Origin: Stenotrophomonas rhizophila | GTDB taxonomy: Bacteria; Pseudomonadota; Gammaproteobacteria; Xanthomonadales; Xanthomonadaceae | Direction: 5' to 3' | DNA length: 64,000 nt | NCBI RefSeq assembly: GCF_000661955.1 | Contig: NZ_CP007597.1 | Coordinates: 3,979,728-4,043,727 of the forward strand | Part shown: positions 1-64,000 of the stretch, piece by piece | Layout: each line of letters opens with the position of its first letter | Position numbering within the stretch: position 1 is the stretch's first letter | Translations under genes and position numbers: made by a program | Notes under the pieces: model-generated | The model's input: only the letters and a program-made list of their open reading frames with translations | Told to the model about the DNA's origin: nothing | Database searches by the model: none

Positions 1-1887
1 GATGCCGCTATCCGGTGCGTAGGCCACCACGGTGGCACTGTCCTGGGGCGGCATGCGGTTGAACACGATGTTGAAGCGCGGCTGCTCGTAACCGGCCAGC
101 GGCTGGCCCTGCGCATCCAGGATCTGGTACCCCACCTGGTAGGCGCCCAGGCGACGCCGCGGCAGGTTGCGATCCACCTGGTCCCAGGCTTCCACCACGA
201 TCTGCACGCCCGGGCCCTGCCGTGGCACCACCACCGGCGCCGTGCCCACGGCCTTGATCGGTAGATCCTGGTCATCCAGCACTTCCACCGAGGTGACGCG
301 CGGTGCGAACGCATCGGCGTAGCCGACAAAGCCCAGCGCCACCGCGTTGCGCTCGAACCCACTGGCCCCCACGCTCAGATGCACGTGTGCCATGCGGTTG
401 ATGCTGCCCAGCGGTTCACCCACATGGAACCGCGTGCCACGACGCACGCGCACCCGTTCCAGCTTTCCGTCCAGGCCCAGCACCTGCTGCCAGCGGGGGT
501 CGAACGCCTGGCCGCGCGGATCGCGCCCCACCTGCATGTGGATGTACTTGAGCCGACCCAGTGCCAGGCCTTCGGCCTGCCCGCCCACCGACCAGCTGGC
601 AAACGCGCTGTCGACCTTGCCGTCGGCGATCGCCAGCACGCGCTGGCCGACATCGCCGCGGATGTCGAAGCCACCGTGCAGGTGATGGCGGCTCTCGCCG
701 GTGAAGTTGCCGCGCACCTCACCCAGCGTGCCCACCACTTCATGCCATCCGTCCTGGGGGGCCAGCGGCCAGCGCCCGCCCGTCACCGGCAATGGCGCGT
801 CGGCGGCCGGACCGGTCAACGCCGGTGCCGGCACCGCACCGATGTCCAGCGGACGCAGCCGGTGCACGCGGTACGCCGCCGCATCGGCCAGATAGACACC
901 GCCCTGCGCATCCAGCGCCAACCCGCTGGGCCGCGCAAAGCGCGGCTGCGGTGAAACGCCCGCCAATGCCACCTGGTGGCCCTGGGTGGACACCTGCACC
1001 ACCTTGCCGTTGATATCGCCCACGTACAGCACATCATCATGAGTGACGGCCACCGACAACGGCCCGCTCATCACGCTGCCGTTGGCCACCTGGGTGCGCA
1101 GCATGCCGTCCGGCGACAGTCGCCGGATGGCGTTGTTGTACAGGTCGGCGATCAGCAGGTTGCCGTGGCTGTCCAGCGCCAGTGCCACCGGCGTATCCAG
1201 CCGCGATTCGGCCCCGAAGCCGTCCACGTTGCCCGGGTGCTCGCCGCCTGCTGCCGTGCGCACCGTGCCGTCCGGCTCGATCACCCGGATGCGGTCGTTG
1301 TAGGTATCGGCCACGTACACGCGGCCGGTGGCATCCACGGCCACGCCCATGGGCGCATCGAACCGCGCCTGCGCGGCCGGCCCATCGGCAAAGCCCGCCA
1401 CCCCGTCGCCGGCGAGCGTGCTCACCACGCCATCGGGACCGATCCGGCGGATGCGGTGGTTGCCGGTATCGGCCACGTACACGTTGCCCGCGGCATCCAG
1501 CGCGATGCCGGACGGGGTATGGAACTGTGCCTGCACGCCGGGCCCATCGCGCCACCCCTCACCGGTGCCGGCCAACGTATCCACGCGCCCATCGGGATAC
1601 ACGCGGCGGATACGATTGTTGTCGCCGGCATCGGCGATGTAGGCCACACCGTGCGCATCCACCGCCAGCGCATACGGGTCGGCGAAGCGCGCCTGTGCGC
1701 CCGCGCCATCGCGCAGGCCGCCCACGCCATCGCCGGCCAGCGTGTCGATCTGCGCCTGCCACGCCAGCGGCGTGGGTACCGGGCCCTGTTCAACCGGCGC
1801 CGATGCAGGCGTGTCGAAAAACGTCCATGCCAGTGCCGCAGCGGTGATCGCCACCACCCCGCCGATCATTACCTGCCAACGTTTCAT
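1..1887 (-). CDS. NHL-repeat beta-propeller protein with M23 (LytM-like) domain, partial
   Basis: The start codon lies at 1887 and the reading frame stays open to the left edge, so at least 629 residues are coded and the C-terminus is missing. A short N-terminal membrane anchor or signal (about residues 5-25) is followed by repeated NHL blades from about 45 to 350, each with motifs such as VYVADTGNHRIRR and VYVADTYNDRIR. Around residue 400 there is an M23-like HLHGGFDIRG motif and near 500 an HVHLSVG motif, giving the usual zinc ligands of the LytM fold. I infer an exported or envelope protein in which the propeller carries a metallopeptidase-like domain. Whether it cuts peptidoglycan cannot be judged from sequence. 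Confidence 0.8.
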   Translation of the reverse strand, partial: MKRWQVMIGGVVAITAAALAWTFFDTPASAPVEQGPVPTPLAWQAQIDTLAGDGVGGLRDGAGAQARFADPYALAVDAHGVAYIADAGDNNRIRRVYPDGRVDTLAGTGEGWRDGPGVQAQFHTPSGIALDAAGNVYVADTGNHRIRRIGPDGVVSTLAGDGVAGFADGPAAQARFDAPMGVAVDATGRVYVADTYNDRIRVIEPDGTVRTAAGGEHPGNVDGFGAESRLDTPVALALDSHGNLLIADLYNNAIRRLSPDGMLRTQVANGSVMSGPLSVAVTHDDVLYVGDINGKVVQVSTQGHQVALAGVSPQPRFARPSGLALDAQGGVYLADAAAYRVHRLRPLDIGAVPAPALTGPAADAPLPVTGGRWPLAPQDGWHEVVGTLGEVRGNFTGESRHHLHGGFDIRGDVGQRVLAIADGKVDSAFASWSVGGQAEGLALGRLKYIHMQVGRDPRGQAFDPRWQQVLGLDGKLERVRVRRGTRFHVGEPLGSINRMAHVHLSVGASGFERNAVALGFVGYADAFAPRVTSVEVLDDQDLPIKAVGTAPVVVPRQGPGVQIVVEAWDQVDRNLPRRRLGAYQVGYQILDAQGQPLAGYEQPRFNIVFNRMPPQDSATVVAYAPDSGI

Positions 1888-2010
1888 TGCCATCCCTGCG
1901 CTTGTCCGGCGTAGACCTTAAACGTTGCCTGCGCGTCTGCACACCCCATGCGCTTGTGTGGCTGCGTGGTTCCGGGTTCAATCGGTGCAGACCCCACGCA
2001 AGGATGCGCC

Positions 2011-3516
2011 ATGCACCGCCCGCACCATCGCCTCGCCCTGTCCCTGCTGCTGGCGATGTCCGGCATGCCAGCACTCGCCGCGACGGCGGCGGCCGCACCG
2101 TCTGAAGATGCCTTGGCGCAACGCCTCACCGACACCATCGCGCTCTCCGAGCAGGGCGACAGCGTGGGTGCGCTGATCGGTTTCGAGCGCGTATTCAACG
2201 ACCCCGATCTCGCCAGCCTGGATGCAGCGCAGCGCCTGGAAGGCCTGGTCAGTGCCGGGCGCACCGCCTTCAATGCGCGCCAGCCGCAGGAAGCGCAGCG
2301 CTATCTGGATGCCGCATTGAAGCAGGCACCCGACGACGCGCGTGCGCTGTACGTGCTGGGTCGCCTGAAGCTGCTGCAGGACCAACCGGTGCAGGGCGCC
2401 GCCCTGATCACCCGCTCGCTGCGTGCATCGGACCGGTTCCTGGCCGACATCGATGCCCCGCTGGTGTACCGGCTGGGCGATGCGCTGCAGGAGCAACCCG
2501 ATGACTACCGCGCGCTGCTGGAGGTGCTGTTCGACCGACAGTGGAAGGTCGATGGCCTGGAGCCGACGGCCTTGTGGCTGACGCTGGCCACGCTGCAGGC
2601 CGATGCCGGGCAGCAGCAGCGCCTGGCCGCCACCGTGATGCGTATCGATGCGCCGATCGAAGTGGTCGCGCTGCGCAGCGACAAGCGTTTCGATGCCGTG
2701 GTCGACCGCCGCGATCCCCGTTTCGACCCGCTGCAATCGGCGCGTCGCCATGCCGATGCCCTGCGCGTGTCGGCCTTGTTGCAGCCAGAGGCCAGCGACC
2801 TCGCCGCGCTCACCGATACCCTGCTGTTGCTGGGCGAGCACGCGCAGGTGCTGACCGCTACGGACCCGTTCACTGCGCGCCTGACCGAGGCCGGCGCCCC
2901 GCGCAGCTTCCCCGGTGGTGCCTATGCGGCGTGGGTGCTGCTGCACCGTGCCGTGGCCCAGCACCGGCTGGGCCAGGACGACCAGACAGAGGCAACGCTG
3001 GAGCTGGCCAGTACGCTCACCGACGAGGGCGACACGGTGAATCCGCTGCAGCGCCTTTATCTGGCCAGCTGGTATCTGTCCAGCGCCAAACCGGCGCGTG
3101 CCCTGCAGACATTGGAGGGGTTGGATGAGGAACCGATGTTCGGCGAGTACCTGCGCCAGTGGATCCGTTTCAGCGCGTACCGCACGCTGGGCGATACCGC
3201 GCGCTCGGCGCAGGCCCGCCAGTGGTTGCAGGCCAACCAGGACGAGGGCCGCAGCGTGTACGTAAACGTGCTGCTGGAAGAGCAGCGCACCGACGAGGCG
3301 GCACGCTGGGTCATCACCGAACTCCAGTCGCCCCGGCGCCGCCAGGACCTGCTGGAGGTGATGCAGGACTTCCGCGCGCTGCCCCCGATGCCCGCCGACG
3401 TGGACAACGACGCACGCTGGGAAGCGCTGCTGAAGCGACCCGATGTGCGCGCCGCGCTGGAACGGGTCGGCCGCCGCGAGACCTTGCCGATCTACGGGCG
3501 CGGTGCGTGGCGTTGA
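2011..3516 (+). CDS. Exported tetratricopeptide-repeat protein
   Basis: The product is 501 residues. I chose the ATG at 2011 because an AAGGA lies just upstream and the next residues form a good signal peptide ending in ALAATAAAAP; an in-frame ATG at 1948 adds an implausible leader. The rest is alpha-helical with TPR-like repeats, for example AQRYLDAALKQAPDDARALY near residues 90-110, and no catalytic motif. It is probably a periplasmic scaffold or assembly protein. It points away from the NHL/M23 gene across a short divergent promoter region. The exact partner is unknown. Confidence 0.8.
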   Translation: MHRPHHRLALSLLLAMSGMPALAATAAAAPSEDALAQRLTDTIALSEQGDSVGALIGFERVFNDPDLASLDAAQRLEGLVSAGRTAFNARQPQEAQRYLDAALKQAPDDARALYVLGRLKLLQDQPVQGAALITRSLRASDRFLADIDAPLVYRLGDALQEQPDDYRALLEVLFDRQWKVDGLEPTALWLTLATLQADAGQQQRLAATVMRIDAPIEVVALRSDKRFDAVVDRRDPRFDPLQSARRHADALRVSALLQPEASDLAALTDTLLLLGEHAQVLTATDPFTARLTEAGAPRSFPGGAYAAWVLLHRAVAQHRLGQDDQTEATLELASTLTDEGDTVNPLQRLYLASWYLSSAKPARALQTLEGLDEEPMFGEYLRQWIRFSAYRTLGDTARSAQARQWLQANQDEGRSVYVNVLLEEQRTDEAARWVITELQSPRRRQDLLEVMQDFRALPPMPADVDNDARWEALLKRPDVRAALERVGRRETLPIYGRGAWR

Positions 3517-3531
3517 AGCCGCACGCCGCGG

Positions 3532-4305
3532 TCAGCGCGCCGGCGTTTCCACCTTGAAGCCCATCGCCTCGCGGTAGCGTTGGTACAACGCGCTGACTTT
3601 TTCCACGTACGCCAGGGTTTCGGCGTACGGCGGCACGCCCTTGTAGCGGGTCACCGCGCCGATGCCGGCGTTGTACGCGGCCGCCGCCAGGGTGCGGTCG
3701 CCCTTGTAGCGCTTCAGCAGCGCCTTCATGTAGCGCGCGCCCCCGTTGATGGACTGCTCGGCCGACAGCGGGTCGGCCACGCCCCATTCGGTGGCGGTAT
3801 CGGGCATCAGCTGCATCACGCCCTGCGCACCCTTGGGCGATATCGCACCGGCATCGAAGCCGCTTTCGGCATGGGCGATCGCACGCAGCCAGGCATCGTC
3901 CACCCCGGTGGCCTTGGCGGCCGCCTTGAACTGCTTGGCATGGCGGTTGAGCTGCGGCGTGCCCACCTTGCCCAGCCCCTCATGCGCCGGCTCGCCGGGC
4001 GGGGTGGCCACGGTGAACTTCAGGAACACGCGTGACCCGGGCAGGTTGCGCGTGGAATACACCAGCGCGCCGTCCTGCTCGCGTTCGTACAGGGTGCCGC
4101 TGAAGATGCCCATGTTGCCCCACAGGTTGGGGGTCTGCACGGCGCTGTCATCGATCTGCTGCGGCGTGCACTTCGACCCCGGCTCGGGGGCGGTGGCCAG
4201 GCTCACCGTGTTGTCCCGCACGCAGCGGTACACCGTGCGCGCCGACGCCGACCACGGCAGCAGCATCGACAACAGGGCCAACGCGGCAGGCAGGGTCGGA
4301 TTCAT
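3532..4305 (-). CDS. Lytic transglycosylase (SLT domain)
   Basis: The 257-residue product begins with a signal peptide cut near WSASA, has an N-terminal DUF4124-like stretch (TVYRCVRDNTVSLAT), and ends with a soluble lytic transglycosylase domain. The catalytic glutamate sits in IAHAESGFDAGAIS, followed by GVMQLMPDTA and AYNAGIGAV, the three classic motifs of this fold. It should cleave the MurNAc-GlcNAc bond in periplasmic peptidoglycan. The start at 4305 (MNPTLP) is preferred over the ATG at 4344 because the signal peptide begins there. It converges with the TPR gene with only 15 bases between stops. Confidence 0.9.
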   Translation of the reverse strand: MNPTLPAALALLSMLLPWSASARTVYRCVRDNTVSLATAPEPGSKCTPQQIDDSAVQTPNLWGNMGIFSGTLYEREQDGALVYSTRNLPGSRVFLKFTVATPPGEPAHEGLGKVGTPQLNRHAKQFKAAAKATGVDDAWLRAIAHAESGFDAGAISPKGAQGVMQLMPDTATEWGVADPLSAEQSINGGARYMKALLKRYKGDRTLAAAAYNAGIGAVTRYKGVPPYAETLAYVEKVSALYQRYREAMGFKVETPAR

Positions 4306-4407
4306 GGGCTCGGATCGGGGCACGGAAGGGTGCGGCGCGATCATCCGGCCACGCCCGCGAACCGAAGGTGAATACCGGGCCCGCCGCGGCGGCGGGCCCG
4401 GCCGCGC

Positions 4408-5781
4408 TCAGCGTTCGATCAGCCGCTTGGCCGCATAGCCCAGGCCCAGCAACAGGAACCACAGCGGGCTGATCGCCAACGCGTACAGGGTGTCCGGCTG
4501 CAGGGTCAGCAGCACCAGCACGAACACGAAGAACGCCAGGCAGACGCCGCACATGAAAACGCCGCCGGGCATCTTGAATTTGGACGCCGCATGCAGCTGC
4601 GGGCGACGGCGGCGGTGCACGATGTACGAACACAGGATCAGCGACCACACGAACATGAACAGTACGGCCGCCAGCGTGGTGACCAGGGTGAAGGCGGTGA
4701 CCAGGTTGGGGATCAGGTAGATCAGCATGGTGCCCAGCAGCAGGCAGATGCACGAGAACACCAGCCCGCGCGCCGGCACCGCCGCCCGCGACAACCGCGC
4801 AAAGAAGCCCGGTGCGTGCCGCTCTTCGGCCAGCCCGTACATCATGCGGCTGGTGGAGAAGATGCCGCTGTTGGCCGACGAGGTGGCCGAGGTGAGCACC
4901 ACGAAGTTGATCAGGCTGGCCGCGGCCGGAATGCCCGCCAGCACGAACAGCTCCACGAACGGGCTCTTGCCCGGCACCACCTCGCGCCACGGGGTGACGG
5001 CCATGATCGCGATCAGCGCCAGCACGTAGAACACGATGATGCGTACCGGGATGGAGTTGATCGCCTTGGGCAGGTTGCGTTCGGGATCGGCGGTTTCAGC
5101 GGCGGTGGTGCCGACCAGTTCGATGCCGACGAAGGCGAACACCGCAATCTGGAAACCGGCGAAGAACCCCGCCATGCCCATCGGGAACATGCCGCCGTCG
5201 TTGTACAGGTTGGCAAACGAGGCCTGGTGGCCCGACGGCGAGGTGAAGCCCCACGCCACCAGCCCGAAGCCGGTGATGATCAACGCGCAGATGGCGATGA
5301 TCTTGATGAGCGCAAACCAGAACTCCATTTCACCGAACAGTTTCACCGTAACCAGGTTCAGGCTGAGCAGCAGGATCACGCACAGCAGCGCCGGTATCCA
5401 GGGCGCCAGCTCGGGAAACCAGAACTGCGCATAGGCGGCAATGGCGATCACATCGGCGATGGCGGTGATGATCCAGCAGAACCAGTAGGTCCATCCGCAG
5501 AAGAACCCGGCCCAGGGCCCGAGCAGGTCGGTGGAGAAGTCGATGAACGACTTGTATTCCAGGTTGGACAGCAGCAGCTCGCCCATCGCGCGCATCACGA
5601 AGAACAGCATCGCGCCGATGATCAGGTAGACCAGCACGATGGACGGGCCGGCCAGGCTGATGGTCTTGCCCGAGCCCATGAACAGGCCGGTGCCGATGGC
5701 GCCACCAATGGCGATCAGCTGCAGGTGGCGGTTGGACAGGCTGCGCCGGAGGTGTTCCGGCGGCACGGCGGGATCGGTCAT
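4408..5781 (-). CDS. cycA: D-serine/D-alanine/glycine permease
   Basis: The 457-residue product follows the CycA family along its length: LSNRHLQLIAIGGAIGTGLF at the start, then GWTYWFCW, FAFVGIELVGTTAAETADP and SANSGIFSTSRMMYG. Twelve hydrophobic segments are expected of this amino acid-polyamine-organocation transporter in the inner membrane. It imports D-alanine, D-serine and glycine by proton symport. The start at 5781 (MTDPAV) fits the family; an upstream ATG at 5814 would add eleven residues, and neither has a clear ribosome site. The gene stands alone between a transglycosylase and an EAL protein. Confidence 0.93.
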   Translation of the reverse strand: MTDPAVPPEHLRRSLSNRHLQLIAIGGAIGTGLFMGSGKTISLAGPSIVLVYLIIGAMLFFVMRAMGELLLSNLEYKSFIDFSTDLLGPWAGFFCGWTYWFCWIITAIADVIAIAAYAQFWFPELAPWIPALLCVILLLSLNLVTVKLFGEMEFWFALIKIIAICALIITGFGLVAWGFTSPSGHQASFANLYNDGGMFPMGMAGFFAGFQIAVFAFVGIELVGTTAAETADPERNLPKAINSIPVRIIVFYVLALIAIMAVTPWREVVPGKSPFVELFVLAGIPAAASLINFVVLTSATSSANSGIFSTSRMMYGLAEERHAPGFFARLSRAAVPARGLVFSCICLLLGTMLIYLIPNLVTAFTLVTTLAAVLFMFVWSLILCSYIVHRRRRPQLHAASKFKMPGGVFMCGVCLAFFVFVLVLLTLQPDTLYALAISPLWFLLLGLGYAAKRLIER

Positions 5782-6043
5782 GGACGGGGCCAGCAGGGCG
5801 AAGGCTCTGAACATAGAAGACCGCTGGCCGCCGCGCCACTGTTGCGTGCGTTGGCGTCGGGCCAATGTCGGTTTTGCCCTCCCCGGTGCCGCCTGACGGT
5901 CCGGCGGGCGGCCGCCTGACAGGCGCCTCGGAACATCCCGGTTCCAATCGCGCCCGTCAGGTGGTGAGATAGCGCGGCGGGCCACAGGGGATCGAGGTCG
6001 TGAGCGCCGCCCCCCGTCTCCCTTCCACGGCATCGAGGTCTGC

Positions 6044-7642
6044 TTGAACCGCGCCAGGATCATCGCCGCCACCGTGTTGTTCGCCCTGCTCGGCGCGTTC
6101 GTGCCGATCACTGCGCTGGTGTATTTCACCTGGAGCCGGGCCACCGAGGCCGAGTGCGTCCGCCTGCAGCTCACCGCCGAACGCACCCTGCTGCGCGCCA
6201 ACCGGGCTTACGAAGCCGGCATGCTGGCCCTGCGCCGCCTCAACCAGAGCCCGCTGGAGCCCTGCTCGGCCGAGCACCTGCACCTGATGCGGGCGCTCAC
6301 CCTGAGCACCCACTCGGCCGAACAGGTGGGCTACTTCGAGGACGGCCGCCTGCGGTGTACCTCGTGGGGCATGATGGACGGACAGGTGCCCGAGCCCCGG
6401 CCGGACCACGTCACCGCGGACGGCGCCGGTATCACCCTGGGGGTACGCCCGATTGCCGGCGATGGGTCGCCGCTGATCGCCCTGCATTTTGGTCGCTACG
6501 ACATCCTGATGGACCCGGCCCGCTTCGTGGACGTCATCGCCGATCCCAACGTTCGGCTGGCCGTGGCCAGCCCCGACGGCCGCCTGATGGCCCAGCAGGA
6601 CCTGCTCGACCAGTCCCTGCTGCAACGCCTGCTGCGCAACCCGCACAGCGGCATGGACAGCCACACCCTGTATGCCACCGCGCAGGACCAGGAGTGGCTG
6701 GCCATCGCCACCGCCCCGCGTACCGACCTGCTGGCCAGCTTCCGCCAGCAGTTCTGGCAGTTCATTCCGTTGGGCGTGCTCGGCGCGCTGGCGGCGATCG
6801 CTGCGGTGGTGTGGCTGTCGCGGCGGCGGTTGTCGCTGCGTGGCGAACTGGCCACGGCCGTGCGCCGCCGCGAATTCCACATGCACTACCAGCCCATCAT
6901 CGAGCTGGACACCGGCATCTGCGTGGGTGCCGAGTCGCTGGTGCGCTGGACCCGGCCCGACGGCAGCCACGTACGCCCGGACCTGTTCATTCCCCTGGCC
7001 GAGGAACATGGCCTGATCGACGCGCTGACCGACCAGGTGATCGAGCGGGTCATCGATGACATGCGCGAGCTGCTGGTCCAGGACCGCAGCGCGCATATCG
7101 CCATCAACCTGTCGGCCGGCGATGTCAGCAGCGGGCGCGCCCTCAAGGTACTGGCGGCCAAGCTGGCCGGCACCGGCATCCACCCGCAGCAGATCTGGCT
7201 GGAGGCCACCGAACGGGGCTTCATCGACATCCAGCGCGCGCGCAACACGCTCGCCATCGCGCGGCGCACCGGGCACTGCGTAGCCATCGACGATTTCGGC
7301 GTGGGCTATTCCAGCCTGCAGTACCTGCAGCAGCTGCCACTGGATGCCCTGAAGATCGACAAGTCGTTCATCGATGCCATTGGCACCGACAGCGCCACCA
7401 GCCCGGTCACCTCGCACATCATCGACATGGCCAAGACCCTGGGCCTGTTCACCGTGGCCGAAGGCATCGAAACCCCCGCCCAGCTGGCCTATCTGCAGGC
7501 CCGCCAGGTGGAGTTCGGGCAAGGCTGGCTGTTCTCGCGTGCACTGCCCCCGGAGGAGTTCATCGCCTTCCACCACCAGCGCCTGCAGCAGTACGGCAAG
7601 GCCCGCGAGAACTTCCAGAACCCGAACAGCGCGGTGGAGTAG
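6044..7642 (+). CDS. CSS-motif EAL-domain cyclic-di-GMP phosphodiesterase
   Basis: The 532-residue product starts with TTG at 6044, six bases after a GAGG ribosome site. Two membrane helices (about 7-28 and 240-262) flank a periplasmic domain with a CSS-type motif (RLRCTSWG). The cytoplasmic EAL domain starts near 280 (FHMHYQPIIELD) and carries the variant ESLVRW for EAL, then DDFGVGYSSLQYL and LKIDKSFI. This is the membrane-bound c-di-GMP phosphodiesterase type whose activity is often set by periplasmic cysteine redox state. The stop codon TAG is formed by the GTAG head of a REP element. Confidence 0.9.
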   Translation: MNRARIIAATVLFALLGAFVPITALVYFTWSRATEAECVRLQLTAERTLLRANRAYEAGMLALRRLNQSPLEPCSAEHLHLMRALTLSTHSAEQVGYFEDGRLRCTSWGMMDGQVPEPRPDHVTADGAGITLGVRPIAGDGSPLIALHFGRYDILMDPARFVDVIADPNVRLAVASPDGRLMAQQDLLDQSLLQRLLRNPHSGMDSHTLYATAQDQEWLAIATAPRTDLLASFRQQFWQFIPLGVLGALAAIAAVVWLSRRRLSLRGELATAVRRREFHMHYQPIIELDTGICVGAESLVRWTRPDGSHVRPDLFIPLAEEHGLIDALTDQVIERVIDDMRELLVQDRSAHIAINLSAGDVSSGRALKVLAAKLAGTGIHPQQIWLEATERGFIDIQRARNTLAIARRTGHCVAIDDFGVGYSSLQYLQQLPLDALKIDKSFIDAIGTDSATSPVTSHIIDMAKTLGLFTVAEGIETPAQLAYLQARQVEFGQGWLFSRALPPEEFIAFHHQRLQQYGKARENFQNPNSAVE

Positions 7643-7708
7643 AGCCGGGCTCTGCCCGGCTGCTGTTATGCGGGTAATACGGAACTGCCGGGCAGAGCCC
7701 GGCACTAC
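7639..7708. repeat. SMAG-type REP dimer
   Basis: A GTAG tetranucleotide heads a palindromic arm (AGCCGGGCTCTGCCCGGCT), and an inverted second arm ends in CTAC at 7708. The layout matches the GTAG-headed repetitive extragenic palindromes described for Stenotrophomonas maltophilia. The head supplies the stop codon of the EAL gene. A single further arm ends at 7803 (CGGCAGAGCCCGGCACTAC), and a shorter remnant reaches the stop codon of the deacetylase gene at 7822-7825. Confidence 0.85.
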
Positions 7709-7784
7709 GTTTTCCGGGGAACGCGGATGGGTATAGGCGCGTGGCGACGCGTTGTACGCATTGGCGCCCACCGGTCGCGCGGCG

Positions 7785-7803
7785 CGGCAGAGCCCGGCAC
7801 TAC
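7785..7803. repeat. Single REP arm (SMAG-type, degenerate)
   Basis: The arm has the same core as the neighbouring dimer and ends in CTAC. The following bases (GCGTTCCGGGGA) repeat those after the dimer at 7709, suggesting a local duplication of the REP and its flank. Confidence 0.65.
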
Positions 7804-7821
7804 GCGTTCCGGGGACCGGCA

Positions 7822-8793
7822 CTACTCGTCCGCAATACCCGCCAACTCCAGCACCCAGCGCGGCACCTTGGGCTCGCCCGCGTAGAAGCTGCGCGGTTTG
7901 CCCTCGGCCATTGCCCAACGGTGGATCCAGCTGATGCCGCCGGCACCGTTGTAGCCGTCGGCATGCGCATACGCCGGATCCTGCAGCGCCTGCGCCAAGG
8001 TGATGAACGTGTAGCCCCGGCGACGGGTAGCGGCGATCAGTTCGTCGATGCTGGCCGCGTTGAGCGCATTGGCATGCATCAACCACACCTGCGCCGGCAA
8101 CCGGCCCAGCAGTTGCCGCGACTGGTCTTCGTAGTAGTCCAGCTTGTTGAGCATGTAGGGCACATAGCCACGCCGCAATTGGCGCAGCCGCGCCTCGCGC
8201 ACTACCGGGTCAGTCTCGGTGTCGCGCACATGGTCGTAGGCGAACGCCCAGATCCACTCACTGTTGTCCACCGTGACCGGCGCGATGCGATACCCATGCT
8301 GGTCCAGGAAGGCCGCCAGCGCAGCGCGTTGCTGCGGCGTCTCCCCGGCACGCAGGTACGGATGGCGGAACCAGCGCGGGGTCTGCCCGCGTTCGGCCAG
8401 CAACGGGCGCAAGGTCTGTTCGCCACGCAGGATGTCCTGTTCGTAGGCGTCCAGCCCGATCGCATGCAGGTCCACGTGGCCACGGGTGTGGTTGCCCAGT
8501 TCGAACCCGGCGTCCCGCCAGTCGCGCAGCATCTGCACCCGCGCCGGCTGCACCTGGCCATCGCGCTCCAACTTGATCTCGTTGACGAACCCCACCACCG
8601 GCACCTGCGCCGCCTTCAACGCGGCGAGCAGCTGCGCGTGGCGTTGTGCCAGCTCCGGATCGTCGCGCTCATCCAGCCGCTGCCAGGGCAGGTCGTCGAT
8701 GGTCAGCGCAATGCGCTGGTCCGGCGCGGCCTGCACGGCAGCGGCAAGTCCCAGCAGTCCCAGTCCCATCCAACGCAATACGATGTGGCGCAC
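7822..8793 (-). CDS. Polysaccharide deacetylase family protein (NodB-like)
   Basis: The 323-residue product has a signal peptide ending at AVQAAPD and a NodB homology domain. Motif 1 is ALTIDDLPW with the catalytic base and metal aspartates, motif 2 is HTRGH with both metal histidines, and motif 3 is RHPYLRAG. It should remove acetyl groups from a carbohydrate in the periplasm or outside the cell; the substrate is not evident. The gene lies between REP elements and its stop codon abuts a REP remnant. Confidence 0.88.
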   Translation of the reverse strand: MRHIVLRWMGLGLLGLAAAVQAAPDQRIALTIDDLPWQRLDERDDPELAQRHAQLLAALKAAQVPVVGFVNEIKLERDGQVQPARVQMLRDWRDAGFELGNHTRGHVDLHAIGLDAYEQDILRGEQTLRPLLAERGQTPRWFRHPYLRAGETPQQRAALAAFLDQHGYRIAPVTVDNSEWIWAFAYDHVRDTETDPVVREARLRQLRRGYVPYMLNKLDYYEDQSRQLLGRLPAQVWLMHANALNAASIDELIAATRRRGYTFITLAQALQDPAYAHADGYNGAGGISWIHRWAMAEGKPRSFYAGEPKVPRWVLELAGIADE

Positions 8794-8851
8794 GCAACCC
8801 TCCTGATCCGTGGCACCACCTTAAACCATGGGTCATGCCTGGCCGGAAGAC

Positions 8852-8912
8852 GTAGAGCCGGGCTCTGCCCGGCTGCTCTTCTGCGGGAATGCCGGGCAGA
8901 GCCCGGCACTAC
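8852..8912. repeat. SMAG-type REP dimer
   Basis: Two inverted arms with the same core as the 7639 copy, GTAG at the left end and CTAC at the right end, separated by about 15 bases. It lies between the deacetylase start and the MFS gene stop. Confidence 0.85.
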
Positions 8913-8921
8913 GCGTCCTAA

Positions 8922-10142
8922 TTACCGATCCGCGCTGGGCCCCCACGCCCCCGGCCGGCGCATCACCACCACCAGCGTGGCGGCCAACAGTGCCAGCACC
9001 ACCGCCGGCAGCCACCGCTCGCCCCACGTTTCCAGCATCACCCCACCCACCACCCCGGCGATGGCGATGGCCAGGTTCCAGCCGGTGACCACGAACGACT
9101 GCGCGATGTCGCCGGCCACCCCGGCGCGGCGCGCCACGGCGGTCTGGAACAAGGTGGGTACGCCGCCGAACGCCATGCCCCACACCACCGTGCCCAGCAC
9201 CAGCACCCAAGGCGATGCGGGCCACAGCGCGAAGGCCAGCGCCGCCAGCACGAACCCGGCCGTACTGGCCAGGACCAGCACGCGCAGCCAGCGGTCCACC
9301 CACAACCCGGTGATCCAGATGCCCGCCAGCGCGGCTACACCGAACACCAGCAGCAGCCGGTCCAGCCAGGCCACCGCGCCCGACAAGGCCGCGAACGGTT
9401 CGATGTAGGTGTACAGCACGTTGTGCGCCAGCACGAACAGGAACATGGTCAACAGCGCCGCGCGCATGCCCGGCAGCCGCCACACCGCGCCCAGCGTCTG
9501 CCGCGCGCCCGCGCCCGGTGCCGCCAGCGCCGGCAAGGCCAGCCGTGCCCACACCAGCAGGCCCACACTGAGCAGCGACATCAGCGCGAACGCCCAGCGC
9601 CAGCCGATGGTCTGCCCGAGCAAGGTGCCGGCGGGAATGCCCAGCGACAACGCCAACGGCGTACCCACCATCGCCACCGCGATGGCGCGCCCCTGCAACC
9701 GGGGCGCCACCATACGGCTGGCATAGCCGGCCACCAACGACCACAGCAAGCCCGCGCTGATACCGGCGACGAAGCGCGCCACCAGCATCACCGCGTAGTG
9801 GTGGGTCAGGGCTGTAATCGTATTGACCACCACGAAACCGGCGATCGCGGCCAGCAGCAGCGGTCGCCGCGGCAGGCGCTGGGTAAGGGCGGTCATCGGC
9901 AACGCGGTCACCAGCGACCCGAACGCATAGATGGTTACCAGCTGGCCCACCAGCGCGCGGCTCACGCCCAGATCGGCGCTCATCGGCGACAGCAGCCCGG
10001 CCGGCAAGGCTTCGGTGAGGATGGTGATGAAGCCGGCGCAGGCCAGCGCCAGCAACCCGGACAGCGGCAACCGTTCGGCCGCTACGGGCTCAGCGGCAAG
10101 CGCACACGCGCCGGCCTCGCCACTCATGCCTGCGCCGCTCAT
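8922..10142 (-). CDS. MFS transporter (DHA1 / AraJ-like efflux)
   Basis: The 406-residue product has about twelve membrane helices and begins with LSGLLALACAGFITILTEAL, typical of the drug:proton antiporter branch related to AraJ and sugar-efflux proteins. The ATG at 10142 is preferred: an AGGA site lies seven bases upstream, while the GTG at 10148 is too close to it. The gene is divergent from a LysR regulator, the usual arrangement for a substrate-induced pump. The substrate is unknown. The start overlaps the stop of a tiny upstream reading frame. Confidence 0.85.
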   Translation of the reverse strand: MSGAGMSGEAGACALAAEPVAAERLPLSGLLALACAGFITILTEALPAGLLSPMSADLGVSRALVGQLVTIYAFGSLVTALPMTALTQRLPRRPLLLAAIAGFVVVNTITALTHHYAVMLVARFVAGISAGLLWSLVAGYASRMVAPRLQGRAIAVAMVGTPLALSLGIPAGTLLGQTIGWRWAFALMSLLSVGLLVWARLALPALAAPGAGARQTLGAVWRLPGMRAALLTMFLFVLAHNVLYTYIEPFAALSGAVAWLDRLLLVFGVAALAGIWITGLWVDRWLRVLVLASTAGFVLAALAFALWPASPWVLVLGTVVWGMAFGGVPTLFQTAVARRAGVAGDIAQSFVVTGWNLAIAIAGVVGGVMLETWGERWLPAVVLALLAATLVVVMRRPGAWGPSADR

Positions 10143-10249
10143 GCCCACGTCCTGCTGGAACAGGCACTGGCACTGGCGAGTGACAGTAAGGCATCCACCG
10201 CGGCCAGCCGCAGCGGGGCAAAGGGGGGCGCATCAAGCACGGAGGACAT
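10139..10249 (-). CDS. Possible 36-residue leader ORF coupled to the MFS gene
   Basis: A short frame beginning MSSVLDAPPFAPL ends in TGA inside an ATGA overlap with the MFS start. It has only a weak GGAA upstream and no recognisable similarity. It may be a coupling or leader peptide, or chance. Confidence 0.25.
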   Translation of the reverse strand: MSSVLDAPPFAPLRLAAVDALLSLASASACSSRTWA

Positions 10250-10478
10250 GGCGGCATTCCAGCAACAGGGGGAGCGCCATGCTCGGCGTTCGGCGGCGCG
10301 CCAAACACCCAGGCAGCGGTCCACACATTCCGGACACTGCATTCCGCAATCCGCGCAGACCCCGTACCAGCAAGGGATGCAGCCGATGCCACCGCGGCAC
10401 GCACCACTGCATCCCACCGGCCGCGCGCCACCGCTGCGCCGGGCCGCTAGAGTGGCGCCTTTCCCCTTGGGTGCGGCC
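10250..10478. promoter_or_regulatory. Divergent LysR-MFS control region
   Basis: This stretch separates the LysR start (10479) from the MFS transcription unit. It should hold both promoters and the LysR binding site, but I could not pick a convincing T-N11-A box in the GC-rich sequence. Confidence 0.4.
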
Positions 10479-11381
10479 ATGTCGGCATTGGACAACATCG
10501 GCAACCTGCAGACCTTCGTGCACGTGGCCGACACCCGCAGCTTCGTCGACACCGGACGCCTGCTCGGCGTGTCGGCCTCGGCCACCGGCAAGACCATCAC
10601 GCGCCTGGAGCAGGCGCTGGGCGTGCGCCTGTTCCACCGCAGCACGCGCAGCGTGACCCTCACCGCCGAGGGCGAGCGCTTCCTGCTGCGGTGCCGGCGC
10701 ATCCTCGACGAGCTGGACACCGCCCGCACCGAACTGGCCCAGCAGGCCGCCGCCCCGTGTGGCGTGCTGCGGCTGAGCCTGCCGCTGGTGGGTGACCTCT
10801 CGCTGCCGATCCTGTCGGCGTTCATGGCCACCTACCCCGGCATCCGCCTGGAGCTGGATTTCGACGACCGCCTGGTGGATGTGGTCGAGGAAGGCTTCGA
10901 TGCGGTGCTGCGCGTGGGCGAGCCGTCCGACTCACGGCTCAGCGCGCGACGACTGGGCGTGTTCCCGCGCTACCTGGTGGCCTCGCCGGACTACCTGGCA
11001 CGGCGCGGCACGCCCCAGGCCCCGCCCGATCTGCTGCAGCACGACTGCCTGCACTACCGCTACCCCAGCAGCGGCAAGCTGGAACCGTGGCCGCTGCCAC
11101 GCGCGCCCGGAGAACCGGCGCTGGAGCTGCCGGTATCGATGGTGGCCAACACCATCGAGGCGCGCCTGGCCTTCGCGCTGGCCGGGCGCGGTATCGGCTA
11201 CATCCCCGAGCACTCGGTGCGTGCTGCGCTGGCCGATGGCCGCCTGGTGCGCGTGCTGCCCGAGCAGATCCACGCCTGCGGCACCTTCCACCTGCTGTGG
11301 CCGTCGGGCCGCCACGTGCTGCCCAAGCTGCGGGTATTCATCGATTTCGTCAGCGCGCGGCTCACCGGGGTTAGCTGTTGA
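10479..11381 (+). CDS. LysR-family transcriptional regulator
   Basis: The 300-residue product opens with a winged helix-turn-helix (residues 8-65: LQTFVHVADTRSFVDTGRLL, then LEQALGVRLFHRSTRSVTLT) and continues into a two-lobed periplasmic-binding-type effector domain of the CrgA/AaeR-like kind. The ATG at 10479 fits the family start exactly. It is divergent from the MFS pump gene and probably regulates it and itself. The inducer cannot be named. Confidence 0.92.
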   Translation: MSALDNIGNLQTFVHVADTRSFVDTGRLLGVSASATGKTITRLEQALGVRLFHRSTRSVTLTAEGERFLLRCRRILDELDTARTELAQQAAAPCGVLRLSLPLVGDLSLPILSAFMATYPGIRLELDFDDRLVDVVEEGFDAVLRVGEPSDSRLSARRLGVFPRYLVASPDYLARRGTPQAPPDLLQHDCLHYRYPSSGKLEPWPLPRAPGEPALELPVSMVANTIEARLAFALAGRGIGYIPEHSVRAALADGRLVRVLPEQIHACGTFHLLWPSGRHVLPKLRVFIDFVSARLTGVSC

Positions 11382-11556
11382 ACAGCGTGCATTCACTCCC
11401 TTGGCCCGGTGCAAATCTATACTGGCCGCGCGACAGCCAGTCGCCTGTGTAATGAGGTATGCCCGCATGCGCCAGTGATGCCCCGCCGTCTGTTTGACGG
11501 CCTGTGTCCTTCCCGCCCCGTGCGTGAAGGGAACCCACGGCATCCCTGGAGGTCGC

Positions 11557-13167
11557 ATGACCGCATTTTCTCTCACGCTCGACCGCGTGACCTGCACCCT
11601 CCCCGATGGGCGGGTCCTGTTTTCCGATATCAGCACCCACATCGACACCACCCCGACTGGCCTGGTCGGGCGCAATGGCGTGGGCAAGAGCGTGCTGGCC
11701 CGCGTGTTGGCTGGCCAGCACGCGCCCAGCGCCGGCCAGGTGCAGCGCACCGGCCATGTGCACCTGCTGGCCCAGCACAGCGGCGCCCCACCGGGCAGCA
11801 TCGCCGCCCTGGCCGGCGTGGCCCCGCTGCTGGATGCGTTGGCGCGCATCGAGGCCGGCAGTGTCGACCCCGCCGATTTCACCGTGGTGGGCGAGCGCTG
11901 GAACATCCGCGAACAGCTGCAGGCGCAATGGCAGCAGTTGGGATTGCCGCCGTTGGATCCCGCGCGGCCGGCCGCGTCGCTCAGCGGTGGCCAGGCCATG
12001 CAGGTGGCCCTTGGCGGTGCGCTGCTGTCGCAGGCCGACGGCCTGATCCTCGACGAACCCAGCAACCATCTCGATGCCAGCCACCGCACGCGGCTGCTGG
12101 ATGCGTTGGCGCAATGGCGCGGCGGCCTGGTGGTGATCAGCCACGACCGCCGCGTGCTGGGCGCGATGCAGCGCATCGTCGAACTGTCGCCGGGCGGGCT
12201 GCGCAGCTACGGCGGCAACTACGACCTGTACGCCGCGCAGAAGCACGACGAGCACAGTGCCGCCACCGAACTGCTCGCCCTGCGCAAGCGCGAGCGGCGC
12301 CACCAGCACGATGCCGCGCGCGAACAACGCGAACGGCTTGAGCACCGCCAGTCGCGCGCGCAGCGCACCGCGCGCACGGCCAACCAGGCGCCGATCCTGC
12401 TGGGCGGCATGAAGAACCGCAGCGAGCACAGTGCCGGGCGCTGGCAGGCCCAGCAGCTGGAGCGCAGCGCGGTGGTGGACGCCCGCGTGCGCGACGCCGC
12501 TGCGCAGCTGGACGATGCCACCGGAATTGCCCTGCTGCCCCCCCACCACGCAGAGCCCGGGCCGCAGCGCGTGGCCGAGCTCACCGACGTCCAGCTGCCG
12601 TGGGTGTCGCCGCCGTGGCAGCACCACACCCTGCAGGTGCAGCGCGGCCAACGCATCGGCGTGCGCGGCCCGAACGGCAGTGGCAAATCCACGTTGCTGC
12701 GGCTGCTGGCCGGCCAGTGTGAGGCCGTCGCCGGTACCTGCACGGTAGCCGCGCGCACCGCGCTGCTCGACCAATCCCTGTCGTCGCTGCCGGCGCAGGC
12801 AACGGCGCTGGAGCTGCTGCGCGATGCCCACCCCGACGGCGGCGACGCCGATGCGCGCACCCGGCTCGCGCTGCTCGGGCTGGACGCCGAACGCAGCCTG
12901 CGCCCGCTGTCCACGCTGAGTGGCGGCGAGCGCCTGAAAGCCGCGCTGGCCGCCGTGCTGTACGCGCGCGCGCCGCCGCAGTTGCTGCTGCTCGACGAAC
13001 CCGGCAACCACCTCGACCTGCCCTCGCTGGCCGCGCTGGAGCAGATGCTCAGCCAGTTCCCGGGCACGCTGATGCTCGTCTCGCACGACCCGGCGCTGCT
13101 CGACGCCGTGGGGCTGACCCACTACCTGGACGCAGCCGCCGAAGGCTGGTCGTTGACGGCGGTGTAA
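11557..13167 (+). CDS. ABC-F family ATPase
   Basis: The 536-residue product has two ATP-binding cassettes and no membrane helices. The first has GRNGVGKS, LSGGQAM and LILDEPSNHLD; the second has GPNGSGKST, LSGGERL and LLLDEPGNHLD. Between them is a charged linker rich in arginine and glutamate (about 235-310). This is the ABC-F layout (Uup/YheS/EttA relatives), proteins that act on ribosomes rather than as transporters. GGAGG five bases before ATG 11557 fixes the start. The role, housekeeping or antibiotic protection, is not resolved. Confidence 0.88.
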   Translation: MTAFSLTLDRVTCTLPDGRVLFSDISTHIDTTPTGLVGRNGVGKSVLARVLAGQHAPSAGQVQRTGHVHLLAQHSGAPPGSIAALAGVAPLLDALARIEAGSVDPADFTVVGERWNIREQLQAQWQQLGLPPLDPARPAASLSGGQAMQVALGGALLSQADGLILDEPSNHLDASHRTRLLDALAQWRGGLVVISHDRRVLGAMQRIVELSPGGLRSYGGNYDLYAAQKHDEHSAATELLALRKRERRHQHDAAREQRERLEHRQSRAQRTARTANQAPILLGGMKNRSEHSAGRWQAQQLERSAVVDARVRDAAAQLDDATGIALLPPHHAEPGPQRVAELTDVQLPWVSPPWQHHTLQVQRGQRIGVRGPNGSGKSTLLRLLAGQCEAVAGTCTVAARTALLDQSLSSLPAQATALELLRDAHPDGGDADARTRLALLGLDAERSLRPLSTLSGGERLKAALAAVLYARAPPQLLLLDEPGNHLDLPSLAALEQMLSQFPGTLMLVSHDPALLDAVGLTHYLDAAAEGWSLTAV

Positions 13168-13176
13168 ACGGACGCG

Positions 13177-14508
13177 TCAGTGCCGCGACCACGCCGGGAA
13201 CGCGTCGGGCAGCAGCTGCCACAGCATCGGTCCGGCGCGCATTTCGGTATCGGTGAGCAGGCAAGCGTCGAACTCGGCACGCACCGCGCGCTCGTCCATC
13301 TCCACCCCGATCACCGCCAGCTCCTGGCGGCGATCGCCCCACCACGGGTGCCACATCCGGCGCATGGTCTGGTACTCGCCGGCATCGCCCACCTCGTCCC
13401 TGCCCGGCATCGGCGCGGTCCAGCAGGCGGCCTGTTGGCGCACCCAGCCCACGTCGGTGTACGGCACCTGCGGCGGCGGCAGCAGCGGCGGAGTGTCTTC
13501 CAACCCGGCCTCCACCCGCTGGCGCGCGGCGTACCAGAAACCGGCAGCCTCGGTGCGGGTAGCCGCGCCCACGCTGGACAGCTCGCCCACCCAGTCCATG
13601 CGGTTGGCCAGCCAGAAGAAGCCCTTGCTGCGGATCACCGGCCCCAGCCCCTGCTGCAGCAGCTGCGCGAAGCGCTGCGGGTGGAATGGCCGGCGCGCCC
13701 GGTACACGAAGCTGCTGATGCCGTACTCCTCGGTCTCCGGCGTATGCACGCCACGCAGTGCCTGCATCCAGCCCGGTGCCAACTGCGCCTTGATGTAGTC
13801 GAAGCGATGCGTGTCCAGCACCTCGTGCAGCGGTACGTTGCCGTGCTCGGACAACACCAGCCGCGCGTCGCGGTTCATCGCGCGCAGCACGGCCTGGGTC
13901 GACTGCAGCGTGTCGTCGGTGATCAGGTCGCACTTGCTCACCACGATCACATCGGCAAACTCGATCTGCTCGGCCAGCAGGTTGACCACCCCGCGCACGT
14001 CATCGGCGCCGGCCTGCTGGCCACGGTCGGCAAGCCGGTCGGTCGAGCCGAAGTCGTGCAGGAACTGCTGCCCGTCCACCACCGTCACCATCGTGTCCAA
14101 CCGTGCGATGTCGTTGAGGCAGAAGCCGTCCTCATCGCGTACCGAGAACGTGGCCGCCACCGGCATCGGTTCGGCGATACCGGTCGATTCGATCAGCAGG
14201 TAGTCGTAGCAGCCCTCGGCGGCCAACCGTTTGACCTCCTGCAGCAGGTCGTCGCGCAGGGTGCAGCAGATGCAGCCATTGCTGAATTCCACCAGGGTCT
14301 CTTCAGTACGGCGCAGCGCCGCGCCGCCATCGCGCACCAGCTGCGCGTCGATGTTGATCTCGCTCATGTCGTTGACGATCACCGCCACCCGCCGTCCCTC
14401 GCGGTTGCGCAGCAGCTGGTTGAGCAGCGTGGTCTTGCCGGCGCCAAGGAAACCGGACAACACGGTTACCGGCAGGCGGGCATCGGTGGGGGCAGCAGTG
14501 GCGTTCAT
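13177..14508 (-). CDS. CobW/COG0523 family GTP-binding metallochaperone
   Basis: The 443-residue product has the P-loop GFLGAGKTT, the metal-binding NGCICCTLR motif characteristic of COG0523 GTPases, SKCDL for guanine recognition, and a CobW C-terminal domain. It is of the ZigA/YciC type, which delivers zinc under limitation. A Zur-like palindrome lies 25 bases upstream of ATG 14508 and is shared with a divergent merC gene, which strongly supports a zinc role. The last residues ([10 protein letters not shown]) end ten bases from the ABC-F stop on the other strand. Confidence 0.92.
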
Positions 14509-14532
14509 GGAAGGACAGGGTCCGCAGCGGAA

Positions 14533-14556
14533 TGAAATGTTACTATATAACATTCA
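14533..14556. promoter_or_regulatory. Zur-like operator between cobW and merC
   Basis: An AT-rich near-palindrome, TGAAATGTTA then CTA then TATAACATTCA, stands out in GC-rich sequence. It matches the proteobacterial Zur box (GAAATGTTATA and its complement). It lies between the divergent cobW and merC starts, so one repressor dimer pair could control both in response to zinc. Confidence 0.85.
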
Positions 14557-14576
14557 CCGATCCGGGCCCCACCCCC

Positions 14577-14948
14577 ATGAAGCGTTCCTCAACCCTGCTC
14601 GATGCCGGCGCCATCGCCCTGTCCAGCCTGTGCCTGCTGCACTGCCTGGCCCTGCCGATCCTGGCCGCCACCCTGCCGTTGTTCGGGGTGTGGGCGCAGG
14701 CCGAATGGGTGCACGTGCTGTTCGTGGCCATCGCCGCCCCACTGACCGGCTTCGCCCTGTGGCGCGCACACCGCCAGCAGCGCCTGCCTGCAGCGGCCGT
14801 CACCAGCGCCGCGCTGGGCCTGCTGCTGTTGCTGGCCGGCGCCGCCGAGTGGCCCAGCCACGAGAGCGAAACCCCGATGACCGTCGCCGGCAGTCTGCTG
14901 TTGGCAGCCACGCATGTCTGGAACGCATGGCGGCGGCATCGGCATTGA
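14577..14948 (+). CDS. MerC-domain inner-membrane protein
   Basis: The 123-residue product has four predicted membrane helices and the LCLLHC cysteine pair of MerC proteins in helix 1. MerC was defined as a mercuric ion importer, but chromosomal MerC-domain proteins beside Zur boxes and COG0523 GTPases are more likely involved in zinc handling. It is divergent from cobW over the Zur box. The ATG at 14577 is chosen because the upstream in-frame ATG at 14532 would make the operator coding. Confidence 0.85.
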   Translation: MKRSSTLLDAGAIALSSLCLLHCLALPILAATLPLFGVWAQAEWVHVLFVAIAAPLTGFALWRAHRQQRLPAAAVTSAALGLLLLLAGAAEWPSHESETPMTVAGSLLLAATHVWNAWRRHRH

Positions 14949-15019
14949 GCGGGTGTCAGCCGTAGCGGCGGGCGTGATGCGGCCCCGCGTCAGCGCGCGG
15001 CCGCCCGCCGTCACCGCAC

Positions 15020-15352
15020 TCAGCGGTGCAGCAGCATCGACACGAGGAACAGCGCCAACGGTGCCGTGCTGACCACCGCACCGACGATCCCCAGCCACGG
15101 CCAGCGTTCCTGGCGCACCCGCGAGGCCATGCTGGCCACCAGCCCCACGGCCGCCGCCGCGAGCACGCCGATGGCGACGCCGGTGGTACCGGCCCCGGCA
15201 ATGACGCCGTGATTGGCCACGCCGGCCAGCCAGCCGGCCGCACCGCCTACGGGCAGGCCAAGGAAACTGCACAGCCCCAACAGGGGCGCGCGCGTGGCAC
15301 GCGGTGATGCGGGAACGGATGCTGGTGCGGGCGAAAGGGTGTCCTGGGGCAC
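15020..15352 (-). CDS. Small membrane protein, unknown
   Basis: A product of about 110 residues with three or four hydrophobic segments rich in glycine and alanine (GLPVGGAAGWLAGVANHG, TTGVAIGVLAAAAVGLVA, a third near the end). No family is recognised. The GTG at 15352 (VPQDTLSP) is my choice; in-frame ATGs at 15397 and 15412 are possible, and none has a good ribosome site. Confidence 0.55.
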   Translation of the reverse strand: MPQDTLSPAPASVPASPRATRAPLLGLCSFLGLPVGGAAGWLAGVANHGVIAGAGTTGVAIGVLAAAAVGLVASMASRVRQERWPWLGIVGAVVSTAPLALFLVSMLLHR

Positions 15353-15484
15353 AGGCGCTACTCGTCTGGAATGTCTCCACCGTACACCCGGGCGCATGGC
15401 AGCGGCGTACACGGTGGCCTCTCTACACGGCGTCGTTGGACGAGGTTGCCTAGACTGCGCCTATCGCCGTAGGAGGTCACCGCC

Positions 15485-15910
15485 ATGCGCCCTGCCGCTT
15501 CACTGCTTCTGCTTGCCCCGGTACTGCTGCTTGGCGCCTGCGGCAACCACGACAACGGCGCGGGCGTGTTCTCCGCCGATCCCCTGCTGGGCTGCTACGC
15601 CACCCACGCGCGCAAACCCGCCGAGTTCCGCATCGAGCAGCAGCAGGGCCAGTACTTCGTCAGCTTCAACCGCGACGAGCAATGGCAGCGCGAGTCCACG
15701 GCGTTGCAGGTTTCCTCGCGCGCGGACATCACCCGCTACTTCAAGGACGATGCCGACCAGATCGACAAGGCGTTGGTCCGGCCCACTGGCGGGTTCGGTA
15801 TCTTCCACTTCAACCCGGGCGCCACGCTCAAGGGCAAGGACAAGAACAGCGACTACATGGCCCTGGTACTGATCGGGGCCGGGCCGGTGTTCAAGGTGCG
15901 CTGCGGCTGA
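15485..15910 (+). CDS. Lipoprotein, unknown function (copy 1)
   Basis: The 141-residue product begins with a lipoprotein signal ending LLLGACGN; the ribosome site AGGAGGT eight bases upstream is near perfect. The mature part starts with LLGCYATH and has YFVSFNRDEQW and a cysteine near the end (KVRCG). It is clearly similar in layout and motifs to the lipoprotein at 16587-17039 (GCYA, YF-F/IAY, a D/A-Q-I-x-x-AL stretch), so the two are paralogues. A transposase gene lies between them on the other strand. Confidence 0.8.
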   Translation: MRPAASLLLLAPVLLLGACGNHDNGAGVFSADPLLGCYATHARKPAEFRIEQQQGQYFVSFNRDEQWQRESTALQVSSRADITRYFKDDADQIDKALVRPTGGFGIFHFNPGATLKGKDKNSDYMALVLIGAGPVFKVRCG

Positions 15911-15932
15911 TCCTGGCGACAACGGCATTACC

Positions 15933-16418
15933 TCAGCATGGCACCTCCTCCTGCCGCCCCGTGCGATGGATGGAGCTGTACGGCCACTCCATCGCATCGC
16001 GCACGTGGCCGTGCTTCACCGGGTTCTGGTGCACATAGGCCACGTGCCGATGGAAATCGTCCTCGTCCAGGATGCGGTGTTCGCGGAAACTGCTGTGCCA
16101 CAGCGGCCGCGCGGAACGATCGCGACGCAGCACCGCGCGCGGCGGCTTGCCCGGTAGATGGCGGTCGAAGATGGCCTGGATCTGTGTCCAGCGCCGGTGC
16201 CCGTCATCGTCCCCCGCCGGCAGCGTCCAGACGCCATGCAGATGGTCGGGCAGCACCACGATGGCGTCGATGCGGAATGGCCGTGCCTGCTGCGCTACGC
16301 GGAACGCCAGCCGCAATGCCTGCGCGTGCTCCACCAGCAACCCGGTGTGGGCACGGTGCAGGTGCGCGCTGAAGAAGTACGCGTTGCCGGGCTGCCAGGG
16401 GCGGTGATCGGAGGACAT
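15933..16418 (-). CDS. REP-associated tyrosine transposase (RAYT, TnpA-REP)
   Basis: The 161-residue product is a single-domain Y1 HUH protein. The metal motif is in VLPDHLHGVWTLP and the catalytic tyrosine in HVAYVHQNPVKHG, followed by WPYSSIHR, all typical of RAYTs. These enzymes cut and join the REP palindromes of their host; here the SMAG-type elements in the window are the likely partners. No REP flanks this copy directly. ATG 16418 is chosen; GTG 16424 is also in frame. It sits between two paralogous lipoprotein genes. Confidence 0.88.
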   Translation of the reverse strand: MSSDHRPWQPGNAYFFSAHLHRAHTGLLVEHAQALRLAFRVAQQARPFRIDAIVVLPDHLHGVWTLPAGDDDGHRRWTQIQAIFDRHLPGKPPRAVLRRDRSARPLWHSSFREHRILDEDDFHRHVAYVHQNPVKHGHVRDAMEWPYSSIHRTGRQEEVPC

Positions 16419-16586
16419 GCACACAGTGTCCGTGTCCGCCTGCGAAGCAACGATCAGGACACGCAGTGCCGCTGGCTGGGAAAGCCACGCACGGTGCTGT
16501 CATCGCATGAGCCGCGGCGGGTCAGGCATCCCCTCATCGGGGTGGCGACGCTAGACTGCGCGGTCACCCGCACCCGTGGCTGCCTG

Positions 16587-17039
16587 ATGCGATTGTCCGC
16601 CCTGTTGTTGCCTGCGCTTGTGCTGCTGGCCGGCTGCGGCAACGGCGATTCGATCGGCCAGGGGCGGTTGATCGGCTGCTATGCCGCACCGGGGCCACAC
16701 AGCCGGGAAAGCGTCAAACTCACGCGCGTGGACGGCCGTTACTTCATCGCCTACCGGCTCGCCTCGCCCTGGCGCCAGGTGGACACACCGCTGATCACCC
16801 CCGACGACGAGCAGCGCGCGACCCTGTTCAATGCGGCCGAGCTTGCCCAGATCGAAGACGCCCTGCTGACCCCGGACGGCCAGAGTGGCGTGTTCCGTTT
16901 CAAGGCCGGTGCACGCGTCCACGGCGAAGCGCTGGACGATGCGCATGTGGTGGTCGAAGGCGGCCAGGTGCGTGCCATGCGCAAGCAACGCTGCCAGTGG
17001 TTGTTCAGCCGCGGAACGCTGTTGCGCTACGGAACCTGA
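16587..17039 (+). CDS. Lipoprotein, unknown function (copy 2)
   Basis: The 150-residue product has a lipobox LLAGCGN and a mature part starting RLIGCYAAPG. It shares with the 15485 lipoprotein the GCYA start, YFIAY strand, LAQIEDALL helix and a late cysteine (KQRC), with a longer tail. It probably arose by duplication. It converges with the next gene with 12 bases between stops. Confidence 0.78.
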   Translation: MRLSALLLPALVLLAGCGNGDSIGQGRLIGCYAAPGPHSRESVKLTRVDGRYFIAYRLASPWRQVDTPLITPDDEQRATLFNAAELAQIEDALLTPDGQSGVFRFKAGARVHGEALDDAHVVVEGGQVRAMRKQRCQWLFSRGTLLRYGT

Positions 17040-17051
17040 CGCGCACCGTCA

Positions 17052-17861
17052 TCAGCGATGCTGCGCCTCGCAGGCGACCCGCGCGGTGGCGGCGATCCGC
17101 TCCACCAGAATCGCGTCCTCGCGACGGCCCAGCCGTTCAAACGCCTTGGAGGAGTCGGGCAGCAGCCGACGCAGCGCTTGACTGACCGGCACCGACCAGG
17201 TGGTCACGGCGGCATCGCCTGCACCGGGGTCACCCAGCACCCACGGCAGCATCAGCAACGTGCGCTCGTTGGAAGCCAGCACCTGCGGTGGTCGGTGCTC
17301 GTAGCGGATCACCACCCGCATGGCGGGGTCATCATCGGTCCAGATGCCGCTGGCGTAGTAACGACCCAGCTGTGCCTTCAGGGAGGCGCCCTGCAGCAGC
17401 GCATGCACCTTGGCCTCGAACGCGCGCGGGGTGCAACCAGGTGCCGGCGTCGAATAGTCCGGCAGCGCCTGTTCCAGTATCCGCGCTGGCCGCACCCGTC
17501 GCGCCACCGCGTCCACGCCGCGCTCGCGCGACCACGGTGGAGCGGAAACCGCCCACAGCAGCTCGGCAACGCGTTGCGCCGGGATCGCATCGGTCACCAC
17601 CGCATCCGGGTCGTCCTGGCTGTCCAGCTGCGAGCTGCGCTGGAACGTGCGTCGGCCCGCGCCCGGTTCCAATCGGTGCACTTCGTCCACCCGGCCCCAG
17701 CCGCTGTACTGGTACCGGATCACGATGGACTGCACGTCCTGCAAGGCGCCTGCCGGCGGGCCATGCGGCGCGCTGCAGCCGGTAACCAGCACTACGCCCA
17801 GCATCATCAGTGCGCGCGCCCAGCGCGGGAAATGGCGGATGTACTCCAACGGTGTGACCAC
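17052..17861 (-). CDS. Lipoprotein, unknown
   Basis: The 269-residue product starts at GTG 17861 after AGGGA at six-base spacing. A hydrophobic stretch ends in the lipobox LVTGCSAP. The mature part has mixed strands and helices, with IVIRYQYSGWGRVDEVHRL and MRVVIRYEHRPPQV as repeated strand patterns. No family is recognised. It is likely an envelope lipoprotein. Confidence 0.7.
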   Translation of the reverse strand: MVTPLEYIRHFPRWARALMMLGVVLVTGCSAPHGPPAGALQDVQSIVIRYQYSGWGRVDEVHRLEPGAGRRTFQRSSQLDSQDDPDAVVTDAIPAQRVAELLWAVSAPPWSRERGVDAVARRVRPARILEQALPDYSTPAPGCTPRAFEAKVHALLQGASLKAQLGRYYASGIWTDDDPAMRVVIRYEHRPPQVLASNERTLLMLPWVLGDPGAGDAAVTTWSVPVSQALRRLLPDSSKAFERLGRREDAILVERIAATARVACEAQHR

Positions 17862-18018
17862 GTCGATTCCCTGTAAGGCCCTGCAGCACGGTATGCCGCC
17901 GGTACTATAGAGCCTCCCGCGCTCCCGCAGCCTGCCCCCGGGCGCGGTCTCAGGTACGATGCCCTCCCCTGGCTGACCTGACGCCACGCTGCCCCGCAGC
18001 CCCGGCGCCCCCACTCCC

Positions 18019-18861
18019 GTGCCCCATTACACCGGCCCCCTGCTGACCCGCCCGCTTGCCGAAGCCCTCACCCGCGCCCGCGACAGCGGCGCAACCGAAT
18101 GGACCGGCTCGCTCGACCTGGGCCTGTCCACCGGCACCGCCACGCTGGCCGCCGACCATTGGCTGTGGAAGGGCGAGCGCTACGACTACCCGGGCAAGAC
18201 CAAGGACCGCACCCTGTACTACTGGGACGGCGAAGAATTCCTCGCGGTGTCGCGCTTCGGCTCGGCGCTGATCAAGCTGGTGCCCACCGAGTGGGATGCC
18301 CCCACCTTCGAAATCGACGGCATCAAGATGCTGCCCAGCGCGCAGGTGTCGCCGTTTGAAGATGCGCGGCGCAAGGTGGCGCTGATTGCCCCGGCCGGCA
18401 AGTTCGTGCTGGATACGTGCGGCGGGCTCGGCTACTTCGCGGCGTGCTGCCTGGAAGGTGGTGTTACCCGTATCCAGTCGTTCGAGAAGAACCCGGACGT
18501 CCTGTGGCTGCGCACGCTTAACCCGTGGTCGCCCGACCCGGAGGCGGCCAGCAGCGGCGGACGCCTGTCGCTGACCCATGCCGACGTGTCACAGGCCATT
18601 GAAGGGATCGAATCCAGCTCGGTAGACGCCATCCTGCACGACCCGCCGCGCTTCGGCATTGCCGGCGAGTTGTATTCGCAGGTGTTCTACGACCAGTTGG
18701 CGCGGGTGATCCGCAAGGGCGGGCGCATGTTCCACTACACCGGCGCGCCGAACAAACTCACCAGCGGCCGCGATGTGCCGCGCGAAGTGGCCAAGCGTCT
18801 GGAAAAGGCCGGCTTCAAGGCCGACCTGGCCATGGACGGCGTACTCGCGGTTCGCCGCTGA
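18019..18861 (+). CDS. SAM-dependent methyltransferase (COG2521-like)
   Basis: The 280-residue product has a Rossmann methyltransferase core in its second half: FVLDTCGGLGYFAACCLEGG is motif I, IQSFEKNPDV motif II, and ILHDPPRFG motif IV. The combination DTCxGLGY with HDPPRF is the mark of COG2521, annotated as predicted archaeal methyltransferases and found sporadically in bacteria. The substrate is unknown. The start is GTG 18019; no better start is in frame. Confidence 0.8.
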   Translation: MPHYTGPLLTRPLAEALTRARDSGATEWTGSLDLGLSTGTATLAADHWLWKGERYDYPGKTKDRTLYYWDGEEFLAVSRFGSALIKLVPTEWDAPTFEIDGIKMLPSAQVSPFEDARRKVALIAPAGKFVLDTCGGLGYFAACCLEGGVTRIQSFEKNPDVLWLRTLNPWSPDPEAASSGGRLSLTHADVSQAIEGIESSSVDAILHDPPRFGIAGELYSQVFYDQLARVIRKGGRMFHYTGAPNKLTSGRDVPREVAKRLEKAGFKADLAMDGVLAVRR

Positions 18862-18904
18862 CGTCGCCGCCCGTTTCCGGGCGACGGCGCGTGAGCGGGG
18901 TGCG

Positions 18905-19078
18905 TTAGTCCCCGCGCGGCAGCTTTGCCGCCCACATGTTGTCCACCAGGTTTGGATACGCCCGGCCGTTTTCTTCGGCCCGTTGCCGTGCGGCTTCTTT
19001 CTGTGCCGGCGACAACGGGCGCGAGGCCCCGCCATTGGGGTTGGGTTTCTTCCACGGCGGGGTGCGGGTCTGGCGCAT
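18905..19078 (-). CDS. Small basic hypothetical protein (57 residues)
   Basis: A 57-residue frame, starting MRQTRTPPWKKPNPNGG and containing LSPAQKEAARQRAEENGR, reads like a coding gene with a charged helix and a proline-rich head. It sits between the methyltransferase and the hydrolase. The function is unknown. Confidence 0.6.
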   Translation of the reverse strand: MRQTRTPPWKKPNPNGGASRPLSPAQKEAARQRAEENGRAYPNLVDNMWAAKLPRGD

Positions 19079-19098
19079 GGGCAGATGCTACCGCACCG

Positions 19099-19911
19099 TC
19101 ACTTGGCCAGGAACGCAACCAACGCCGCGTTGAACTGCTCGGCGTGGCTGGCATTGCAGCCGTGCGGCGCGTCCTTCAGCACCACCGCCTCGCTCCCGGC
19201 AATGGCCGCGTGGGTGCGCTTGCCCGAGCCCTCGTACGGCACCGTGCCATCGCTGTCGCCGTGCAGCACCAAGGTGGGCACAGTGACCTTCTTCAGGTCC
19301 TCGCGGAAGTCGGTGGTGCCGAAGGCCTTCATGCAGCCCAGCGCAGCGGTCTGGTCGGATTGCTTGCACAATGCGATGGCCTCCTGGCGCTGTGTTTCGC
19401 TGACCTTGAGCTCACCGTTGGCGCTGAAGAAGTCCTTGGTGAAGCCATCGAAGAAGGTATCGCGATCGCGCTCCAGGCCCTGCTTCATCTCATCGGCCTT
19501 GGCCGGGGTCAGCGGGCCTTCGGGATTGTTATCGGTCTTGAGCATGTACGGCGGCACGGCCGAGGCGAACACCACGCTGTGCAGGCGCTGCTCGCCGTGG
19601 CGGGCGATGTAGCGGGCCACTTCGCCGCCGCCCATCGAGAAGCCCACCAGCGTGACATCCCGCAGGTCGAGGTCGTTGATCACCCCGGCCAGATCGTCGG
19701 CCAGCGTGTCGTACTCGTAGCCGGCGGCCGGTTTGTCCGAACGCCCGAAGCCACGGCGGTCGTAGGCCACCACGCGATAGCCGGCGTCCTTCAGCACCGG
19801 CACCTGTGCCTTCCACGATTCGGCCGACAGCGGCCAACCGTGGATCAACACCACCGGGCGGCCGGTACCGCCGGTATCTTCAACGTGCAGGCGAACGCGG
19901 GAAGCAGTCAT
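19099..19911 (-). CDS. Alpha/beta hydrolase (non-haem chloroperoxidase-like)
   Basis: The 270-residue product has the oxyanion HGWPLSAESW, the nucleophile elbow GFSMGGGEVARY, an acid in LVLHGDSDGTVPY and the histidine in DAPHGCNASH. This is the pattern of cofactor-free chloroperoxidase/esterase-type hydrolases. ATG 19911 follows a GGAG. The true substrate is open. Confidence 0.88.
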   Translation of the reverse strand: MTASRVRLHVEDTGGTGRPVVLIHGWPLSAESWKAQVPVLKDAGYRVVAYDRRGFGRSDKPAAGYEYDTLADDLAGVINDLDLRDVTLVGFSMGGGEVARYIARHGEQRLHSVVFASAVPPYMLKTDNNPEGPLTPAKADEMKQGLERDRDTFFDGFTKDFFSANGELKVSETQRQEAIALCKQSDQTAALGCMKAFGTTDFREDLKKVTVPTLVLHGDSDGTVPYEGSGKRTHAAIAGSEAVVLKDAPHGCNASHAEQFNAALVAFLAK

Positions 19912-20142
19912 GGAAACTCCGTGTGTGGGCGGAAAGAGAGTGGCCGATGCTAGGCAGACGGCACCGCGCGGCCTGTGAAAAAATCCGCCGCAACGTCTAC
20001 GCCGCCTGCACAGCAGTGTGCGCATCGCCAGCGCACGGAGTACGGGAATGAATCGCACATCAACCGTAGGGCGCGTCATCCACTCCGGGTCAACCACGCC
20101 GCACACATGCGTGTCTCCTCCATCGTAGCGGCGCGGTCCATC

Positions 20143-20177
20143 GGCGCAGCTGTCTCAACCTGTGAGACAGCTGCGCC
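20143..20177. repeat. Perfect 15-bp inverted repeat
   Basis: The arms GGCGCAGCTGTCTCA and its exact complement are separated by five bases. There is no T-tract on either side, so it is not a typical intrinsic terminator. It may be an operator or an RNA hairpin. Confidence 0.8.
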
Positions 20178-20217
20178 GCATGCTGCATCACGTGCCACTC
20201 CACAGAGACCGGGACAG

Positions 20218-20493
20218 ATGGACCTTCGCCCGCTTTATCCCCGCGCCACCGCCCCAGCCGTGCTGGCCCTGCCGCGCGTTGCCTGCGGCGGCCTGGCGCG
20301 CACGTTGCTGCTGCACGGCGTGGGCGCACACCCCGCCTCGCGCGCCGCGTTGCGCAGGGCACTGCGCAGCAGCACGCAGCTCGGGACATGCCAGTGTTGC
20401 CCCGCGGCCCCGCGTTCGCACGGGTGTGCCGCTTCGCCGGCCGCCCGCAGCGCCGCGTGCACAGGTAAGGCGGCCTTGGTAGCCAGCGCCTGA
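20218..20493 (+). CDS. Doubtful 91-residue ORF
   Basis: The frame from ATG 20218 starts MDLRPLYPRATAPAVLALP and contains seven cysteines and many alanines and arginines. No family is recognised and the ribosome site is poor. It may be chance in GC-rich DNA. Confidence 0.25.
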   Translation: MDLRPLYPRATAPAVLALPRVACGGLARTLLLHGVGAHPASRAALRRALRSSTQLGTCQCCPAAPRSHGCAASPAARSAACTGKAALVASA

Positions 20494-20574
20494 GCGCACC
20501 GGTTTCGCACCCACCCAGCAGCCCCACATCCAAGCGCCCCGGGTCCTCGCGCCTGGCACGTTGCCGGCCCCATT

Positions 20575-20588
20575 ACTAATTACATAGT
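20575..20588. promoter_or_regulatory. Possible BlaI/MecI-type operator
   Basis: ACTAATTACATAGT is a partly palindromic AT-rich site resembling the ACTACA-TGTAGT operators of BlaI/MecI repressors. It lies 62 bases before the blaI-like start and is followed by TTGACA, so it may overlap the promoter. This would give autoregulation. Confidence 0.5.
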
Positions 20589-20650
20589 TGACATGCCGAG
20601 CGCGGCGGGCGCACGATCCGCTCATCAACTAAGAAACCAGTAGACAGCCC

Positions 20651-21037
20651 ATGGCCCGCCCCAGCTCGCCCACCCTGACCGACTCCGAGCGCCGCATCCT
20701 CGAAGTGCTGTGGAAGACCAAGGAAGCCTCCGTGCGCGAGGTGGCCGACGCACTGTCGAAGAAGAAGCCGGTGGCCTACACCACCGTGCTGACCATGTTC
20801 AAAGTGCTGGAAAAGAAGGGCCTGGTGACCTACCGCAGCGAAGGCCGCGCGTTCATCTACAGCGCCGCCATCAGCCGCAGCGAGGCCCGCCGCCAGGCCC
20901 TGGAAAACCTGCTCAAGTCGTTCTTCAACGACTCGCCCAGCGTGCTGGCCCAGCACCTCATCGACGAACACGACATGGACGCCGACGAACTGGCCGCCCT
21001 GCAGAAGCGTGTTGACGACGCGGGCACCCCGGGGTAA
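20651..21037 (+). CDS. BlaI/MecI/CopY-family repressor
   Basis: The 128-residue product is a penicillinase-repressor-type winged helix: LTDSERRILEVLWKTKEASV, then PVAYTTVLTMFKVLEKKGLV as the recognition region, and a C-terminal dimerisation helix. It is followed after five bases by an M56 peptidase gene, the standard BlaI-BlaR1 order. Repression should be relieved when the M56 protein cleaves it. Confidence 0.92.
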   Translation: MARPSSPTLTDSERRILEVLWKTKEASVREVADALSKKKPVAYTTVLTMFKVLEKKGLVTYRSEGRAFIYSAAISRSEARRQALENLLKSFFNDSPSVLAQHLIDEHDMDADELAALQKRVDDAGTPG

Positions 21038-21042
21038 TCAGC

Positions 21043-22596
21043 ATGAGCGCACACACCACCCACACCCTGTTGACCGTTGCCGTGCAGCACCTGTGGCATG
21101 CAGCGCTGTTGCTGGCGCTGGTGCTGCTGGTAGGGCAGCGCGCGCGGCTCAGCGCCGAGGCACGTTCGTGGCTGCTGTGCGGGGCCTTCGCACTGGCCGC
21201 GGTGTCGCCGCTGCTGGTGCTGCTGCCGCGCGAAGTGGTCACCGTAGCCGAGGCCGGGGTGGCCCTGCCCACTGCAGCACAGTCGACCCTACTGCCTGTA
21301 TCCGATGTGCCGGCCGCGCCAGCGTCACCCATTGCAACACTGGACGCTTTCGTACCCACCGCGCTGCAGGCATTGGCGATGATCTGGCTACTCGGCACGC
21401 TGTGGGGACTGCTGCGCCTGGCGCAGGGCATCTGGCAGGCACGGCGGCTGCACCGTGCTGCACGCCCTTCGCCCGCACTGGATGCCCTCTTGGGCCCGGC
21501 ACTGCCGCGCGGCAGCTGCGTTGCCCTGTCCGATGCGGTGGCCGGCCCGATGGTGGTGGGCCTGTTCGCACCGCGCATCCTGGTTCCACCGCATCTGGCC
21601 AGCACATTGTCGCCCCCGGCGCTGCGCGATCTGCTGCTGCATGAAGCCGCGCACGTGCAGCGCCGTGATCTCTGGGTAACCGCCCTGCAGCGCACCCTGC
21701 TGGCGGTGTATTGGTGGAGCCCGTGCCTGCGCATGCTGGGCAACCGGCTGGAACTGGCCCGCGAAATGGCCTGCGATGCCCGCGCCGCACACCGCTCCAG
21801 CAGTGGCCGCGACTACGCCGACTCGCTGCTGCGCGGTATCGCCGGCATGGTGCAGCAACGCCCACAGCGCGCCGCATTGGCGGTGGGCATGTCGGGCAGC
21901 CGCAGTGGGCTGACGCAGCGTGTGGACGGGCTGCTGCAGTTGCAGCGGGGGCAGGTGAGCTGGCGTACCCGGCTGCGCTGGAGCGCACTGTGCCTGGCCG
22001 CGCTGGCCACCCACGTGGGTGTCACCGTGGCGGCCACCCCGCGCCTGGGCACGCCGACCGTGGTGGCGCCCAACAGCGACACCGCCACACGCACCGCATC
22101 GGCACAGGCCGAACGCCTGCTCGACGCCGCTGCAGAAGGCGACCTCGCGCAGGTGCGGCAACTGGTGCAAGGCGGCGTCGCCGTGGATACCCAGCTTCCC
22201 GGTGACGGCACCGCGCTCATCGCCGCCGCGCGCCACGGGCAACTGGCCACGGTAGACGCGCTGCTCGCCCTGGGTGCCGCGCCGGACCTGGCCTCGCGTG
22301 GCGACGGCAACCCGCTGATCGCCGCCGCCCGCCGCGGCCACCTGCCCGTGGTGGAGCGGCTGGTGGGCGCCGGCGCCGACGTCAACCGGATCGTCGCCTA
22401 CGACGAGACCCCGCTGATCAACGCCGCCCGCTCCGGCGACGTGGATACCGTGGCCTACCTGGTCAACCACGGTGCCGACGTCAACCTGGGCGTGGTGGCC
22501 GACGCCGGGCAGTGGCGCTCGCCATTGAACCAGGCGCGCAACAGCCGCGTGCGCGACTACCTGATCCAACGCGGCGCTGTCACCGGCCGCCGCTGA
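21043..22596 (+). CDS. M56 (BlaR1-type) metallopeptidase with C-terminal ankyrin repeats
   Basis: The 517-residue product has several membrane helices in residues 10-130, a gluzincin HEAAHVQRRD motif near 204-208 with the third ligand expected in LAREMACDARAA, another helix near 310, and then four ankyrin repeats (about 355-510) such as DGTALIAAARHGQLATVDAL and YDETPLINAARSGDVDTVAY. Known BlaR1 proteins carry a penicillin-binding sensor at this end, so the ankyrin tail suggests a different input. It is in an operon with the upstream repressor and probably cleaves it. Confidence 0.87.
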   Translation: MSAHTTHTLLTVAVQHLWHAALLLALVLLVGQRARLSAEARSWLLCGAFALAAVSPLLVLLPREVVTVAEAGVALPTAAQSTLLPVSDVPAAPASPIATLDAFVPTALQALAMIWLLGTLWGLLRLAQGIWQARRLHRAARPSPALDALLGPALPRGSCVALSDAVAGPMVVGLFAPRILVPPHLASTLSPPALRDLLLHEAAHVQRRDLWVTALQRTLLAVYWWSPCLRMLGNRLELAREMACDARAAHRSSSGRDYADSLLRGIAGMVQQRPQRAALAVGMSGSRSGLTQRVDGLLQLQRGQVSWRTRLRWSALCLAALATHVGVTVAATPRLGTPTVVAPNSDTATRTASAQAERLLDAAAEGDLAQVRQLVQGGVAVDTQLPGDGTALIAAARHGQLATVDALLALGAAPDLASRGDGNPLIAAARRGHLPVVERLVGAGADVNRIVAYDETPLINAARSGDVDTVAYLVNHGADVNLGVVADAGQWRSPLNQARNSRVRDYLIQRGAVTGRR

Positions 22597-22741
22597 GCCC
22601 ACGCGCACACCGCGCGTAACCCGTCCCTGCAACAGCACCCCCACGTGGTGGCCACCCGGCCATCACCGGCCGACTGCGGCCTGCGTTTGGCAGCGCCGCA
22701 CGTCCGGTTTCCCGCCCGCACACCCCACCCCGAGGTTCCGC

Positions 22742-24301
22742 ATGGTTTCGATCCGTCGCGCTTCCCCTGCCGCCACCGTGCTGCCGCCCCGCCACATCCT
22801 GCTGCGTGGCGCACTCACCACCACGCTCTCACTGCTGCTGGCCCTGCCCGCCTTCGCCGCCGACCGCCACGACACCGCCATCGACAGCGCACTGACCGCC
22901 GGCCTGCGCCCCAGCGTGGTGCCCGCCAGCGATTCGCTGCCGCGCTGGTCGCTGCAGGCGCGCATGGCCCACTACCACGTGCCTGGTGTGGCCATTGCGG
23001 TGCTGCGTGACGGCAAGCTGGTGCACAGTGCCGGGTACGGCCTGCGCCAGGCCGGCAGCCGCGATGCCGTGAACGCGGACACGTTGTTCTCGGTCGGCTC
23101 GGTCAGCAAGGTCATCACCGCGGCCACCACGCTGCGGCTGGTGGCCAATGGCAGCCTCGCGCTGGACCAGGACATCACCACCTACCTGCGCAGCTGGAAG
23201 CTGGCGGCGACGCCCACCACCCCGACCCCGCAGGTGAGCCTGCGCATGCTGATGTCGCACACCGCCGGGCTGGGCGTGCACGGCTTTGCCGACTACCTGC
23301 CGGGCGAGCCGCTGCCCACGCTGCTGCAAACGCTGGACGGCATCGCCCCGGCCAAGAACAAACCGGTGCGCCTGATCCACGCACCCGGCGAGCGCGGCGA
23401 CTATTCCGGCGGCGGGGTGATGGTGGAACAGCAGGTGCTTGAAGATGCCAGCGGCCAGCCCCTGGATGCACTCGCCCGCGCGCAGGTGTTCGCACCGCTG
23501 CACATGCAGCGCAGCCGCTTCACCACCCCGCCGGATACCCTCGACAACATCGCCAAGGCCCACGACGGCGACGGCGCGCCCACCGCCCTGCCGCGCGGCT
23601 GGCAGACGTTCCCCGAAGCCGGTGCGTCGGGCCTGTGGACCAGCGCCAACGACCTGGCCGCCTTCGTGGCGGCGCTGACCAACAGCTATCGCGCGCCAGG
23701 CGGTTTCCTGCCGCAGCCGATCGCCATCGACATGATGACCGAGGTATCCCCGAGCTGGCATGGCCTGGGCCCGCGCCTGGACGGCAGCGGCGCCACCCGC
23801 ATCTTCCACCACGGCGGCTCCAACGACAGCTACCGCGCGTGGATCGAAGGCTATCTGGACAGCGGCGACGGCCTGGTCATCCTCACCAATGGCGAGAACG
23901 GTGCCGAGCTCACCACCGAGATCCGCAATGCCCTGTCCGACGCACTGGGCCGTGGTGTGAACCGGCCCGTGCGCCCCGTCGCGCTGGACCTGCGCGCACC
24001 CGCCTATGCCGACTACGCCGGCGTGTTCGAGCAGGACCGCAACGTGCCCATGGCGCACCGCCGCGCCTTGGCCGACATCTTCGACATTCCGGCATTGCAG
24101 GTGAAGGTGGCCAACGGACAGGTGCGCGTGGGCGTTGCCGGGCGGCCGCAGGACGGGCAAGTACTGCCGCTTGCCCCCAATCGCTTCGTGTCACCGGATA
24201 TCGACGGACTGCAGATCGAGTTCCACCGCGATGCGTGGGGCAAGGTCAACGCCTTGAGCGTGGTGCATGGCGAGGCGCGCGCGTACTACGTGCGCAAGTG
24301 A
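22742..24301 (+). CDS. Serine hydrolase, beta-lactamase class C / esterase family
   Basis: The 519-residue product has a signal peptide ending at LPAFAAD and a beta-lactamase-type domain: SVGSVSKV contains the nucleophile SxxK, YSGGG takes the place of the YxN motif, and HHGGSNDSY stands for the KTG/HxG motif. A C-terminal domain of about 110 residues follows. It is the third gene after blaI and the M56 gene, so it is a plausible regulated target. It may be a peptidase or esterase rather than a lactamase. GAGG precedes ATG 22742. Confidence 0.85.
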   Translation: MVSIRRASPAATVLPPRHILLRGALTTTLSLLLALPAFAADRHDTAIDSALTAGLRPSVVPASDSLPRWSLQARMAHYHVPGVAIAVLRDGKLVHSAGYGLRQAGSRDAVNADTLFSVGSVSKVITAATTLRLVANGSLALDQDITTYLRSWKLAATPTTPTPQVSLRMLMSHTAGLGVHGFADYLPGEPLPTLLQTLDGIAPAKNKPVRLIHAPGERGDYSGGGVMVEQQVLEDASGQPLDALARAQVFAPLHMQRSRFTTPPDTLDNIAKAHDGDGAPTALPRGWQTFPEAGASGLWTSANDLAAFVAALTNSYRAPGGFLPQPIAIDMMTEVSPSWHGLGPRLDGSGATRIFHHGGSNDSYRAWIEGYLDSGDGLVILTNGENGAELTTEIRNALSDALGRGVNRPVRPVALDLRAPAYADYAGVFEQDRNVPMAHRRALADIFDIPALQVKVANGQVRVGVAGRPQDGQVLPLAPNRFVSPDIDGLQIEFHRDAWGKVNALSVVHGEARAYYVRK

Positions 24302-24310
24302 CAGCGGCAC

Positions 24311-24337
24311 GCGCTGCAACGCCAGACGTTGCAGCGC
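24311..24337. terminator. Hairpin between convergent genes
   Basis: GCGCTGCAACG and its exact complement flank a five-base loop between the serine hydrolase and the convergent membrane protein gene. There is no T-run, but the position suits a bidirectional terminator. Confidence 0.6.
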
Positions 24338-24352
24338 GCCGGCCGTGACCGC

Positions 24353-25393
24353 TCAGGCCAGCGCCGCCGAATGCCGCAGCCGCACGCGGTGGTCGCCCAG
24401 CACCGCATAACGCACCGTGAGCGGTGCGCCGGGAACAAGCGCGGTCTGCAGCGCACTGGCCTTGCCGGCCGTGTCCAGAAGATGCCAATGCCCGCCCAGC
24501 CGCGCGAACAGCGCATGCTCAACCCCTTGGCGACCATCGTTGCGGCGCGCCCACATCAGCTCCTGCACGGGTCCGCTGACGGTATGGCGGCGCAACTGCC
24601 CGCGCTGTAGCCACAGCCGCGCCACCGGGGCCCACAGACCCAGCAGCCACAGCAGTGCAACGCCCACGCCGGCCCACAGCCACACGCGGACACCCGCGCC
24701 GACGGCAGGCGCTGCGGCCAGCACGGCGATGCCCAGCAGCGCCGCACCACACAGCCAAGCCGCTGCACGCAGCGCCGCCACCGGACGGGTGCAGAGGTCG
24801 CGCCAATCCTGTGCGTCCATCGGTGCGGGCGCATCGGCCACCGCTGCCATGCCGGGGTAATCCACCTGCAGCAGGTGACCGGGATGCGCCGCGCTCCATA
24901 CCAGGCGCAGCGGCGTGCCCGGTGCGGGGCCCAACACGTGCTGCGGCACGAAGCCGGACAGCGCGTCGGTCCCGGGCGATTCCTCCAGCACCAGGTGGCG
25001 GTAGTCGCCCAGCACGTAGCTGCGTGGCGCCCGCGCAAAGCGTGCCTGCTGCGGCAGGATCTCGGCGGACTGCAGCGCACCCTCCATCACCGCCACCTCG
25101 GAAGATGCCAGTGCCTCGCGCAGCCACACCGGGCGACGCTGCCGCACCAGTGCCGCCGCGACGATGCCAGCCAACCCCACCACCGCTGCCAGAATCATCG
25201 GCACCCAGGTGGGCGCTGCATGCGCGCGATGCAGGCCCAGCCATCCGAAGTAGGCGGTGATCGCAACAGCCAGGCAGACGGCAATCAACAGCCACAGATT
25301 GCCGGTGGCGCGTTGGCGGGTGAGGTCGGCCTGCAAGCGGGAGCGGAGGTCGGCGGGCATCGCGATGAGGGTGCGCGGGGAAGGTGGGGACAT
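24353..25393 (-). CDS. Membrane protein, unknown
   Basis: The 346-residue product has two helix pairs (about 32-90 and 215-265) around soluble segments, with no catalytic motif. The second soluble part (VRYAVLGDHRVRLRHSAALA at the end) looks beta-rich. The start at 25393 lacks a strong ribosome site; MPADLR at 25360 is an alternative. The next gene is divergent. Confidence 0.65.
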   Translation of the reverse strand: MSPPSPRTLIAMPADLRSRLQADLTRQRATGNLWLLIAVCLAVAITAYFGWLGLHRAHAAPTWVPMILAAVVGLAGIVAAALVRQRRPVWLREALASSEVAVMEGALQSAEILPQQARFARAPRSYVLGDYRHLVLEESPGTDALSGFVPQHVLGPAPGTPLRLVWSAAHPGHLLQVDYPGMAAVADAPAPMDAQDWRDLCTRPVAALRAAAWLCGAALLGIAVLAAAPAVGAGVRVWLWAGVGVALLWLLGLWAPVARLWLQRGQLRRHTVSGPVQELMWARRNDGRQGVEHALFARLGGHWHLLDTAGKASALQTALVPGAPLTVRYAVLGDHRVRLRHSAALA

Positions 25394-25546
25394 CCGTGAT
25401 CTCGGTAGCGGTGCGTCTACTGGTGACGCGACCGTTGATTATGACCCAAGCAGTTGGCGCAGCCGGCTCAGGGAACTTTTCACTAAAGAAATCACACTTC
25501 CCGCCGTTACGTCCGGTGACGCAGAGCTTCTCGACCAGGAGCAGCA

Positions 25547-25768
25547 ATGAGCAAGGAATACGCAACCCGGAACGACCTTGTCACGGTCAACCTAATTCGG
25601 TTGCCCAACACATTCCAGACCGCGGCTGCATTGCACGGTGCCGCTGAAGACGCATGGGTCTCGCCCATTCAGCGCTCGCCTTTGGGTCTGGGACCGCTTC
25701 GTCTGCTGCCAGACACGCGTGTGGTGGTGGTGACTACCTGCATCCACGCATCAGCGGTGTTGCAATGA
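25547..25768 (+). CDS. Hypothetical protein (73 residues), first gene of an accessory block
   Basis: The frame starts MSKEYATRNDLVTVNLIRLP after a strong AGGAG five bases upstream, so translation initiation is credible. No family is recognised. Its TGA stop overlaps the next ATG as ATGA, suggesting translational coupling. It could also be the head of a gene broken by a frameshift in the GTGGTGGTGGTG run at about 25719. Confidence 0.5.
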   Translation: MSKEYATRNDLVTVNLIRLPNTFQTAAALHGAAEDAWVSPIQRSPLGLGPLRLLPDTRVVVVTTCIHASAVLQ

Positions 25769-26211
25769 TTCCGCAGGCTACAACGCGCATCGTGTCATTG
25801 GCGCGGCTCGTGCCGGCTTCTACGCACAAGCCGCAGAATAAGATTGACCTTCCACCCCAAACTGCTCAGTACGCTCTGCAAGGGGACATCCAAACTACCG
25901 AGCGGGTGGCCGACAGCATCTTAGGCACCAACTGCACACCCTCCGAGCCGACAATCCATGTCGGGCCGCTCCGCGTAGCGGAGTGTGTGGCGCGACCGGA
26001 TTTTGCTGCGCTCTCGCGCGACGTCGCGCGATTCATAGCTGCCAGTGATCGGCTGCCCGATGCCTGCACCCAGCGGTTCGCGCTGGTGGAGGACCACATC
26101 GCCGATGCGCGCCAGCGCAGCGCCGCGTTCTTTAACCAAAAAAACCGCGTGAGTGAGGTACTTAGCCCTAGCGCCCAGCCGACGGCATTGCCTGAGGCGC
26201 TGGAAGTGTAG
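25765..26211 (+). CDS. Hypothetical protein (148 residues)
   Basis: The frame from ATG 25765 starts MIPQATTRIVSLARLVPAST and includes an alpha-helical stretch DFAALSRDVARFIAASDRL. It has no own ribosome site and relies on the ATGA overlap with the preceding frame. An in-frame ATG at 25654 would lengthen it by 37 residues. No family is recognised. Confidence 0.5.
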   Translation: MIPQATTRIVSLARLVPASTHKPQNKIDLPPQTAQYALQGDIQTTERVADSILGTNCTPSEPTIHVGPLRVAECVARPDFAALSRDVARFIAASDRLPDACTQRFALVEDHIADARQRSAAFFNQKNRVSEVLSPSAQPTALPEALEV

Positions 26212-26292
26212 TCTTGCCCGTGTGAGCAGGAATGGATGACCCGCCGCAAGGCGCACGTTCTCGCAACGATCTGAACAGGAAAAGGATTTCGA

Positions 26293-27657
26293 ATGAATAT
26301 CGATGCGCGCAATGGCCGCCGCGGCTATCCCAACGGGCACAGTGCAGGAACGGCCACCCGACCGCTAGCCGCGCCGAAGCCGACGGACTGGCATGCACTG
26401 CTGGCCATGCTGGGGCAGTGGAAATGGTTGTTTGGTGCGCTTGGTACCTTCTGCGTCATCATTCACTTCTGGCGCGCAGGGTTTCTGCCACAGCTGTCGG
26501 TTATCGATCTGGGCCTGGTGGCCGGCGCGATCGTCTGCTTCGCGGCACTCATTTTCATCTATTTTTCGCTTGTGCTATTGGCGCCGGGATTAGCCTTGGC
26601 CAACCTCATCGACGAGCCGCAGCACGCGCCCGCCTCCTTTGGGACTATTGCGCGGTATGCCTTCCTCGGTTGGATCATCTCCGCAACTGCCTACTACATC
26701 ATGGCGAAAGCACTGAGCGGCATGGCCCTGCAGATCAGTCTCCTGGTTTACGTGGGCACCGCCGGCCTCCTCTTCCTTGTGCTGATGATGGCAGATGAGT
26801 GGCCGTGGTGGATTCGCAGATGGCGCACCAACGGAGCGCGAAGCCGGATTGAGCTTGCCCTCTACATCGGCGCGCTCTACGCGATCACGATTCCGATTTC
26901 CGCGGTCATTCTTGGAGCAACCGCACCGGAAACTCTCTCCCAGAGTGAAGATAGTCCCATAGTGTTTCTTGGCATCCTGATCGTTGCCCATTTCGCGGTA
27001 GTTATCACGCACCGACTTACAGTTGCACTTCGGCTCGGCCTGTTGATGGGCATGACACTATTGGTCACTGTCACCACGGGTGTCGGCTTTGAATGGATTG
27101 ATCGCGCCACCAGCAATTTCCGCATAGGCATGATGGCCAATCAGACGGTACTCGTGACCGAAAAGGGATGCCACATAGCCAAGGCGGCTGGCGTCGCAAC
27201 CGGCTGCAACCCCATTTACAGCCCCACATCAACGCCTTCACTTTACGAGATCAAACCGGTAATGATCCTGACGCGGCTAGGCAGCTACGTAGTGATTGGT
27301 GAAAAAGGCTGGCGCTTCTCCCGCAAAACGAGCCGCTCAGTCCCGCTGCCTGCTGCCGACGTCATCTCTTGGTATAAGTATGAAGAAAGCCATCAAGAGC
27401 CGACAGCCGAAAGTGCGTCCTCTGTCCAGCCTCCTACCCGAGCCACCATCGCTGCGGCCCCGCCCGTGAGAGCCAAACCGTCGCGCAAGCCTCCCCAGGC
27501 CAAGCACCGCGCGGCTGTAACCTGCCTCCCGGATGAAGCCACGCCAACCGCTCCGCCCCACGACACCGGCGCAGCCGCGCCAACGACTAATGTCTACACG
27601 CCACCACCGCCAGCTAGTTCCTCATTGGAAGCACAGCCGCAGGAATCGCCGACCTGA
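26293..27657 (+). CDS. Multi-pass membrane protein with soluble tail, unknown
   Basis: The 454-residue product has about seven hydrophobic segments between residues 35 and 265, then a soluble domain (QTVLVTEKGCHIAKAAG, MILTRLGSYVVIGEKGW) and a proline/alanine-rich tail. AAGGA precedes the ATG. Base composition is lower in GC than the flanks. The downstream gene has a similar plan with fewer residues. Pairs of membrane proteins like this can be immunity proteins or sensors, but nothing here decides the role. Confidence 0.65.
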   Translation: MNIDARNGRRGYPNGHSAGTATRPLAAPKPTDWHALLAMLGQWKWLFGALGTFCVIIHFWRAGFLPQLSVIDLGLVAGAIVCFAALIFIYFSLVLLAPGLALANLIDEPQHAPASFGTIARYAFLGWIISATAYYIMAKALSGMALQISLLVYVGTAGLLFLVLMMADEWPWWIRRWRTNGARSRIELALYIGALYAITIPISAVILGATAPETLSQSEDSPIVFLGILIVAHFAVVITHRLTVALRLGLLMGMTLLVTVTTGVGFEWIDRATSNFRIGMMANQTVLVTEKGCHIAKAAGVATGCNPIYSPTSTPSLYEIKPVMILTRLGSYVVIGEKGWRFSRKTSRSVPLPAADVISWYKYEESHQEPTAESASSVQPPTRATIAAAPPVRAKPSRKPPQAKHRAAVTCLPDEATPTAPPHDTGAAAPTTNVYTPPPPASSSLEAQPQESPT

Positions 27658-27801
27658 CCGTCGACGGCACCTGTGATCAACCGCTTCCCCGGCGAGTGCC
27701 ACAAGGAAGTCACACCAACGCATCCGAAAGGGAGACGAAAGGCGTACGTCATACCACTGCGCGCCCGCGCCGGCCCTGCATGAATAATAGAGACAAAGAG
27801 A

Positions 27802-28620
27802 ATGAGTACGCCAAACGGCAAGCCGATCACTGGCGAACGAACCTGGCCGGAAGAATCTCGCATCATCCGCAAATGGATAGAAGATCACCCGGTCCTCCTG
27901 ACAGCACTTGCGTTCTTTTTGCCTAGTTCCGGGCTCTATCATTTCGTTGCGGACGGCAACGTACCACTGGAAATCGCTTCGTCCGATGCCATAGCAGCAT
28001 TGCCCATGCTGCTTACACGCGTCTCATTCCTGGTCATCATGCTGTGCGCACTATTCGTGCTGCCCGCCTTGATGATGTTTGGAGGCGCCATCCGCGAGCC
28101 GGACGGACGTCTGCGAGTGCTGCCGAGATACCTCCCTGTGAGGCTCAGAAAGCTGTTGCAATGGTGGGGCACACTGGCGCTACCCGGCCTCATGATCGTA
28201 GCGGCGGTGATCGCCGATACTGCTTTCAACATCCAGGGCAATTGGCTGGTGGGCGCCGCTATCGGCGTTTCAATGGTGGTGTTCACATTGATTACAAGAC
28301 GCATCCGGCGGGGCGCGCTCAAGGCACCGATTCTCTCCGAATTCATGGCGTTTGCATTGGCGGCGTGCGCAGTCCAGATGATGGCCGCATTGCTTGCCAT
28401 GCAGTTAAGCCTTCGATACGTTGAGGATTCGACGAACACAGGGTGGGTAGCGCTACTTCTGGCGGGGGCCGTGATCGCCGTCGCCGTACTGCAGGTAACT
28501 ATCGTCGTGGTGATTCAAGACACCAGCCAACATGCCGGATTCGTGCGGCAGGGCTTCATAGCTGCCCTGCTGCTGGTTGCAGTCGCCTTTACACATATCC
28601 ACACAGCGGCGCGGCACTGA
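27802..28620 (+). CDS. Multi-pass membrane protein, unknown, probably frameshifted at its end
   Basis: The 272-residue frame has about seven hydrophobic helices and stops just after the last one (AFTHIHTAARH). The upstream neighbour continues at this point into a soluble domain. Here the matching domain follows directly in another frame (28603-28868). A one-base change in the GCGGCGCGG run at about 28606 would join them. I infer a recent frameshift, a sequencing error or programmed shifting. Confidence 0.65.
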   Translation: MSTPNGKPITGERTWPEESRIIRKWIEDHPVLLTALAFFLPSSGLYHFVADGNVPLEIASSDAIAALPMLLTRVSFLVIMLCALFVLPALMMFGGAIREPDGRLRVLPRYLPVRLRKLLQWWGTLALPGLMIVAAVIADTAFNIQGNWLVGAAIGVSMVVFTLITRRIRRGALKAPILSEFMAFALAACAVQMMAALLAMQLSLRYVEDSTNTGWVALLLAGAVIAVAVLQVTIVVVIQDTSQHAGFVRQGFIAALLLVAVAFTHIHTAARH

Positions 28621-28868
28621 CCAGCATTGCGCTCCGCGACAGCGCATCAGGGGGTCACCGGTGCGTGACGTTGCAGCTTGCTGCTGACGCTGCTGATTTC
28701 GGCATGCTGATCGACAGCAAGCCCACTGCGAAGGGAAGGACCGTTGGCCTCAAGCTCCTTTCCAATCTAGGCGGGATCTATCTGGCACGCATAGACGGCG
28801 GCAAGGATACAACCGTATACCGGATCCCTACCGACAAGGTAGTTGGCATGGCGCCTTGTAAGAAATAG
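28603..28868 (+). pseudogene. Displaced C-terminal soluble domain of the preceding membrane protein
   Basis: The frame ALTSIALRDSASGGHRC through LKLLSNLGGIYLARIDGG to YRIPTDKVVGMAPCKK reads as real protein but lacks a start of its own. It parallels the tail of the 26293 protein (MILTRLGSYVVIGEKGW, VPLPAADVISWY). It is most simply the separated 3' end of the 27802 gene. Confidence 0.6.
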
Positions 28869-28906
28869 TACGGATCCCAGTGCGGCTTCGGCAGCATCCG
28901 ACCACA

Positions 28907-28943
28907 CCAAGGGGCCCAGCCGCCGACGCGGTTGGGCCCTTGG
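28907..28943. terminator. Bidirectional terminator-like hairpin
   Basis: CCAAGGGGCCCAGCC pairs with GGTTGGGCCCTTGG with one bulge. It lies between the membrane protein gene and the convergent propeller gene, placed to end both transcripts. Confidence 0.7.
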
Positions 28944-28951
28944 TCAACGCA

Positions 28952-30097
28952 TCAGTCCAACTGGATCCGCGCCACCGACTCCGGGCTGCCCTTGGCTTCG
29001 TTGTCGCCGTTCTTGAGGGTCACGTACAGCACGTTCTTCTTCGCATCCAGCGCCAGGCTGTTTGGGTGCGTGGGCACCGAATAGGTCTTGAGCGGCTTGT
29101 ACGTATCGCTGTTGTACGACGTCACCGTGCCCGCTTCGCGGTTGGTCACGTACAGGCGCTTGCGCTTGGCGTCCAGCAGGATGCCCAACGGGCCGGCGTC
29201 GGTGGGGATGCTGGCCAGTTCCTTGCCGGTGGTGCGGTCCAGCACCAGCACGCGCTGGCCCGGGTGAGTGGAGGTGAAGCCCGAGCTGCTGGCCTGGTAC
29301 TTGCGGATCATCTCCGAGCCCTGGTCGGTGACGTACAGGCGCTTGCCCGACGGCTCCAGCGCGATGTTCATCGGCTGCTCGGCGCTCACCTTGAAGCGCT
29401 GCTCCACCTTGCCGCTGTCGGTCCCCACGGTGACCACTTCGGCCAGCAGGTTGGAGGTGTACACGCGCTTGCCCTTGGCATCCAGTGCCAGACCCGGTGC
29501 CTTGGCGTTGCCCAGGCCCGGAATGGTGTTGACCACGTTCAGCGACTGCGTGTCCACCACGAACAGCACGCTGCCGTCGCCGGAGTGGCCGGTGACGTAC
29601 AGGCGGTTGGCCACGCCATCCACCACCAGCTCGCGCAGGTCGTGGGTGTAGGCGGCCTTGCCGTCCCTGCCCACCTTCTTTTCCATCAGCTGCACGATGC
29701 CCACCACCTTGTGGGTGTTGGTATCCACCACGGTGACCGAGGTGTCCACGGTATTGCCGATGTACAGGCGGTGGTTGGCGTCGTCCAGCACCAGGCCGAA
29801 GGCTTTGCGCTCCAGCGGGATCTGCGCTTCAACGTCGAGGGTGTTGGGGTCCAGCAGCAACAGCTGCGCCGGGCCGGCGGCATCGCCGAAGCCACCGGAC
29901 GAGGCCACGTACACCACGTCTACCGTGGGGCTGTAGGCCAGCTCATACAGGCCCTGGGCAACGGGCTTGCGCAGCACGGCGGCTGCGGTTTCGGCAGCCG
30001 GGGTGGTCTTGCCCACGGCGAACGCCGACGGGGTGCCAAGGGACAGGGTGACGGCGAGGGCCAGCGCGGCCGAACGGAGAAGGGAACGAGAGTACAT
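28952..30097 (-). CDS. Exported YncE-like beta-propeller protein
   Basis: The 381-residue product has a signal peptide ending at PSAFAVGK and seven-bladed propeller repeats marked by NHRLYIGNTVD, ANRLYVTGHSGDG, GKRLYVTDQGSE and RKRLYVTNREAG. It belongs with YncE/PQQ-type periplasmic propellers, which may bind DNA or metals; no catalytic residues are expected. It marks the left border of the large accessory island. Confidence 0.85.
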   Translation of the reverse strand: MYSRSLLRSAALALAVTLSLGTPSAFAVGKTTPAAETAAAVLRKPVAQGLYELAYSPTVDVVYVASSGGFGDAAGPAQLLLLDPNTLDVEAQIPLERKAFGLVLDDANHRLYIGNTVDTSVTVVDTNTHKVVGIVQLMEKKVGRDGKAAYTHDLRELVVDGVANRLYVTGHSGDGSVLFVVDTQSLNVVNTIPGLGNAKAPGLALDAKGKRVYTSNLLAEVVTVGTDSGKVEQRFKVSAEQPMNIALEPSGKRLYVTDQGSEMIRKYQASSSGFTSTHPGQRVLVLDRTTGKELASIPTDAGPLGILLDAKRKRLYVTNREAGTVTSYNSDTYKPLKTYSVPTHPNSLALDAKKNVLYVTLKNGDNEAKGSPESVARIQLD

Positions 30098-30244
30098 GCG
30101 AGCGTCCTTGAATGGGCACGGGAGGGTGTCCTGGCTCGCTGGGCCGTACGTGTGACGGCCGGTCCCGCATGTGTGCGTGGGCTGGCTGGCTGGAATGCCG
30201 GGGAATGGTAGCAGGGTGTGGGGGTGGGTGCTTGGGGGCGGCAA

Positions 30245-30574
30245 TTAGTCGAAGGGGAATGGGCCAAAGGCAATGGGTTCGGCTTCGCACAATCGCAACA
30301 TGCATGCTGCCAGCTCCGGGCCTATGGCCACGGCGGCTTCGGCGGGCGTGCCCAGTTGGTAATGGCCGTCGGGAGCCATGTCCAGATGCCTCGCCAGCAA
30401 CTCATAGTAGAGTTGTTCGGTAATGTCCTCGATCGAGCAACCCGACGCGACGAAGGCGACCAAGCCTTCTTCCTCGGGTGTGCCGCGATCCCGTTCCCAG
30501 CGGCTACGGCGCAGGGTGTAGCCCACTTCGCCGTACCAGTACTTGCCTTCGAAATCTTCGTCATCGTCTTGCAT
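30245..30574 (-). CDS. Small acidic hypothetical protein
   Basis: The 109-residue product starts MQDDDEDFEGKYWYGEVGY and is strongly acidic, with a helical second half. No family is recognised. Its position at the end of an immunity gene array and its acidic character would fit an immunity protein, but this is a guess. Confidence 0.55.
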   Translation of the reverse strand: MQDDDEDFEGKYWYGEVGYTLRRSRWERDRGTPEEEGLVAFVASGCSIEDITEQLYYELLARHLDMAPDGHYQLGTPAEAAVAIGPELAACMLRLCEAEPIAFGPFPFD

Positions 30575-30640
30575 GGCTGCGAGCTCAGGAAGGCGTTGGT
30601 GAGTGTTTGGGCTCAGGATCCAAAGTGAGGTGGGGCTGCA

Positions 30641-31324
30641 CTATTTCCATAGCCCTTGATCCTTGATCTCCTTCACTATGTCCCTCATCACCTCCGGCTC
30701 GGCAAGTTTGGCGAGCAGCATGAGGTGTTCAACAGCCTTCACCTTTTGAAGGTTGCTGATACGGCAGGGACCGCCCATGGCAAGCGCAGGTACAAACCCG
30801 TACATTTCGTCCGGTGCCAAGTGGCCCAACCGCTTGTGTGCCCGCTCAAAGAGTGGAGCTTCGCGTTCGTCTGTCTGATCAAGACCGTCATGATTCAGAC
30901 CAGCGATCCACGTCGATATCAGGAAATCCTGCTTACCTTCGTTCATCCATCGCGACTTGTCGGCTGGGAAGATCATTCCCCATGGGCACTGGATGGTGAT
31001 ACTCGAACCTGATCGGGTCCCCCACAACATCAGCTCGCCAAATGCGCTTCGGCCGATAACGTAATAGTTGTCGGCATCAGAAAAACGAGTTCGCTCCAGC
31101 CATGCTTCGACGACGTCAATGTACTCGTCGGGATCGGTCATCCAGAACATGCCGCGACCGTATCCAGCAAAGCCATACGCCTCCCAATACTCCAGCAGCT
31201 TGTTTGGCAACTTCCCACGGTACTTGCTTAACGTGTGCTCCGACACCGGTCGCACATCCACGGCGGGACCGAATGCCTTCTTCTGGTAGAAGTAGGCGAA
31301 CTTGTCATCCAACATCTTGATCAT
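30641..31324 (-). CDS. Tdi1-like T6SS immunity protein (GAD-like plus DUF1851), copy 4
   Basis: The 227-residue product has an N-terminal GAD-like domain (KLPNKLLEYWEAYGFAGYG, MFWMTDPDEY) and a C-terminal DUF1851 part (SAFGELMLWGTRSG, DEMYGFVPALAMGG). This is the layout of Tdi1, which neutralises the Tde1 DNase effector. ATG 31324 overlaps the TGA of a broken effector tail as ATGA, with a GGAG ribosome site inside that tail. It is the most distal of four such genes and lacks an intact partner. Confidence 0.85.
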   Translation of the reverse strand: MIKMLDDKFAYFYQKKAFGPAVDVRPVSEHTLSKYRGKLPNKLLEYWEAYGFAGYGRGMFWMTDPDEYIDVVEAWLERTRFSDADNYYVIGRSAFGELMLWGTRSGSSITIQCPWGMIFPADKSRWMNEGKQDFLISTWIAGLNHDGLDQTDEREAPLFERAHKRLGHLAPDEMYGFVPALAMGGPCRISNLQKVKAVEHLMLLAKLAEPEVMRDIVKEIKDQGLWK

Positions 31325-31865
31325 TTGCAGCGCTCCAGTCCGCCATTCATTCTCGTCTTCCCACGTTCGCCCAGGGCGGCGATCTTACGGTCCAGGCCTT
31401 CGCGGTCGCCGGTGAGCAGCAGGCGGGTCCACTCTTTAAGCTCGCGGTCGGCCTTGTACATGAGCACAGCCATGTCCACCGCTGTTTCCACGGTACCGGC
31501 CACGTAGTCCCACGTGCCCTGCCCCATGCCCAGCGCCTGGTTGCCGCGCTGCACGCCCCAGCGTATGGCATTGCCGGCCTTGTCCCATTGCTGCCATTCC
31601 GGGGTCATGTCGGTGCGGGTCTGGGCGACGATGGCGTCCAGGGCCGCCTTCAGCCGCGCGCGCGGCCAGAATGGGGGCGTTGTCTTCCTCGGGCTCCTCA
31701 GGCTGGAACAGCACCTGCACCATCTGTATCGGGCCCACGGTGACCTCGGGTATACGCGCGGCCCTCGTCGTCCAGGTGGTCAGTGCGGATGCTGTCGTGG
31801 GGCAGCGAGCGCAAGGTGGCGATGGTGATTGTTCCGGCGCCAGGGCCAAGAAAAGTCGCACTGGG
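31321..31865 (-). pseudogene. Broken effector fragment (T6SS PAAR/Ntox15 relic)
   Basis: Reading leftward from 31865, pieces in different frames match the intact effector at 34135-35988: DSIRTDHLDDEGR, then ARIPEVTVGPIQMVQVLFQP, then MTPEWQQWDKAGNAIRWG to LDRKIAAL. That last piece jumps straight to the tail GERGKTRMNGGLERCK. The PAAR part and about 290 residues with the DNase domain are gone. The tail retains the ribosome site of the next immunity gene. Confidence 0.88.
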
Positions 31866-31873
31866 CCCGAAAG

Positions 31874-32557
31874 CTACTTCCAAACACCTCGATCTTTTGC
31901 TTCCTTCACGATATCCATCATGACCTCCCGCTCTCCAAGATGCGCAAGCAACGTAAGGTGCTCTGCGGCTTTGACCTTTTGCATGTGGTCCAAGCGGCAG
32001 GGCCCGCCCAATGCCAATGCAGGAATGAAGCCATACATCTCATCGTCGTGAAGCGGCCCAAGCAGTTTCATCGCCCGTTCGAAGAGTGGCTGGTCATTCT
32101 CGTCCGTTTCGTCAAGATAAACCTTGTCCATCTGCTCGATCCACATGGATACGAGAAAGTCAGCTTCGCCTTCTTTCATCCATTTGGACTGGTCGCTGGG
32201 GAAGAGCATCCCCCACGTTGGCAGGATTCTCAGGCTCGGACCGGTTCTCGTGCCCCACACATCAAGGCGCCCGAAGCAGCTGCGGCCGATGACAAAGTAA
32301 TCGTCGTTACCTTCAAAAGGCGTGCCCTGGATCCAGGTGGAAAGGGCGACCTCATACTCTGCAGGATCGACAAGCCAGAACCTTCCGTCTCCAAACCCAG
32401 CAAAACCGAAGAGCTGCCAGTACGCCAAGAGCCGGGCAGGCAGCTTGCTACGGTACCGGGCAAGGTGCTCGGGAGTTACCGCGCCTCCTGGTACTGCAGG
32501 TCCAAATGCCTTCTTGTCGTAGAAGTACGCAAAGCTCTCATCTAGCACGGGTTTCAT
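31874..32557 (-). CDS. Tdi1-like T6SS immunity protein, copy 3
   Basis: The 227-residue product shows the same motifs as the neighbouring copies: KLPARLLAYWQLFGFAGFG, FWLVDPAEYE, FGRLDVWGTRTGPS and DEMYGFIPALALGG. ATG 32557 overlaps the TGA of a different effector tail (GLECCK) as ATGA. Its 3' flank (31862-31900) repeats the 3' flank of the copy at 33455. It is an orphan protecting against a toxin no longer encoded here. Confidence 0.84.
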   Translation of the reverse strand: MKPVLDESFAYFYDKKAFGPAVPGGAVTPEHLARYRSKLPARLLAYWQLFGFAGFGDGRFWLVDPAEYEVALSTWIQGTPFEGNDDYFVIGRSCFGRLDVWGTRTGPSLRILPTWGMLFPSDQSKWMKEGEADFLVSMWIEQMDKVYLDETDENDQPLFERAMKLLGPLHDDEMYGFIPALALGGPCRLDHMQKVKAAEHLTLLAHLGEREVMMDIVKEAKDRGVWK

Positions 32558-32645
32558 TTGCAACACTCAAGGCCACTGTTGGCTTTCATGGTTCCGGGCG
32601 ACGCTCGTGGCGGCATGCCGGGAACGTTGCGCTGTTTCTTCCAGC
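32554..32645 (-). pseudogene. Remnant tail of another effector
   Basis: The frame RWKKQRNVPGMPPRASP continuing to MKANSGLECCK ends in TGA overlapping the copy-3 start. Only the last residues resemble the intact effector (GLERCK); the rest differs, suggesting the tail of a different toxin. Confidence 0.55.
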
Positions 32646-32654
32646 GTCCACTGA

Positions 32655-33326
32655 CTACCAAAGCCCCGCATCCTTGGCCTCCTTCACGACGTCGCGCATG
32701 ACTTGCGGTGGACCCAAGTGAGCTAGCAATGTCAGATGCTCGATCGCTTTCACTCGCTGAAGGTGGTTGAGTCTGGCCGCGCCCCCGATGCTCAAAGCAG
32801 GCACGAAACCGTAGATCTCATCTACTTCAAGTTTCCCAAGCGTCCGCAGGGCCCTTTTGAATAGGGGAACTTCATTCTCATCCATTTCATCCAAATTCTC
32901 CTTGTCCATTCCGGACAGCCAAGTCGCGATGAGGAAGTCAGCTTCCTCCGGCGCTATCGGGGTTGGCGTGCTGCGGGGGAAGATCATTGCCCAAGCGGGC
33001 AGTATCTTCATGCATGGCCCGGTCTTTTCCCCCCAGATGAATAGCTTGCCAAACGCGGTTCTGCCAATGACGTGGTACTTGTCAGTGCCGTCAAACGGCG
33101 TGCCTTTGATCCATTGCTCAAGGACAAGGGCGTACTCATCGGGATCGGTCATCCAGAACAGCCCCTCGCCGTAACCGGCGAAACCGTACGCGGCCCAGTA
33201 GGCCAACAGCTTATCCGGGAGCCTTCCTCTGTAGCAGTTCAGTGTCTCGTGGGGGACTGCGCGAACGGCGACAGGCGGCCCGAATCCCATGTCTTCATAG
33301 AAGAAGCCAAAACTTCTGTCCAGCAT
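32655..33326 (-). CDS. Tdi1-like T6SS immunity protein, copy 2
   Basis: The 223-residue product has RLPDKLLAYWAAYGFAGYG, LFWMTDPDEYA, FGKLFIWGEKTGP and DEIYGFVPALSIGG. I set the start at ATG 33326, where the family begins, although the frame is open to 33464; TTG 33332 overlapping the TGA of the effector-tail remnant is possible. It is a divergent member of the array. Confidence 0.84.
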   Translation of the reverse strand: MLDRSFGFFYEDMGFGPPVAVRAVPHETLNCYRGRLPDKLLAYWAAYGFAGYGEGLFWMTDPDEYALVLEQWIKGTPFDGTDKYHVIGRTAFGKLFIWGEKTGPCMKILPAWAMIFPRSTPTPIAPEEADFLIATWLSGMDKENLDEMDENEVPLFKRALRTLGKLEVDEIYGFVPALSIGGAARLNHLQRVKAIEHLTLLAHLGPPQVMRDVVKEAKDAGLW

Positions 33327-33328
33327 CT

Positions 33329-33440
33329 TCAACCCTTGCACCTCTCTAAGTCGCCATTCATCATTTTCGGCTTCGTCATGCATGGCTTGGAGCGCAAGGT
33401 GGCGATGGTCATTGTTCCGGCGCCAACGCCAAGAAAACTC
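33329..33440 (-). pseudogene. Remnant effector tail and linker
   Basis: The frame FLGVGAGTMTIATLRS continuing to KPKMMNGDLERCKG ends in TGA at 33329. The ending matches the intact effector tail (KMNGGLERCK), and the linker matches the one before the 31.8 kb fragment (FLGPGAGTITIATLRS). It marks the junction of two duplicated units. Confidence 0.75.
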
Positions 33441-33454
33441 GCACTGCCCGAAAG

Positions 33455-34138
33455 CTACTTCCAAACACCTCGATCTTTTGCTTCCTTCACGATGTCCAAC
33501 ATGATTTCAGGTTCACCAAGTTGTGCAAGGAACATCAGGTGCTCGACGACCTTCACTTTCTTCAAGTGATCCAGCCGACCTGGTCCACCCATGACTAGTG
33601 CGGGAACGAAGCCATACATTTCATCCTCCGCCAACGGCCCAAGCACTTTGAGGGCGCGTTCAAACATAGGGCGGTCGTCATCGTCATCCTCATCCAAGCT
33701 GGTGCGCCTGGTTGATGCGAACCAGTTGGACATCATGCTGTCAGCGCGGCCATCACTTATTTGATCTGACTTGTCAGAGGGAAAGATCATGGCCTTGTTG
33801 CTGACAATCGTCAGGCTCGGACCTGTCTTGGTACCCCAGATGAACAATTCCCCAAAGGCACTTCGACCAATGACGTAGTACTTATCCCTTCCATAGAACT
33901 CTGTTCCGTGGAGCCACGCATTGAGGACTTCGGAGTAATCATCAGGATCTGTCATCCAAAAAAGACCATCTCCGTACCCAGCCAATCCATAGGCACTCCA
34001 GTACTCGATCAGTCTATTCGGCAACTTTCCGCGATAGTACGCCAACTTGTTAGACGGCACTAAGCGCGCATCGATTGCTGGCCCAAAACCTTCATCGTTA
34101 TAGAAAGAATCGAATCCTTCATCAACCATGTTCATCAT
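33455..34138 (-). CDS. Tdi1-like T6SS immunity protein, cognate copy (copy 1)
   Basis: The 227-residue product has KLPNRLIEYWSAYGLAGYG, LFWMTDPDDYS, FGELFIWGTKTGPS and DEMYGFVPALVMGG. It directly follows the intact DNase effector gene with an ATGA overlap, so it should be the antitoxin for it. ATG 34138 is preferred to 34144 because the GGAG inside the effector tail is eight bases before it but only two before the other. It is cytoplasmic and would bind the DNase domain. Confidence 0.9.
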   Translation of the reverse strand: MMNMVDEGFDSFYNDEGFGPAIDARLVPSNKLAYYRGKLPNRLIEYWSAYGLAGYGDGLFWMTDPDDYSEVLNAWLHGTEFYGRDKYYVIGRSAFGELFIWGTKTGPSLTIVSNKAMIFPSDKSDQISDGRADSMMSNWFASTRRTSLDEDDDDDRPMFERALKVLGPLAEDEMYGFVPALVMGGPGRLDHLKKVKVVEHLMFLAQLGEPEIMLDIVKEAKDRGVWK

Positions 34139-35988
34139 TTGCATCGCTCCAGACCGCCATTCATTTTCGTCTTCCCACGTTCGCTGATCGGTATCTTCGC
34201 CGCGGCATTGTCTAGATCCTCGATCCGAGTGTGGCCAGCCTCCCTACCACGATTCCACTGCCGACCAATGGTCTTGTTGACCTGACCATCTCCAAAATCA
34301 TCTATTCGATCTTTTCCGCCTGCGATCAGATCTGGATTGTGGAGAGCGTTTAAGAGCTCCATGGTTGCCGTGGCGTACTCCTGAGCACCCTTCTTTGCCT
34401 GATCGGTTGGGACTTTCGCTAGCTTCAGCTCATCGTACTTATCTCTGTAGACCTTATCTTCGTACTTCTTCCGTGCTGCCTTCGCGATCTTTGGATCTCG
34501 GTTGTCCGAATCGAACACCCTCCTTGCCTCAAGATAGTCCTCCACAGTCATGTCGTTCAGACCCGCTTCCTGTCCCTTCAACTGGCGATCCATTTCGTCA
34601 TATTTGCTTGCGGGGAGCTTCTGAGGGCTGAAGCAGCGTAAATTCTTCCGCGGCATCCGCTTCGGCAGCCGCGTGGTCTCGATCTTCCTGCCACCATCCG
34701 GCGTGCGGTTGCCATCGGCCTGACGCCGCTTGCGCGTCTTCAGTACCTTGGCCAAGCCCTTGAACGCGTCCTCCACCTCTTCCATCAGGTGCAGCAGCTT
34801 CTTGCCCACGCGGGCGGCCGTGTTGCCCGCCTTGGCCGCAGCATAGCCAAAGCCGCCGGCGCCGCCCAATTCCACGGTGACGGCGGCCAGCAGGATGGAC
34901 ACCACCACGTCCACCATGATCTGTGAGCTGAAGCGAGCCTCGATGCGCTCCTGTTCGTCGGGCGGTACTGCCTCCCACCAGGCCACGCCGAAGGACGGCA
35001 GCACCTCGGTGATGCCGGGGTCCTCGATCAGCAGATTGAACAGCTCCTTGGCCTCGCTGGCGGCATCCATGCCTTTGCCGCCGGTGGCGCGCAGGGCGGC
35101 GATCTTGCGGTCCAGGCCGTCGCGGTCGCCGGTGAGCAGCAGGCGGGTCCACTCCTTCAGTTCGCGGTCGGCCTTGTACATGAGCACGGCCATGTCCACC
35201 GCTGTTTCCACGGTGCCGGCCACGTAGTCCCACGTGCCCTGCCCCATGCCCAGCACCTGGTTGCCGCGCTGCAGGCCCCAGCGCATGGCGTTGCCCGCCT
35301 TGTCCCACTGCTGCCATTCCGGGGCCATGTCGGTGCGGGTCTGCACGACGATGGCGTCCAGGGCCGCCTTCAGCCGCGCGCGTGCGGCCAGGATGGGGGC
35401 GTTGTCTTCGTCGGGCTCGTCAGGCTGGAACAGCACCTGCACCATCTGTACCGGGCCAACGGTGACCTCGGGTATACGCGCGCGGCCCTCGTCGTCCAGG
35501 TGGCCGGTGCGGATGCTGTCGTCGGGCAGCATCACCTGGTAGGCCACGCCGCGCACCGGGGTGCGGTCGAGGTCGCCGTAGTGGTAGTGCAGCAGGATGT
35601 CCTGCTTGACCGGCGCGCGTTGCGCTGGCATGGCCTTGGTACCCGCCGCGACAAACCCACCCGCGGGCGGCACCGCTGCAGCGCCCGCGGTACTGCGGGC
35701 ACTGGGCGCCGCACTACCGCCCGACTCCACAGTTACCGTGCTCTGCTTCACCGCCACCAACTGGCAACCGCAGGCGATGTAGTCACCCTCACGCGCCAAG
35801 GGCTGGCCATCCACGAGAAACGTGGTGTCACCCGTGATGATGGGAAATGGGCCGTTGTGTTTGGGGCAGAAGGCCTTGTCGCCCACGCGAGCGACGGCCA
35901 TACCGTTGATGTCGGTGAAGGGCGAACCGGTGAGTACGGTGCCGCCGCTGCTGGTGCGATCGCCCACAACTATTACGGTGCGTCCCAC
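34135..35988 (-). CDS. T6SS PAAR effector with Ntox15/Tde1-like DNase domain
   Basis: The 617-residue product starts at GTG 35988 six bases after AAGGA. Residues 1-85 form a PAAR tip domain (TSSGGTVLTGSP, CPKHNGPFPIITGD, CGCQLVA). A middle region has helices, including a hydrophobic stretch near 380-395 (IMVDVVVSILLAAV). The C-terminal toxin has the HxxD signature (LHNPDLIAGG, H550 and D553) of Ntox15, the Tde1 DNase family. PAAR places it on the VgrG spike for delivery into rivals. Four immunity genes follow. No structural T6SS gene is in the window. Confidence 0.86.
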   Translation of the reverse strand: MGRTVIVVGDRTSSGGTVLTGSPFTDINGMAVARVGDKAFCPKHNGPFPIITGDTTFLVDGQPLAREGDYIACGCQLVAVKQSTVTVESGGSAAPSARSTAGAAAVPPAGGFVAAGTKAMPAQRAPVKQDILLHYHYGDLDRTPVRGVAYQVMLPDDSIRTGHLDDEGRARIPEVTVGPVQMVQVLFQPDEPDEDNAPILAARARLKAALDAIVVQTRTDMAPEWQQWDKAGNAMRWGLQRGNQVLGMGQGTWDYVAGTVETAVDMAVLMYKADRELKEWTRLLLTGDRDGLDRKIAALRATGGKGMDAASEAKELFNLLIEDPGITEVLPSFGVAWWEAVPPDEQERIEARFSSQIMVDVVVSILLAAVTVELGGAGGFGYAAAKAGNTAARVGKKLLHLMEEVEDAFKGLAKVLKTRKRRQADGNRTPDGGRKIETTRLPKRMPRKNLRCFSPQKLPASKYDEMDRQLKGQEAGLNDMTVEDYLEARRVFDSDNRDPKIAKAARKKYEDKVYRDKYDELKLAKVPTDQAKKGAQEYATATMELLNALHNPDLIAGGKDRIDDFGDGQVNKTIGRQWNRGREAGHTRIEDLDNAAAKIPISERGKTKMNGGLERCK

Positions 35989-36362
35989 GCCGTATCCTTG
36001 GCTTTTATTGATGTGCTGAAAGGCTAGCAGCGGCCATCCATGTTTCTCCTTGCCATGTGTACTCATTTCCGAGACATGCTTCATTATTTGAACGAAATGA
36101 GAGTCTTCCTACTGCACTGAGCGTCTGCATTCCAGGCGCTGTACGTGCCATTCCGCTTGGGGGTGGGCCAATCGACGTTGCGATTTTCTGGCGACTCGCT
36201 TTCCGTGCGCAATCCTCGCGGGACGCATCTCCCACTTCCCTGCTTTTCATCAAATTCCTATTCGCTGCCATGCGCGGGCATTGACACGCGTCGCAACACA
36301 TTCTGGCCGAAATGCTGATAGTCGATAGCGCGCAACATCGCGCGGATGCAAAGAGGCCATAG
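35989..36362. other. Intergenic region upstream of the T6SS effector
   Basis: About 370 bases of lower GC between the effector and a divergent small gene. It should hold both promoters. The frame of the effector stays open to an ATG at 36084, but the ribosome site favours 35988. I see no VgrG or adaptor gene fragment in it. Confidence 0.4.
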
Positions 36363-36569
36363 ATGGCTCAGTACTACGTCAACAACCACGCCCAGCGCAC
36401 GGGCGAACATGAAGTGCACCGCCGGGATTGCCGCTGGTTGAGCGCTGTCACTTCCAAGACGGCACTGGGCGAGCACACCACCTGCCAGTCCGCCGTGCGG
36501 GAAGCCAAGCGCTTCCATGCCAACAGCGATAGCTGCGCCACCTGCTCGCCGGTTTGTCATACGCGGTGA
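36363..36569 (+). CDS. Small conserved-type hypothetical protein (68 residues)
   Basis: The product starts MAQYYVNNHAQRTGEHEVHR and contains a spaced Cys/His pattern (HRRDCRWL, HTTCQSAV, CATCSPVC). The pattern and the YVNxxAQxxGxHEVH start resemble a widespread small family of unknown role. GAGG lies before the ATG. A GC hairpin follows the stop. Confidence 0.75.
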   Translation: MAQYYVNNHAQRTGEHEVHRRDCRWLSAVTSKTALGEHTTCQSAVREAKRFHANSDSCATCSPVCHTR

Positions 36570-36574
36570 GGGGG

Positions 36575-36600
36575 GCCCAGCCGGCTGCGGCCGGCTGGGC
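36575..36600. terminator. GC-rich hairpin after the 68-residue gene
   Basis: GCCCAGCCGG and its exact complement flank a six-base loop. It lies five bases after the stop codon and before AAATAA, so it may end transcription without a T-run. Confidence 0.55.
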
Positions 36601-36633
36601 AAATAACGCTTCTGCACAAGTACAAAGGCCAAC

Positions 36634-36735
36634 TCAGAGCCGACCGTCCTCAACGGCCGCCTTGTCCGCCATCCACTGCCCAAGTCCATACACGGCGAAT
36701 CCGTACACCACCACTGCGCCAATAATTTTGAACAT
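36634..36735 (-). CDS. 33-residue single-span membrane peptide
   Basis: The frame starts MFKIIGAVVVYGFAVYGLGQ, one clear membrane helix, and ends with an acidic tail. A strong GGAAGGA ribosome site stands six bases before the ATG, which is unusual for a chance frame. The small toxin-like or regulatory peptide class is possible. It is divergent from the three-gene TerB set. Confidence 0.5.
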   Translation of the reverse strand: MFKIIGAVVVYGFAVYGLGQWMADKAAVEDGRL

Positions 36736-36988
36736 GATCGTCCTTCCAGCGTGTCGAGAGAGTCGAGCGTCCGTGCCCAGAATTGATCCTTCGCCGTTGA
36801 TCCTGATGCGTGCTCCGACAAACCATGTCGCATGGCGCCCATATCGTTTGCCTCGACAATAGTGACCCTAAAGATATGGCCCGCCCTGCCGATGTCAGGG
36901 CGTACGGCGCGCTGCGACATCCACTGTCGCTATGCACGATGAAGATGGAACTCCCGCTACACGCCACGCTCCACGGAGGACACGGCAC

Positions 36989-38539
36989 ATGGAACAAAAT
37001 GCAAAGGATCAGGCCGCAGCGCCTGTTACCAGGGAAGCAGTAGACGCCGCCGTGGCGGCATCTACCCTCGAAGTGGTTCAGCGCTATGGCGCTGCCGGTG
37101 CCGAGTACATCAAAGGCTACACCGGCCGTGATGCCGTCACCGGCGAGACGTTTGCCCTGGGCCTGAAGACCATCGCCGGTTACAGCGTGCCGGCCGATCA
37201 TGCCGCCAAGGTGCTGGCCAGCCAGGCCGGCTATGCCGCTGAAGTGGCCGCCACCAGCCGCGATAATGCCGAGGCGATCATCAACGGCTCGCCGGTACGC
37301 ACCGTGCGTAGCGATGATCACCCCGAGTACAAGCGCAACCACCCCGTGGTTGACCGGCTACAGGTGCTTGATGGTCAAGTGGTCATGGGCAGCGAGGGGC
37401 AGATGAAGTTTGTCGCTGCCAAGAACTGCGACGCGCTGCTGAACAAGATTGCCAAGCCCGATGGCGAGTTTGCCCGCTACCGTGGCATCAAGCTGGAGCT
37501 GCCCTCCGAGCAGATGGCCGGCGCAGAGGCCACCTGCCGCTCGGAAGCGGCCAAGCTGCGCGCCAACGCCGATGCGGTGGATGCACTGGGCAAGCCGGAG
37601 GTGGCCGCTCGCCTGCGCGAGCATGCCGACAACTACGATCAACTGGCCGGTAACCTAAAGGATGCCGGCCTGACCAGCGAGGATGCGCTCTTCTATCGCA
37701 CCCACCCCCGTATCGCCACGCTGCGTGACATCGCCCATACCAGCCACCGTGCCGGCATGGAGGGCGCCAAAGGCGGCGCCATGGTCGGTGCCGCCATCAG
37801 CCTGGCCACCAATGCCTTCCTGGTGGCCACCGAGCGCCAGCAGATGAAGGCAGCCGTAGGTGCGGTGGCCATCGGCACCGCCAAGGCCGCTGGGCTGGGC
37901 TATGCCTCCGCAGCGGCGGGCGCCACGCTCACCTCGGTGATGCAGCAATCCAGCAGCCAGGGCCTGCAGACGCTATCGCGCACCACTGCCCCGGCGATGG
38001 TGGTCAACGTGTGCATCACGATGGGGGTGAGCATCAAGCGCTACGCCAACAGCGAGATCGACGGCCTGCAGTTCATGGAGGAGATCGGCGAGAAGGGCGC
38101 TGGCATGCTGGCGTCGGGCATGATGGCCGCACTGGGGCAAGTGGCCATTCCCATTCCCGTGCTGGGCGCTGCCATCGGCGGCATGATCGGCTGCACATTG
38201 TCCTCGATGTTCTATCGCGAAGCGATGCTGGCCGGCAAGAACGCCGCCCTGGCCAAGGAAGCACTGGACCAGGCCATCGAGCTGCATCAAGCCGCCCGTG
38301 AAGAAATCCAGCGGCAGCGTGAGGCACTGGCGATGTTCATGGTGGCCGAACTGCCTGCTATGCGCGCAGCCACAACCGAGCTGCTCCTTGCACTGGATGC
38401 CAGCGCGGCTGCACTGGAGGTGGATGCCTTCGCCACGGCGATCAACAGCTACGCCACGCTGCTCGGTGCCACGCTGGAATTTGGCTGCATGGACGAGTTC
38501 GAGATGTTCATGGCCAGCGATCAACCGCTTCGGCTCTAG
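36989..38539 (+). CDS. Glycine-zipper-rich membrane-associated protein, first gene of TerB-containing set
   Basis: The 516-residue product has a soluble N-terminal half (ETFALGLKTIAGYSVPADHA, coiled-coil-like helices near 170-230). Residues 260-425 then hold glycine/alanine-rich hydrophobic helices with GxxxG patterns (GGAMVGAAISLATNAF, AIGTAKAAGLGYASAAAG, LGAAIGGMIGCTLSSMF). An amphipathic helical tail follows. GGAGG precedes the ATG. It forms an operon with a TerB-like gene and a second glycine-rich protein. The helices suggest membrane insertion or a pore, but no family is named with confidence. Confidence 0.7.
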   Translation: MEQNAKDQAAAPVTREAVDAAVAASTLEVVQRYGAAGAEYIKGYTGRDAVTGETFALGLKTIAGYSVPADHAAKVLASQAGYAAEVAATSRDNAEAIINGSPVRTVRSDDHPEYKRNHPVVDRLQVLDGQVVMGSEGQMKFVAAKNCDALLNKIAKPDGEFARYRGIKLELPSEQMAGAEATCRSEAAKLRANADAVDALGKPEVAARLREHADNYDQLAGNLKDAGLTSEDALFYRTHPRIATLRDIAHTSHRAGMEGAKGGAMVGAAISLATNAFLVATERQQMKAAVGAVAIGTAKAAGLGYASAAAGATLTSVMQQSSSQGLQTLSRTTAPAMVVNVCITMGVSIKRYANSEIDGLQFMEEIGEKGAGMLASGMMAALGQVAIPIPVLGAAIGGMIGCTLSSMFYREAMLAGKNAALAKEALDQAIELHQAAREEIQRQREALAMFMVAELPAMRAATTELLLALDASAAALEVDAFATAINSYATLLGATLEFGCMDEFEMFMASDQPLRL

Positions 38540-38630
38540 CCGTACCAGAGCTTTATTCAGGCGGCCAATCCCTGCGCGCGCTGGCCGCCGTTGCTGATTC
38601 AGCGCGTCATCTTGACCCTCCGGAGAGACG

Positions 38631-39185
38631 ATGTTCCTGTACTTGCTGCCCGACGCCGAGCAGGCGACCTTCCTCAAGGTTGCCCGCCTCATGAGCGTTA
38701 GCGACAACACCCTGCTGTGGGATGGAAAAGCCCACGACGAGCTCACCGGTGATACCGACCTGAGCAATGTGAGCCTGGCCGAATCCGAGCACGAGCGCGC
38801 CATCTTCGACAACTTCGCACGCGAGTGCGGGAAGGTATACCGCGCCGATGGCGTAACCAAAGACCTGCTCGCGCGCCTCAAGCAGTTGCCCCTGCTGCGC
38901 CAGGCCGATCCGGACGAGCGCGCCCGCGTGGCCTGCGACCTGCTGGGCACCTTGGTGGACGACACACTCACCGAGTCCATGCAGCCCTCCTCACCGAAAG
39001 TGATGCTGTATGAGTTGATGCTGCTGGCCTTGGCCGACGGCGAAGTCTCCAGCGTGGAGGAAGCCCAGCTGCGCTGGCTGGCCGATAGATTCGGCGTGGA
39101 CCCTTACACCTATGCCGACCTGCTGGAGCGCGCCATGAGCATCAATGCCGAAGCCAGCCGCACCATCGCCATCATCCTTGAGTAA
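38631..39185 (+). CDS. TerB-like domain protein
   Basis: The 184-residue product is all-helical. Its C-terminal half (KVMLYELMLLALADGEVSS, then VEEAQLRWLADRFGVD) has the acidic ADGE turn and helix spacing of TerB (tellurite-resistance) domains, which sit at the membrane-cytosol face and bind metal. GGAG precedes the ATG, and the next gene starts 12 bases after the stop. In this set it may link the two glycine-rich membrane proteins. Confidence 0.72.
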   Translation: MFLYLLPDAEQATFLKVARLMSVSDNTLLWDGKAHDELTGDTDLSNVSLAESEHERAIFDNFARECGKVYRADGVTKDLLARLKQLPLLRQADPDERARVACDLLGTLVDDTLTESMQPSSPKVMLYELMLLALADGEVSSVEEAQLRWLADRFGVDPYTYADLLERAMSINAEASRTIAIILE

Positions 39186-39197
39186 ACGGAGCAGAAC

Positions 39198-40223
39198 ATG
39201 ATTCCAGTGTTTGTCGGCGCGGCCATGGCCGCCAGTGCGATTTACGGCCTGTACAAAGGTGGCAAGGCGGTGTCTGACCACAAGGACGCCAACGTCGCCA
39301 ACGCAGATGCCAACCAGCTGATCAGCCGTGGCACCAAGCTGTTGGATGACCAGCGTAAGAAAACCAACGCCGTGCTGGAGGACTACGGCGCGCGCAAATT
39401 GCGCTCGTTCAACGGTGCCATCAAAGACTTCGTCGAGGCCTTCGGCAAGTTGAAGAACGTGGACAGCGTGAGCTCACCGGAGCTGGAGAAGCTGGTTGAC
39501 GGTGATTTCTCCGTCGTCTCCCTCGATGGGCTGCGCCGCGACTACCAGCTGTTGATGGATTCCGGCCTGGGCGTTGGCGCAGGCCTCGGCAGCGGCGCAG
39601 CGCTGGCGTTTGGCGCGTACAACGGCACCTTCCTGCTGGCCAGCGCCAGCACCGGCACCGCCATCTCCACGCTGAGCGGTGCGGCGGCCACCAATGCCAC
39701 CCTGGCATGGTTGGGTGGTGGCGCGCTGTCTGCCGGTGGCTTTGGCATGGCCGGCGGCACCATGGTGCTAGGCGGACTGGTAGCCGGCCCGGCGTTGGCG
39801 ATCTTCGGCCTGGTGGTCGGCGCCAAGGCCGACGCCGCGCTGTCCACCGCCAAGCGCAACAAAGAAGTGGCGCGCACGCACTACGATGAGGCCGTACTGG
39901 CCGCCGAGCGCCTGGCCGCCGTGCAGGTGATCACCACACTGGCCAACAAGACCTTCTCCAAGCTCGGCATGCCCCTGCGCCGTGGCGTTGCGGACATCCG
40001 CGCCGCCATCGCGGCGCATGGCCAGGACTTCAGCACCTACCCGCTGGAGACGCGCGAGAAGATCTTCCGGGCGGTCAAGATCGCACAGTTGATCAAGCTC
40101 ATGGTGGATACGCCGATCCTGGACAAGGATGGCGCACTAGTGCTCTCCACCGAGAAGACCGTGCGCGACGTGGATGGCGTGCTGGCCCAGCTGCAGGAGC
40201 AAGCCGCGCCGGCGGCTGCCTAA
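39198..40223 (+). CDS. Second glycine-zipper-rich protein of the TerB set
   Basis: The 341-residue product begins with a short glycine/alanine helix (VFVGAAMAASAIYGLYKGG), has a helical region with charged residues to about 110, and then a glycine-rich hydrophobic core at about 115-210 (GVGAGLGSGAALAFGAYNG, WLGGGALSAGGFGMAGG, VLGGLVAGPALAIFGLVVG). The tail is helical. GGAG precedes the ATG. Proteins with this WLGGG-GGMA-LGGxVAGPxL core occur widely as hypotheticals. A terminator-like hairpin follows, closing the operon. Confidence 0.72.
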   Translation: MIPVFVGAAMAASAIYGLYKGGKAVSDHKDANVANADANQLISRGTKLLDDQRKKTNAVLEDYGARKLRSFNGAIKDFVEAFGKLKNVDSVSSPELEKLVDGDFSVVSLDGLRRDYQLLMDSGLGVGAGLGSGAALAFGAYNGTFLLASASTGTAISTLSGAAATNATLAWLGGGALSAGGFGMAGGTMVLGGLVAGPALAIFGLVVGAKADAALSTAKRNKEVARTHYDEAVLAAERLAAVQVITTLANKTFSKLGMPLRRGVADIRAAIAAHGQDFSTYPLETREKIFRAVKIAQLIKLMVDTPILDKDGALVLSTEKTVRDVDGVLAQLQEQAAPAAA

Positions 40224-40232
40224 GTGTGCATT

Positions 40233-40262
40233 CCGGCTACCCGACAGCGGTCGGGTAGCCGG
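40233..40262. terminator. 12-bp-stem hairpin after the TerB operon
   Basis: CCGGCTACCCGA and its exact complement flank a six-base loop, starting ten bases after the stop. It should separate the three-gene operon from the WYL gene. Confidence 0.7.
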
Positions 40263-40334
40263 TCCGCTTCCCCTGTTCCCACTCTCTGCACTGCAGCGCC
40301 CCCCAAGACGACAGCAGTGCCAAAGGCTGCACGG

Positions 40335-41369
40335 ATGAAAGACCGTTCCAGTGACACCCTCATGCGCCAATGGGAGATGCTGCGCCTGATCCCACGCGCT
40401 CCGCGCCGCATCACCGCCAAACAGGTTCGTCAGGCGCTCATTGAGTTGGGCTTCACCGCCACCAGCCGCACCATCGAGCGGGACCTGCAGAATCTGTCCT
40501 CGCGGTTCCAGCTGGTCGTGGATGAGAGCGACAAGCCCTTTGGCTGGAGCTGGAGCAAGGACGCCAATTTTGCCTTCACGCCCCGCCTGTCTACCGCGCA
40601 GAGCGTGGCGCTGCTGCTCTCACAGGCGCACCTTCGCAGCCTGCTGCCTGCCACTGCCATGAATGAACTGATGCCCGTGTTCGACATGGCACGGGGCGAT
40701 GTTGCCGCCACCGGCTGGAGCGAATGGCATCGGCGCACCGCCATTCTGCCGACGGGCATGGCGCTCGAGGCACCGGAGGTGGCCATGGCCGTGCAGGTGG
40801 ATGTGCACCGGGCGCTCCTGCTGCAGCGACGCCTCACCGGCTGGTACCGCAGCAAGGGGACCGATGAGCCCAAGGAAATGGTGATGCACCCACTCGGGCT
40901 GATCGTGCGGGGCCCCGCGCAGTACCTGGTCTGCACGTTGCGCCACTACCCCGATGTGCGGCACCTGGCGCTGCACCGCCTCTCGCGCACGCAGGTGCTG
41001 GACGAGCCAGCCAACGCGCCGGAGGGCTTCGAGTTTCAGCAGTACGCATCCACGGTGGCCACCGCATACCAGGGCCGGGGGCAGATCGCACTGGTGGTGC
41101 GCTTCCATGCGGCTGCGGCCGAGCATCTGCGCGACACGCCGCTGTCAGCCGATCAGGTGATCCAGCCCCTGGGCGATGACCAGATAAGGCTGCACGCCAC
41201 GGTAGAGGATGATCAATCGCTGCGCTGGTGGCTGATGGGGTTTGGTCGCCATGTGCAGGTGGAAGCACCGGCGCACCTGCGTGAGGAAATTGCTGCGGAC
41301 CTGCGCGCGGCAGTGGCCGGGTATGGCTGCCCTCTGGGCGGGCAGATGGCGGAAAGCATAGCGACGTAG
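40335..41369 (+). CDS. WYL-domain transcriptional regulator
   Basis: The 344-residue product has an N-terminal winged helix (residues 5-65: VRQALIELGFTATSRTIERD) and a WYL ligand-binding domain from about 150 (RRLTGWYRSKG replaces the canonical WYL, then MHPLGLIVRGPAQYLVC). The C-terminal WCX extension ends WWLMGFGRHVQVEAP. Regulators of this type (BrxR, CapW, PafBC relatives) repress defence operons until nucleic acid or damage signals appear. It lies between the TerB set and an McrBC-like system. ATG 40335 fits the family start. Confidence 0.87.
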   Translation: MKDRSSDTLMRQWEMLRLIPRAPRRITAKQVRQALIELGFTATSRTIERDLQNLSSRFQLVVDESDKPFGWSWSKDANFAFTPRLSTAQSVALLLSQAHLRSLLPATAMNELMPVFDMARGDVAATGWSEWHRRTAILPTGMALEAPEVAMAVQVDVHRALLLQRRLTGWYRSKGTDEPKEMVMHPLGLIVRGPAQYLVCTLRHYPDVRHLALHRLSRTQVLDEPANAPEGFEFQQYASTVATAYQGRGQIALVVRFHAAAAEHLRDTPLSADQVIQPLGDDQIRLHATVEDDQSLRWWLMGFGRHVQVEAPAHLREEIAADLRAAVAGYGCPLGGQMAESIAT

Positions 41370-41398
41370 CACGTTCGTTCAACTAAACAAGGATTGCG

Positions 41399-41818
41399 AT
41401 GAGCATCGAAGAGAACATGCAGAAGAATGAATTTGAACTTTCACTCAGTCTCTTGAGAGAGTGGGAGGGCCTCGATCGCGTTCGTTATGACCTGTCAAGC
41501 AAGAAGGAAACCTGGCGCAACGTGATCGACGGCACCATGCCAGTTCACGCCATGGAGTGGGGCGACTACCGTGTGTTCAGAGCGCGGGTGGTAGCAGGCG
41601 TGAAGGGCGTACTGGCCGCCGAAGCACGGTATGGCTTCCGCCTGCATCGAATCATCTGCCATGAGTTTGAGTATTGCAGGCGGCTGACCATGCCGATGGA
41701 TTTGATGCTCAAGGCGCTGTCGGTAGCGCTGGCGGGCTATTTCAGCCAACAGATTGCCGATCTCCTGCTCGCGCTGTTGGTTTCCCATGATCTGCTTAAG
41801 ACCCTCTGCGGCTGCTGA
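41399..41818 (+). CDS. Hypothetical protein (139 residues) in defence island
   Basis: The product starts MSIEENMQKNEFELSLSLLR after AAGGA. It is helical with a hydrophobic C-terminus (FSQQIADLLLALLVSHDLL) and ends CGC. It follows the WYL gene after 29 bases and may share its transcript. No family is recognised. Confidence 0.6.
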   Translation: MSIEENMQKNEFELSLSLLREWEGLDRVRYDLSSKKETWRNVIDGTMPVHAMEWGDYRVFRARVVAGVKGVLAAEARYGFRLHRIICHEFEYCRRLTMPMDLMLKALSVALAGYFSQQIADLLLALLVSHDLLKTLCGC

Positions 41819-41875
41819 CGGAGGTGGCAGCTGCGCAGCAGTGCTTGCTGTGAGCCAAGTGGCTACAACACTCTA

Positions 41876-42055
41876 CTGTCAGTCGATCAGATGATCGAGG
41901 CGCGGCGCGATAGGCGAGTAAGGTGGCACCCCACGGTAGCGGATGACCACTCGCTACGATGGTGGTATGGGGTGCTGGCCGCCATGTTGATGGCGTATCT
42001 GCAGCAGTATTCAGTGCACTATTGCCCGCGCATCAAACGGTGGATACGCCCCTGA
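41876..42055 (+). pseudogene. Relic of a second WYL regulator
   Basis: The frame from 41876 reads LSVDQMIEARRD and TVADDHSLRWWYGVL. It aligns with LSADQVIQPLGD and TVEDDQSLRWWLMGF near the end of the intact WYL protein, then diverges to a TGA at 42053. The rest of the gene is missing. It fills most of the gap between the unknown gene and the McrB-like gene. Confidence 0.75.
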
Positions 42056-42121
42056 AGCGCCTCTATCCTGTTACGCATCGGCTTTGGCCAGTGATCGCGA
42101 CATCAACAAAGGGATTTCGTA

Positions 42122-44395
42122 GTGACCATCGATCTTAAGAGCAATACCGGGCTGGCCGATGCCTGCCATGCCGCGCTTGAGCAGCACCGCAAGTGGCATC
42201 ACCTGGATGGCTGGATCTCGCGGCTCTCCACGTGGCTGGCGCGGGTTGAGGCCGCCGACCACGATACGTTCGTGAGCGCAGCGTTCCAGCGGGAGCTGTG
42301 GGAAGAACGCACGATCGCGGCCACCGGCCAGGGCCACATCGACGTATCGGCCGTGATCGCCAGCAACGCCATTGCCGAGATGCTCTGGGACCTCAAGCAG
42401 GCCGAGCTCCCCGCCACCGAGGATGAGCGCATCGCCTGGTTTGGCGCCGCATGGGAGCGCCTTGACGACAGCGTGCTTGCACTGGTTCCCAAACGCCCCC
42501 GGCTGAAGATGTATCGCGTGTTCGCCTCCCTGTGGCCGGCGCACTTCACCACGGTGGCGCATTACCAGAAGCTGCGGGCGCTAGGCAAGGCGATGGGGCT
42601 GAGCACGGGTCTGGATCACCGCACCGAGCTTCACCAGCGCGTGTTGCAGCGCTTTGATGAAGCGGGCGTGGCGACCACCAGCCGCGAAGAGCGCATGACC
42701 CTGGCGTGGGCGGTATTCGTGCATTTTGTGCAGGAGAAAAGCGACGCCGCCACCGAGGTGCCCGGCGAATCGCCCAGCGAGTTGAAGCTCAACCCTCTTC
42801 CAGCCGAGCGCCGGCGGCGCGGCATGCTGGCCATCAACGGCTCGGTGCCCAGCGTGGTGGCCATGCTGGCTTTCGCAAAAGATGGCTGCAAGCGCGCCGA
42901 CTTCCTGGAGCACATCCGCTCGGTTAACCCAAAGCTGGCAACCAACTCCCTGGGCACCAACCTCAACGCGCTCATCGCCGAGTGGGGCGCGCTTCGCTCC
43001 ACGGGCGACGACCTGTATCTCACCCCCCGGGGCGAGGCATTGCTGGAATCTGGTGAGGCCGAAGACGTATCGGACTGGCTGCTTACCCAGATTCTCGGTT
43101 TTGACAACCTGCTGCACGCGCTCGACCAAGCGCCGTTGCCGCAGAAACAGGCCATCAGCCGGCTGCAGCGGGTCAACCCGGGCTGGACCAGCAATTTCGC
43201 TCCTACCGTGCTGATCAACTGGATCAAAGGCATGGAGCTGGCAGAGTTGGATGCAGCCAAAGTGCTGCACCTTACGCCGCGGGGCCGGGAGTGGGCCTCG
43301 CGTATCCATTGGAAGCCCGGCGAGCTACCCGCACGGGCCAAGGAAGCGGCAGACACTGCCAGCACCTCGGTAGTGACCGAGGTGGATGACCTGTGGTCGC
43401 AGCTTCCGTCGGTGCAGGCCATCAAAGCCTCATTTGGCAAGGACCTGGCATTTGATCCGAGCCTGATTACCCAGCTGCACACCGGCGTGTGGAACCGGCG
43501 CCACCCGCGCCGTCATTTTGCCGTGCTCACTGGCCTGAGCGGTGCCGGCAAGACCCTGTTGGCCATGGGGTACGCCAAGGCGCTGTGGGCTCATGCCGAT
43601 GAGGAACCTGGCGACCAGAAGGGCTGGCATGTAGTGGCGGTTCAACCGGGCTGGCATGACCCGAGCAGCCTGCTGGGCTATGTGAACCCCATCGACACCG
43701 ATGTGTACATGCGCACTGGCTTTCTGGAGTTCCTGCTGCGCGCCAGCGCCGATCCCGACCGGCCCTACGTTGTGCTGCTGGATGAGATGAACCTGTCGCA
43801 CCCCGAGCAGTATCTGGCGCCGCTGCTGTCGGCGATGGAAACCGGCGATGACATCGAGCTCCACGCATTGGGCGATGAGGTGGGCGATGTACCCGGCCGC
43901 CTGCCCTACCCCGCCAACCTGGTCATCATCGGCACCGTGAACATGGATGAGACCACCCACGGCCTGAGCGACAAAGTGCTCGACCGCAGCACGGTCATCG
44001 AGTTCTGGGACATCCAAGTGGAACAGTATCCGGGTTGGACCACCACCACGTTGGCACCGGATGACCTGACCTTGGTAAAGACAGTGCTTGCCGAACTGAT
44101 GGCCCCCCTACGCGCGGTGCGGCTGCACTTTGGCTGGCGCACCATCGGGGATGTACTGGGCTATGTGGAGGCCGGTGTGGACGGTGGCGAGCTCACCGCC
44201 CGCCAAGCGTTGGATCTCTCTGTGTATGCCAAGGTACTGCCCAAACTGCGCGGCGAGGACACCCGGCGGCTGCGTGAGGCATTCGCGGCGGTAAGCACCG
44301 TTCTTGCCGCGCACCAGTTGGACACATCGGCCACCAAGGTGAAGGAGCTCACCGTGGACCTGCACGAGCAGGGTAGCGCGCGGTTCTGGCGCTGA
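42122..44395 (+). CDS. McrB-like AAA+ NTPase
   Basis: The 757-residue product starts at GTG 42122 after AAAGGGA. About 450 N-terminal residues form a helical and winged-helix region of unclear type. The AAA+ domain has Walker A GLSGAGKT near 470, Walker B VVLLDEMNLSHPEQY near 550 and GTVNMDETTHG near 604, the sensor form typical of the McrB clade. The next gene, four bases on, encodes a DUF2357 nuclease, so the pair should work like McrBC: the NTPase ring moves DNA and the partner cuts. The target modification is unknown. Confidence 0.87.
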   Translation: MTIDLKSNTGLADACHAALEQHRKWHHLDGWISRLSTWLARVEAADHDTFVSAAFQRELWEERTIAATGQGHIDVSAVIASNAIAEMLWDLKQAELPATEDERIAWFGAAWERLDDSVLALVPKRPRLKMYRVFASLWPAHFTTVAHYQKLRALGKAMGLSTGLDHRTELHQRVLQRFDEAGVATTSREERMTLAWAVFVHFVQEKSDAATEVPGESPSELKLNPLPAERRRRGMLAINGSVPSVVAMLAFAKDGCKRADFLEHIRSVNPKLATNSLGTNLNALIAEWGALRSTGDDLYLTPRGEALLESGEAEDVSDWLLTQILGFDNLLHALDQAPLPQKQAISRLQRVNPGWTSNFAPTVLINWIKGMELAELDAAKVLHLTPRGREWASRIHWKPGELPARAKEAADTASTSVVTEVDDLWSQLPSVQAIKASFGKDLAFDPSLITQLHTGVWNRRHPRRHFAVLTGLSGAGKTLLAMGYAKALWAHADEEPGDQKGWHVVAVQPGWHDPSSLLGYVNPIDTDVYMRTGFLEFLLRASADPDRPYVVLLDEMNLSHPEQYLAPLLSAMETGDDIELHALGDEVGDVPGRLPYPANLVIIGTVNMDETTHGLSDKVLDRSTVIEFWDIQVEQYPGWTTTTLAPDDLTLVKTVLAELMAPLRAVRLHFGWRTIGDVLGYVEAGVDGGELTARQALDLSVYAKVLPKLRGEDTRRLREAFAAVSTVLAAHQLDTSATKVKELTVDLHEQGSARFWR

Positions 44396-44399
44396 GCCG

Positions 44400-45962
44400 A
44401 TGATCGTTCTTATCTGCCATGACCAGGCGCGTACCCGCTTTGAGGTGTCCCCGGGCGATTGCTGCAGTGGCTTCCGAGAAACGGGCGTCTACGAGTTCCA
44501 GGTGCTGCCGGACGGCGCCACTTTGTACATCGACGAAGCCGCGGTGGAGCCGGTATCCACCGCGGCGGGGCCTGTGCTGCGCTGGCAGGCGGGCTTCTAT
44601 GCCGGTGAGGTATCGGCCGAGGTGGTGGACAGCCTCGGCCGGCCGTTGGCGAGCTATCGTCTGGATGTGGCACCGGATGCGCGCAAGATGGGCGCTGCGC
44701 TCTACCAGCAGATGATGGCGCAGATCCAGGCGTTCGACCCCGCCCTGCTGTTGGGCTCGGAAGCCGCGCAGGGCAACATCGGCGTTGTCGGCGATGTGAC
44801 CACGTTGTTTCTTCAGTACGCCCGGCTGCGCCGGCACTCGGAAGGGCTGATCAAAGCGCTGCAGCAGGTGGCCGCGCGCCCCCTGACCCGGCTGCAACAC
44901 GAGCGCAGGCAGGTTCCCTTCCAGCGGGTGAGGCGAATTGACACTACCTCGGCCCGGCGACTGATGGCACGGGCCGAAACGGCGGGGCTGCTGCGCAGGC
45001 AGCCTTCCGCCGCAGGCAGTACGCCCTTGTTGGAGGTCGTTCAATCGGCTGAGAACCTGGATAACCCAGCCAACCGCGCATTGGCGGCAACGCTGTCACA
45101 GGTACGGTTACGCTGCGCACACGTGGCCAGCGGCCTGGCGAAGTTGGCCGCCGTGGACAAAGAAGAAGGCGCACGCACGCCGCTGGCCTGCCGCATTGGC
45201 CGCAAGCTTGAGTATCTGGAGGCACAGGCAAGCCGCCTGCAGTCACTGGCAAAGCTATCCCCCTACGCAAACGTGAGCCGCCGCGAGGTGGGTGCGGCAG
45301 GGTTGACCGCGATCTCCGCGCATCCGGAGTACGCGCGCGCGTATCGCCTGGGGTGGGCAACGCTGCGGCCGGGCGTGGCCGGGCCGGATCGCGACGAGCA
45401 ACTGTGGCTCAGCCCCACCTGGGAGATCTACGAACGCTGGTGCTACGTGCGCATTCTGGACAGCCTGCGCACGCTGTTCCCGGGCCTGGCATGGGCACGC
45501 GGGACGCAAACTTCGGTGGACGTGATTCGCTACGTGGGAGCCGCCGGGCATACACGCGTGGAAGCCTCGCTGCAGCGAACGCTCGTGACCGCCGAGGGTG
45601 CATCCAAGGGGCTGCGGAGTATCTCGCTGCAGTTGAAGCCAGACATCCTGGTGACCACGGAGATCGCGGGCGCCCGGCGGATGCTGGTGCTGGATGCGAA
45701 GTACCGCACTGGCCGGCACAACATCCTGCAGGCCATGCGCTCGGCGCACCTCTACCAGGATGCGCTGCGATGGGACGGCCAGCGCCCGGACTGCTCCCTG
45801 CTTCTGGTGCCTGCGGGGGGTGACGCGCCCTGGCTGGAGGTACCTGCCTTTCATGCGGAGAACCGCACCGGCGTGCACGTGTTGGCGCTTGATCAACCTG
45901 CAGCGGCGTTGGATGACATGCTGCGGCGGTGGCTGCACCCGGCGCAGCCCGCCGCCTGTTGA
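44400..45962 (+). CDS. DUF2357 / PD-(D/E)XK nuclease, McrC-like partner
   Basis: The 520-residue product has an N-terminal beta domain (about 1-110), a helical DUF2357 region (about 130-330) and a C-terminal nuclease fold. There LKPDILVTTEI near 412 and RMLVLDAKYRTG near 430 give the PD and D-x-K residues. DUF2357 proteins accompany McrB-type ATPases as the cutting subunit. It is tightly linked to the AAA gene. The ribosome site overlaps the end of that gene, suggesting coupling. Confidence 0.85.
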   Translation: MIVLICHDQARTRFEVSPGDCCSGFRETGVYEFQVLPDGATLYIDEAAVEPVSTAAGPVLRWQAGFYAGEVSAEVVDSLGRPLASYRLDVAPDARKMGAALYQQMMAQIQAFDPALLLGSEAAQGNIGVVGDVTTLFLQYARLRRHSEGLIKALQQVAARPLTRLQHERRQVPFQRVRRIDTTSARRLMARAETAGLLRRQPSAAGSTPLLEVVQSAENLDNPANRALAATLSQVRLRCAHVASGLAKLAAVDKEEGARTPLACRIGRKLEYLEAQASRLQSLAKLSPYANVSRREVGAAGLTAISAHPEYARAYRLGWATLRPGVAGPDRDEQLWLSPTWEIYERWCYVRILDSLRTLFPGLAWARGTQTSVDVIRYVGAAGHTRVEASLQRTLVTAEGASKGLRSISLQLKPDILVTTEIAGARRMLVLDAKYRTGRHNILQAMRSAHLYQDALRWDGQRPDCSLLLVPAGGDAPWLEVPAFHAENRTGVHVLALDQPAAALDDMLRRWLHPAQPAAC

Positions 45963-46041
45963 CCGGTGGGCTGTCCTTTCCTCAACCCGCGCCCTCCTGC
46001 CGTGTCAGCTTGACTAGCCGCTCCCCACTCCTTTACTGGGA

Positions 46042-46164
46042 TCAGGCCCCACGCCAGGCAACAGACCTCGAACGAGGCGCGCCAGATGGGCCGGCACAGT
46101 TCCGGGCGTGGCGGAAGGCATCGACCACTTCTGACAAGGCGAGGCGCCCGGTGGGCGGGGTCAT
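46042..46164 (-). CDS. Possible 40-residue ORF
   Basis: The frame starts MTPPTGRLALSEVVDAFRHA with GGAG eight bases before the ATG, and is arginine-rich at its end. It may be a small gene or the remnant of a larger one. No family is recognised. Confidence 0.35.
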   Translation of the reverse strand: MTPPTGRLALSEVVDAFRHARNCAGPSGAPRSRSVAWRGA

Positions 46165-46280
46165 GGCTTGGTCTCCAGTGGGTGTCGCGCCGCAACAATG
46201 CGAGACATTGGCGGATGCTCGGCTGAAAGTGGTTGGCGAGTGGTGACGTTGCGCATGGTGTCCGCCCCAGACGGCAGTGG

Positions 46281-46349
46281 CTTTCGCCTAGGCAGGCGAA
46301 AGGATGTCGGGAGGCTAGAAACCGAGCATGCGCCCGGCGGGCGCATTCC
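46281..46349. repeat. Structured repeat, copy 1
   Basis: A hairpin (CTTTCGCC, six-base loop, GGCGAAAG) is followed after three bases by GTCGGGAGGCTAGAAACCG and then CCGGCGGGCGCATT. The same arrangement recurs at 47334 with different hairpin bases but the same pairing. Confidence 0.7.
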
Positions 46350-46478
46350 CCCCTACGCGATGAATGCCTTAACGAGCATTGGTTTCCGACGTTGATCCCA
46401 CTGAATGGGGGGAGCTGGGCTTCCATCATTAGCGCTCACTTTTGATGAGAGCCTGGCTCTTCCCCACAGCAAGCCCCC

Positions 46479-46811
46479 TCACCCCACCCCAAACGGCGAA
46501 CACCGCCACCCAAGCTGCCGGGCCGCCATCGCCTCCAGATCCCGGTCGCCGCTTTCAAAGCACGGCGCCGGCTCCGGCTCACACGTGGCCACCCTCGCCC
46601 CCTCCAGGGCCACCGCGCCTGCCGGCCGCTCAACCGGGTCGAAGGCCCCGGCCTCTGCGTCGGCATCCACACACGATTGCTGCACCACATACTCCCGCAT
46701 CAACCGCTGGAGCACCTGTGCGGCGGGGCGGTGTTCGCGCGCCGCCGCGTGCTGAAAGCTGGCGCGCAGGCCAGCGGCCATTTCCAACTGCATGAAGACA
46801 CTCTTGCTCAT
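46479..46811 (-). CDS. Antitoxin-like protein with probable ribbon-helix-helix fold
   Basis: The 110-residue product begins MSKSVFMQLEMAAGLRASFQ, then AREHRPAAQVLQRLMREYV. This is the strand-helix-helix pattern of ribbon-helix-helix DNA-binding antitoxins. The second half is acidic and variable. GGGAGGAA is a strong ribosome site for ATG 46811. No toxin gene follows directly on this strand; the SymE-like gene lies 200 bases upstream on the same strand and could share control. Confidence 0.7.
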   Translation of the reverse strand: MSKSVFMQLEMAAGLRASFQHAAAREHRPAAQVLQRLMREYVVQQSCVDADAEAGAFDPVERPAGAVALEGARVATCEPEPAPCFESGDRDLEAMAARQLGWRCSPFGVG

Positions 46812-46985
46812 GCGTTCCTCCCACTGCTGGGTTATGAAACAGGTTGTACATCCACACTGCACCGGGCGTGCAGTGGCGTGCTGGCGTTTGCGCCCGCCAC
46901 AGCGCAGCGCTGCCGAACCGGGGCATGCGCTACGGCTGTCCGGCCAGGCCGCCCGCAAGGGCTGGCGGGCACTGGCCGTGCAGCG

Positions 46986-47004
46986 GCCCACCCGACGGGT
47001 GGGC
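46986..47004. terminator. Hairpin downstream of symE-like gene
   Basis: GCCCACCC and its exact complement flank a three-base loop nine bases beyond the symE-like stop. It could stop or stabilise that transcript. Confidence 0.5.
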
Positions 47005-47012
47005 GCGGGCGC

Positions 47013-47312
47013 TCAGCCGGTGCGGCGCTGCAACTTGCGGGGGATCTTCTTGACCACCGGCACGGGCCGCTCCACCACCGTAAGGGTGATGCTGCCGTGC
47101 GTGGCCTCCACCTTCAGGCGGGCGCCTACGTCGAAGCCGAGCTTGTCCAGCCAGCGGCCGCGCAGCTTGAGGTAGGGAACAATCTCGGTGGGACCGCATT
47201 CTTCGCGGTCCGGGTACGTCAGCGCGCCTACGCGGTAGCTGCGTGCGGGGCGGGCGTAGGGTTTGCGCTTGGGGCGCGCGTCATCGGGTTCGTCTTCCCA
47301 CGGCGTCAACAT
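47013..47312 (-). CDS. symE: SymE-like toxin
   Basis: The 99-residue product has a proline/arginine-rich head and the SymE core: IVPYLKLRGRWLDKLGFDVG and ARLKVEATHGSITLTVVE. SymE is an AbrB-fold protein that acts as an SOS-induced toxin in E. coli, held down by the antisense RNA SymR, and sits beside mcrBC. Here it lies between two McrBC-type systems. AGGAGGT seven bases before ATG 47312 is near perfect. The upstream leader contains a structured repeat (47334-47481) that may regulate it. Confidence 0.85.
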   Translation of the reverse strand: MLTPWEDEPDDARPKRKPYARPARSYRVGALTYPDREECGPTEIVPYLKLRGRWLDKLGFDVGARLKVEATHGSITLTVVERPVPVVKKIPRKLQRRTG

Positions 47313-47333
47313 GTTGGACCTCCTGCAGGGCGT

Positions 47334-47481
47334 GCCCTTGCCGGGATGGCAAGGGCGTCGGGAGGTTAGAAACCGTCTAGCTGCAACCGGCGGGCGTATT
47401 TCCACGAGGGTGTTGTATTAGCCACCCTCCCGACAAAGGGACGTCCAACATTTTGCAGCTAGAGGAGTTTCTACGCTCCGA
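47334..47481. ncRNA. Structured repeat, copy 2; candidate regulatory RNA upstream of symE
   Basis: A perfect nine-pair hairpin (GCCCTTGCC, GGGAT loop, GGCAAGGGC) is followed at once by GTCGGGAGGTTAGAAACCG and CCGGCGGGCGTATT, then CCTCCCGAC at 47426, able to pair with GTCGGGAGG. The 29 bases at 47358-47386 recur as an imperfect inverted copy at 47453-47481. It lies in the 5' leader of symE, where SymR-type antisense control would be expected. Its RNA nature and strand are inferred. Confidence 0.55.
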
Positions 47482-47645
47482 TGAACACCATGCGCGTTGG
47501 TGCGGAGGATGGGAAATTGCTTGTTCCTGTTGATCTGGCGCGGGTTGGTTGGCTGCGTCTACGGTGCGACGCAATCAGCCCAGAACAGTCGCAGCCTGTG
47601 GGAAGGTCTGCGCGCATCCTTCGCCCTCTTTCAGGAGGTGATCAG

Positions 47646-47852
47646 ATGACAAAGGTTGATGGGGAGTGGCTGCGGGAGTTTGATGACGCAATGATGGAGT
47701 TCTTTGCCATCGACCACTCGGACGCCGGAATGGATGAATTTCTGCTTGCGCGTTACATGGACCTTCCCGCGTGGGAGGCAGCGCTGGCGTTTGGGGAGGA
47801 CTACGACTTGGTTCGGATGGACTCGTTCTGGTCCCTACGACACCAGCCCTAG
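47646..47852 (+). CDS. Small acidic protein (68 residues)
   Basis: The frame from ATG 47646 follows AGGAGGTG, about the best possible ribosome site. It encodes MTKVDGEWLREFDDAMMEFF and further acidic, aromatic residues: 16 Asp/Glu against 5 Lys/Arg. No family is recognised. It sits between symE and the convergent mcrC. The strong charge would suit a DNA-mimic or binding regulator, but this is only a suggestion. Confidence 0.7.
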   Translation: MTKVDGEWLREFDDAMMEFFAIDHSDAGMDEFLLARYMDLPAWEAALAFGEDYDLVRMDSFWSLRHQP

Positions 47853-47879
47853 CAACTTGGCGCGGCTCAACTCGTAGGC

Positions 47880-49115
47880 TTACACGCTGATCCAAGTTCG
47901 GACCTCTTCAGCGAGCACGCCTTCGCTCAGCACAGGGTCTGTCCCAGATGACGCCACCCACGCAAACTTCCTCACCCGAATCTTGCCGATTGCGGCTGGC
48001 AAGGGTACCAATCCATCCTCCCTGTGCCTGAAGCCCACGATGAAGCCTCTCTCTGCCTCAAAGCCAGATGCGAATGCCACGATCTGATTGAAGCTCGCAC
48101 GGTCCCAGTCGCCACCGAAGTACTTGTACTTGACGTCCCCCACGATGCGACCTCCGTCCACAACGAGATCTGGATTGAGCGTGATCCCACCCTCCGTTAA
48201 CCGGAGCCCTCGCTTCCTCACATCAATCGGTGATAGCGCGTTTGCGAGGATGTTGCGCAATCCACTTTCCACTATGCCTGGCGTTGGGATCAGGAAGCAG
48301 GTCCCCGCGACATTGCCCGCTTCCATGGATGCTCCTCGCGACGCCAGAACTAGCCTCGCAAGCGGCAGTACCCGTGAGTAGCGCGCATGCAGACGTGTCG
48401 CTTGGAATCGCCAGTCGGATTCACGTAGGACACCCACAGGACCCATCGCCAGTACGAGACGGCGCGCGTGCCGCCTCTGGGACAAGTCGATAGCCGGGTC
48501 CGCAGCCACGGCTGCACAGCTCGCCTTCATCAGACGATTGATCGCCGCGTCTTCGTCTAGCTCTGAATAGGTGCAATGAACCACGACTCGACCAGAGAGG
48601 TTTGCCAGCACCGTGGGTACAGGCTGTACGGAGCCTCTCACCTCAGAAAGGCCATCCTCGTACTCGCTGTAGTCCCTATGCAGTCCAAGCCGTAGCACTC
48701 GCTCGGCTTCCGTCAGCAGCCAGCTACAGACCAGTTCACGCAACTCTTGCGAGCTGCCGACGCGAGTTGGCGAATCATCCACTCTCGGCGCCACCTCAGA
48801 CCTCCCCATTAGGTGGCAGAAGTGGCTCAGCGGGATCTTGGGCACAACCTGGAGCTGTAGGTCGCCCAAACGAACTACGCCCACTACGTTCCTAAATTTC
48901 AGTAGGTGCGTGCCATTAGGCCGATACCCGACGCTAACCACTGATGCTTGTTCATCCGGGTTACCGATACCGTCGGTATTCGTTTTAGCCTTTGAGCCCC
49001 ACCAGTTTAGGCGGCCGGCCATCCGACGACCAATTTCCTCTAACGCGTGAACCTGCTGATCTGATAAGCGAACAGAGCATTCTCGATTTTCCTCGAGAAC
49101 CACTTCAGTCAGCAT
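47880..49115 (-). CDS. mcrC: McrC nuclease subunit
   Basis: The 411-residue product has an N-terminal region (GIGNPDEQASVVSVGYRPNG), a helical middle and a C-terminal PD-(D/E)XK nuclease motif: LNPDLVVDGGRIVGDVKYKY near 315-332. McrC supplies the cleavage activity of type IV restriction complexes. Its start overlaps the end of mcrB by 11 bases, the usual coupling. GC is lower than the core genome, consistent with transfer. Confidence 0.88.
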   Translation of the reverse strand: MLTEVVLEENRECSVRLSDQQVHALEEIGRRMAGRLNWWGSKAKTNTDGIGNPDEQASVVSVGYRPNGTHLLKFRNVVGVVRLGDLQLQVVPKIPLSHFCHLMGRSEVAPRVDDSPTRVGSSQELRELVCSWLLTEAERVLRLGLHRDYSEYEDGLSEVRGSVQPVPTVLANLSGRVVVHCTYSELDEDAAINRLMKASCAAVAADPAIDLSQRRHARRLVLAMGPVGVLRESDWRFQATRLHARYSRVLPLARLVLASRGASMEAGNVAGTCFLIPTPGIVESGLRNILANALSPIDVRKRGLRLTEGGITLNPDLVVDGGRIVGDVKYKYFGGDWDRASFNQIVAFASGFEAERGFIVGFRHREDGLVPLPAAIGKIRVRKFAWVASSGTDPVLSEGVLAEEVRTWISV

Positions 49116-51129
49116 AGTCAGGCCACAACTGGTTGACGCTCAGGGAACCCATGCCATCCGGCTGATCGTAGTAGTACTCCTCAATGAGGGGCAGCAGCTT
49201 TCGCATCCAGACTTCCCTTAGAACTTTTGGGGACATGTCATTGCGCATGAAGAAGGAATGGCCGATGGTGTGGTGTCGGTCCAGATCCCTTGTGAGATGC
49301 CCATTGAGCTTGGACAGCCCCTCTATCACGGCTGCTGAGGGTAGAGCTATGGAGCTGAAGTAGCGCTCCAGCACTTCCGCATCCGGTGCGAGCTCGAAAA
49401 CCTCGAAACGGCGCCGCATCGCCGCATCTATGGAGCGAATGCTGCGATCGGCGGTGTTCATCGTTGCGATGAACATCAGGTTCGAAGGCAGCTTGAACTC
49501 CTTGGAGAGCTGGAGACTAATTGCCTGATCCCGATACTCAAGAAGATACAGAAGCTCGCCCATCACCCGAGGGAGATTTGCCCGATTTGCCTCATCCATG
49601 ATGATGACGTAGGGATGGTCTGGATCGTTGAGATGTCCCGCCTGGCGCATATCACGCACTACCTGCAGCACTACACCAGCTGTCACATCGAACGAAACGC
49701 CTGAAGGACCTGCTACTGGTCGCAACCCTTCGATGAATGCCTCGTACGTGTAGCTGGGATGGAACTGCACCAGTCGCACTGCACCCTTACGACCGTTGGT
49801 TAGGTAGGTTGCAAGCTTCTGGGCCACCCAGGTTTTACTGGTGCCGGGTGGGCCCGCCAGAATCAGCTGTGGCTGACTCCCGCGCAGACAATCGATCATG
49901 CTGCCGAGTGCTTCTTCGGTGAGGAGCGTCTCAGCCGCCAACCATGACATGTCCAGATCCGGTTCGGGCTCGGCTGAAATGGGCGATCCGTCCGCGCCAG
50001 CGGCATCTTGGCCGTCATCGCCGCCGGGGTATGAGTCTTCGAGTCTCTCGTACACGTAGCCGAATGCATTTTGATTCACCACGCTGAGAGATGTGGAGAA
50101 CCCGTCTACCAGTTCCAATTCCTCCACGGGAAAGGGGTCAATGAACTCGATAGCCTCGACTTTGAACCACGTCTTGTAAGCGCCGTTGGCGCTATCGTTG
50201 AATCGACTTCCTTCGTCGTGGGTCCCCGGTAGCGCGGGCCATGGATTGGCCATTCCATCCGCAGACGGCGCGCAGCGGAGCGCGCCCACGCGCGCCTTGG
50301 CGACGATCTGCCGCCTGCCGCCATTGATGTAAAGCGTGAAACCTCTGGAGAGCTCGTCACGAACGCCCTCTCGGAGCCTGAATGTCCAGCCGCTCGCCCA
50401 TCCACCATTGCTGTCTATGCTCTCTCGTACAGAGCTAAAGTCCCGAGAGATTGTCCCCCATGTCCCCACGAGGGCAACGCGTCGTTCCAGCCCTGGCGCC
50501 ACCCGGCCTTTGTGAGCATCGACGACTGCGCCGTAAGCCCGCAGAGCAGCGTGGAGATCGGCGATCAGCGATTCATCGGAGGGGAGTTCATCCACGCCGT
50601 AGTACTTGGACGCGATCGTGGACGCCTCATACATACGGGCCTTGCTGCCCTTGGAACGGAGATCTATGCCCGCGGAGAAGTCGAAGCCCGCTCCAGCAAG
50701 GCCGGGAATGAGAGCCCTCACCCCATCTGCGCGGTCATTGAGCTTCCTAACGGCCTCCTTGCGATGAAGTGACTCGAGCTCGGTGACTCCTTGGGCGAGA
50801 GTGAGGTAGACCCCGTCCCCTGCCTCGCTGAAGAGGTAGACCACATAGACGCCACGTTGAGTGGTGGTGGTCTCTCGTCGATCCAGGATAGATAGCCAAG
50901 GGATTGTTGCCCAGTTGCCCTTGCCGTAGCTCGCCACCACTTTTAGATGCTGGTTGCCGGCAATAGTCGGAATGCGCTCAACTGCCTCTCTTAGCTCCCG
51001 AAAGACTTCTGAGACTTCATTCTCCCCGCCAAAGCTGACTTCAGATCGCGCTTGCTGGTACGTGCGCAGGATCGTGCCAAGCATGCCCCTTAGGTCCTGG
51101 GCTTTTTGGCCTGGCAATTGATCTGTCAT
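49105..51129 (-). CDS. mcrB: McrB NTPase subunit with N-terminal DUF3578 (MrcB) domain
   Basis: The 674-residue product begins with a DUF3578/MrcB-N domain (about 10-190: LKVVASYGKGNWATIPWLSI, VYVVYLFSEAGDGVYLTL) that recognises modified DNA. A middle region is followed by the AAA+ GTPase: GPPGTSKTW near 426 (Ser in place of the usual Gly before Lys), VIIMDEANRANLPRVMGELL near 505 and MNTADRSIRSIDAAMRRRFE near 557. It should form hexamers that drive McrC. AGGAGC precedes ATG 51129. Confidence 0.9.
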   Translation of the reverse strand: MTDQLPGQKAQDLRGMLGTILRTYQQARSEVSFGGENEVSEVFRELREAVERIPTIAGNQHLKVVASYGKGNWATIPWLSILDRRETTTTQRGVYVVYLFSEAGDGVYLTLAQGVTELESLHRKEAVRKLNDRADGVRALIPGLAGAGFDFSAGIDLRSKGSKARMYEASTIASKYYGVDELPSDESLIADLHAALRAYGAVVDAHKGRVAPGLERRVALVGTWGTISRDFSSVRESIDSNGGWASGWTFRLREGVRDELSRGFTLYINGGRRQIVAKARVGALRCAPSADGMANPWPALPGTHDEGSRFNDSANGAYKTWFKVEAIEFIDPFPVEELELVDGFSTSLSVVNQNAFGYVYERLEDSYPGGDDGQDAAGADGSPISAEPEPDLDMSWLAAETLLTEEALGSMIDCLRGSQPQLILAGPPGTSKTWVAQKLATYLTNGRKGAVRLVQFHPSYTYEAFIEGLRPVAGPSGVSFDVTAGVVLQVVRDMRQAGHLNDPDHPYVIIMDEANRANLPRVMGELLYLLEYRDQAISLQLSKEFKLPSNLMFIATMNTADRSIRSIDAAMRRRFEVFELAPDAEVLERYFSSIALPSAAVIEGLSKLNGHLTRDLDRHHTIGHSFFMRNDMSPKVLREVWMRKLLPLIEEYYYDQPDGMGSLSVNQLWPDYAD

Positions 51130-51370
51130 ATGAAGCTCCTAGCCGCTGTCTGGTGGCCATGCTGAAATCAGGCCAATTGCGACAACAGTATCGGAACGCC
51201 ATAGCCCTCATCAATGGCTTCTTGGGTAGTGGCACTAGCTCCCCCGGCACCTATCCGGGCCGGCGAGACATCCACTTCCGCAGCGACGCTGGAGCAAGCG
51301 CTGATTATCCGGCTAGGAATACTGGGCCCGGGTACCGAGACTGTTCTTGCTGCGCTAAGACAATGGTCTG
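51130..51370. other. Intergenic region upstream of mcrB
   Basis: About 240 bases with no gene seen. It should hold the mcrBC promoter. It runs into an IS3 relic. Confidence 0.4.
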
Positions 51371-51692
51371 GTGTTTACCAGCCGCGACTCTACGCGCCTT
51401 GCACGCAGCTACGGTCGGAAGCAGAAGTCCATCCCGCCTCATTGCCCGCAACAGAACGGAATGGTGGAACGCGTGACCCGCACGAAATCCTTGACCAGCA
51501 TCTCGGTAACTTAGCCATTGACCTGCGGCGCCCGCTCAGGGAGCAATACTGCGCCAGTATCGCTTTGAAAGCCAGGTGCATACCTTGCGCATGATCGCCT
51601 TCTACAACCAACAGCGCCGTCATCAGGCGTTGAGGAGGAGGATCCCGTATGCAGCGTATAGCGCTACGTTAACGGCATTACCCAAGAAGAAA
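51371..51692 (+). pseudogene. Relic of an IS3-family transposase (OrfB)
   Basis: Two pieces in different frames match the integrase end of IS3-type transposases: VFTSRDSTRLARSYG and IPPHCPQQNGMVERVTRT first, then QYRFESQVHTLRMIAFYNQQ and RRHQALRRR. A stop and a frameshift separate them, and the rest of the element is gone. No terminal repeats were seen. Confidence 0.8.
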
Positions 51693-51709
51693 CCAGCGGA
51701 TCATCTCAC

Positions 51710-52387
51710 TCACGCCGCAACGCCTGGCTCCTGGCAAGCAACTCGATAACTCTCACTTTGGGCAGCCGCAAGTATTGCGTCAGAGATTGCCTGGCAAAGT
51801 GAAAGCACAATCGTAACCCGCTCTCTGAATACATCACTATCCACCTGAAGGCCTTCGCCGTGGGCGATTTTATGTCGCTCTGCTAGCAGAAGTGAATCGA
51901 CGAATGTCTTCGCCGCGACCCACTCGGCAGCGCTCATGTTCAACTGGCCATCAATCCCTATGGATTCCATCAGGCAACTCAAAACTTCCGAACTTGGATT
52001 CCCATGAGTTCCGACCTTCCACCGGGCCGGGCCCGTAGTTGCATCGCGAATCTTCTTTGAGAGTTTTAGGTGATGCTGCCGCGCGCCGGGATAATTTGCC
52101 TTTGCAGCCTCCACGACATCATCATAGAAGGAGATGGCCACGAAATGATCGCTCATTTCGGTGTACTTAAGCTCTTGGGAAAATACGAATTTTACATACA
52201 GGCCAACAGCCTTTTTTAAGAATCCCTCCCAATGTGCACAGAGCATAACGACGCCAGCTCTGCAGTAATACTGCTTGGAAGCCGACACTCTGGCTGTAGC
52301 GCGCAAGATCGCCACTATTTCCTTCTTCCTCCACGCCAGATCCCTGTCTATCTTTTCCTGAAGTTGCACTATCGTCTGGGGCGGCAT
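51710..52387 (-). CDS. MAE_28990/MAE_18760-like HEPN protein
   Basis: The 225-residue product is helical. It has ARVSASKQYYCRAGVVMLCA and HWEGFLKKAVGLYVKF near the start and LLLAERHKIAHGEGLQV near 175, which contains an R-x4-H HEPN signature. This family is a predicted RNase-type toxin found in defence islands, often next to DUF262 genes. GGGAG precedes the ATG. It follows the DUF262 gene by 41 bases, probably in one operon. Confidence 0.82.
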   Translation of the reverse strand: MPPQTIVQLQEKIDRDLAWRKKEIVAILRATARVSASKQYYCRAGVVMLCAHWEGFLKKAVGLYVKFVFSQELKYTEMSDHFVAISFYDDVVEAAKANYPGARQHHLKLSKKIRDATTGPARWKVGTHGNPSSEVLSCLMESIGIDGQLNMSAAEWVAAKTFVDSLLLAERHKIAHGEGLQVDSDVFRERVTIVLSLCQAISDAILAAAQSESYRVACQEPGVAA

Positions 52388-52428
52388 TATCTCAACTCCC
52401 TGAATTCATGACGACCGCGCCATCCATT

Positions 52429-53721
52429 TCAGGATTTTACTGAACGCTTGGAGGTTTTCTTCGTGACTTTAGAAGCAGCGGAACTTCCTGAAACCTTATC
52501 CTTTGAACGTGATGGGACACCCAAACCTTCAACCCCTCGCTTGGCAACGACCTTCTTCGCAGCCTTCTTTGCCCCTACCTTCTTCGCGGCGGACTTACTC
52601 TTATTCTCAGCCTTTTCCAGTGCGGCGACTACCAAGCCATCCGCCACAGGCTTGACACGGAGCATTCTTTCGCGCGCCCGAAGCCCCGAAAAACTCTTCT
52701 TGTACGCGTCTGTTTCCCAAACACTCTTAATTACATCTTCCAAGTCAAAATTCGACTTTACTTTCTTAATCCGGTCCCAATGACGACCGATTGAAAGACC
52801 AATTCCCTCAAACGCAGCCAGGGAGAAGGCCCCCCTAAACATTCCCAATTTAGAGTTCCAAGGACGGAAGGAGTCCCCTCCAACCTCGTTGTCCAAGTAG
52901 GAAAAGACCTCCTCAAACAAAAGAACTTCGGCATCAATATCAAAGCGCTTGTCTAATGCAATCACTTCCATGCGATCCCTAAGAAAATCATGCACATCAC
53001 CGATCTCCTTGGGGCCAACATCCCTGAGGGTCATGAATCTCAGGGCCAAATCCATGTCATATCGCTCATTACGCTGAGTATCACTCAGAAGGGTGCAGGA
53101 AATGAACGCATCATTCTCAGCTAACGCCTTTAGCTTCCTGTACATCGGCGAATTCAAACTAACCAATATGCAGTTTCTAATCTCCTGAGGAGAAAGAGAG
53201 GCGCCATAAGTGTTCAGACGCTCGAACAGATCGAACTTGCCCGTCGAAGCAGAACCCTTCTCTCGCTCGAGTATCTTTACGTCGAGCCTTGTACGCTTAA
53301 ACTCAAGCTTCAGAGTTTGATCCAAGCCAGCGTAGGTAGCGCCCTTGAGAGAAGGCAGGTGCTTCGTCGCCTCGAGAATAAAGGCCGGCTTCTGCACAAC
53401 TTCATCATCAGTATCTGATTTTGGGCCCGACAACTCCCCCATGAATTCAAATATTGTGGAAAGGCGCTGAACACCATCAATCACTTCCCAGATTCCGTTC
53501 TCATTCGACGCCACATAGATCGGAGGCAACGGTATGCCCAAGAGCAGGGACTCAATTAGGCGTGATTTTTGCTGCGGAATCCAGCGAAACACACGCTGAA
53601 ATTCAGGGTGAATGTCAAGCTCATTGTCCTTATAGAGGTTAAGCACCTCACCAACGGACATCGATAGATTCTCAGATGATATCTCGCGGCGCTTAGAGTC
53701 CACTTCACTCTTGATCGACAT
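52429..53721 (-). CDS. DUF262 (GmrS/ParB-like) defence protein
   Basis: The 430-residue product has an N-terminal DUF262 domain: LDIHPEFQRVFRWIPQQKSR, LIESLLLGIPLPPIYVA and EVIDGVQRLSTIFEFM, the last matching the DGQQR-type nucleotide-binding motif. A helical region follows, then a lysine/alanine-rich tail (KKVGAKKAAKKVVAKRG) likely to bind nucleic acid. There is no C-terminal DUF1524 nuclease as in full GmrSD; the partner HEPN gene may supply the effector. GGAG lies five bases before the ATG. GC is clearly lower than in aceE. Confidence 0.83.
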   Translation of the reverse strand: MSIKSEVDSKRREISSENLSMSVGEVLNLYKDNELDIHPEFQRVFRWIPQQKSRLIESLLLGIPLPPIYVASNENGIWEVIDGVQRLSTIFEFMGELSGPKSDTDDEVVQKPAFILEATKHLPSLKGATYAGLDQTLKLEFKRTRLDVKILEREKGSASTGKFDLFERLNTYGASLSPQEIRNCILVSLNSPMYRKLKALAENDAFISCTLLSDTQRNERYDMDLALRFMTLRDVGPKEIGDVHDFLRDRMEVIALDKRFDIDAEVLLFEEVFSYLDNEVGGDSFRPWNSKLGMFRGAFSLAAFEGIGLSIGRHWDRIKKVKSNFDLEDVIKSVWETDAYKKSFSGLRARERMLRVKPVADGLVVAALEKAENKSKSAAKKVGAKKAAKKVVAKRGVEGLGVPSRSKDKVSGSSAASKVTKKTSKRSVKS

Positions 53722-53743
53722 CCCAACTCCTTAGCTGTCAGAG

Positions 53744-53770
53744 AAAGGGGCGGACTGCGCCGCCCCTTTT
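53744..53770 (-). terminator. Intrinsic terminator of aceE
   Basis: AAAGGGGCGG pairs with CCGCCCCTTT around a six-base loop. Read on the minus strand it ends in TTTCTCT. It starts six bases after the aceE stop and separates aceE from the island. Confidence 0.85.
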
Positions 53771-53775
53771 CAAAA

Positions 53776-56463
<2,688 letters not shown>

Positions 56464-56883
56464 TTGCGCTCCCATGACCGCACGCACGCGCGCGACTGTT
56501 TTAGATTTCTAGCCGCAAAGTGTAGCGCACCCTAGGGTTTGCTTACTTCGCTACGGGTGCGTATGGACGATGGGGCGGTGTCCCTGGGGACAGCTTGGGC
56601 CACGGTTTTGGCCCGCCGCTACGGTTCCACGCGCGTGTTAAGCATGGCCGGGCGCGATGACGCCGGCAGGTCAGAAGGACAGCGCTGGACAAGCCGATGC
56701 AGGTGGCGCGGGCGCTGCGGGCGGTTGGCGCTGCCAAGTGCGGCGCTGGTGCGCGCTTCGGGCAGGGCTGTCCGGTGTCCGCGAGGAGGCGAATTGTTCC
56801 ACCACAGGCACGCACCGTCGCAGCCGGGATGCACCTGAACGCATGCCTGCCGTGCGCGCGCCGTTGCTGGCGGCGGGCGAGAT
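56464..56883. other. Divergent region between aceE and padR-like gene
   Basis: About 420 GC-rich bases without a convincing gene. It should hold the aceE promoter. Nothing else was recognised before the PadR operator. Confidence 0.4.
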
Positions 56884-56922
56884 TTCGATATATCGTTCCG
56901 GCATCGCATTCGATATATCGAA
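56884..56922. promoter_or_regulatory. Double PadR-type operator
   Basis: Two copies of the 10-base palindrome CGATATATCG, each within TTCGATATATCG, lie 25 bases apart centre to centre. The second touches the ATG of the PadR gene. They are the only AT-rich palindromes in the area, so they are likely the autoregulatory site. Confidence 0.82.
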
Positions 56923-57426
56923 ATGACCGCTCCGCGTGACCTCGACCGCCCTGCCCGCCCGCTGACCGCACGCCCGCTCAGCCGCGGCGACCTGCGCCTG
57001 CTGATGCTGGCGCTGCTGGGCGAGCAGCCGCGCCACGGCTACGAGTTGATCCAGCTGATCAGCGACATGTTCGTGCGGGTGTACACGCCCAGCGCGGGCT
57101 CGATCTACCCGGTGCTGGCGCAGTTCGAGGCGGCCGGCTGGGTGGGCGCCATTGAAGACGGCGGGCGCAAGCGCTACCAGCTGAGCGCGGTGGGGGCGGC
57201 CGAGCTGGCCGCGCAGCGCGAAGAGGTGGACGCGGCGCTGCGCCGGGTGCGCGACAGCGCCCGCACGATCACCAAGGCCAACCTGCCGCCCAGCGTGCGC
57301 GATGCCCTGCGCGAGCTCAAAACCGCGTTGGGCCTGTGCCACGGCCGCTGGAACGAGACCAACGCCAGCAGCGTGGCGCAGGCCCTGCGTGACGCCGCCG
57401 CCCATATCCGCGGGCAAGGACGCTGA
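56923..57426 (+). CDS. PadR-family regulator, YqjI-like
   Basis: The 167-residue product has a PadR winged helix (residues 25-95: RLLMLALLGEQPRHGYELIQ, AGSIYPVLAQFEAAGWV) and a C-terminal helix pair. The next gene encodes a siderophore-interacting reductase, the YqjI-YqjH pairing of E. coli, in which the regulator responds to nickel and iron. No ribosome site precedes the ATG, which follows the operator directly, so the mRNA may be nearly leaderless. The metal sensed is inferred. Confidence 0.88.
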   Translation: MTAPRDLDRPARPLTARPLSRGDLRLLMLALLGEQPRHGYELIQLISDMFVRVYTPSAGSIYPVLAQFEAAGWVGAIEDGGRKRYQLSAVGAAELAAQREEVDAALRRVRDSARTITKANLPPSVRDALRELKTALGLCHGRWNETNASSVAQALRDAAAHIRGQGR

Positions 57427-57528
57427 GCATGCCGTTGCCCCCTTCCACGTATTCGACCCAGCCAGCCCCCGCCAGCCAGGTCTTCCCCCTACGCCGCGCT
57501 GCGGCGCATTTGATTACAGGTGTTCCCC

Positions 57529-58326
57529 ATGGCTGTGCATGAAAACAAACTGCTGCGTCATACCGTGACGTTCCGCCCGCTGCAGGTGCTGCGCACCGAA
57601 GAGATCAGCCCGTGCATGCGCCGGGTGATCGTGGGCGGGCCGGCGCTGGAAGGGTTTGATTCGCCCTCGCCCGACGACCACGTGAAGCTGTTCTTCCCCA
57701 ATGCCGAGGGCCAGTTCGTGGTGCCCACGATGACCCCGGAAGGCCCGCGCTACCCGGAAGGCCAGCAGCCCTCGCCCGCCCGCGACTACACCCCGCGCTG
57801 GTGGGACCTGGAGGCCGGTGAGCTGGCGCTGGATTTCGTCATGCATGGGCACGGCGTGGCGTCGAGCTGGGCCGCCAACGCGCAGCCGGGCGACGCGATC
57901 GCGGTGGGCGGCCCGCGCGGGTCGCACATGACCGCACCGGACTACGACACCTACGTGCTGATTGGCGATGAAACCGCGCTGCCGGCGATTGGCCGCTGGC
58001 TGGAGACGCTGCCGGAAGGCGCGCAGGCCGATGTGTATATCGAGATTCCCGAGTCGGGCGACCGCCAGGAACTGCCGGACGATGACCGCATCCGGGTGTC
58101 GTGGCTGGAGCGCAACGGTTTCGATGCGGCCAGCAGCACGTTGCTGGAAGACGTGCTGACCGATTTCGAGGAGCCCGACGGCGATACGTTCTACTGGATC
58201 GCCACCGAGTCGCGCCGGGCGCGGATGATGCGCAAGTACATCGAAGGCCACCTGGGCGTGCCCAAGGACTGGATCCGCTCGACCGGCTACTGGAAGGCCC
58301 ACGCCGACGAGCACGACGGGGACTGA
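57529..58326 (+). CDS. Siderophore-interacting FAD reductase, YqjH-like
   Basis: The 265-residue product has the FAD-binding barrel (RRVIVGGPALEGF, SPARDYTPRWWDLEAG) and a siderophore-interacting NAD(P)H domain (YVLIGDETALPAIGRWLETL, FYWIATESRRARMMRKYI). It reduces ferric siderophore complexes in the cytoplasm to free iron. It lies 102 bases after the PadR gene and should be co-regulated. ATG 57529 is chosen; GTG 57520 is in frame. Confidence 0.92.
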   Translation: MAVHENKLLRHTVTFRPLQVLRTEEISPCMRRVIVGGPALEGFDSPSPDDHVKLFFPNAEGQFVVPTMTPEGPRYPEGQQPSPARDYTPRWWDLEAGELALDFVMHGHGVASSWAANAQPGDAIAVGGPRGSHMTAPDYDTYVLIGDETALPAIGRWLETLPEGAQADVYIEIPESGDRQELPDDDRIRVSWLERNGFDAASSTLLEDVLTDFEEPDGDTFYWIATESRRARMMRKYIEGHLGVPKDWIRSTGYWKAHADEHDGD

Positions 58327-58406
58327 GCCAGGCCGGGGCGGCTTCTGACGCAGGCAAGGTCAGCGGAGAACGCCTGGGCAGCGCCTGGTGGCCGTTGCCC
58401 CGGATA

Positions 58407-58886
58407 CTATCGCTGGTGGAAGCACATGACGGCCGTTCGCCCGCCACGTTCGTAAATGGAAGCGCCTGACAGCGGGATACCCTGTAGGGCGCCGGGCATC
58501 GCGCCGCGGGTAACAAGCAGCCCCTTGAGGGTGCGCCTGCCGACGAAGATGGCCGACACACCGTCTTGGCGCTCGTGCAGAATGCGCACCTCGCTGCCCG
58601 CCAGCCCGCCTGGAGGCTGTTGCAGCCCCACTACGCGCTTTTCGCCAGGCCCCACCAATAGCCCGCTGGTCACTTTGAATGTGGCCGAGTTGCGACCGAG
58701 TATCTGGCTGTCCGCCCACGCAACTACCTCGGCGGCATCGCCCTTGTCATTCACAAACTTGTAGTACTCGCCGCAGCTGAGGTAGTTGCAACTGGACAGC
58801 CCAACAACTGCCCCCATCCCCAGCAAAAGGCGGGCTAGTGGCAGCCAGAATGCGCCGAAACACTTAGTCGCCACCGTACTTTTCAT
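58407..58886 (-). CDS. Lipoprotein, unknown
   Basis: The 159-residue product has a lipoprotein signal ending VVGLSSCNYL. The mature part contains SCGEYYKFVNDKGDAAEV and beta strands (SEVRILHERQDGVSAIFVG). No family is recognised. A short frame overlaps its start upstream, which could be the tail of a lost partner gene. Confidence 0.65.
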   Translation of the reverse strand: MKSTVATKCFGAFWLPLARLLLGMGAVVGLSSCNYLSCGEYYKFVNDKGDAAEVVAWADSQILGRNSATFKVTSGLLVGPGEKRVVGLQQPPGGLAGSEVRILHERQDGVSAIFVGRRTLKGLLVTRGAMPGALQGIPLSGASIYERGGRTAVMCFHQR

Positions 58887-58983
58887 AGTAGTAGTACCCC
58901 GCGTCGGCCAGGAACTGTCGCTGGGAAATGTTGCCGAATGTGCCCTCGCTGGACGAGTTCCAACCAACGATTGCGGCCTTCAT
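58864..58983 (-). CDS. Possible 39-residue ORF or gene remnant
   Basis: The frame MKAAIVGWNSSSEGTFGNIS then DAGYYYYEKYGGD looks protein-like but has no ribosome site, and a stop lies shortly upstream in frame. It overlaps the lipoprotein start by 23 bases. It may be the C-terminal end of a truncated gene. Confidence 0.35.
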   Translation of the reverse strand: MKAAIVGWNSSSEGTFGNISQRQFLADAGYYYYEKYGGD

Positions 58984-59239
58984 CCGTGTTGTTCATCGTG
59001 GCAATGCCCCTGTTGGCCAGGACCAGGCACCGGGCGAGAGTGGCCCAGCGGCCGGCAATACACAACCGCCTGTCCAGTCAGCCGCCGGGGGCCGTTCAAG
59101 GGGCGGCGCGGCGCCCGCGGCTGCGCCTGCACGGCGATGGCAACCCGGCGGAGGGCACCGGAGGGTCCTCGACTGGAATGCGCCCGCGACGGGCACCGGC
59201 TGCGAATGCGACAATCGCGTTTTGGGCCGGTGCTTTTCC

Positions 59240-59677
59240 ATGCAAGCAGTTTCTTATTCGGCGCTGGCCGACCTGATCGCCCGCGCCGAGCGCGCCGACC
59301 CCGCCCTGGATGCCGCGCTGACCGCGCTGGCGCCGTCGGTGGGCGGCAACGTGGCCCCGCTGCGGGCGGCGTTGGTGCCGCTGGCCCTGGCGCAGGCGGC
59401 GCTGGTGCAGGCCAACGCGGATATCGGCCTGGTGGCCGATGAGCTGCGCCGCTATCAGAAGTTTGCCGCGCCCGGTAAGCCGAGCCTGCAGATCGTGCAG
59501 CTGCGCAAGCAGCAGGCCACGGTGAAGCAGGCTGCGCTGATTGCCCGGCAGAATTTCGCCCAGGCCACGCACGCCTTCCTGCGCGACGGCGGCTTGACCG
59601 CGCCGGCGCGCCGGCTGCCCACCGACTTTGCCACGGCCTGGCTGGGCAAGGTGGTCACGGCGGTAGAGGCGGGCTGA
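59240..59677 (+). CDS. Hypothetical helical protein
   Basis: The 145-residue product starts MQAVSYSALADLIARAERAD and is almost wholly helical, alanine-rich and without membrane segments or catalytic motifs. It ends just before a REP element. No family is recognised. Confidence 0.6.
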   Translation: MQAVSYSALADLIARAERADPALDAALTALAPSVGGNVAPLRAALVPLALAQAALVQANADIGLVADELRRYQKFAAPGKPSLQIVQLRKQQATVKQAALIARQNFAQATHAFLRDGGLTAPARRLPTDFATAWLGKVVTAVEAG

Positions 59678-59698
59678 AGGGCGCCGCGGTAGTGCCGG

Positions 59699-59758
59699 CC
59701 GCTGGCCGGCTCCTGGTGATGCCGGTTGGCTGGGGAGCCGGCCAGCGGCCGGCACTAC
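59699..59758. repeat. SMAG-type REP dimer
   Basis: GTAG heads an arm TGCCGGCCGCTGGCCGGC, and the inverted arm ends in CTAC at 59758. The core differs from the 7639 and 8852 copies, representing another REP subtype. Confidence 0.85.
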
Positions 59759-59759
59759 C

Positions 59760-59851
59760 GGTTACGTGGTTGGCGACAGTCCGGTTACGTGGTTGGCGAC
59801 AGTCGGATTCCGTGGTTGGCGCCAGTCTGCTTACGTAGTTGCCGAGGGTGG
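59760..59851. repeat. Four tandem 23-bp repeats
   Basis: The unit GGTTACGTGGTTGGCGACAG plus three bases occurs twice almost exactly (59760, 59783) and twice with changes (59806, 59829). The last copy runs into the 3' end of the next gene, including its stop codon. Confidence 0.8.
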
Positions 59852-60634
59852 TGACGCGGCCACGCGGCGCCAGCCGTAGCGCTTGGCCAGGCCGACCTCG
59901 ATCAGCACCAACGCCATGATGATCAGCAGCGGCAGCAGCAGGCCGAAATAGATGCCGGGCATCATGCTGGTGAGCTGCGCCTTGAGCAGCCGGATGACGC
60001 CCTTGGTGTGCAGCAACTCGTTCATGCGCATGCCCAGCGCTTCGCGGAAGACCTTCTTGTCCACGCCGCTGTAGCCGGCTACTTCCTTGGACACGCTGTC
60101 TTCCACCCATTGCGACATCAGCGCGCTGCGCACGTGTTCGATGCCGCTGCGGGTCCAGCGCGTGAGCGTGCCTTCGCCCTGCAGGTAGCTGGCCCCGGGC
60201 AACGGGTGTTCGGCCAGGTAGGCGTCCACCACCTGGCGGGTGGCGTCGTGCACGGTGGCGTCGCTGCGCATCAACGTGGCGAGGGCGGGATCGTCGAGCG
60301 ACTGTTCGAAATCCACCATCCAGCTGGCCACCAGGGTCTGCAGGTGCGGCTGGAAATGGTCGATCTGCTTGTACAGCGCGCGCTGCGCGCCGGCGGCAAA
60401 GCCCAGCTGCAGGCCGGTGAAGGCGAACAGCAGCGGCAGCAGCACCACGTAGGTGGCCAGGGTGTAATGGTGCCAGCGGTTGCGGCGGGCGAACCAGCGG
60501 CGGCGGTGCATGGCCAGCCAGGTGGCGATACCCAGGCCCAGGCCAACCAGCGTGCCGATGAGGCTGCCGCCGATCAGGTCGAGCAGGCTCAGGCCGGTCC
60601 AGAATTCCATCATCCAGAATTGTGCGTCTTGCAC
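59831..60634 (-). CDS. Membrane protein, unknown
   Basis: The 267-residue product has two N-terminal helices (about 17-40 and 58-80), a soluble helical domain, and a C-terminal helix (IYFGLLLPLLIIMALVLIEV). It starts at GTG 60634 with GGGAG seven bases upstream. No family is recognised. Its last codons overlap a tandem repeat, so its C-terminus may have been altered by the repeat. Confidence 0.7.
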   Translation of the reverse strand: MQDAQFWMMEFWTGLSLLDLIGGSLIGTLVGLGLGIATWLAMHRRRWFARRNRWHHYTLATYVVLLPLLFAFTGLQLGFAAGAQRALYKQIDHFQPHLQTLVASWMVDFEQSLDDPALATLMRSDATVHDATRQVVDAYLAEHPLPGASYLQGEGTLTRWTRSGIEHVRSALMSQWVEDSVSKEVAGYSGVDKKVFREALGMRMNELLHTKGVIRLLKAQLTSMMPGIYFGLLLPLLIIMALVLIEVGLAKRYGWRRVAASPPSATT

Positions 60635-60716
60635 GGGTGTGCTCCCTTTGCGCGTGAAGCGGGGGAGTGTAGGCGATGCGGATCAGCCCCGCCGGGGGCA
60701 TTGCGACACGACCGGG

Positions 60717-60841
60717 GTAGAGCCGACCGTTGGTCGGCTGTCGCGGCAATGGGCCCAGGGTAGAGCCGACCGTTGGTCGGCTGTCGCGGCAATGGGCCCA
60801 TCGATGTCATGCAACGGCAGCCGACCAACGGTCGGCTCTAC
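60717..60841. repeat. Cluster of three SMAG-type REPs
   Basis: Two direct copies begin with GTAG at 60717 and 60760 (core AGCCGACCGTTGGTCGGCT), 43 bases apart, followed by one inverted copy ending in CTAC at 60841. The spacer TGTCGCGGCAATGGGCCCA is repeated between the direct copies. Confidence 0.88.
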
Positions 60842-60890
60842 CCGGGTTGGGCCGCGCAAACAACTGCGGGACCACGCCCCCCACCCAAAC

Positions 60891-60918
60891 AGAAAGCCCG
60901 CCTTTCGGCGGGCTTTCT
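60891..60918. terminator. Intrinsic terminator, 12-bp stem
   Basis: AGAAAGCCCGCC pairs perfectly with its complement around TTTC. On the minus strand it ends GGGCTTTCTGTTT, placed 22 bases after the YceI gene stop. Confidence 0.9.
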
Positions 60919-60940
60919 GCAGTTCTACATCAGCAACCGA

Positions 60941-61651
60941 TCAAGCAGCCGGCTTTTCGCCGGTGGCTTCGGTGGTGATGCGGATGTTCACTTCATCGCT
61001 GACGTTCGGGGCATACGCGCCCACGCCGAAATCGCTGCGCTTGATGGTGGTGGTGGCGTCGAAGCCGGCGGCCGGCACCTTGGCCATCGGGTGCTCGCCA
61101 CCGCCATTGATCGTCACATCCAGGGTCACCGGCTTGGTGATGTCCTTGATGGTCAGGTCGCCGGTCACGGTGAGCTTGTTGGTGCCGTTGGCTTCCACCT
61201 TGGTGCTCTTGAACGAAGCAGCCGGGAACTTGGCAGCGTCGAAGAAGTCGGCGCTCTTCAGGTGCTCGTCGAACTTGGCGGTGAAGCTGTTGAGGCCGGT
61301 CAGCGGCAGCTTCACTTCCACGGTGGACTTGGTCACGTCGGCCGCGTCATACACCAGGGTGCCTTCGGCCGCGCCGAAGTGGGCGGTCGGGTGCGAGAAG
61401 CCGAAGTGGCTCCACTGGACCAGCACGTCGGTGTGGGTCGGGTCGAGCTTGTAGGTGCCCGAGGCGATCTGGATGGCTTCAGCAGCCGGGGCGGCCGGGG
61501 TAGCAGCAGCGGCGTCGGCAGCCGGGGTGGTGGCGGCAGCGGCCGGCGCAGCGTCGGCGGCCGGGGCAGCCGCTTCGTCGGCCGGCTTGGAGCAGGCGGC
61601 GATGGCCAGGGTGAGGGCCAGCGGCAACAGCAGTTTGCGGGTCATGGTCAT
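60941..61651 (-). CDS. YceI-family lipoprotein
   Basis: The 236-residue product has a lipobox AIAACSKP, an alanine/proline-rich linker (about 20-60) and a YceI lipocalin-like domain: YKLDPTHTDVLVQWSHFGFS, GDLTIKDITKPVTLDV and KRSDFGVGAY. YceI proteins bind amphiphilic or isoprenoid molecules in the periplasm. ATG 61651 is used; ATG 61645 is two codons in. The linker is unusually long and low-complexity, likely to lift the domain off the membrane. Confidence 0.88.
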   Translation of the reverse strand: MTMTRKLLLPLALTLAIAACSKPADEAAAPAADAAPAAAATTPAADAAAATPAAPAAEAIQIASGTYKLDPTHTDVLVQWSHFGFSHPTAHFGAAEGTLVYDAADVTKSTVEVKLPLTGLNSFTAKFDEHLKSADFFDAAKFPAASFKSTKVEANGTNKLTVTGDLTIKDITKPVTLDVTINGGGEHPMAKVPAAGFDATTTIKRSDFGVGAYAPNVSDEVNIRITTEATGEKPAA

Positions 61652-61740
61652 GTCAGGTCTCTCTCGAATGCGAAGGGAAAAATACAAAGGTGAGACAAAC
61701 AGCCCGTCCGCTCAGACGGGCCGGGGTCTGGCGGAAACGC

Positions 61741-62331
61741 TTATGCGATGCGCGCTGCTTCGTCGAAGCTCAGGCGGGGCAGCCGCGGGAACAGGCCCGA
61801 AGAATCACCGTACCCCAAGTTGACCAGGAAATTCGACTTGATCGCGGTGCCCTTGAAGAAGGCTTCGTCGACCTTGGCATTGTCGAAGCCGGACATCGGG
61901 CCGGCATCCAGACCCAGCGCGCGGGCGGCCAGGATCAGGTAGGCGCCCTGCAGGCTGCCGTTGCGGAATGCGCCTTCGGTACGGGCTTCACGCGGGCCGT
62001 CGAACCACGCCTTGGCGTCGGTGTGCGGGAACAGGTAGGGCAGCTTTTCGTGGAAGTCTTCGTCGAAGGCGACGATCACCGTGACCGGCGCGGCCAGGGT
62101 CTTGTCGTGATTGCCTTCGGACAGCGCCGGGGCGAGCTTGGCCTTGGCTTCCGGGCTTTTCACGAACACGAAGCGCGCCGGGCTGCCGTTGGCCGCAGTG
62201 GGGCCCCACTTCAGCAGTTCGTACAGGGCCTGCAGCTGGCTGTCGTCGACGGGCGTGTCGAGGAAGGCGTTCTGGGTGCGGGCGGTACGGAACAGCTGGT
62301 CAAGCGCAGCATCGTTGAGCACGTGGGACAT
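61741..62331 (-). CDS. Malonic semialdehyde reductase-like nitroreductase (RutE/HadB family)
   Basis: The 196-residue product matches the family in length and motifs: [57 protein letters not shown] and [10 protein letters not shown]. It binds FMN and reduces a small carbonyl or nitro compound; in E. coli RutE acts in uracil breakdown. No other rut gene is near, so the true substrate may differ. GGAGG precedes ATG 62331. Confidence 0.9.
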
Positions 62332-62461
62332 GGAGCCTCCAGAAAAGGGGGAAAACCTTGGCGTCGCCTGCCGGCCGGTCGGGGTGACCATGGGAGGGGC
62401 GAAGGCTGGCAGTGTAGAGTGTCGTGACAGTTGCAACACCCAGCCTGACTGAAACGAATTA

Positions 62462-63430
62462 ATGCCATACGTGAAACGATGGAGTCCGCCCTGGACGATC
62501 ACTGACGGCCGTGCCGGCAATGTGCGGCAGGCGGTGGCGCTGGCGTCGGCACTGAAACTGGGGGCGCATCAACCGCTGGTGCTGAGCCCGCGCGCGCCGT
62601 GGCGCTGGCTGGCGCCACGCTGGCTGCCGGGCGCGGCACGCGGCTTCGGCCCGGCCTTCCAGCAGCTGGCTGCCGCGCACCCGCAGCTGGCCATTGGCTG
62701 TGGCCGCCAGGCGGCCGGGGCGCTGCGCGAACTGCGCCGGGGCGGCACCACGGTGGTGCAGATCCTGGACCCGCGGATCAGCGCGCGGCACTGGGACCTG
62801 CTGGTGGTACCCGAACACGACCGCCTGCGCGGCAGCAACGTCCTGACCCTGCTGGGCAGCCTGAACCCGGTCAACGATGACTGGCTGGCCTGCGGGCGCG
62901 CCGCGTTCGCCGCCTTCGGCACGTTGCCCGGCCCACGCACCGCATTGCTGGTGGGTGGCCCTACCCCGCACGCGCCGTGGCACGAGCCGCACATGGTGCA
63001 GGTGTTCCAGCAGTTGGCCGCGCAGCTGCGTGCCGAAGGCGGCAGCCTGCTGGCCACCACGTCGCGGCGCACGCCGCCCGCGCTGGTGGGCGCGCTGCGC
63101 AGTGCCTTCGCCGATGTTCCGCATGTGATCTGGGGCGATGGCGGCGACGGCGTCAATCCGTATGCGGGGCTGCTGGGCTGGGCCAACCGCGTGGTGGTGT
63201 CGCCCGATTCGGTGAACCTGCTGTCCGAGGCGTGCGCCACGCGCATGCCGGTGGCGGTGGCGCTGGCCGACCAGGCGCAGGCACGGCTGGCGCAGTTCCA
63301 ACAGGCACTGCGCGAACGCGGTCGGTTGCAACCGCGCTGGCTCGACTGGCACACCGACGGGCGCGTCACGCCGCTGCGCGAAACCACGCGCATTGCCGCT
63401 GAAGTACAGGCACGCCTGCTGCCGGTATGA
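62462..63430 (+). CDS. ELM1/DUF1022 family GT-B-like protein
   Basis: The 322-residue product starts [20 protein letters not shown], the TDGRAGN mark of the ELM1-like (mitochondrial fission protein) family. It continues with [32 protein letters not shown] and [20 protein letters not shown]. The fold resembles GT-B glycosyltransferases. Bacterial members are thought to act in envelope sugar metabolism, but no reaction is established here. It is divergent from the reductase gene. Confidence 0.87.
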
Positions 63431-63467
63431 TGCGCCGGCGGCACCGTGCCGTGGGAGAACACGCCTC

Positions 63468-64000
63468 ATGGAAGACCGCCGTCCTGCGATGATCACGCGC
63501 CTGCGCCAGGCGGTGCTGTGCGGGCTGCTGCTGGGCACCGCCGCCATCGCCCAGGCCGAACCGCAGTGCGTGGAACGCTATCCCACGCCGGCTGCGCTGG
63601 CATCGATGTTCGATGTGGCGCTGGCCACCACCGACGCGTTGGATGCGCTGGAGGGCGTGGACGTGGTGCTGGTGGCACGCGGCGGCCAGGACCTGAGCAA
63701 GTACGGGTTGCGCCACAGCCACGTGGCGTTCCTGCTGCGCGAAGACGACGGCCAGTGGCGCGCGGTGCACCTGCTCAACCCGTGCAAGACCGCGCAGTCG
63801 CATCTGTTCCGCGAAGGCGTGGCCACCTTCATTGGTGAAACGTCCGCGCATACCGACCTGCGCATCGGCGTGCCCACGCCGGCGCTGCGTGCGACGTTGA
63901 AGACGATGCTGACCCAGCCGGCCATCCAGGCGCGCGCGCTGCACGAGGCACGCTACAGCGTGGTGGCCTACCCGTTCAGTACCGAGTACCAGAACTCCAA
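63468..64000 (+). CDS. DUF2145 protein, partial
   Basis: At least 177 residues are coded before the right edge; the C-terminus is missing. A signal peptide ends near AIAQAEPQ. DLSKYGLRHSHVAFLLREDD and AVHLLNPCKTAQSHLFREG fit the DUF2145 family of exported proteins of unknown role. ATG 63468 is used; ATG 63489 is also possible. It follows the ELM1-like gene by 37 bases. Confidence 0.78.
   Translation, partial: MEDRRPAMITRLRQAVLCGLLLGTAAIAQAEPQCVERYPTPAALASMFDVALATTDALDALEGVDVVLVARGGQDLSKYGLRHSHVAFLLREDDGQWRAVHLLNPCKTAQSHLFREGVATFIGETSAHTDLRIGVPTPALRATLKTMLTQPAIQARALHEARYSVVAYPFSTEYQNS

Follow-up and report, generated by a model that had tools for sequence, protein, structure and literature searches.

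What do three adjacent genes in a defence island of Stenotrophomonas rhizophila encode, and do they constitute a system in their own right? The genes lie in a 64,000-nucleotide stretch of DNA, analysed as a whole and referred to here as the window. An earlier note made from this sequence had proposed them as an undescribed operon in which two glycine-zipper membrane proteins flank a TerB-like protein. The features required for the argument are as follows.

36989..38539, + strand: g1, 516 aa, a remote relative of PDC-M09B; its frame opens at 36932
37193..37513, + strand: putative restriction-enzyme-like head of g1 (D-QxK type), residues 69-175, suggested by conservation and a low-confidence AF2 element order
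37241, 37352, 37400 and 37406, + strand: codon starts of g1 head residues E85, D122, Q138 and K140
38631..39185, + strand: g2, 184 aa, the TerB-like middle gene
39198..40223, + strand: g3, 341 aa, a remote relative of PDC-M09A
39570..39839, + strand: Gly/Ala-rich core of g3, residues 125-214
40233..40262, + strand: hairpin between g3 and the WYL gene, with a perfect 13-bp stem and a 4-base loop, read from the sequence and folded
40335..41369, + strand: WYL + WCX regulator gene (Pfam; neighbour cluster), a regular partner of the unit

The three genes are co-directional and, as the earlier note had it, each has a good ribosome site, read from the sequence as a GGAG-type site upstream. They are real coding genes under purifying selection because dN/dS is low both against the S. 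rhizophila homologues of locus L004 (g1 ~0.10, g2 ~0.07, g3 ~0.06) and against those of locus L005 (g1 ~0.21, g2 ~0.13, g3 ~0.18). The proposed boundaries of the operon required revision. A perfect stem is indeed present directly 3' of g3, but it lacks the T-run of a closing hairpin and a fourth co-directional gene, encoding the WYL regulator, lies downstream; the three genes belong together, but this regulator had been overlooked.

The association of these genes was evaluated in 36 related loci retrieved through g1. In every one of these g1 is followed by g3 on the same strand, although both frames are broken in L039, and the intervening TerB-like gene is present in 30/36 and absent in 6/36; the homologues thus recur together, a point on which the earlier note had called for a check. 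The divergence of g1 and that of g3 are correlated (r=0.89, 35 loci). The rate at which g1 occurs alone cannot be read from this set because g1 was the bait. The WYL neighbour cluster is present in 27/36 loci as well as the window, with the WYL gene located <=700 bp from the unit in 23/34 loci, and a putative zinc- or iron-chelating protein with a CxxCxxCC motif directly follows g3 in at least 17/36. Distribution within the genus is patchy, with g1 present in 5 of 91 genomes. The DNA of a Cedecea trio had no match in the E. coli genomes searched, and DNA of the L055 type matched 6/5426 E. coli genomes, by partial matches only. Relatives of g3 are far more numerous (at least 6788 at E up to 0.001 among 8000 scored candidates, some having only the core in common), and among those listed most carry no function name and a few carry unrelated automatic names. 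They occur in three plasmid records and in none of the phage records searched, and members of the wider family are carried on Klebsiella, Lactococcus and Azospirillum plasmids. The three-gene set is a real, patchily inherited unit that has probably spread horizontally. The objection anticipated by the earlier note, that homologues might be found mostly alone, receives a divided answer: the g1-g3 pair is kept throughout the loci found through g1, but the g3 core had no detected g1 relative in 8/9 stretches opened for that question, one of which is truncated where its contig stops. In some cases these stand-alone cores are fused to, or adjoin, nuclease-like genes.

Profile comparisons relate both large proteins to PDC-M09, a defence candidate of PADLOC. 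The g3 protein matches PDC-M09A (E 8.6e-24, 75 bits) and g1 matches PDC-M09B (E 7.6e-12, 41 bits), whereas canonical members, scored in five genomes or records using one model out of two for each gene, reach 275-394 and 471-689 bits, respectively. The M09B match holds for each row of the 21-row g1 alignment, and hhalign pairs g1 with its canonical partner at 99.5% over 396 columns and g3 with its own at 99.7% over 97 columns that lie mostly in the core. By these comparisons the locus is a divergent, TerB-bearing branch of PDC-M09 and a remote relative of its canonical members. The description of the system as undescribed is accordingly right only in part: g1 and g3 belong remotely to a catalogued pair, here in a divergent branch with a TerB-like gene and a reversed gene order. 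A literature search for 'PDC-M09', made without preprints and most subscription papers, found no mention, and the accessible parts of the sources retrieved for PDC/PADLOC, glycine zipper, TerB, WYL and TY-Chap gave no description of the trio.

The middle gene is TerB-like, as proposed: the protein encoded in the window matches PF05099 weakly (E 3.4e-4, 21.3 bits, below the cut-off of 24.4), and 4/6 homologues scanned score over that cut-off. Its best PDB profile match is 2ou3, a COG3793 tellurite resistance protein, at a non-significant E of 0.098. This is the fast-evolving gene of the unit and, as noted, sometimes missing.

The assignment of glycine-zipper membrane proteins was appropriate for g3 and only in part for g1. 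The g3 protein comprises an N-terminal hydrophobic helix, long coils and a hydrophobic Gly/Ala-rich core, and contains 9 GxxxG motifs versus 4.1 in shuffles (34/2000 reach 9). In g1 the head is followed by a coiled and hydrophobic Gly/Ala-rich part, with such segments at residues 262-282 and 371-409, but its 4 GxxxG motifs versus 3.5 in shuffles (945/2000 reach 4) are at the level of composition. Both proteins would thus be membrane-associated, with a topology that we infer from these segments. The g3 core is strongly conserved. The sister family retains it, as do some nuclease-linked proteins, among them an L053 protein in which it is fused to Endonuclease I (PF04231, E 2.2e-29) and a protein in L057 whose start, read by eye, resembles a signal peptide.

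The head of g1 makes the earlier statement that the operon has no nuclease doubtful. E85 and D122 are conserved in 36/36 g1 proteins (L039, with its broken frames, left out), QxK is in register in 33/36 with QTK two columns off in the other 3/36, and GxIAE...D...QxKF is found in 8/8 sister-family proteins from four phyla; these residues are among the most conserved of both g1 and the sister family. The D-QxK type of PD-(D/E)xK nucleases is Mrr-like, and the AF2 model of the head has the element order helix-strand-strand-strand-helix-strand at low confidence. The head is therefore described here as putatively restriction-enzyme-like, with fold and catalysis suggested by the residue pattern. Comparisons of the head with Mrr_cat and NERD by hhalign (28/30 loci in each set, 2 dropped per set for stops or cut length) were under 1% and not significant, in a test whose positive control, Mrr-NERD, reached only 21%, and the L055-type head did no better. 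The PDB profile search with the g1 head returned no nuclease, and PDB sequence profiles gave no significant relative for g1, g3, g2 or the head. The AF2 models have a mean pLDDT of about 57, and fold searches were uninformative, one of them barely covering the head.

The defence island setting stands, with two McrBC-type systems, a HEPN gene and a GmrSD-like gene adjoining the trio in the window and type I R-M genes adjoining other members of the family. A neighbour scan started from 351 ORFs picked by a simple rule; PADLOC was then run at 1e-15 on 184 of these, each at least 220 aa long and outside the WYL and Cys-rich clusters. Among the matches listed (25 of 47 and 25 of 35 families) were type I R-M (3 members), and further ZacA/B/C, LmuB, JukA, HEC-05, IetA, MzaC and DrmMII; no enrichment beside defence genes is claimed because these tallies had no background set.

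The explanation that we prefer, while giving it somewhat less than an even chance, is a WYL-regulated membrane complex, a PDC-M09 branch enlarged by a TerB-like protein, with a nucleic-acid-cleaving output. The N-terminal helix and the Gly/Ala-rich core of g3 would anchor that protein in the inner membrane, and g1 would bind to it by way of a hydrophobic part of its own and hold the D-QxK head in the cytoplasm. The roles that we infer for the remaining partners are adaptation or gating of the complex by the TerB-like g2, and control of expression by the WYL protein in response to a ligand derived from infection or damage. The output may be cleavage of nucleic acid at the membrane, either incoming phage DNA or that of the host, and possibly membrane leakage; an antiviral function is suggested by context. 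The low-confidence AF2 models, the non-significant head profiles and the unenriched GxxxG of g1 count against this explanation. In the accessible part of PMC12409345, two other PDC candidates assayed in their host had no defence activity, which also counts against it. A bolder form, possible and on balance doubtful, is that PDC-M09 and its TerB-bearing branch represent a new membrane-embedded nuclease, in which the g1 head seated on g3 would cut foreign DNA at entry, the TerB-like protein would be an exchangeable adaptor and the WYL protein a switch, and the g3 core would have been recruited repeatedly for other nucleases (Endonuclease I, perhaps HNH- or NERD-like).

The first reading of the locus, abortive permeabilisation, now appears unlikely. 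Here g1 and g3 would form a gated channel or pore kept shut by the TerB-like protein and opened by infection, which depolarises the cell, with the g1 head serving as sensor or docking surface. The hydrophobic Gly/Ala-rich segments of both proteins, the GxxxG enrichment and strong core conservation of g3 and the failure of the head to match any nuclease profile significantly are consistent with this, but the conservation of E, D and QxK in g1 and the sister family exceeds the needs of a docking surface, and a TerB-like gene absent in six loci is therefore not a general gatekeeper.

We also consider it improbable that the locus is a Ter-type module for withstanding membrane, metal or oxidative stress, without an antiviral role and placed close to defence genes by the mobility of both. 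The TerB-like middle gene and the putative metal-chelating protein after g3 favour such a module. So does the canonical M09 pair, which lies a few kb from terA-E in 4/4 Klebsiella plasmids opened, these plasmids being interrelated; its position also fits a stress role and is a point against the preferred membrane complex. However, Pfam finds neither TerC nor TerD in the products of g1-g3 or of the WYL gene, the neighbours in the window are of restriction type with type I R-M beside other members, and Ter modules are themselves linked to antiphage roles in the accessible part of PMC10250203.

An effector of interbacterial competition, in which a g3-type core would carry a toxic nuclease head across the membrane with g2 as immunity protein or chaperone, is very unlikely: the nuclease-linked cores, the signal-peptide-like start in L057 and a T6SS DNase effector with immunity genes just upstream of the trio agree with it, but g1-g3 have no PAAR or other secretion domain by Pfam, the only candidate immunity gene is g2, missing from 6/36 loci, and the regular partner is a WYL regulator.

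For the preferred membrane complex, the conserved E...D...QxK signature provides the first testable catalytic hypothesis for a family that PADLOC lists merely as a candidate pair, while g3 relatives are very common. The added TerB-like gene connects two puzzles, the recurrence of TerB in defence loci and the location of M09 pairs beside ter operons. Among known systems, Shango (TerB, ATPase and helicase; PMC10250203, accessible part) likewise combines a TerB-like protein with two partners in an operon of a defence island, but in the trio the TerB partners are membrane-type proteins and, as the earlier note had stated for ATPases, Pfam finds no ATPase or helicase among g1, g2, g3 and the WYL gene. 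Plasmid ter operons (terA-E) share the TerB-like protein, and unlike the trio encode TerC/TerD family proteins. D-QxK nucleases of the PD-(D/E)xK class share with the g1 head G-x-x-(A/G)-E in a helix, followed by D and QxK, whereas g1 is fused to a hydrophobic membrane-type part and its profile matches are not significant. PDC-M09 itself is homologous to the trio over most of the length of both large proteins and, in E. coli ET896, is likewise preceded by a WYL-type (YafY) regulator. Yet it consists of two genes, A directly before B in every canonical pair opened, whereas in the window and in the 36 loci B comes first, usually separated from A by a TerB-like gene, and the model scores of the window proteins are far lower.

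The unit consists of three forward-strand open reading frames, g1 and g3 encoding proteins with Gly/Ala-rich hydrophobic parts and g2 a TerB-like protein, and it lies among the following features of the window:

30641-31324, 32655-33464 and 33455-34144, minus: three Tdi1-type (GAD-like + Tdi1_C) immunity genes
34135-36084, minus: PAAR-Ntox15 T6SS DNase effector, upstream of the trio
36989-38539, plus: g1, ORF
38631-39185, plus: g2, ORF
39198-40223, plus: g3, ORF
40233-40262, 3' of g3: hairpin read from the sequence, perfect 13-bp stem
40335-41369, after the hairpin: fourth gene, WYL+WCX regulator (Pfam)
42122-45962, plus: McrBC-type system downstream of the trio, McrB-like ATPase and DUF2357/PDDEXK_7 protein
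47880-51129, minus: McrBC pair, MrcB_N type
51710-52387, minus: HEPN protein
52429-53721, minus: GmrSD_N protein (NsnA model, E 2.7e-62)
53776-56487, minus: pyruvate dehydrogenase E1, the housekeeping edge

The earlier note had placed the trio in a defence island, which is borne out by the McrBC-type, HEPN and GmrSD_N genes downstream and the T6SS effector/immunity genes upstream. Its closing hairpin does have a perfect stem, but there is no T-run and a further gene comes after it. Downstream (42122-53721), two distinct McrBC-type systems stand in tandem ahead of the HEPN and GmrSD_N proteins, and the first gene of the first system, the McrB-like ATPase, matches PDC-M26A (E 1.5e-36). On the minus strand at 30641-36084, the effector is followed by the Tdi1-type genes as an immunity-gene array.

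Searching genome contigs with a g1 profile of 21 aligned rows returned 36 loci, every one in Pseudomonadota by record title. Homologues recur together within this sample, which was collected through g1 and so cannot tell how common a solitary g1 is: in 36/36 loci g1 has a g3 relative behind it on its own strand (both in broken frames in L039). A TerB-like gene lies between them in 26/36 with the first profile and in 30/36 with a profile extended by the L028 middle gene (Pfam TerB, E 2.1e-7), a split gene in L036 and a 70-aa piece in L039 being scored as present. It is absent from L014, L018, L025, L029, L032 and L033 and doubled in L010, L027 and L035. Locus L018, which lacks it, carries a second, divergent g3-like gene 5' of g1 (8763-9755) with a weak Ferritin match below cut-off. 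Immediately 5' of g1 in L006, L012, L015, L016 and L018 are small proteins of one cluster with a hydrophobic N-terminal segment; the sole member tested, from L012, has a SHOCT domain.

Pairwise identities of g1 and g3 correlate closely (r=0.89; 35 loci, 595 pairs), as do those of g1 and g2 (r=0.77) and of g3 and g2 (r=0.88) over 26 loci and 325 pairs; none of these values was equalled in 500 shuffles, with host relatedness still included in r. Mean identity over the 325 pairs is 54% for g1, 57% for g3 and 36% for g2, and g2 is a fast-evolving, optional part of the unit. The named S. rhizophila relative of g1 is 85% identical, and dN/dS for g1, g2 and g3 is ~0.10, ~0.07 and ~0.06 against the S. 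rhizophila homologues (L004) and 0.21, 0.13 and 0.18 against locus L005.

Clustering of 351 neighbour ORFs identified a WYL cluster in 27/36 loci and the window, backed by Pfam in 4/4 tested. With L036 and L039 excluded and a doubtful L037 match scored as absent, a WYL relative lies within 700 bp of the unit in 23 of 34 loci. The WYL gene is downstream in the window and the three other Stenotrophomonas loci and elsewhere mostly upstream; it tracks the trio less closely (r=0.41, 24 loci). A Cys-rich CxxCxxCC cluster, backed by Pfam in 2/2 tested, directly follows g3 in at least 17/36 loci, with one further gene read by eye in L039; the pattern C..C(G/S).CC occurs in no frame of the window. Own genome included, g1 is found in 5/91 genus genomes and 3/369 class genomes (two of the three weak), and g3 relatives in 2/198 family and 8/369 class genomes; none was found in phage records.

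With L039 excluded, all 36 g1 proteins compared, the window's own and those of 35 loci, keep E85 and D122 in the head. The QxK aligns in register in 33 of them; the other three, from L021, L023 and L036, carry a QTK displaced by two columns, which we read as the same motif. The sister family on the canonical PDC-M09B side has GxIAE...D...QxKF in 8/8 proteins (Pseudomonadota, Cyanobacteriota, Bacillota, Actinomycetota), the plasmid-borne ones among these being 27-52% identical to L055, a pair in genome G270, and a Ruminococcus relative reads GFSAE...D...QVKF by eye. At low to moderate confidence, AF2 orders the head as helix 69-98, strands 104-107, 123-127, 130-133 and 138-139, helix 144-155, strand 169-171 and helix 179-199; both this order and the motif are those of D-QxK-type PD-(D/E)xK enzymes. 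Profile methods did not bear this out: alignment of the head with Mrr_cat and NERD by hhalign gave <1%, the positive control itself being weak (21%), and a PDB profile search with the head returned no nuclease. We give a PD-(D/E)xK fold a roughly even chance. A pore without a nuclease would sit well with these searches and poorly with the conserved signature, and is unlikely.

Of ten stretches inspected in other genomes, nine have a g3-core match; a g1 relative lies alongside in one of the nine (L055) and none was detected in eight, L058 being cut by a contig end. In L053 (7659-9563, minus) a 634-aa protein joins a g3-type Gly-rich core to an Endonuclease I domain at its C terminus (PF04231, E 2.2e-29). 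Neighbours of the core match NERD in L059 (E 0.0042) and HNH (GH-E) in L056 (E 0.061), both weakly and below cut-off; L054, L057 and L060 have nuclease-like motifs by eye without Pfam support, and L052 has none. This small sample fits a g3 core that would act as a membrane module combined with nucleases.

Taken together, the sequences lead us tentatively to favour a membrane complex with a nuclease-like head as one part, controlled by the WYL regulator, in which the TerB-like protein would be an optional adaptor. WYL domains are described as predicted ligand-binding regulators of defence systems, fused elsewhere to TerB and Mrr-like domains (PMC4012209). A Ter-type stress module, which would fit terA-E lying a few kb from the canonical M09 pair in 4/4 Klebsiella plasmids opened (related plasmids and not four independent cases), is improbable. 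A competition effector, to which the T6SS genes upstream might point, is very unlikely.

PADLOC models assign g1 to PDC-M09B and g3 to PDC-M09A. The canonical family was reached via the L055 pair, itself found through g3; relatives of the pair's M09B protein occur on 60 plasmid records, including 46 from Klebsiella. In the four Klebsiella plasmids with the pair near terA-E (L128, L131, L132, L133) it is annotated as hypothetical proteins. On the Lactococcus plasmid pDRC3A (L136, 7055-9232) a dynamin family protein with a weak M09A-model match (15.9 bits, E 2.9e-4) adjoins the pair, and on a Ruminococcus albus plasmid (L138, 124-6311) a g1-like protein follows 1001-aa ATP-binding and 543-aa hypothetical proteins, perhaps another architecture of the family. 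An Azospirillum plasmid has WYL-g1-g3 with no gene between g1 and g3, and a gene of the PD-(D/E)XK family lies farther along.

The system had been put forward as a candidate undescribed one; its kind is already known, because PADLOC catalogues PDC-M09 as a candidate. In the open-licence papers searched we found no description of a B-TerB-A branch that carries TerB and a WYL gene, or of the D-QxK signature of g1. PDCs are presented as unvalidated candidates (PMC12988326), and two others assayed in their own host gave no defence activity (PMC12409345). By sequence, the trio is a divergent branch of PDC-M09 and no canonical member, because its model scores are lower and its gene order and content are unlike those of canonical pairs: one M09B model gives 471-689 bits in five canonical genomes or records versus 41 in the window's genome, and one M09A model 275-394 versus 75, with hhalign linking the branches at 99.5% over 396 columns (g1/M09B) and 99.7% over 97 columns (g3/M09A). 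In every canonical pair opened A is immediately 5' of B, whereas the window branch runs B-TerB-A; a WYL-type regulator also occurs on the canonical side in E. coli ET896, as a YafY family gene 5' of the pair.
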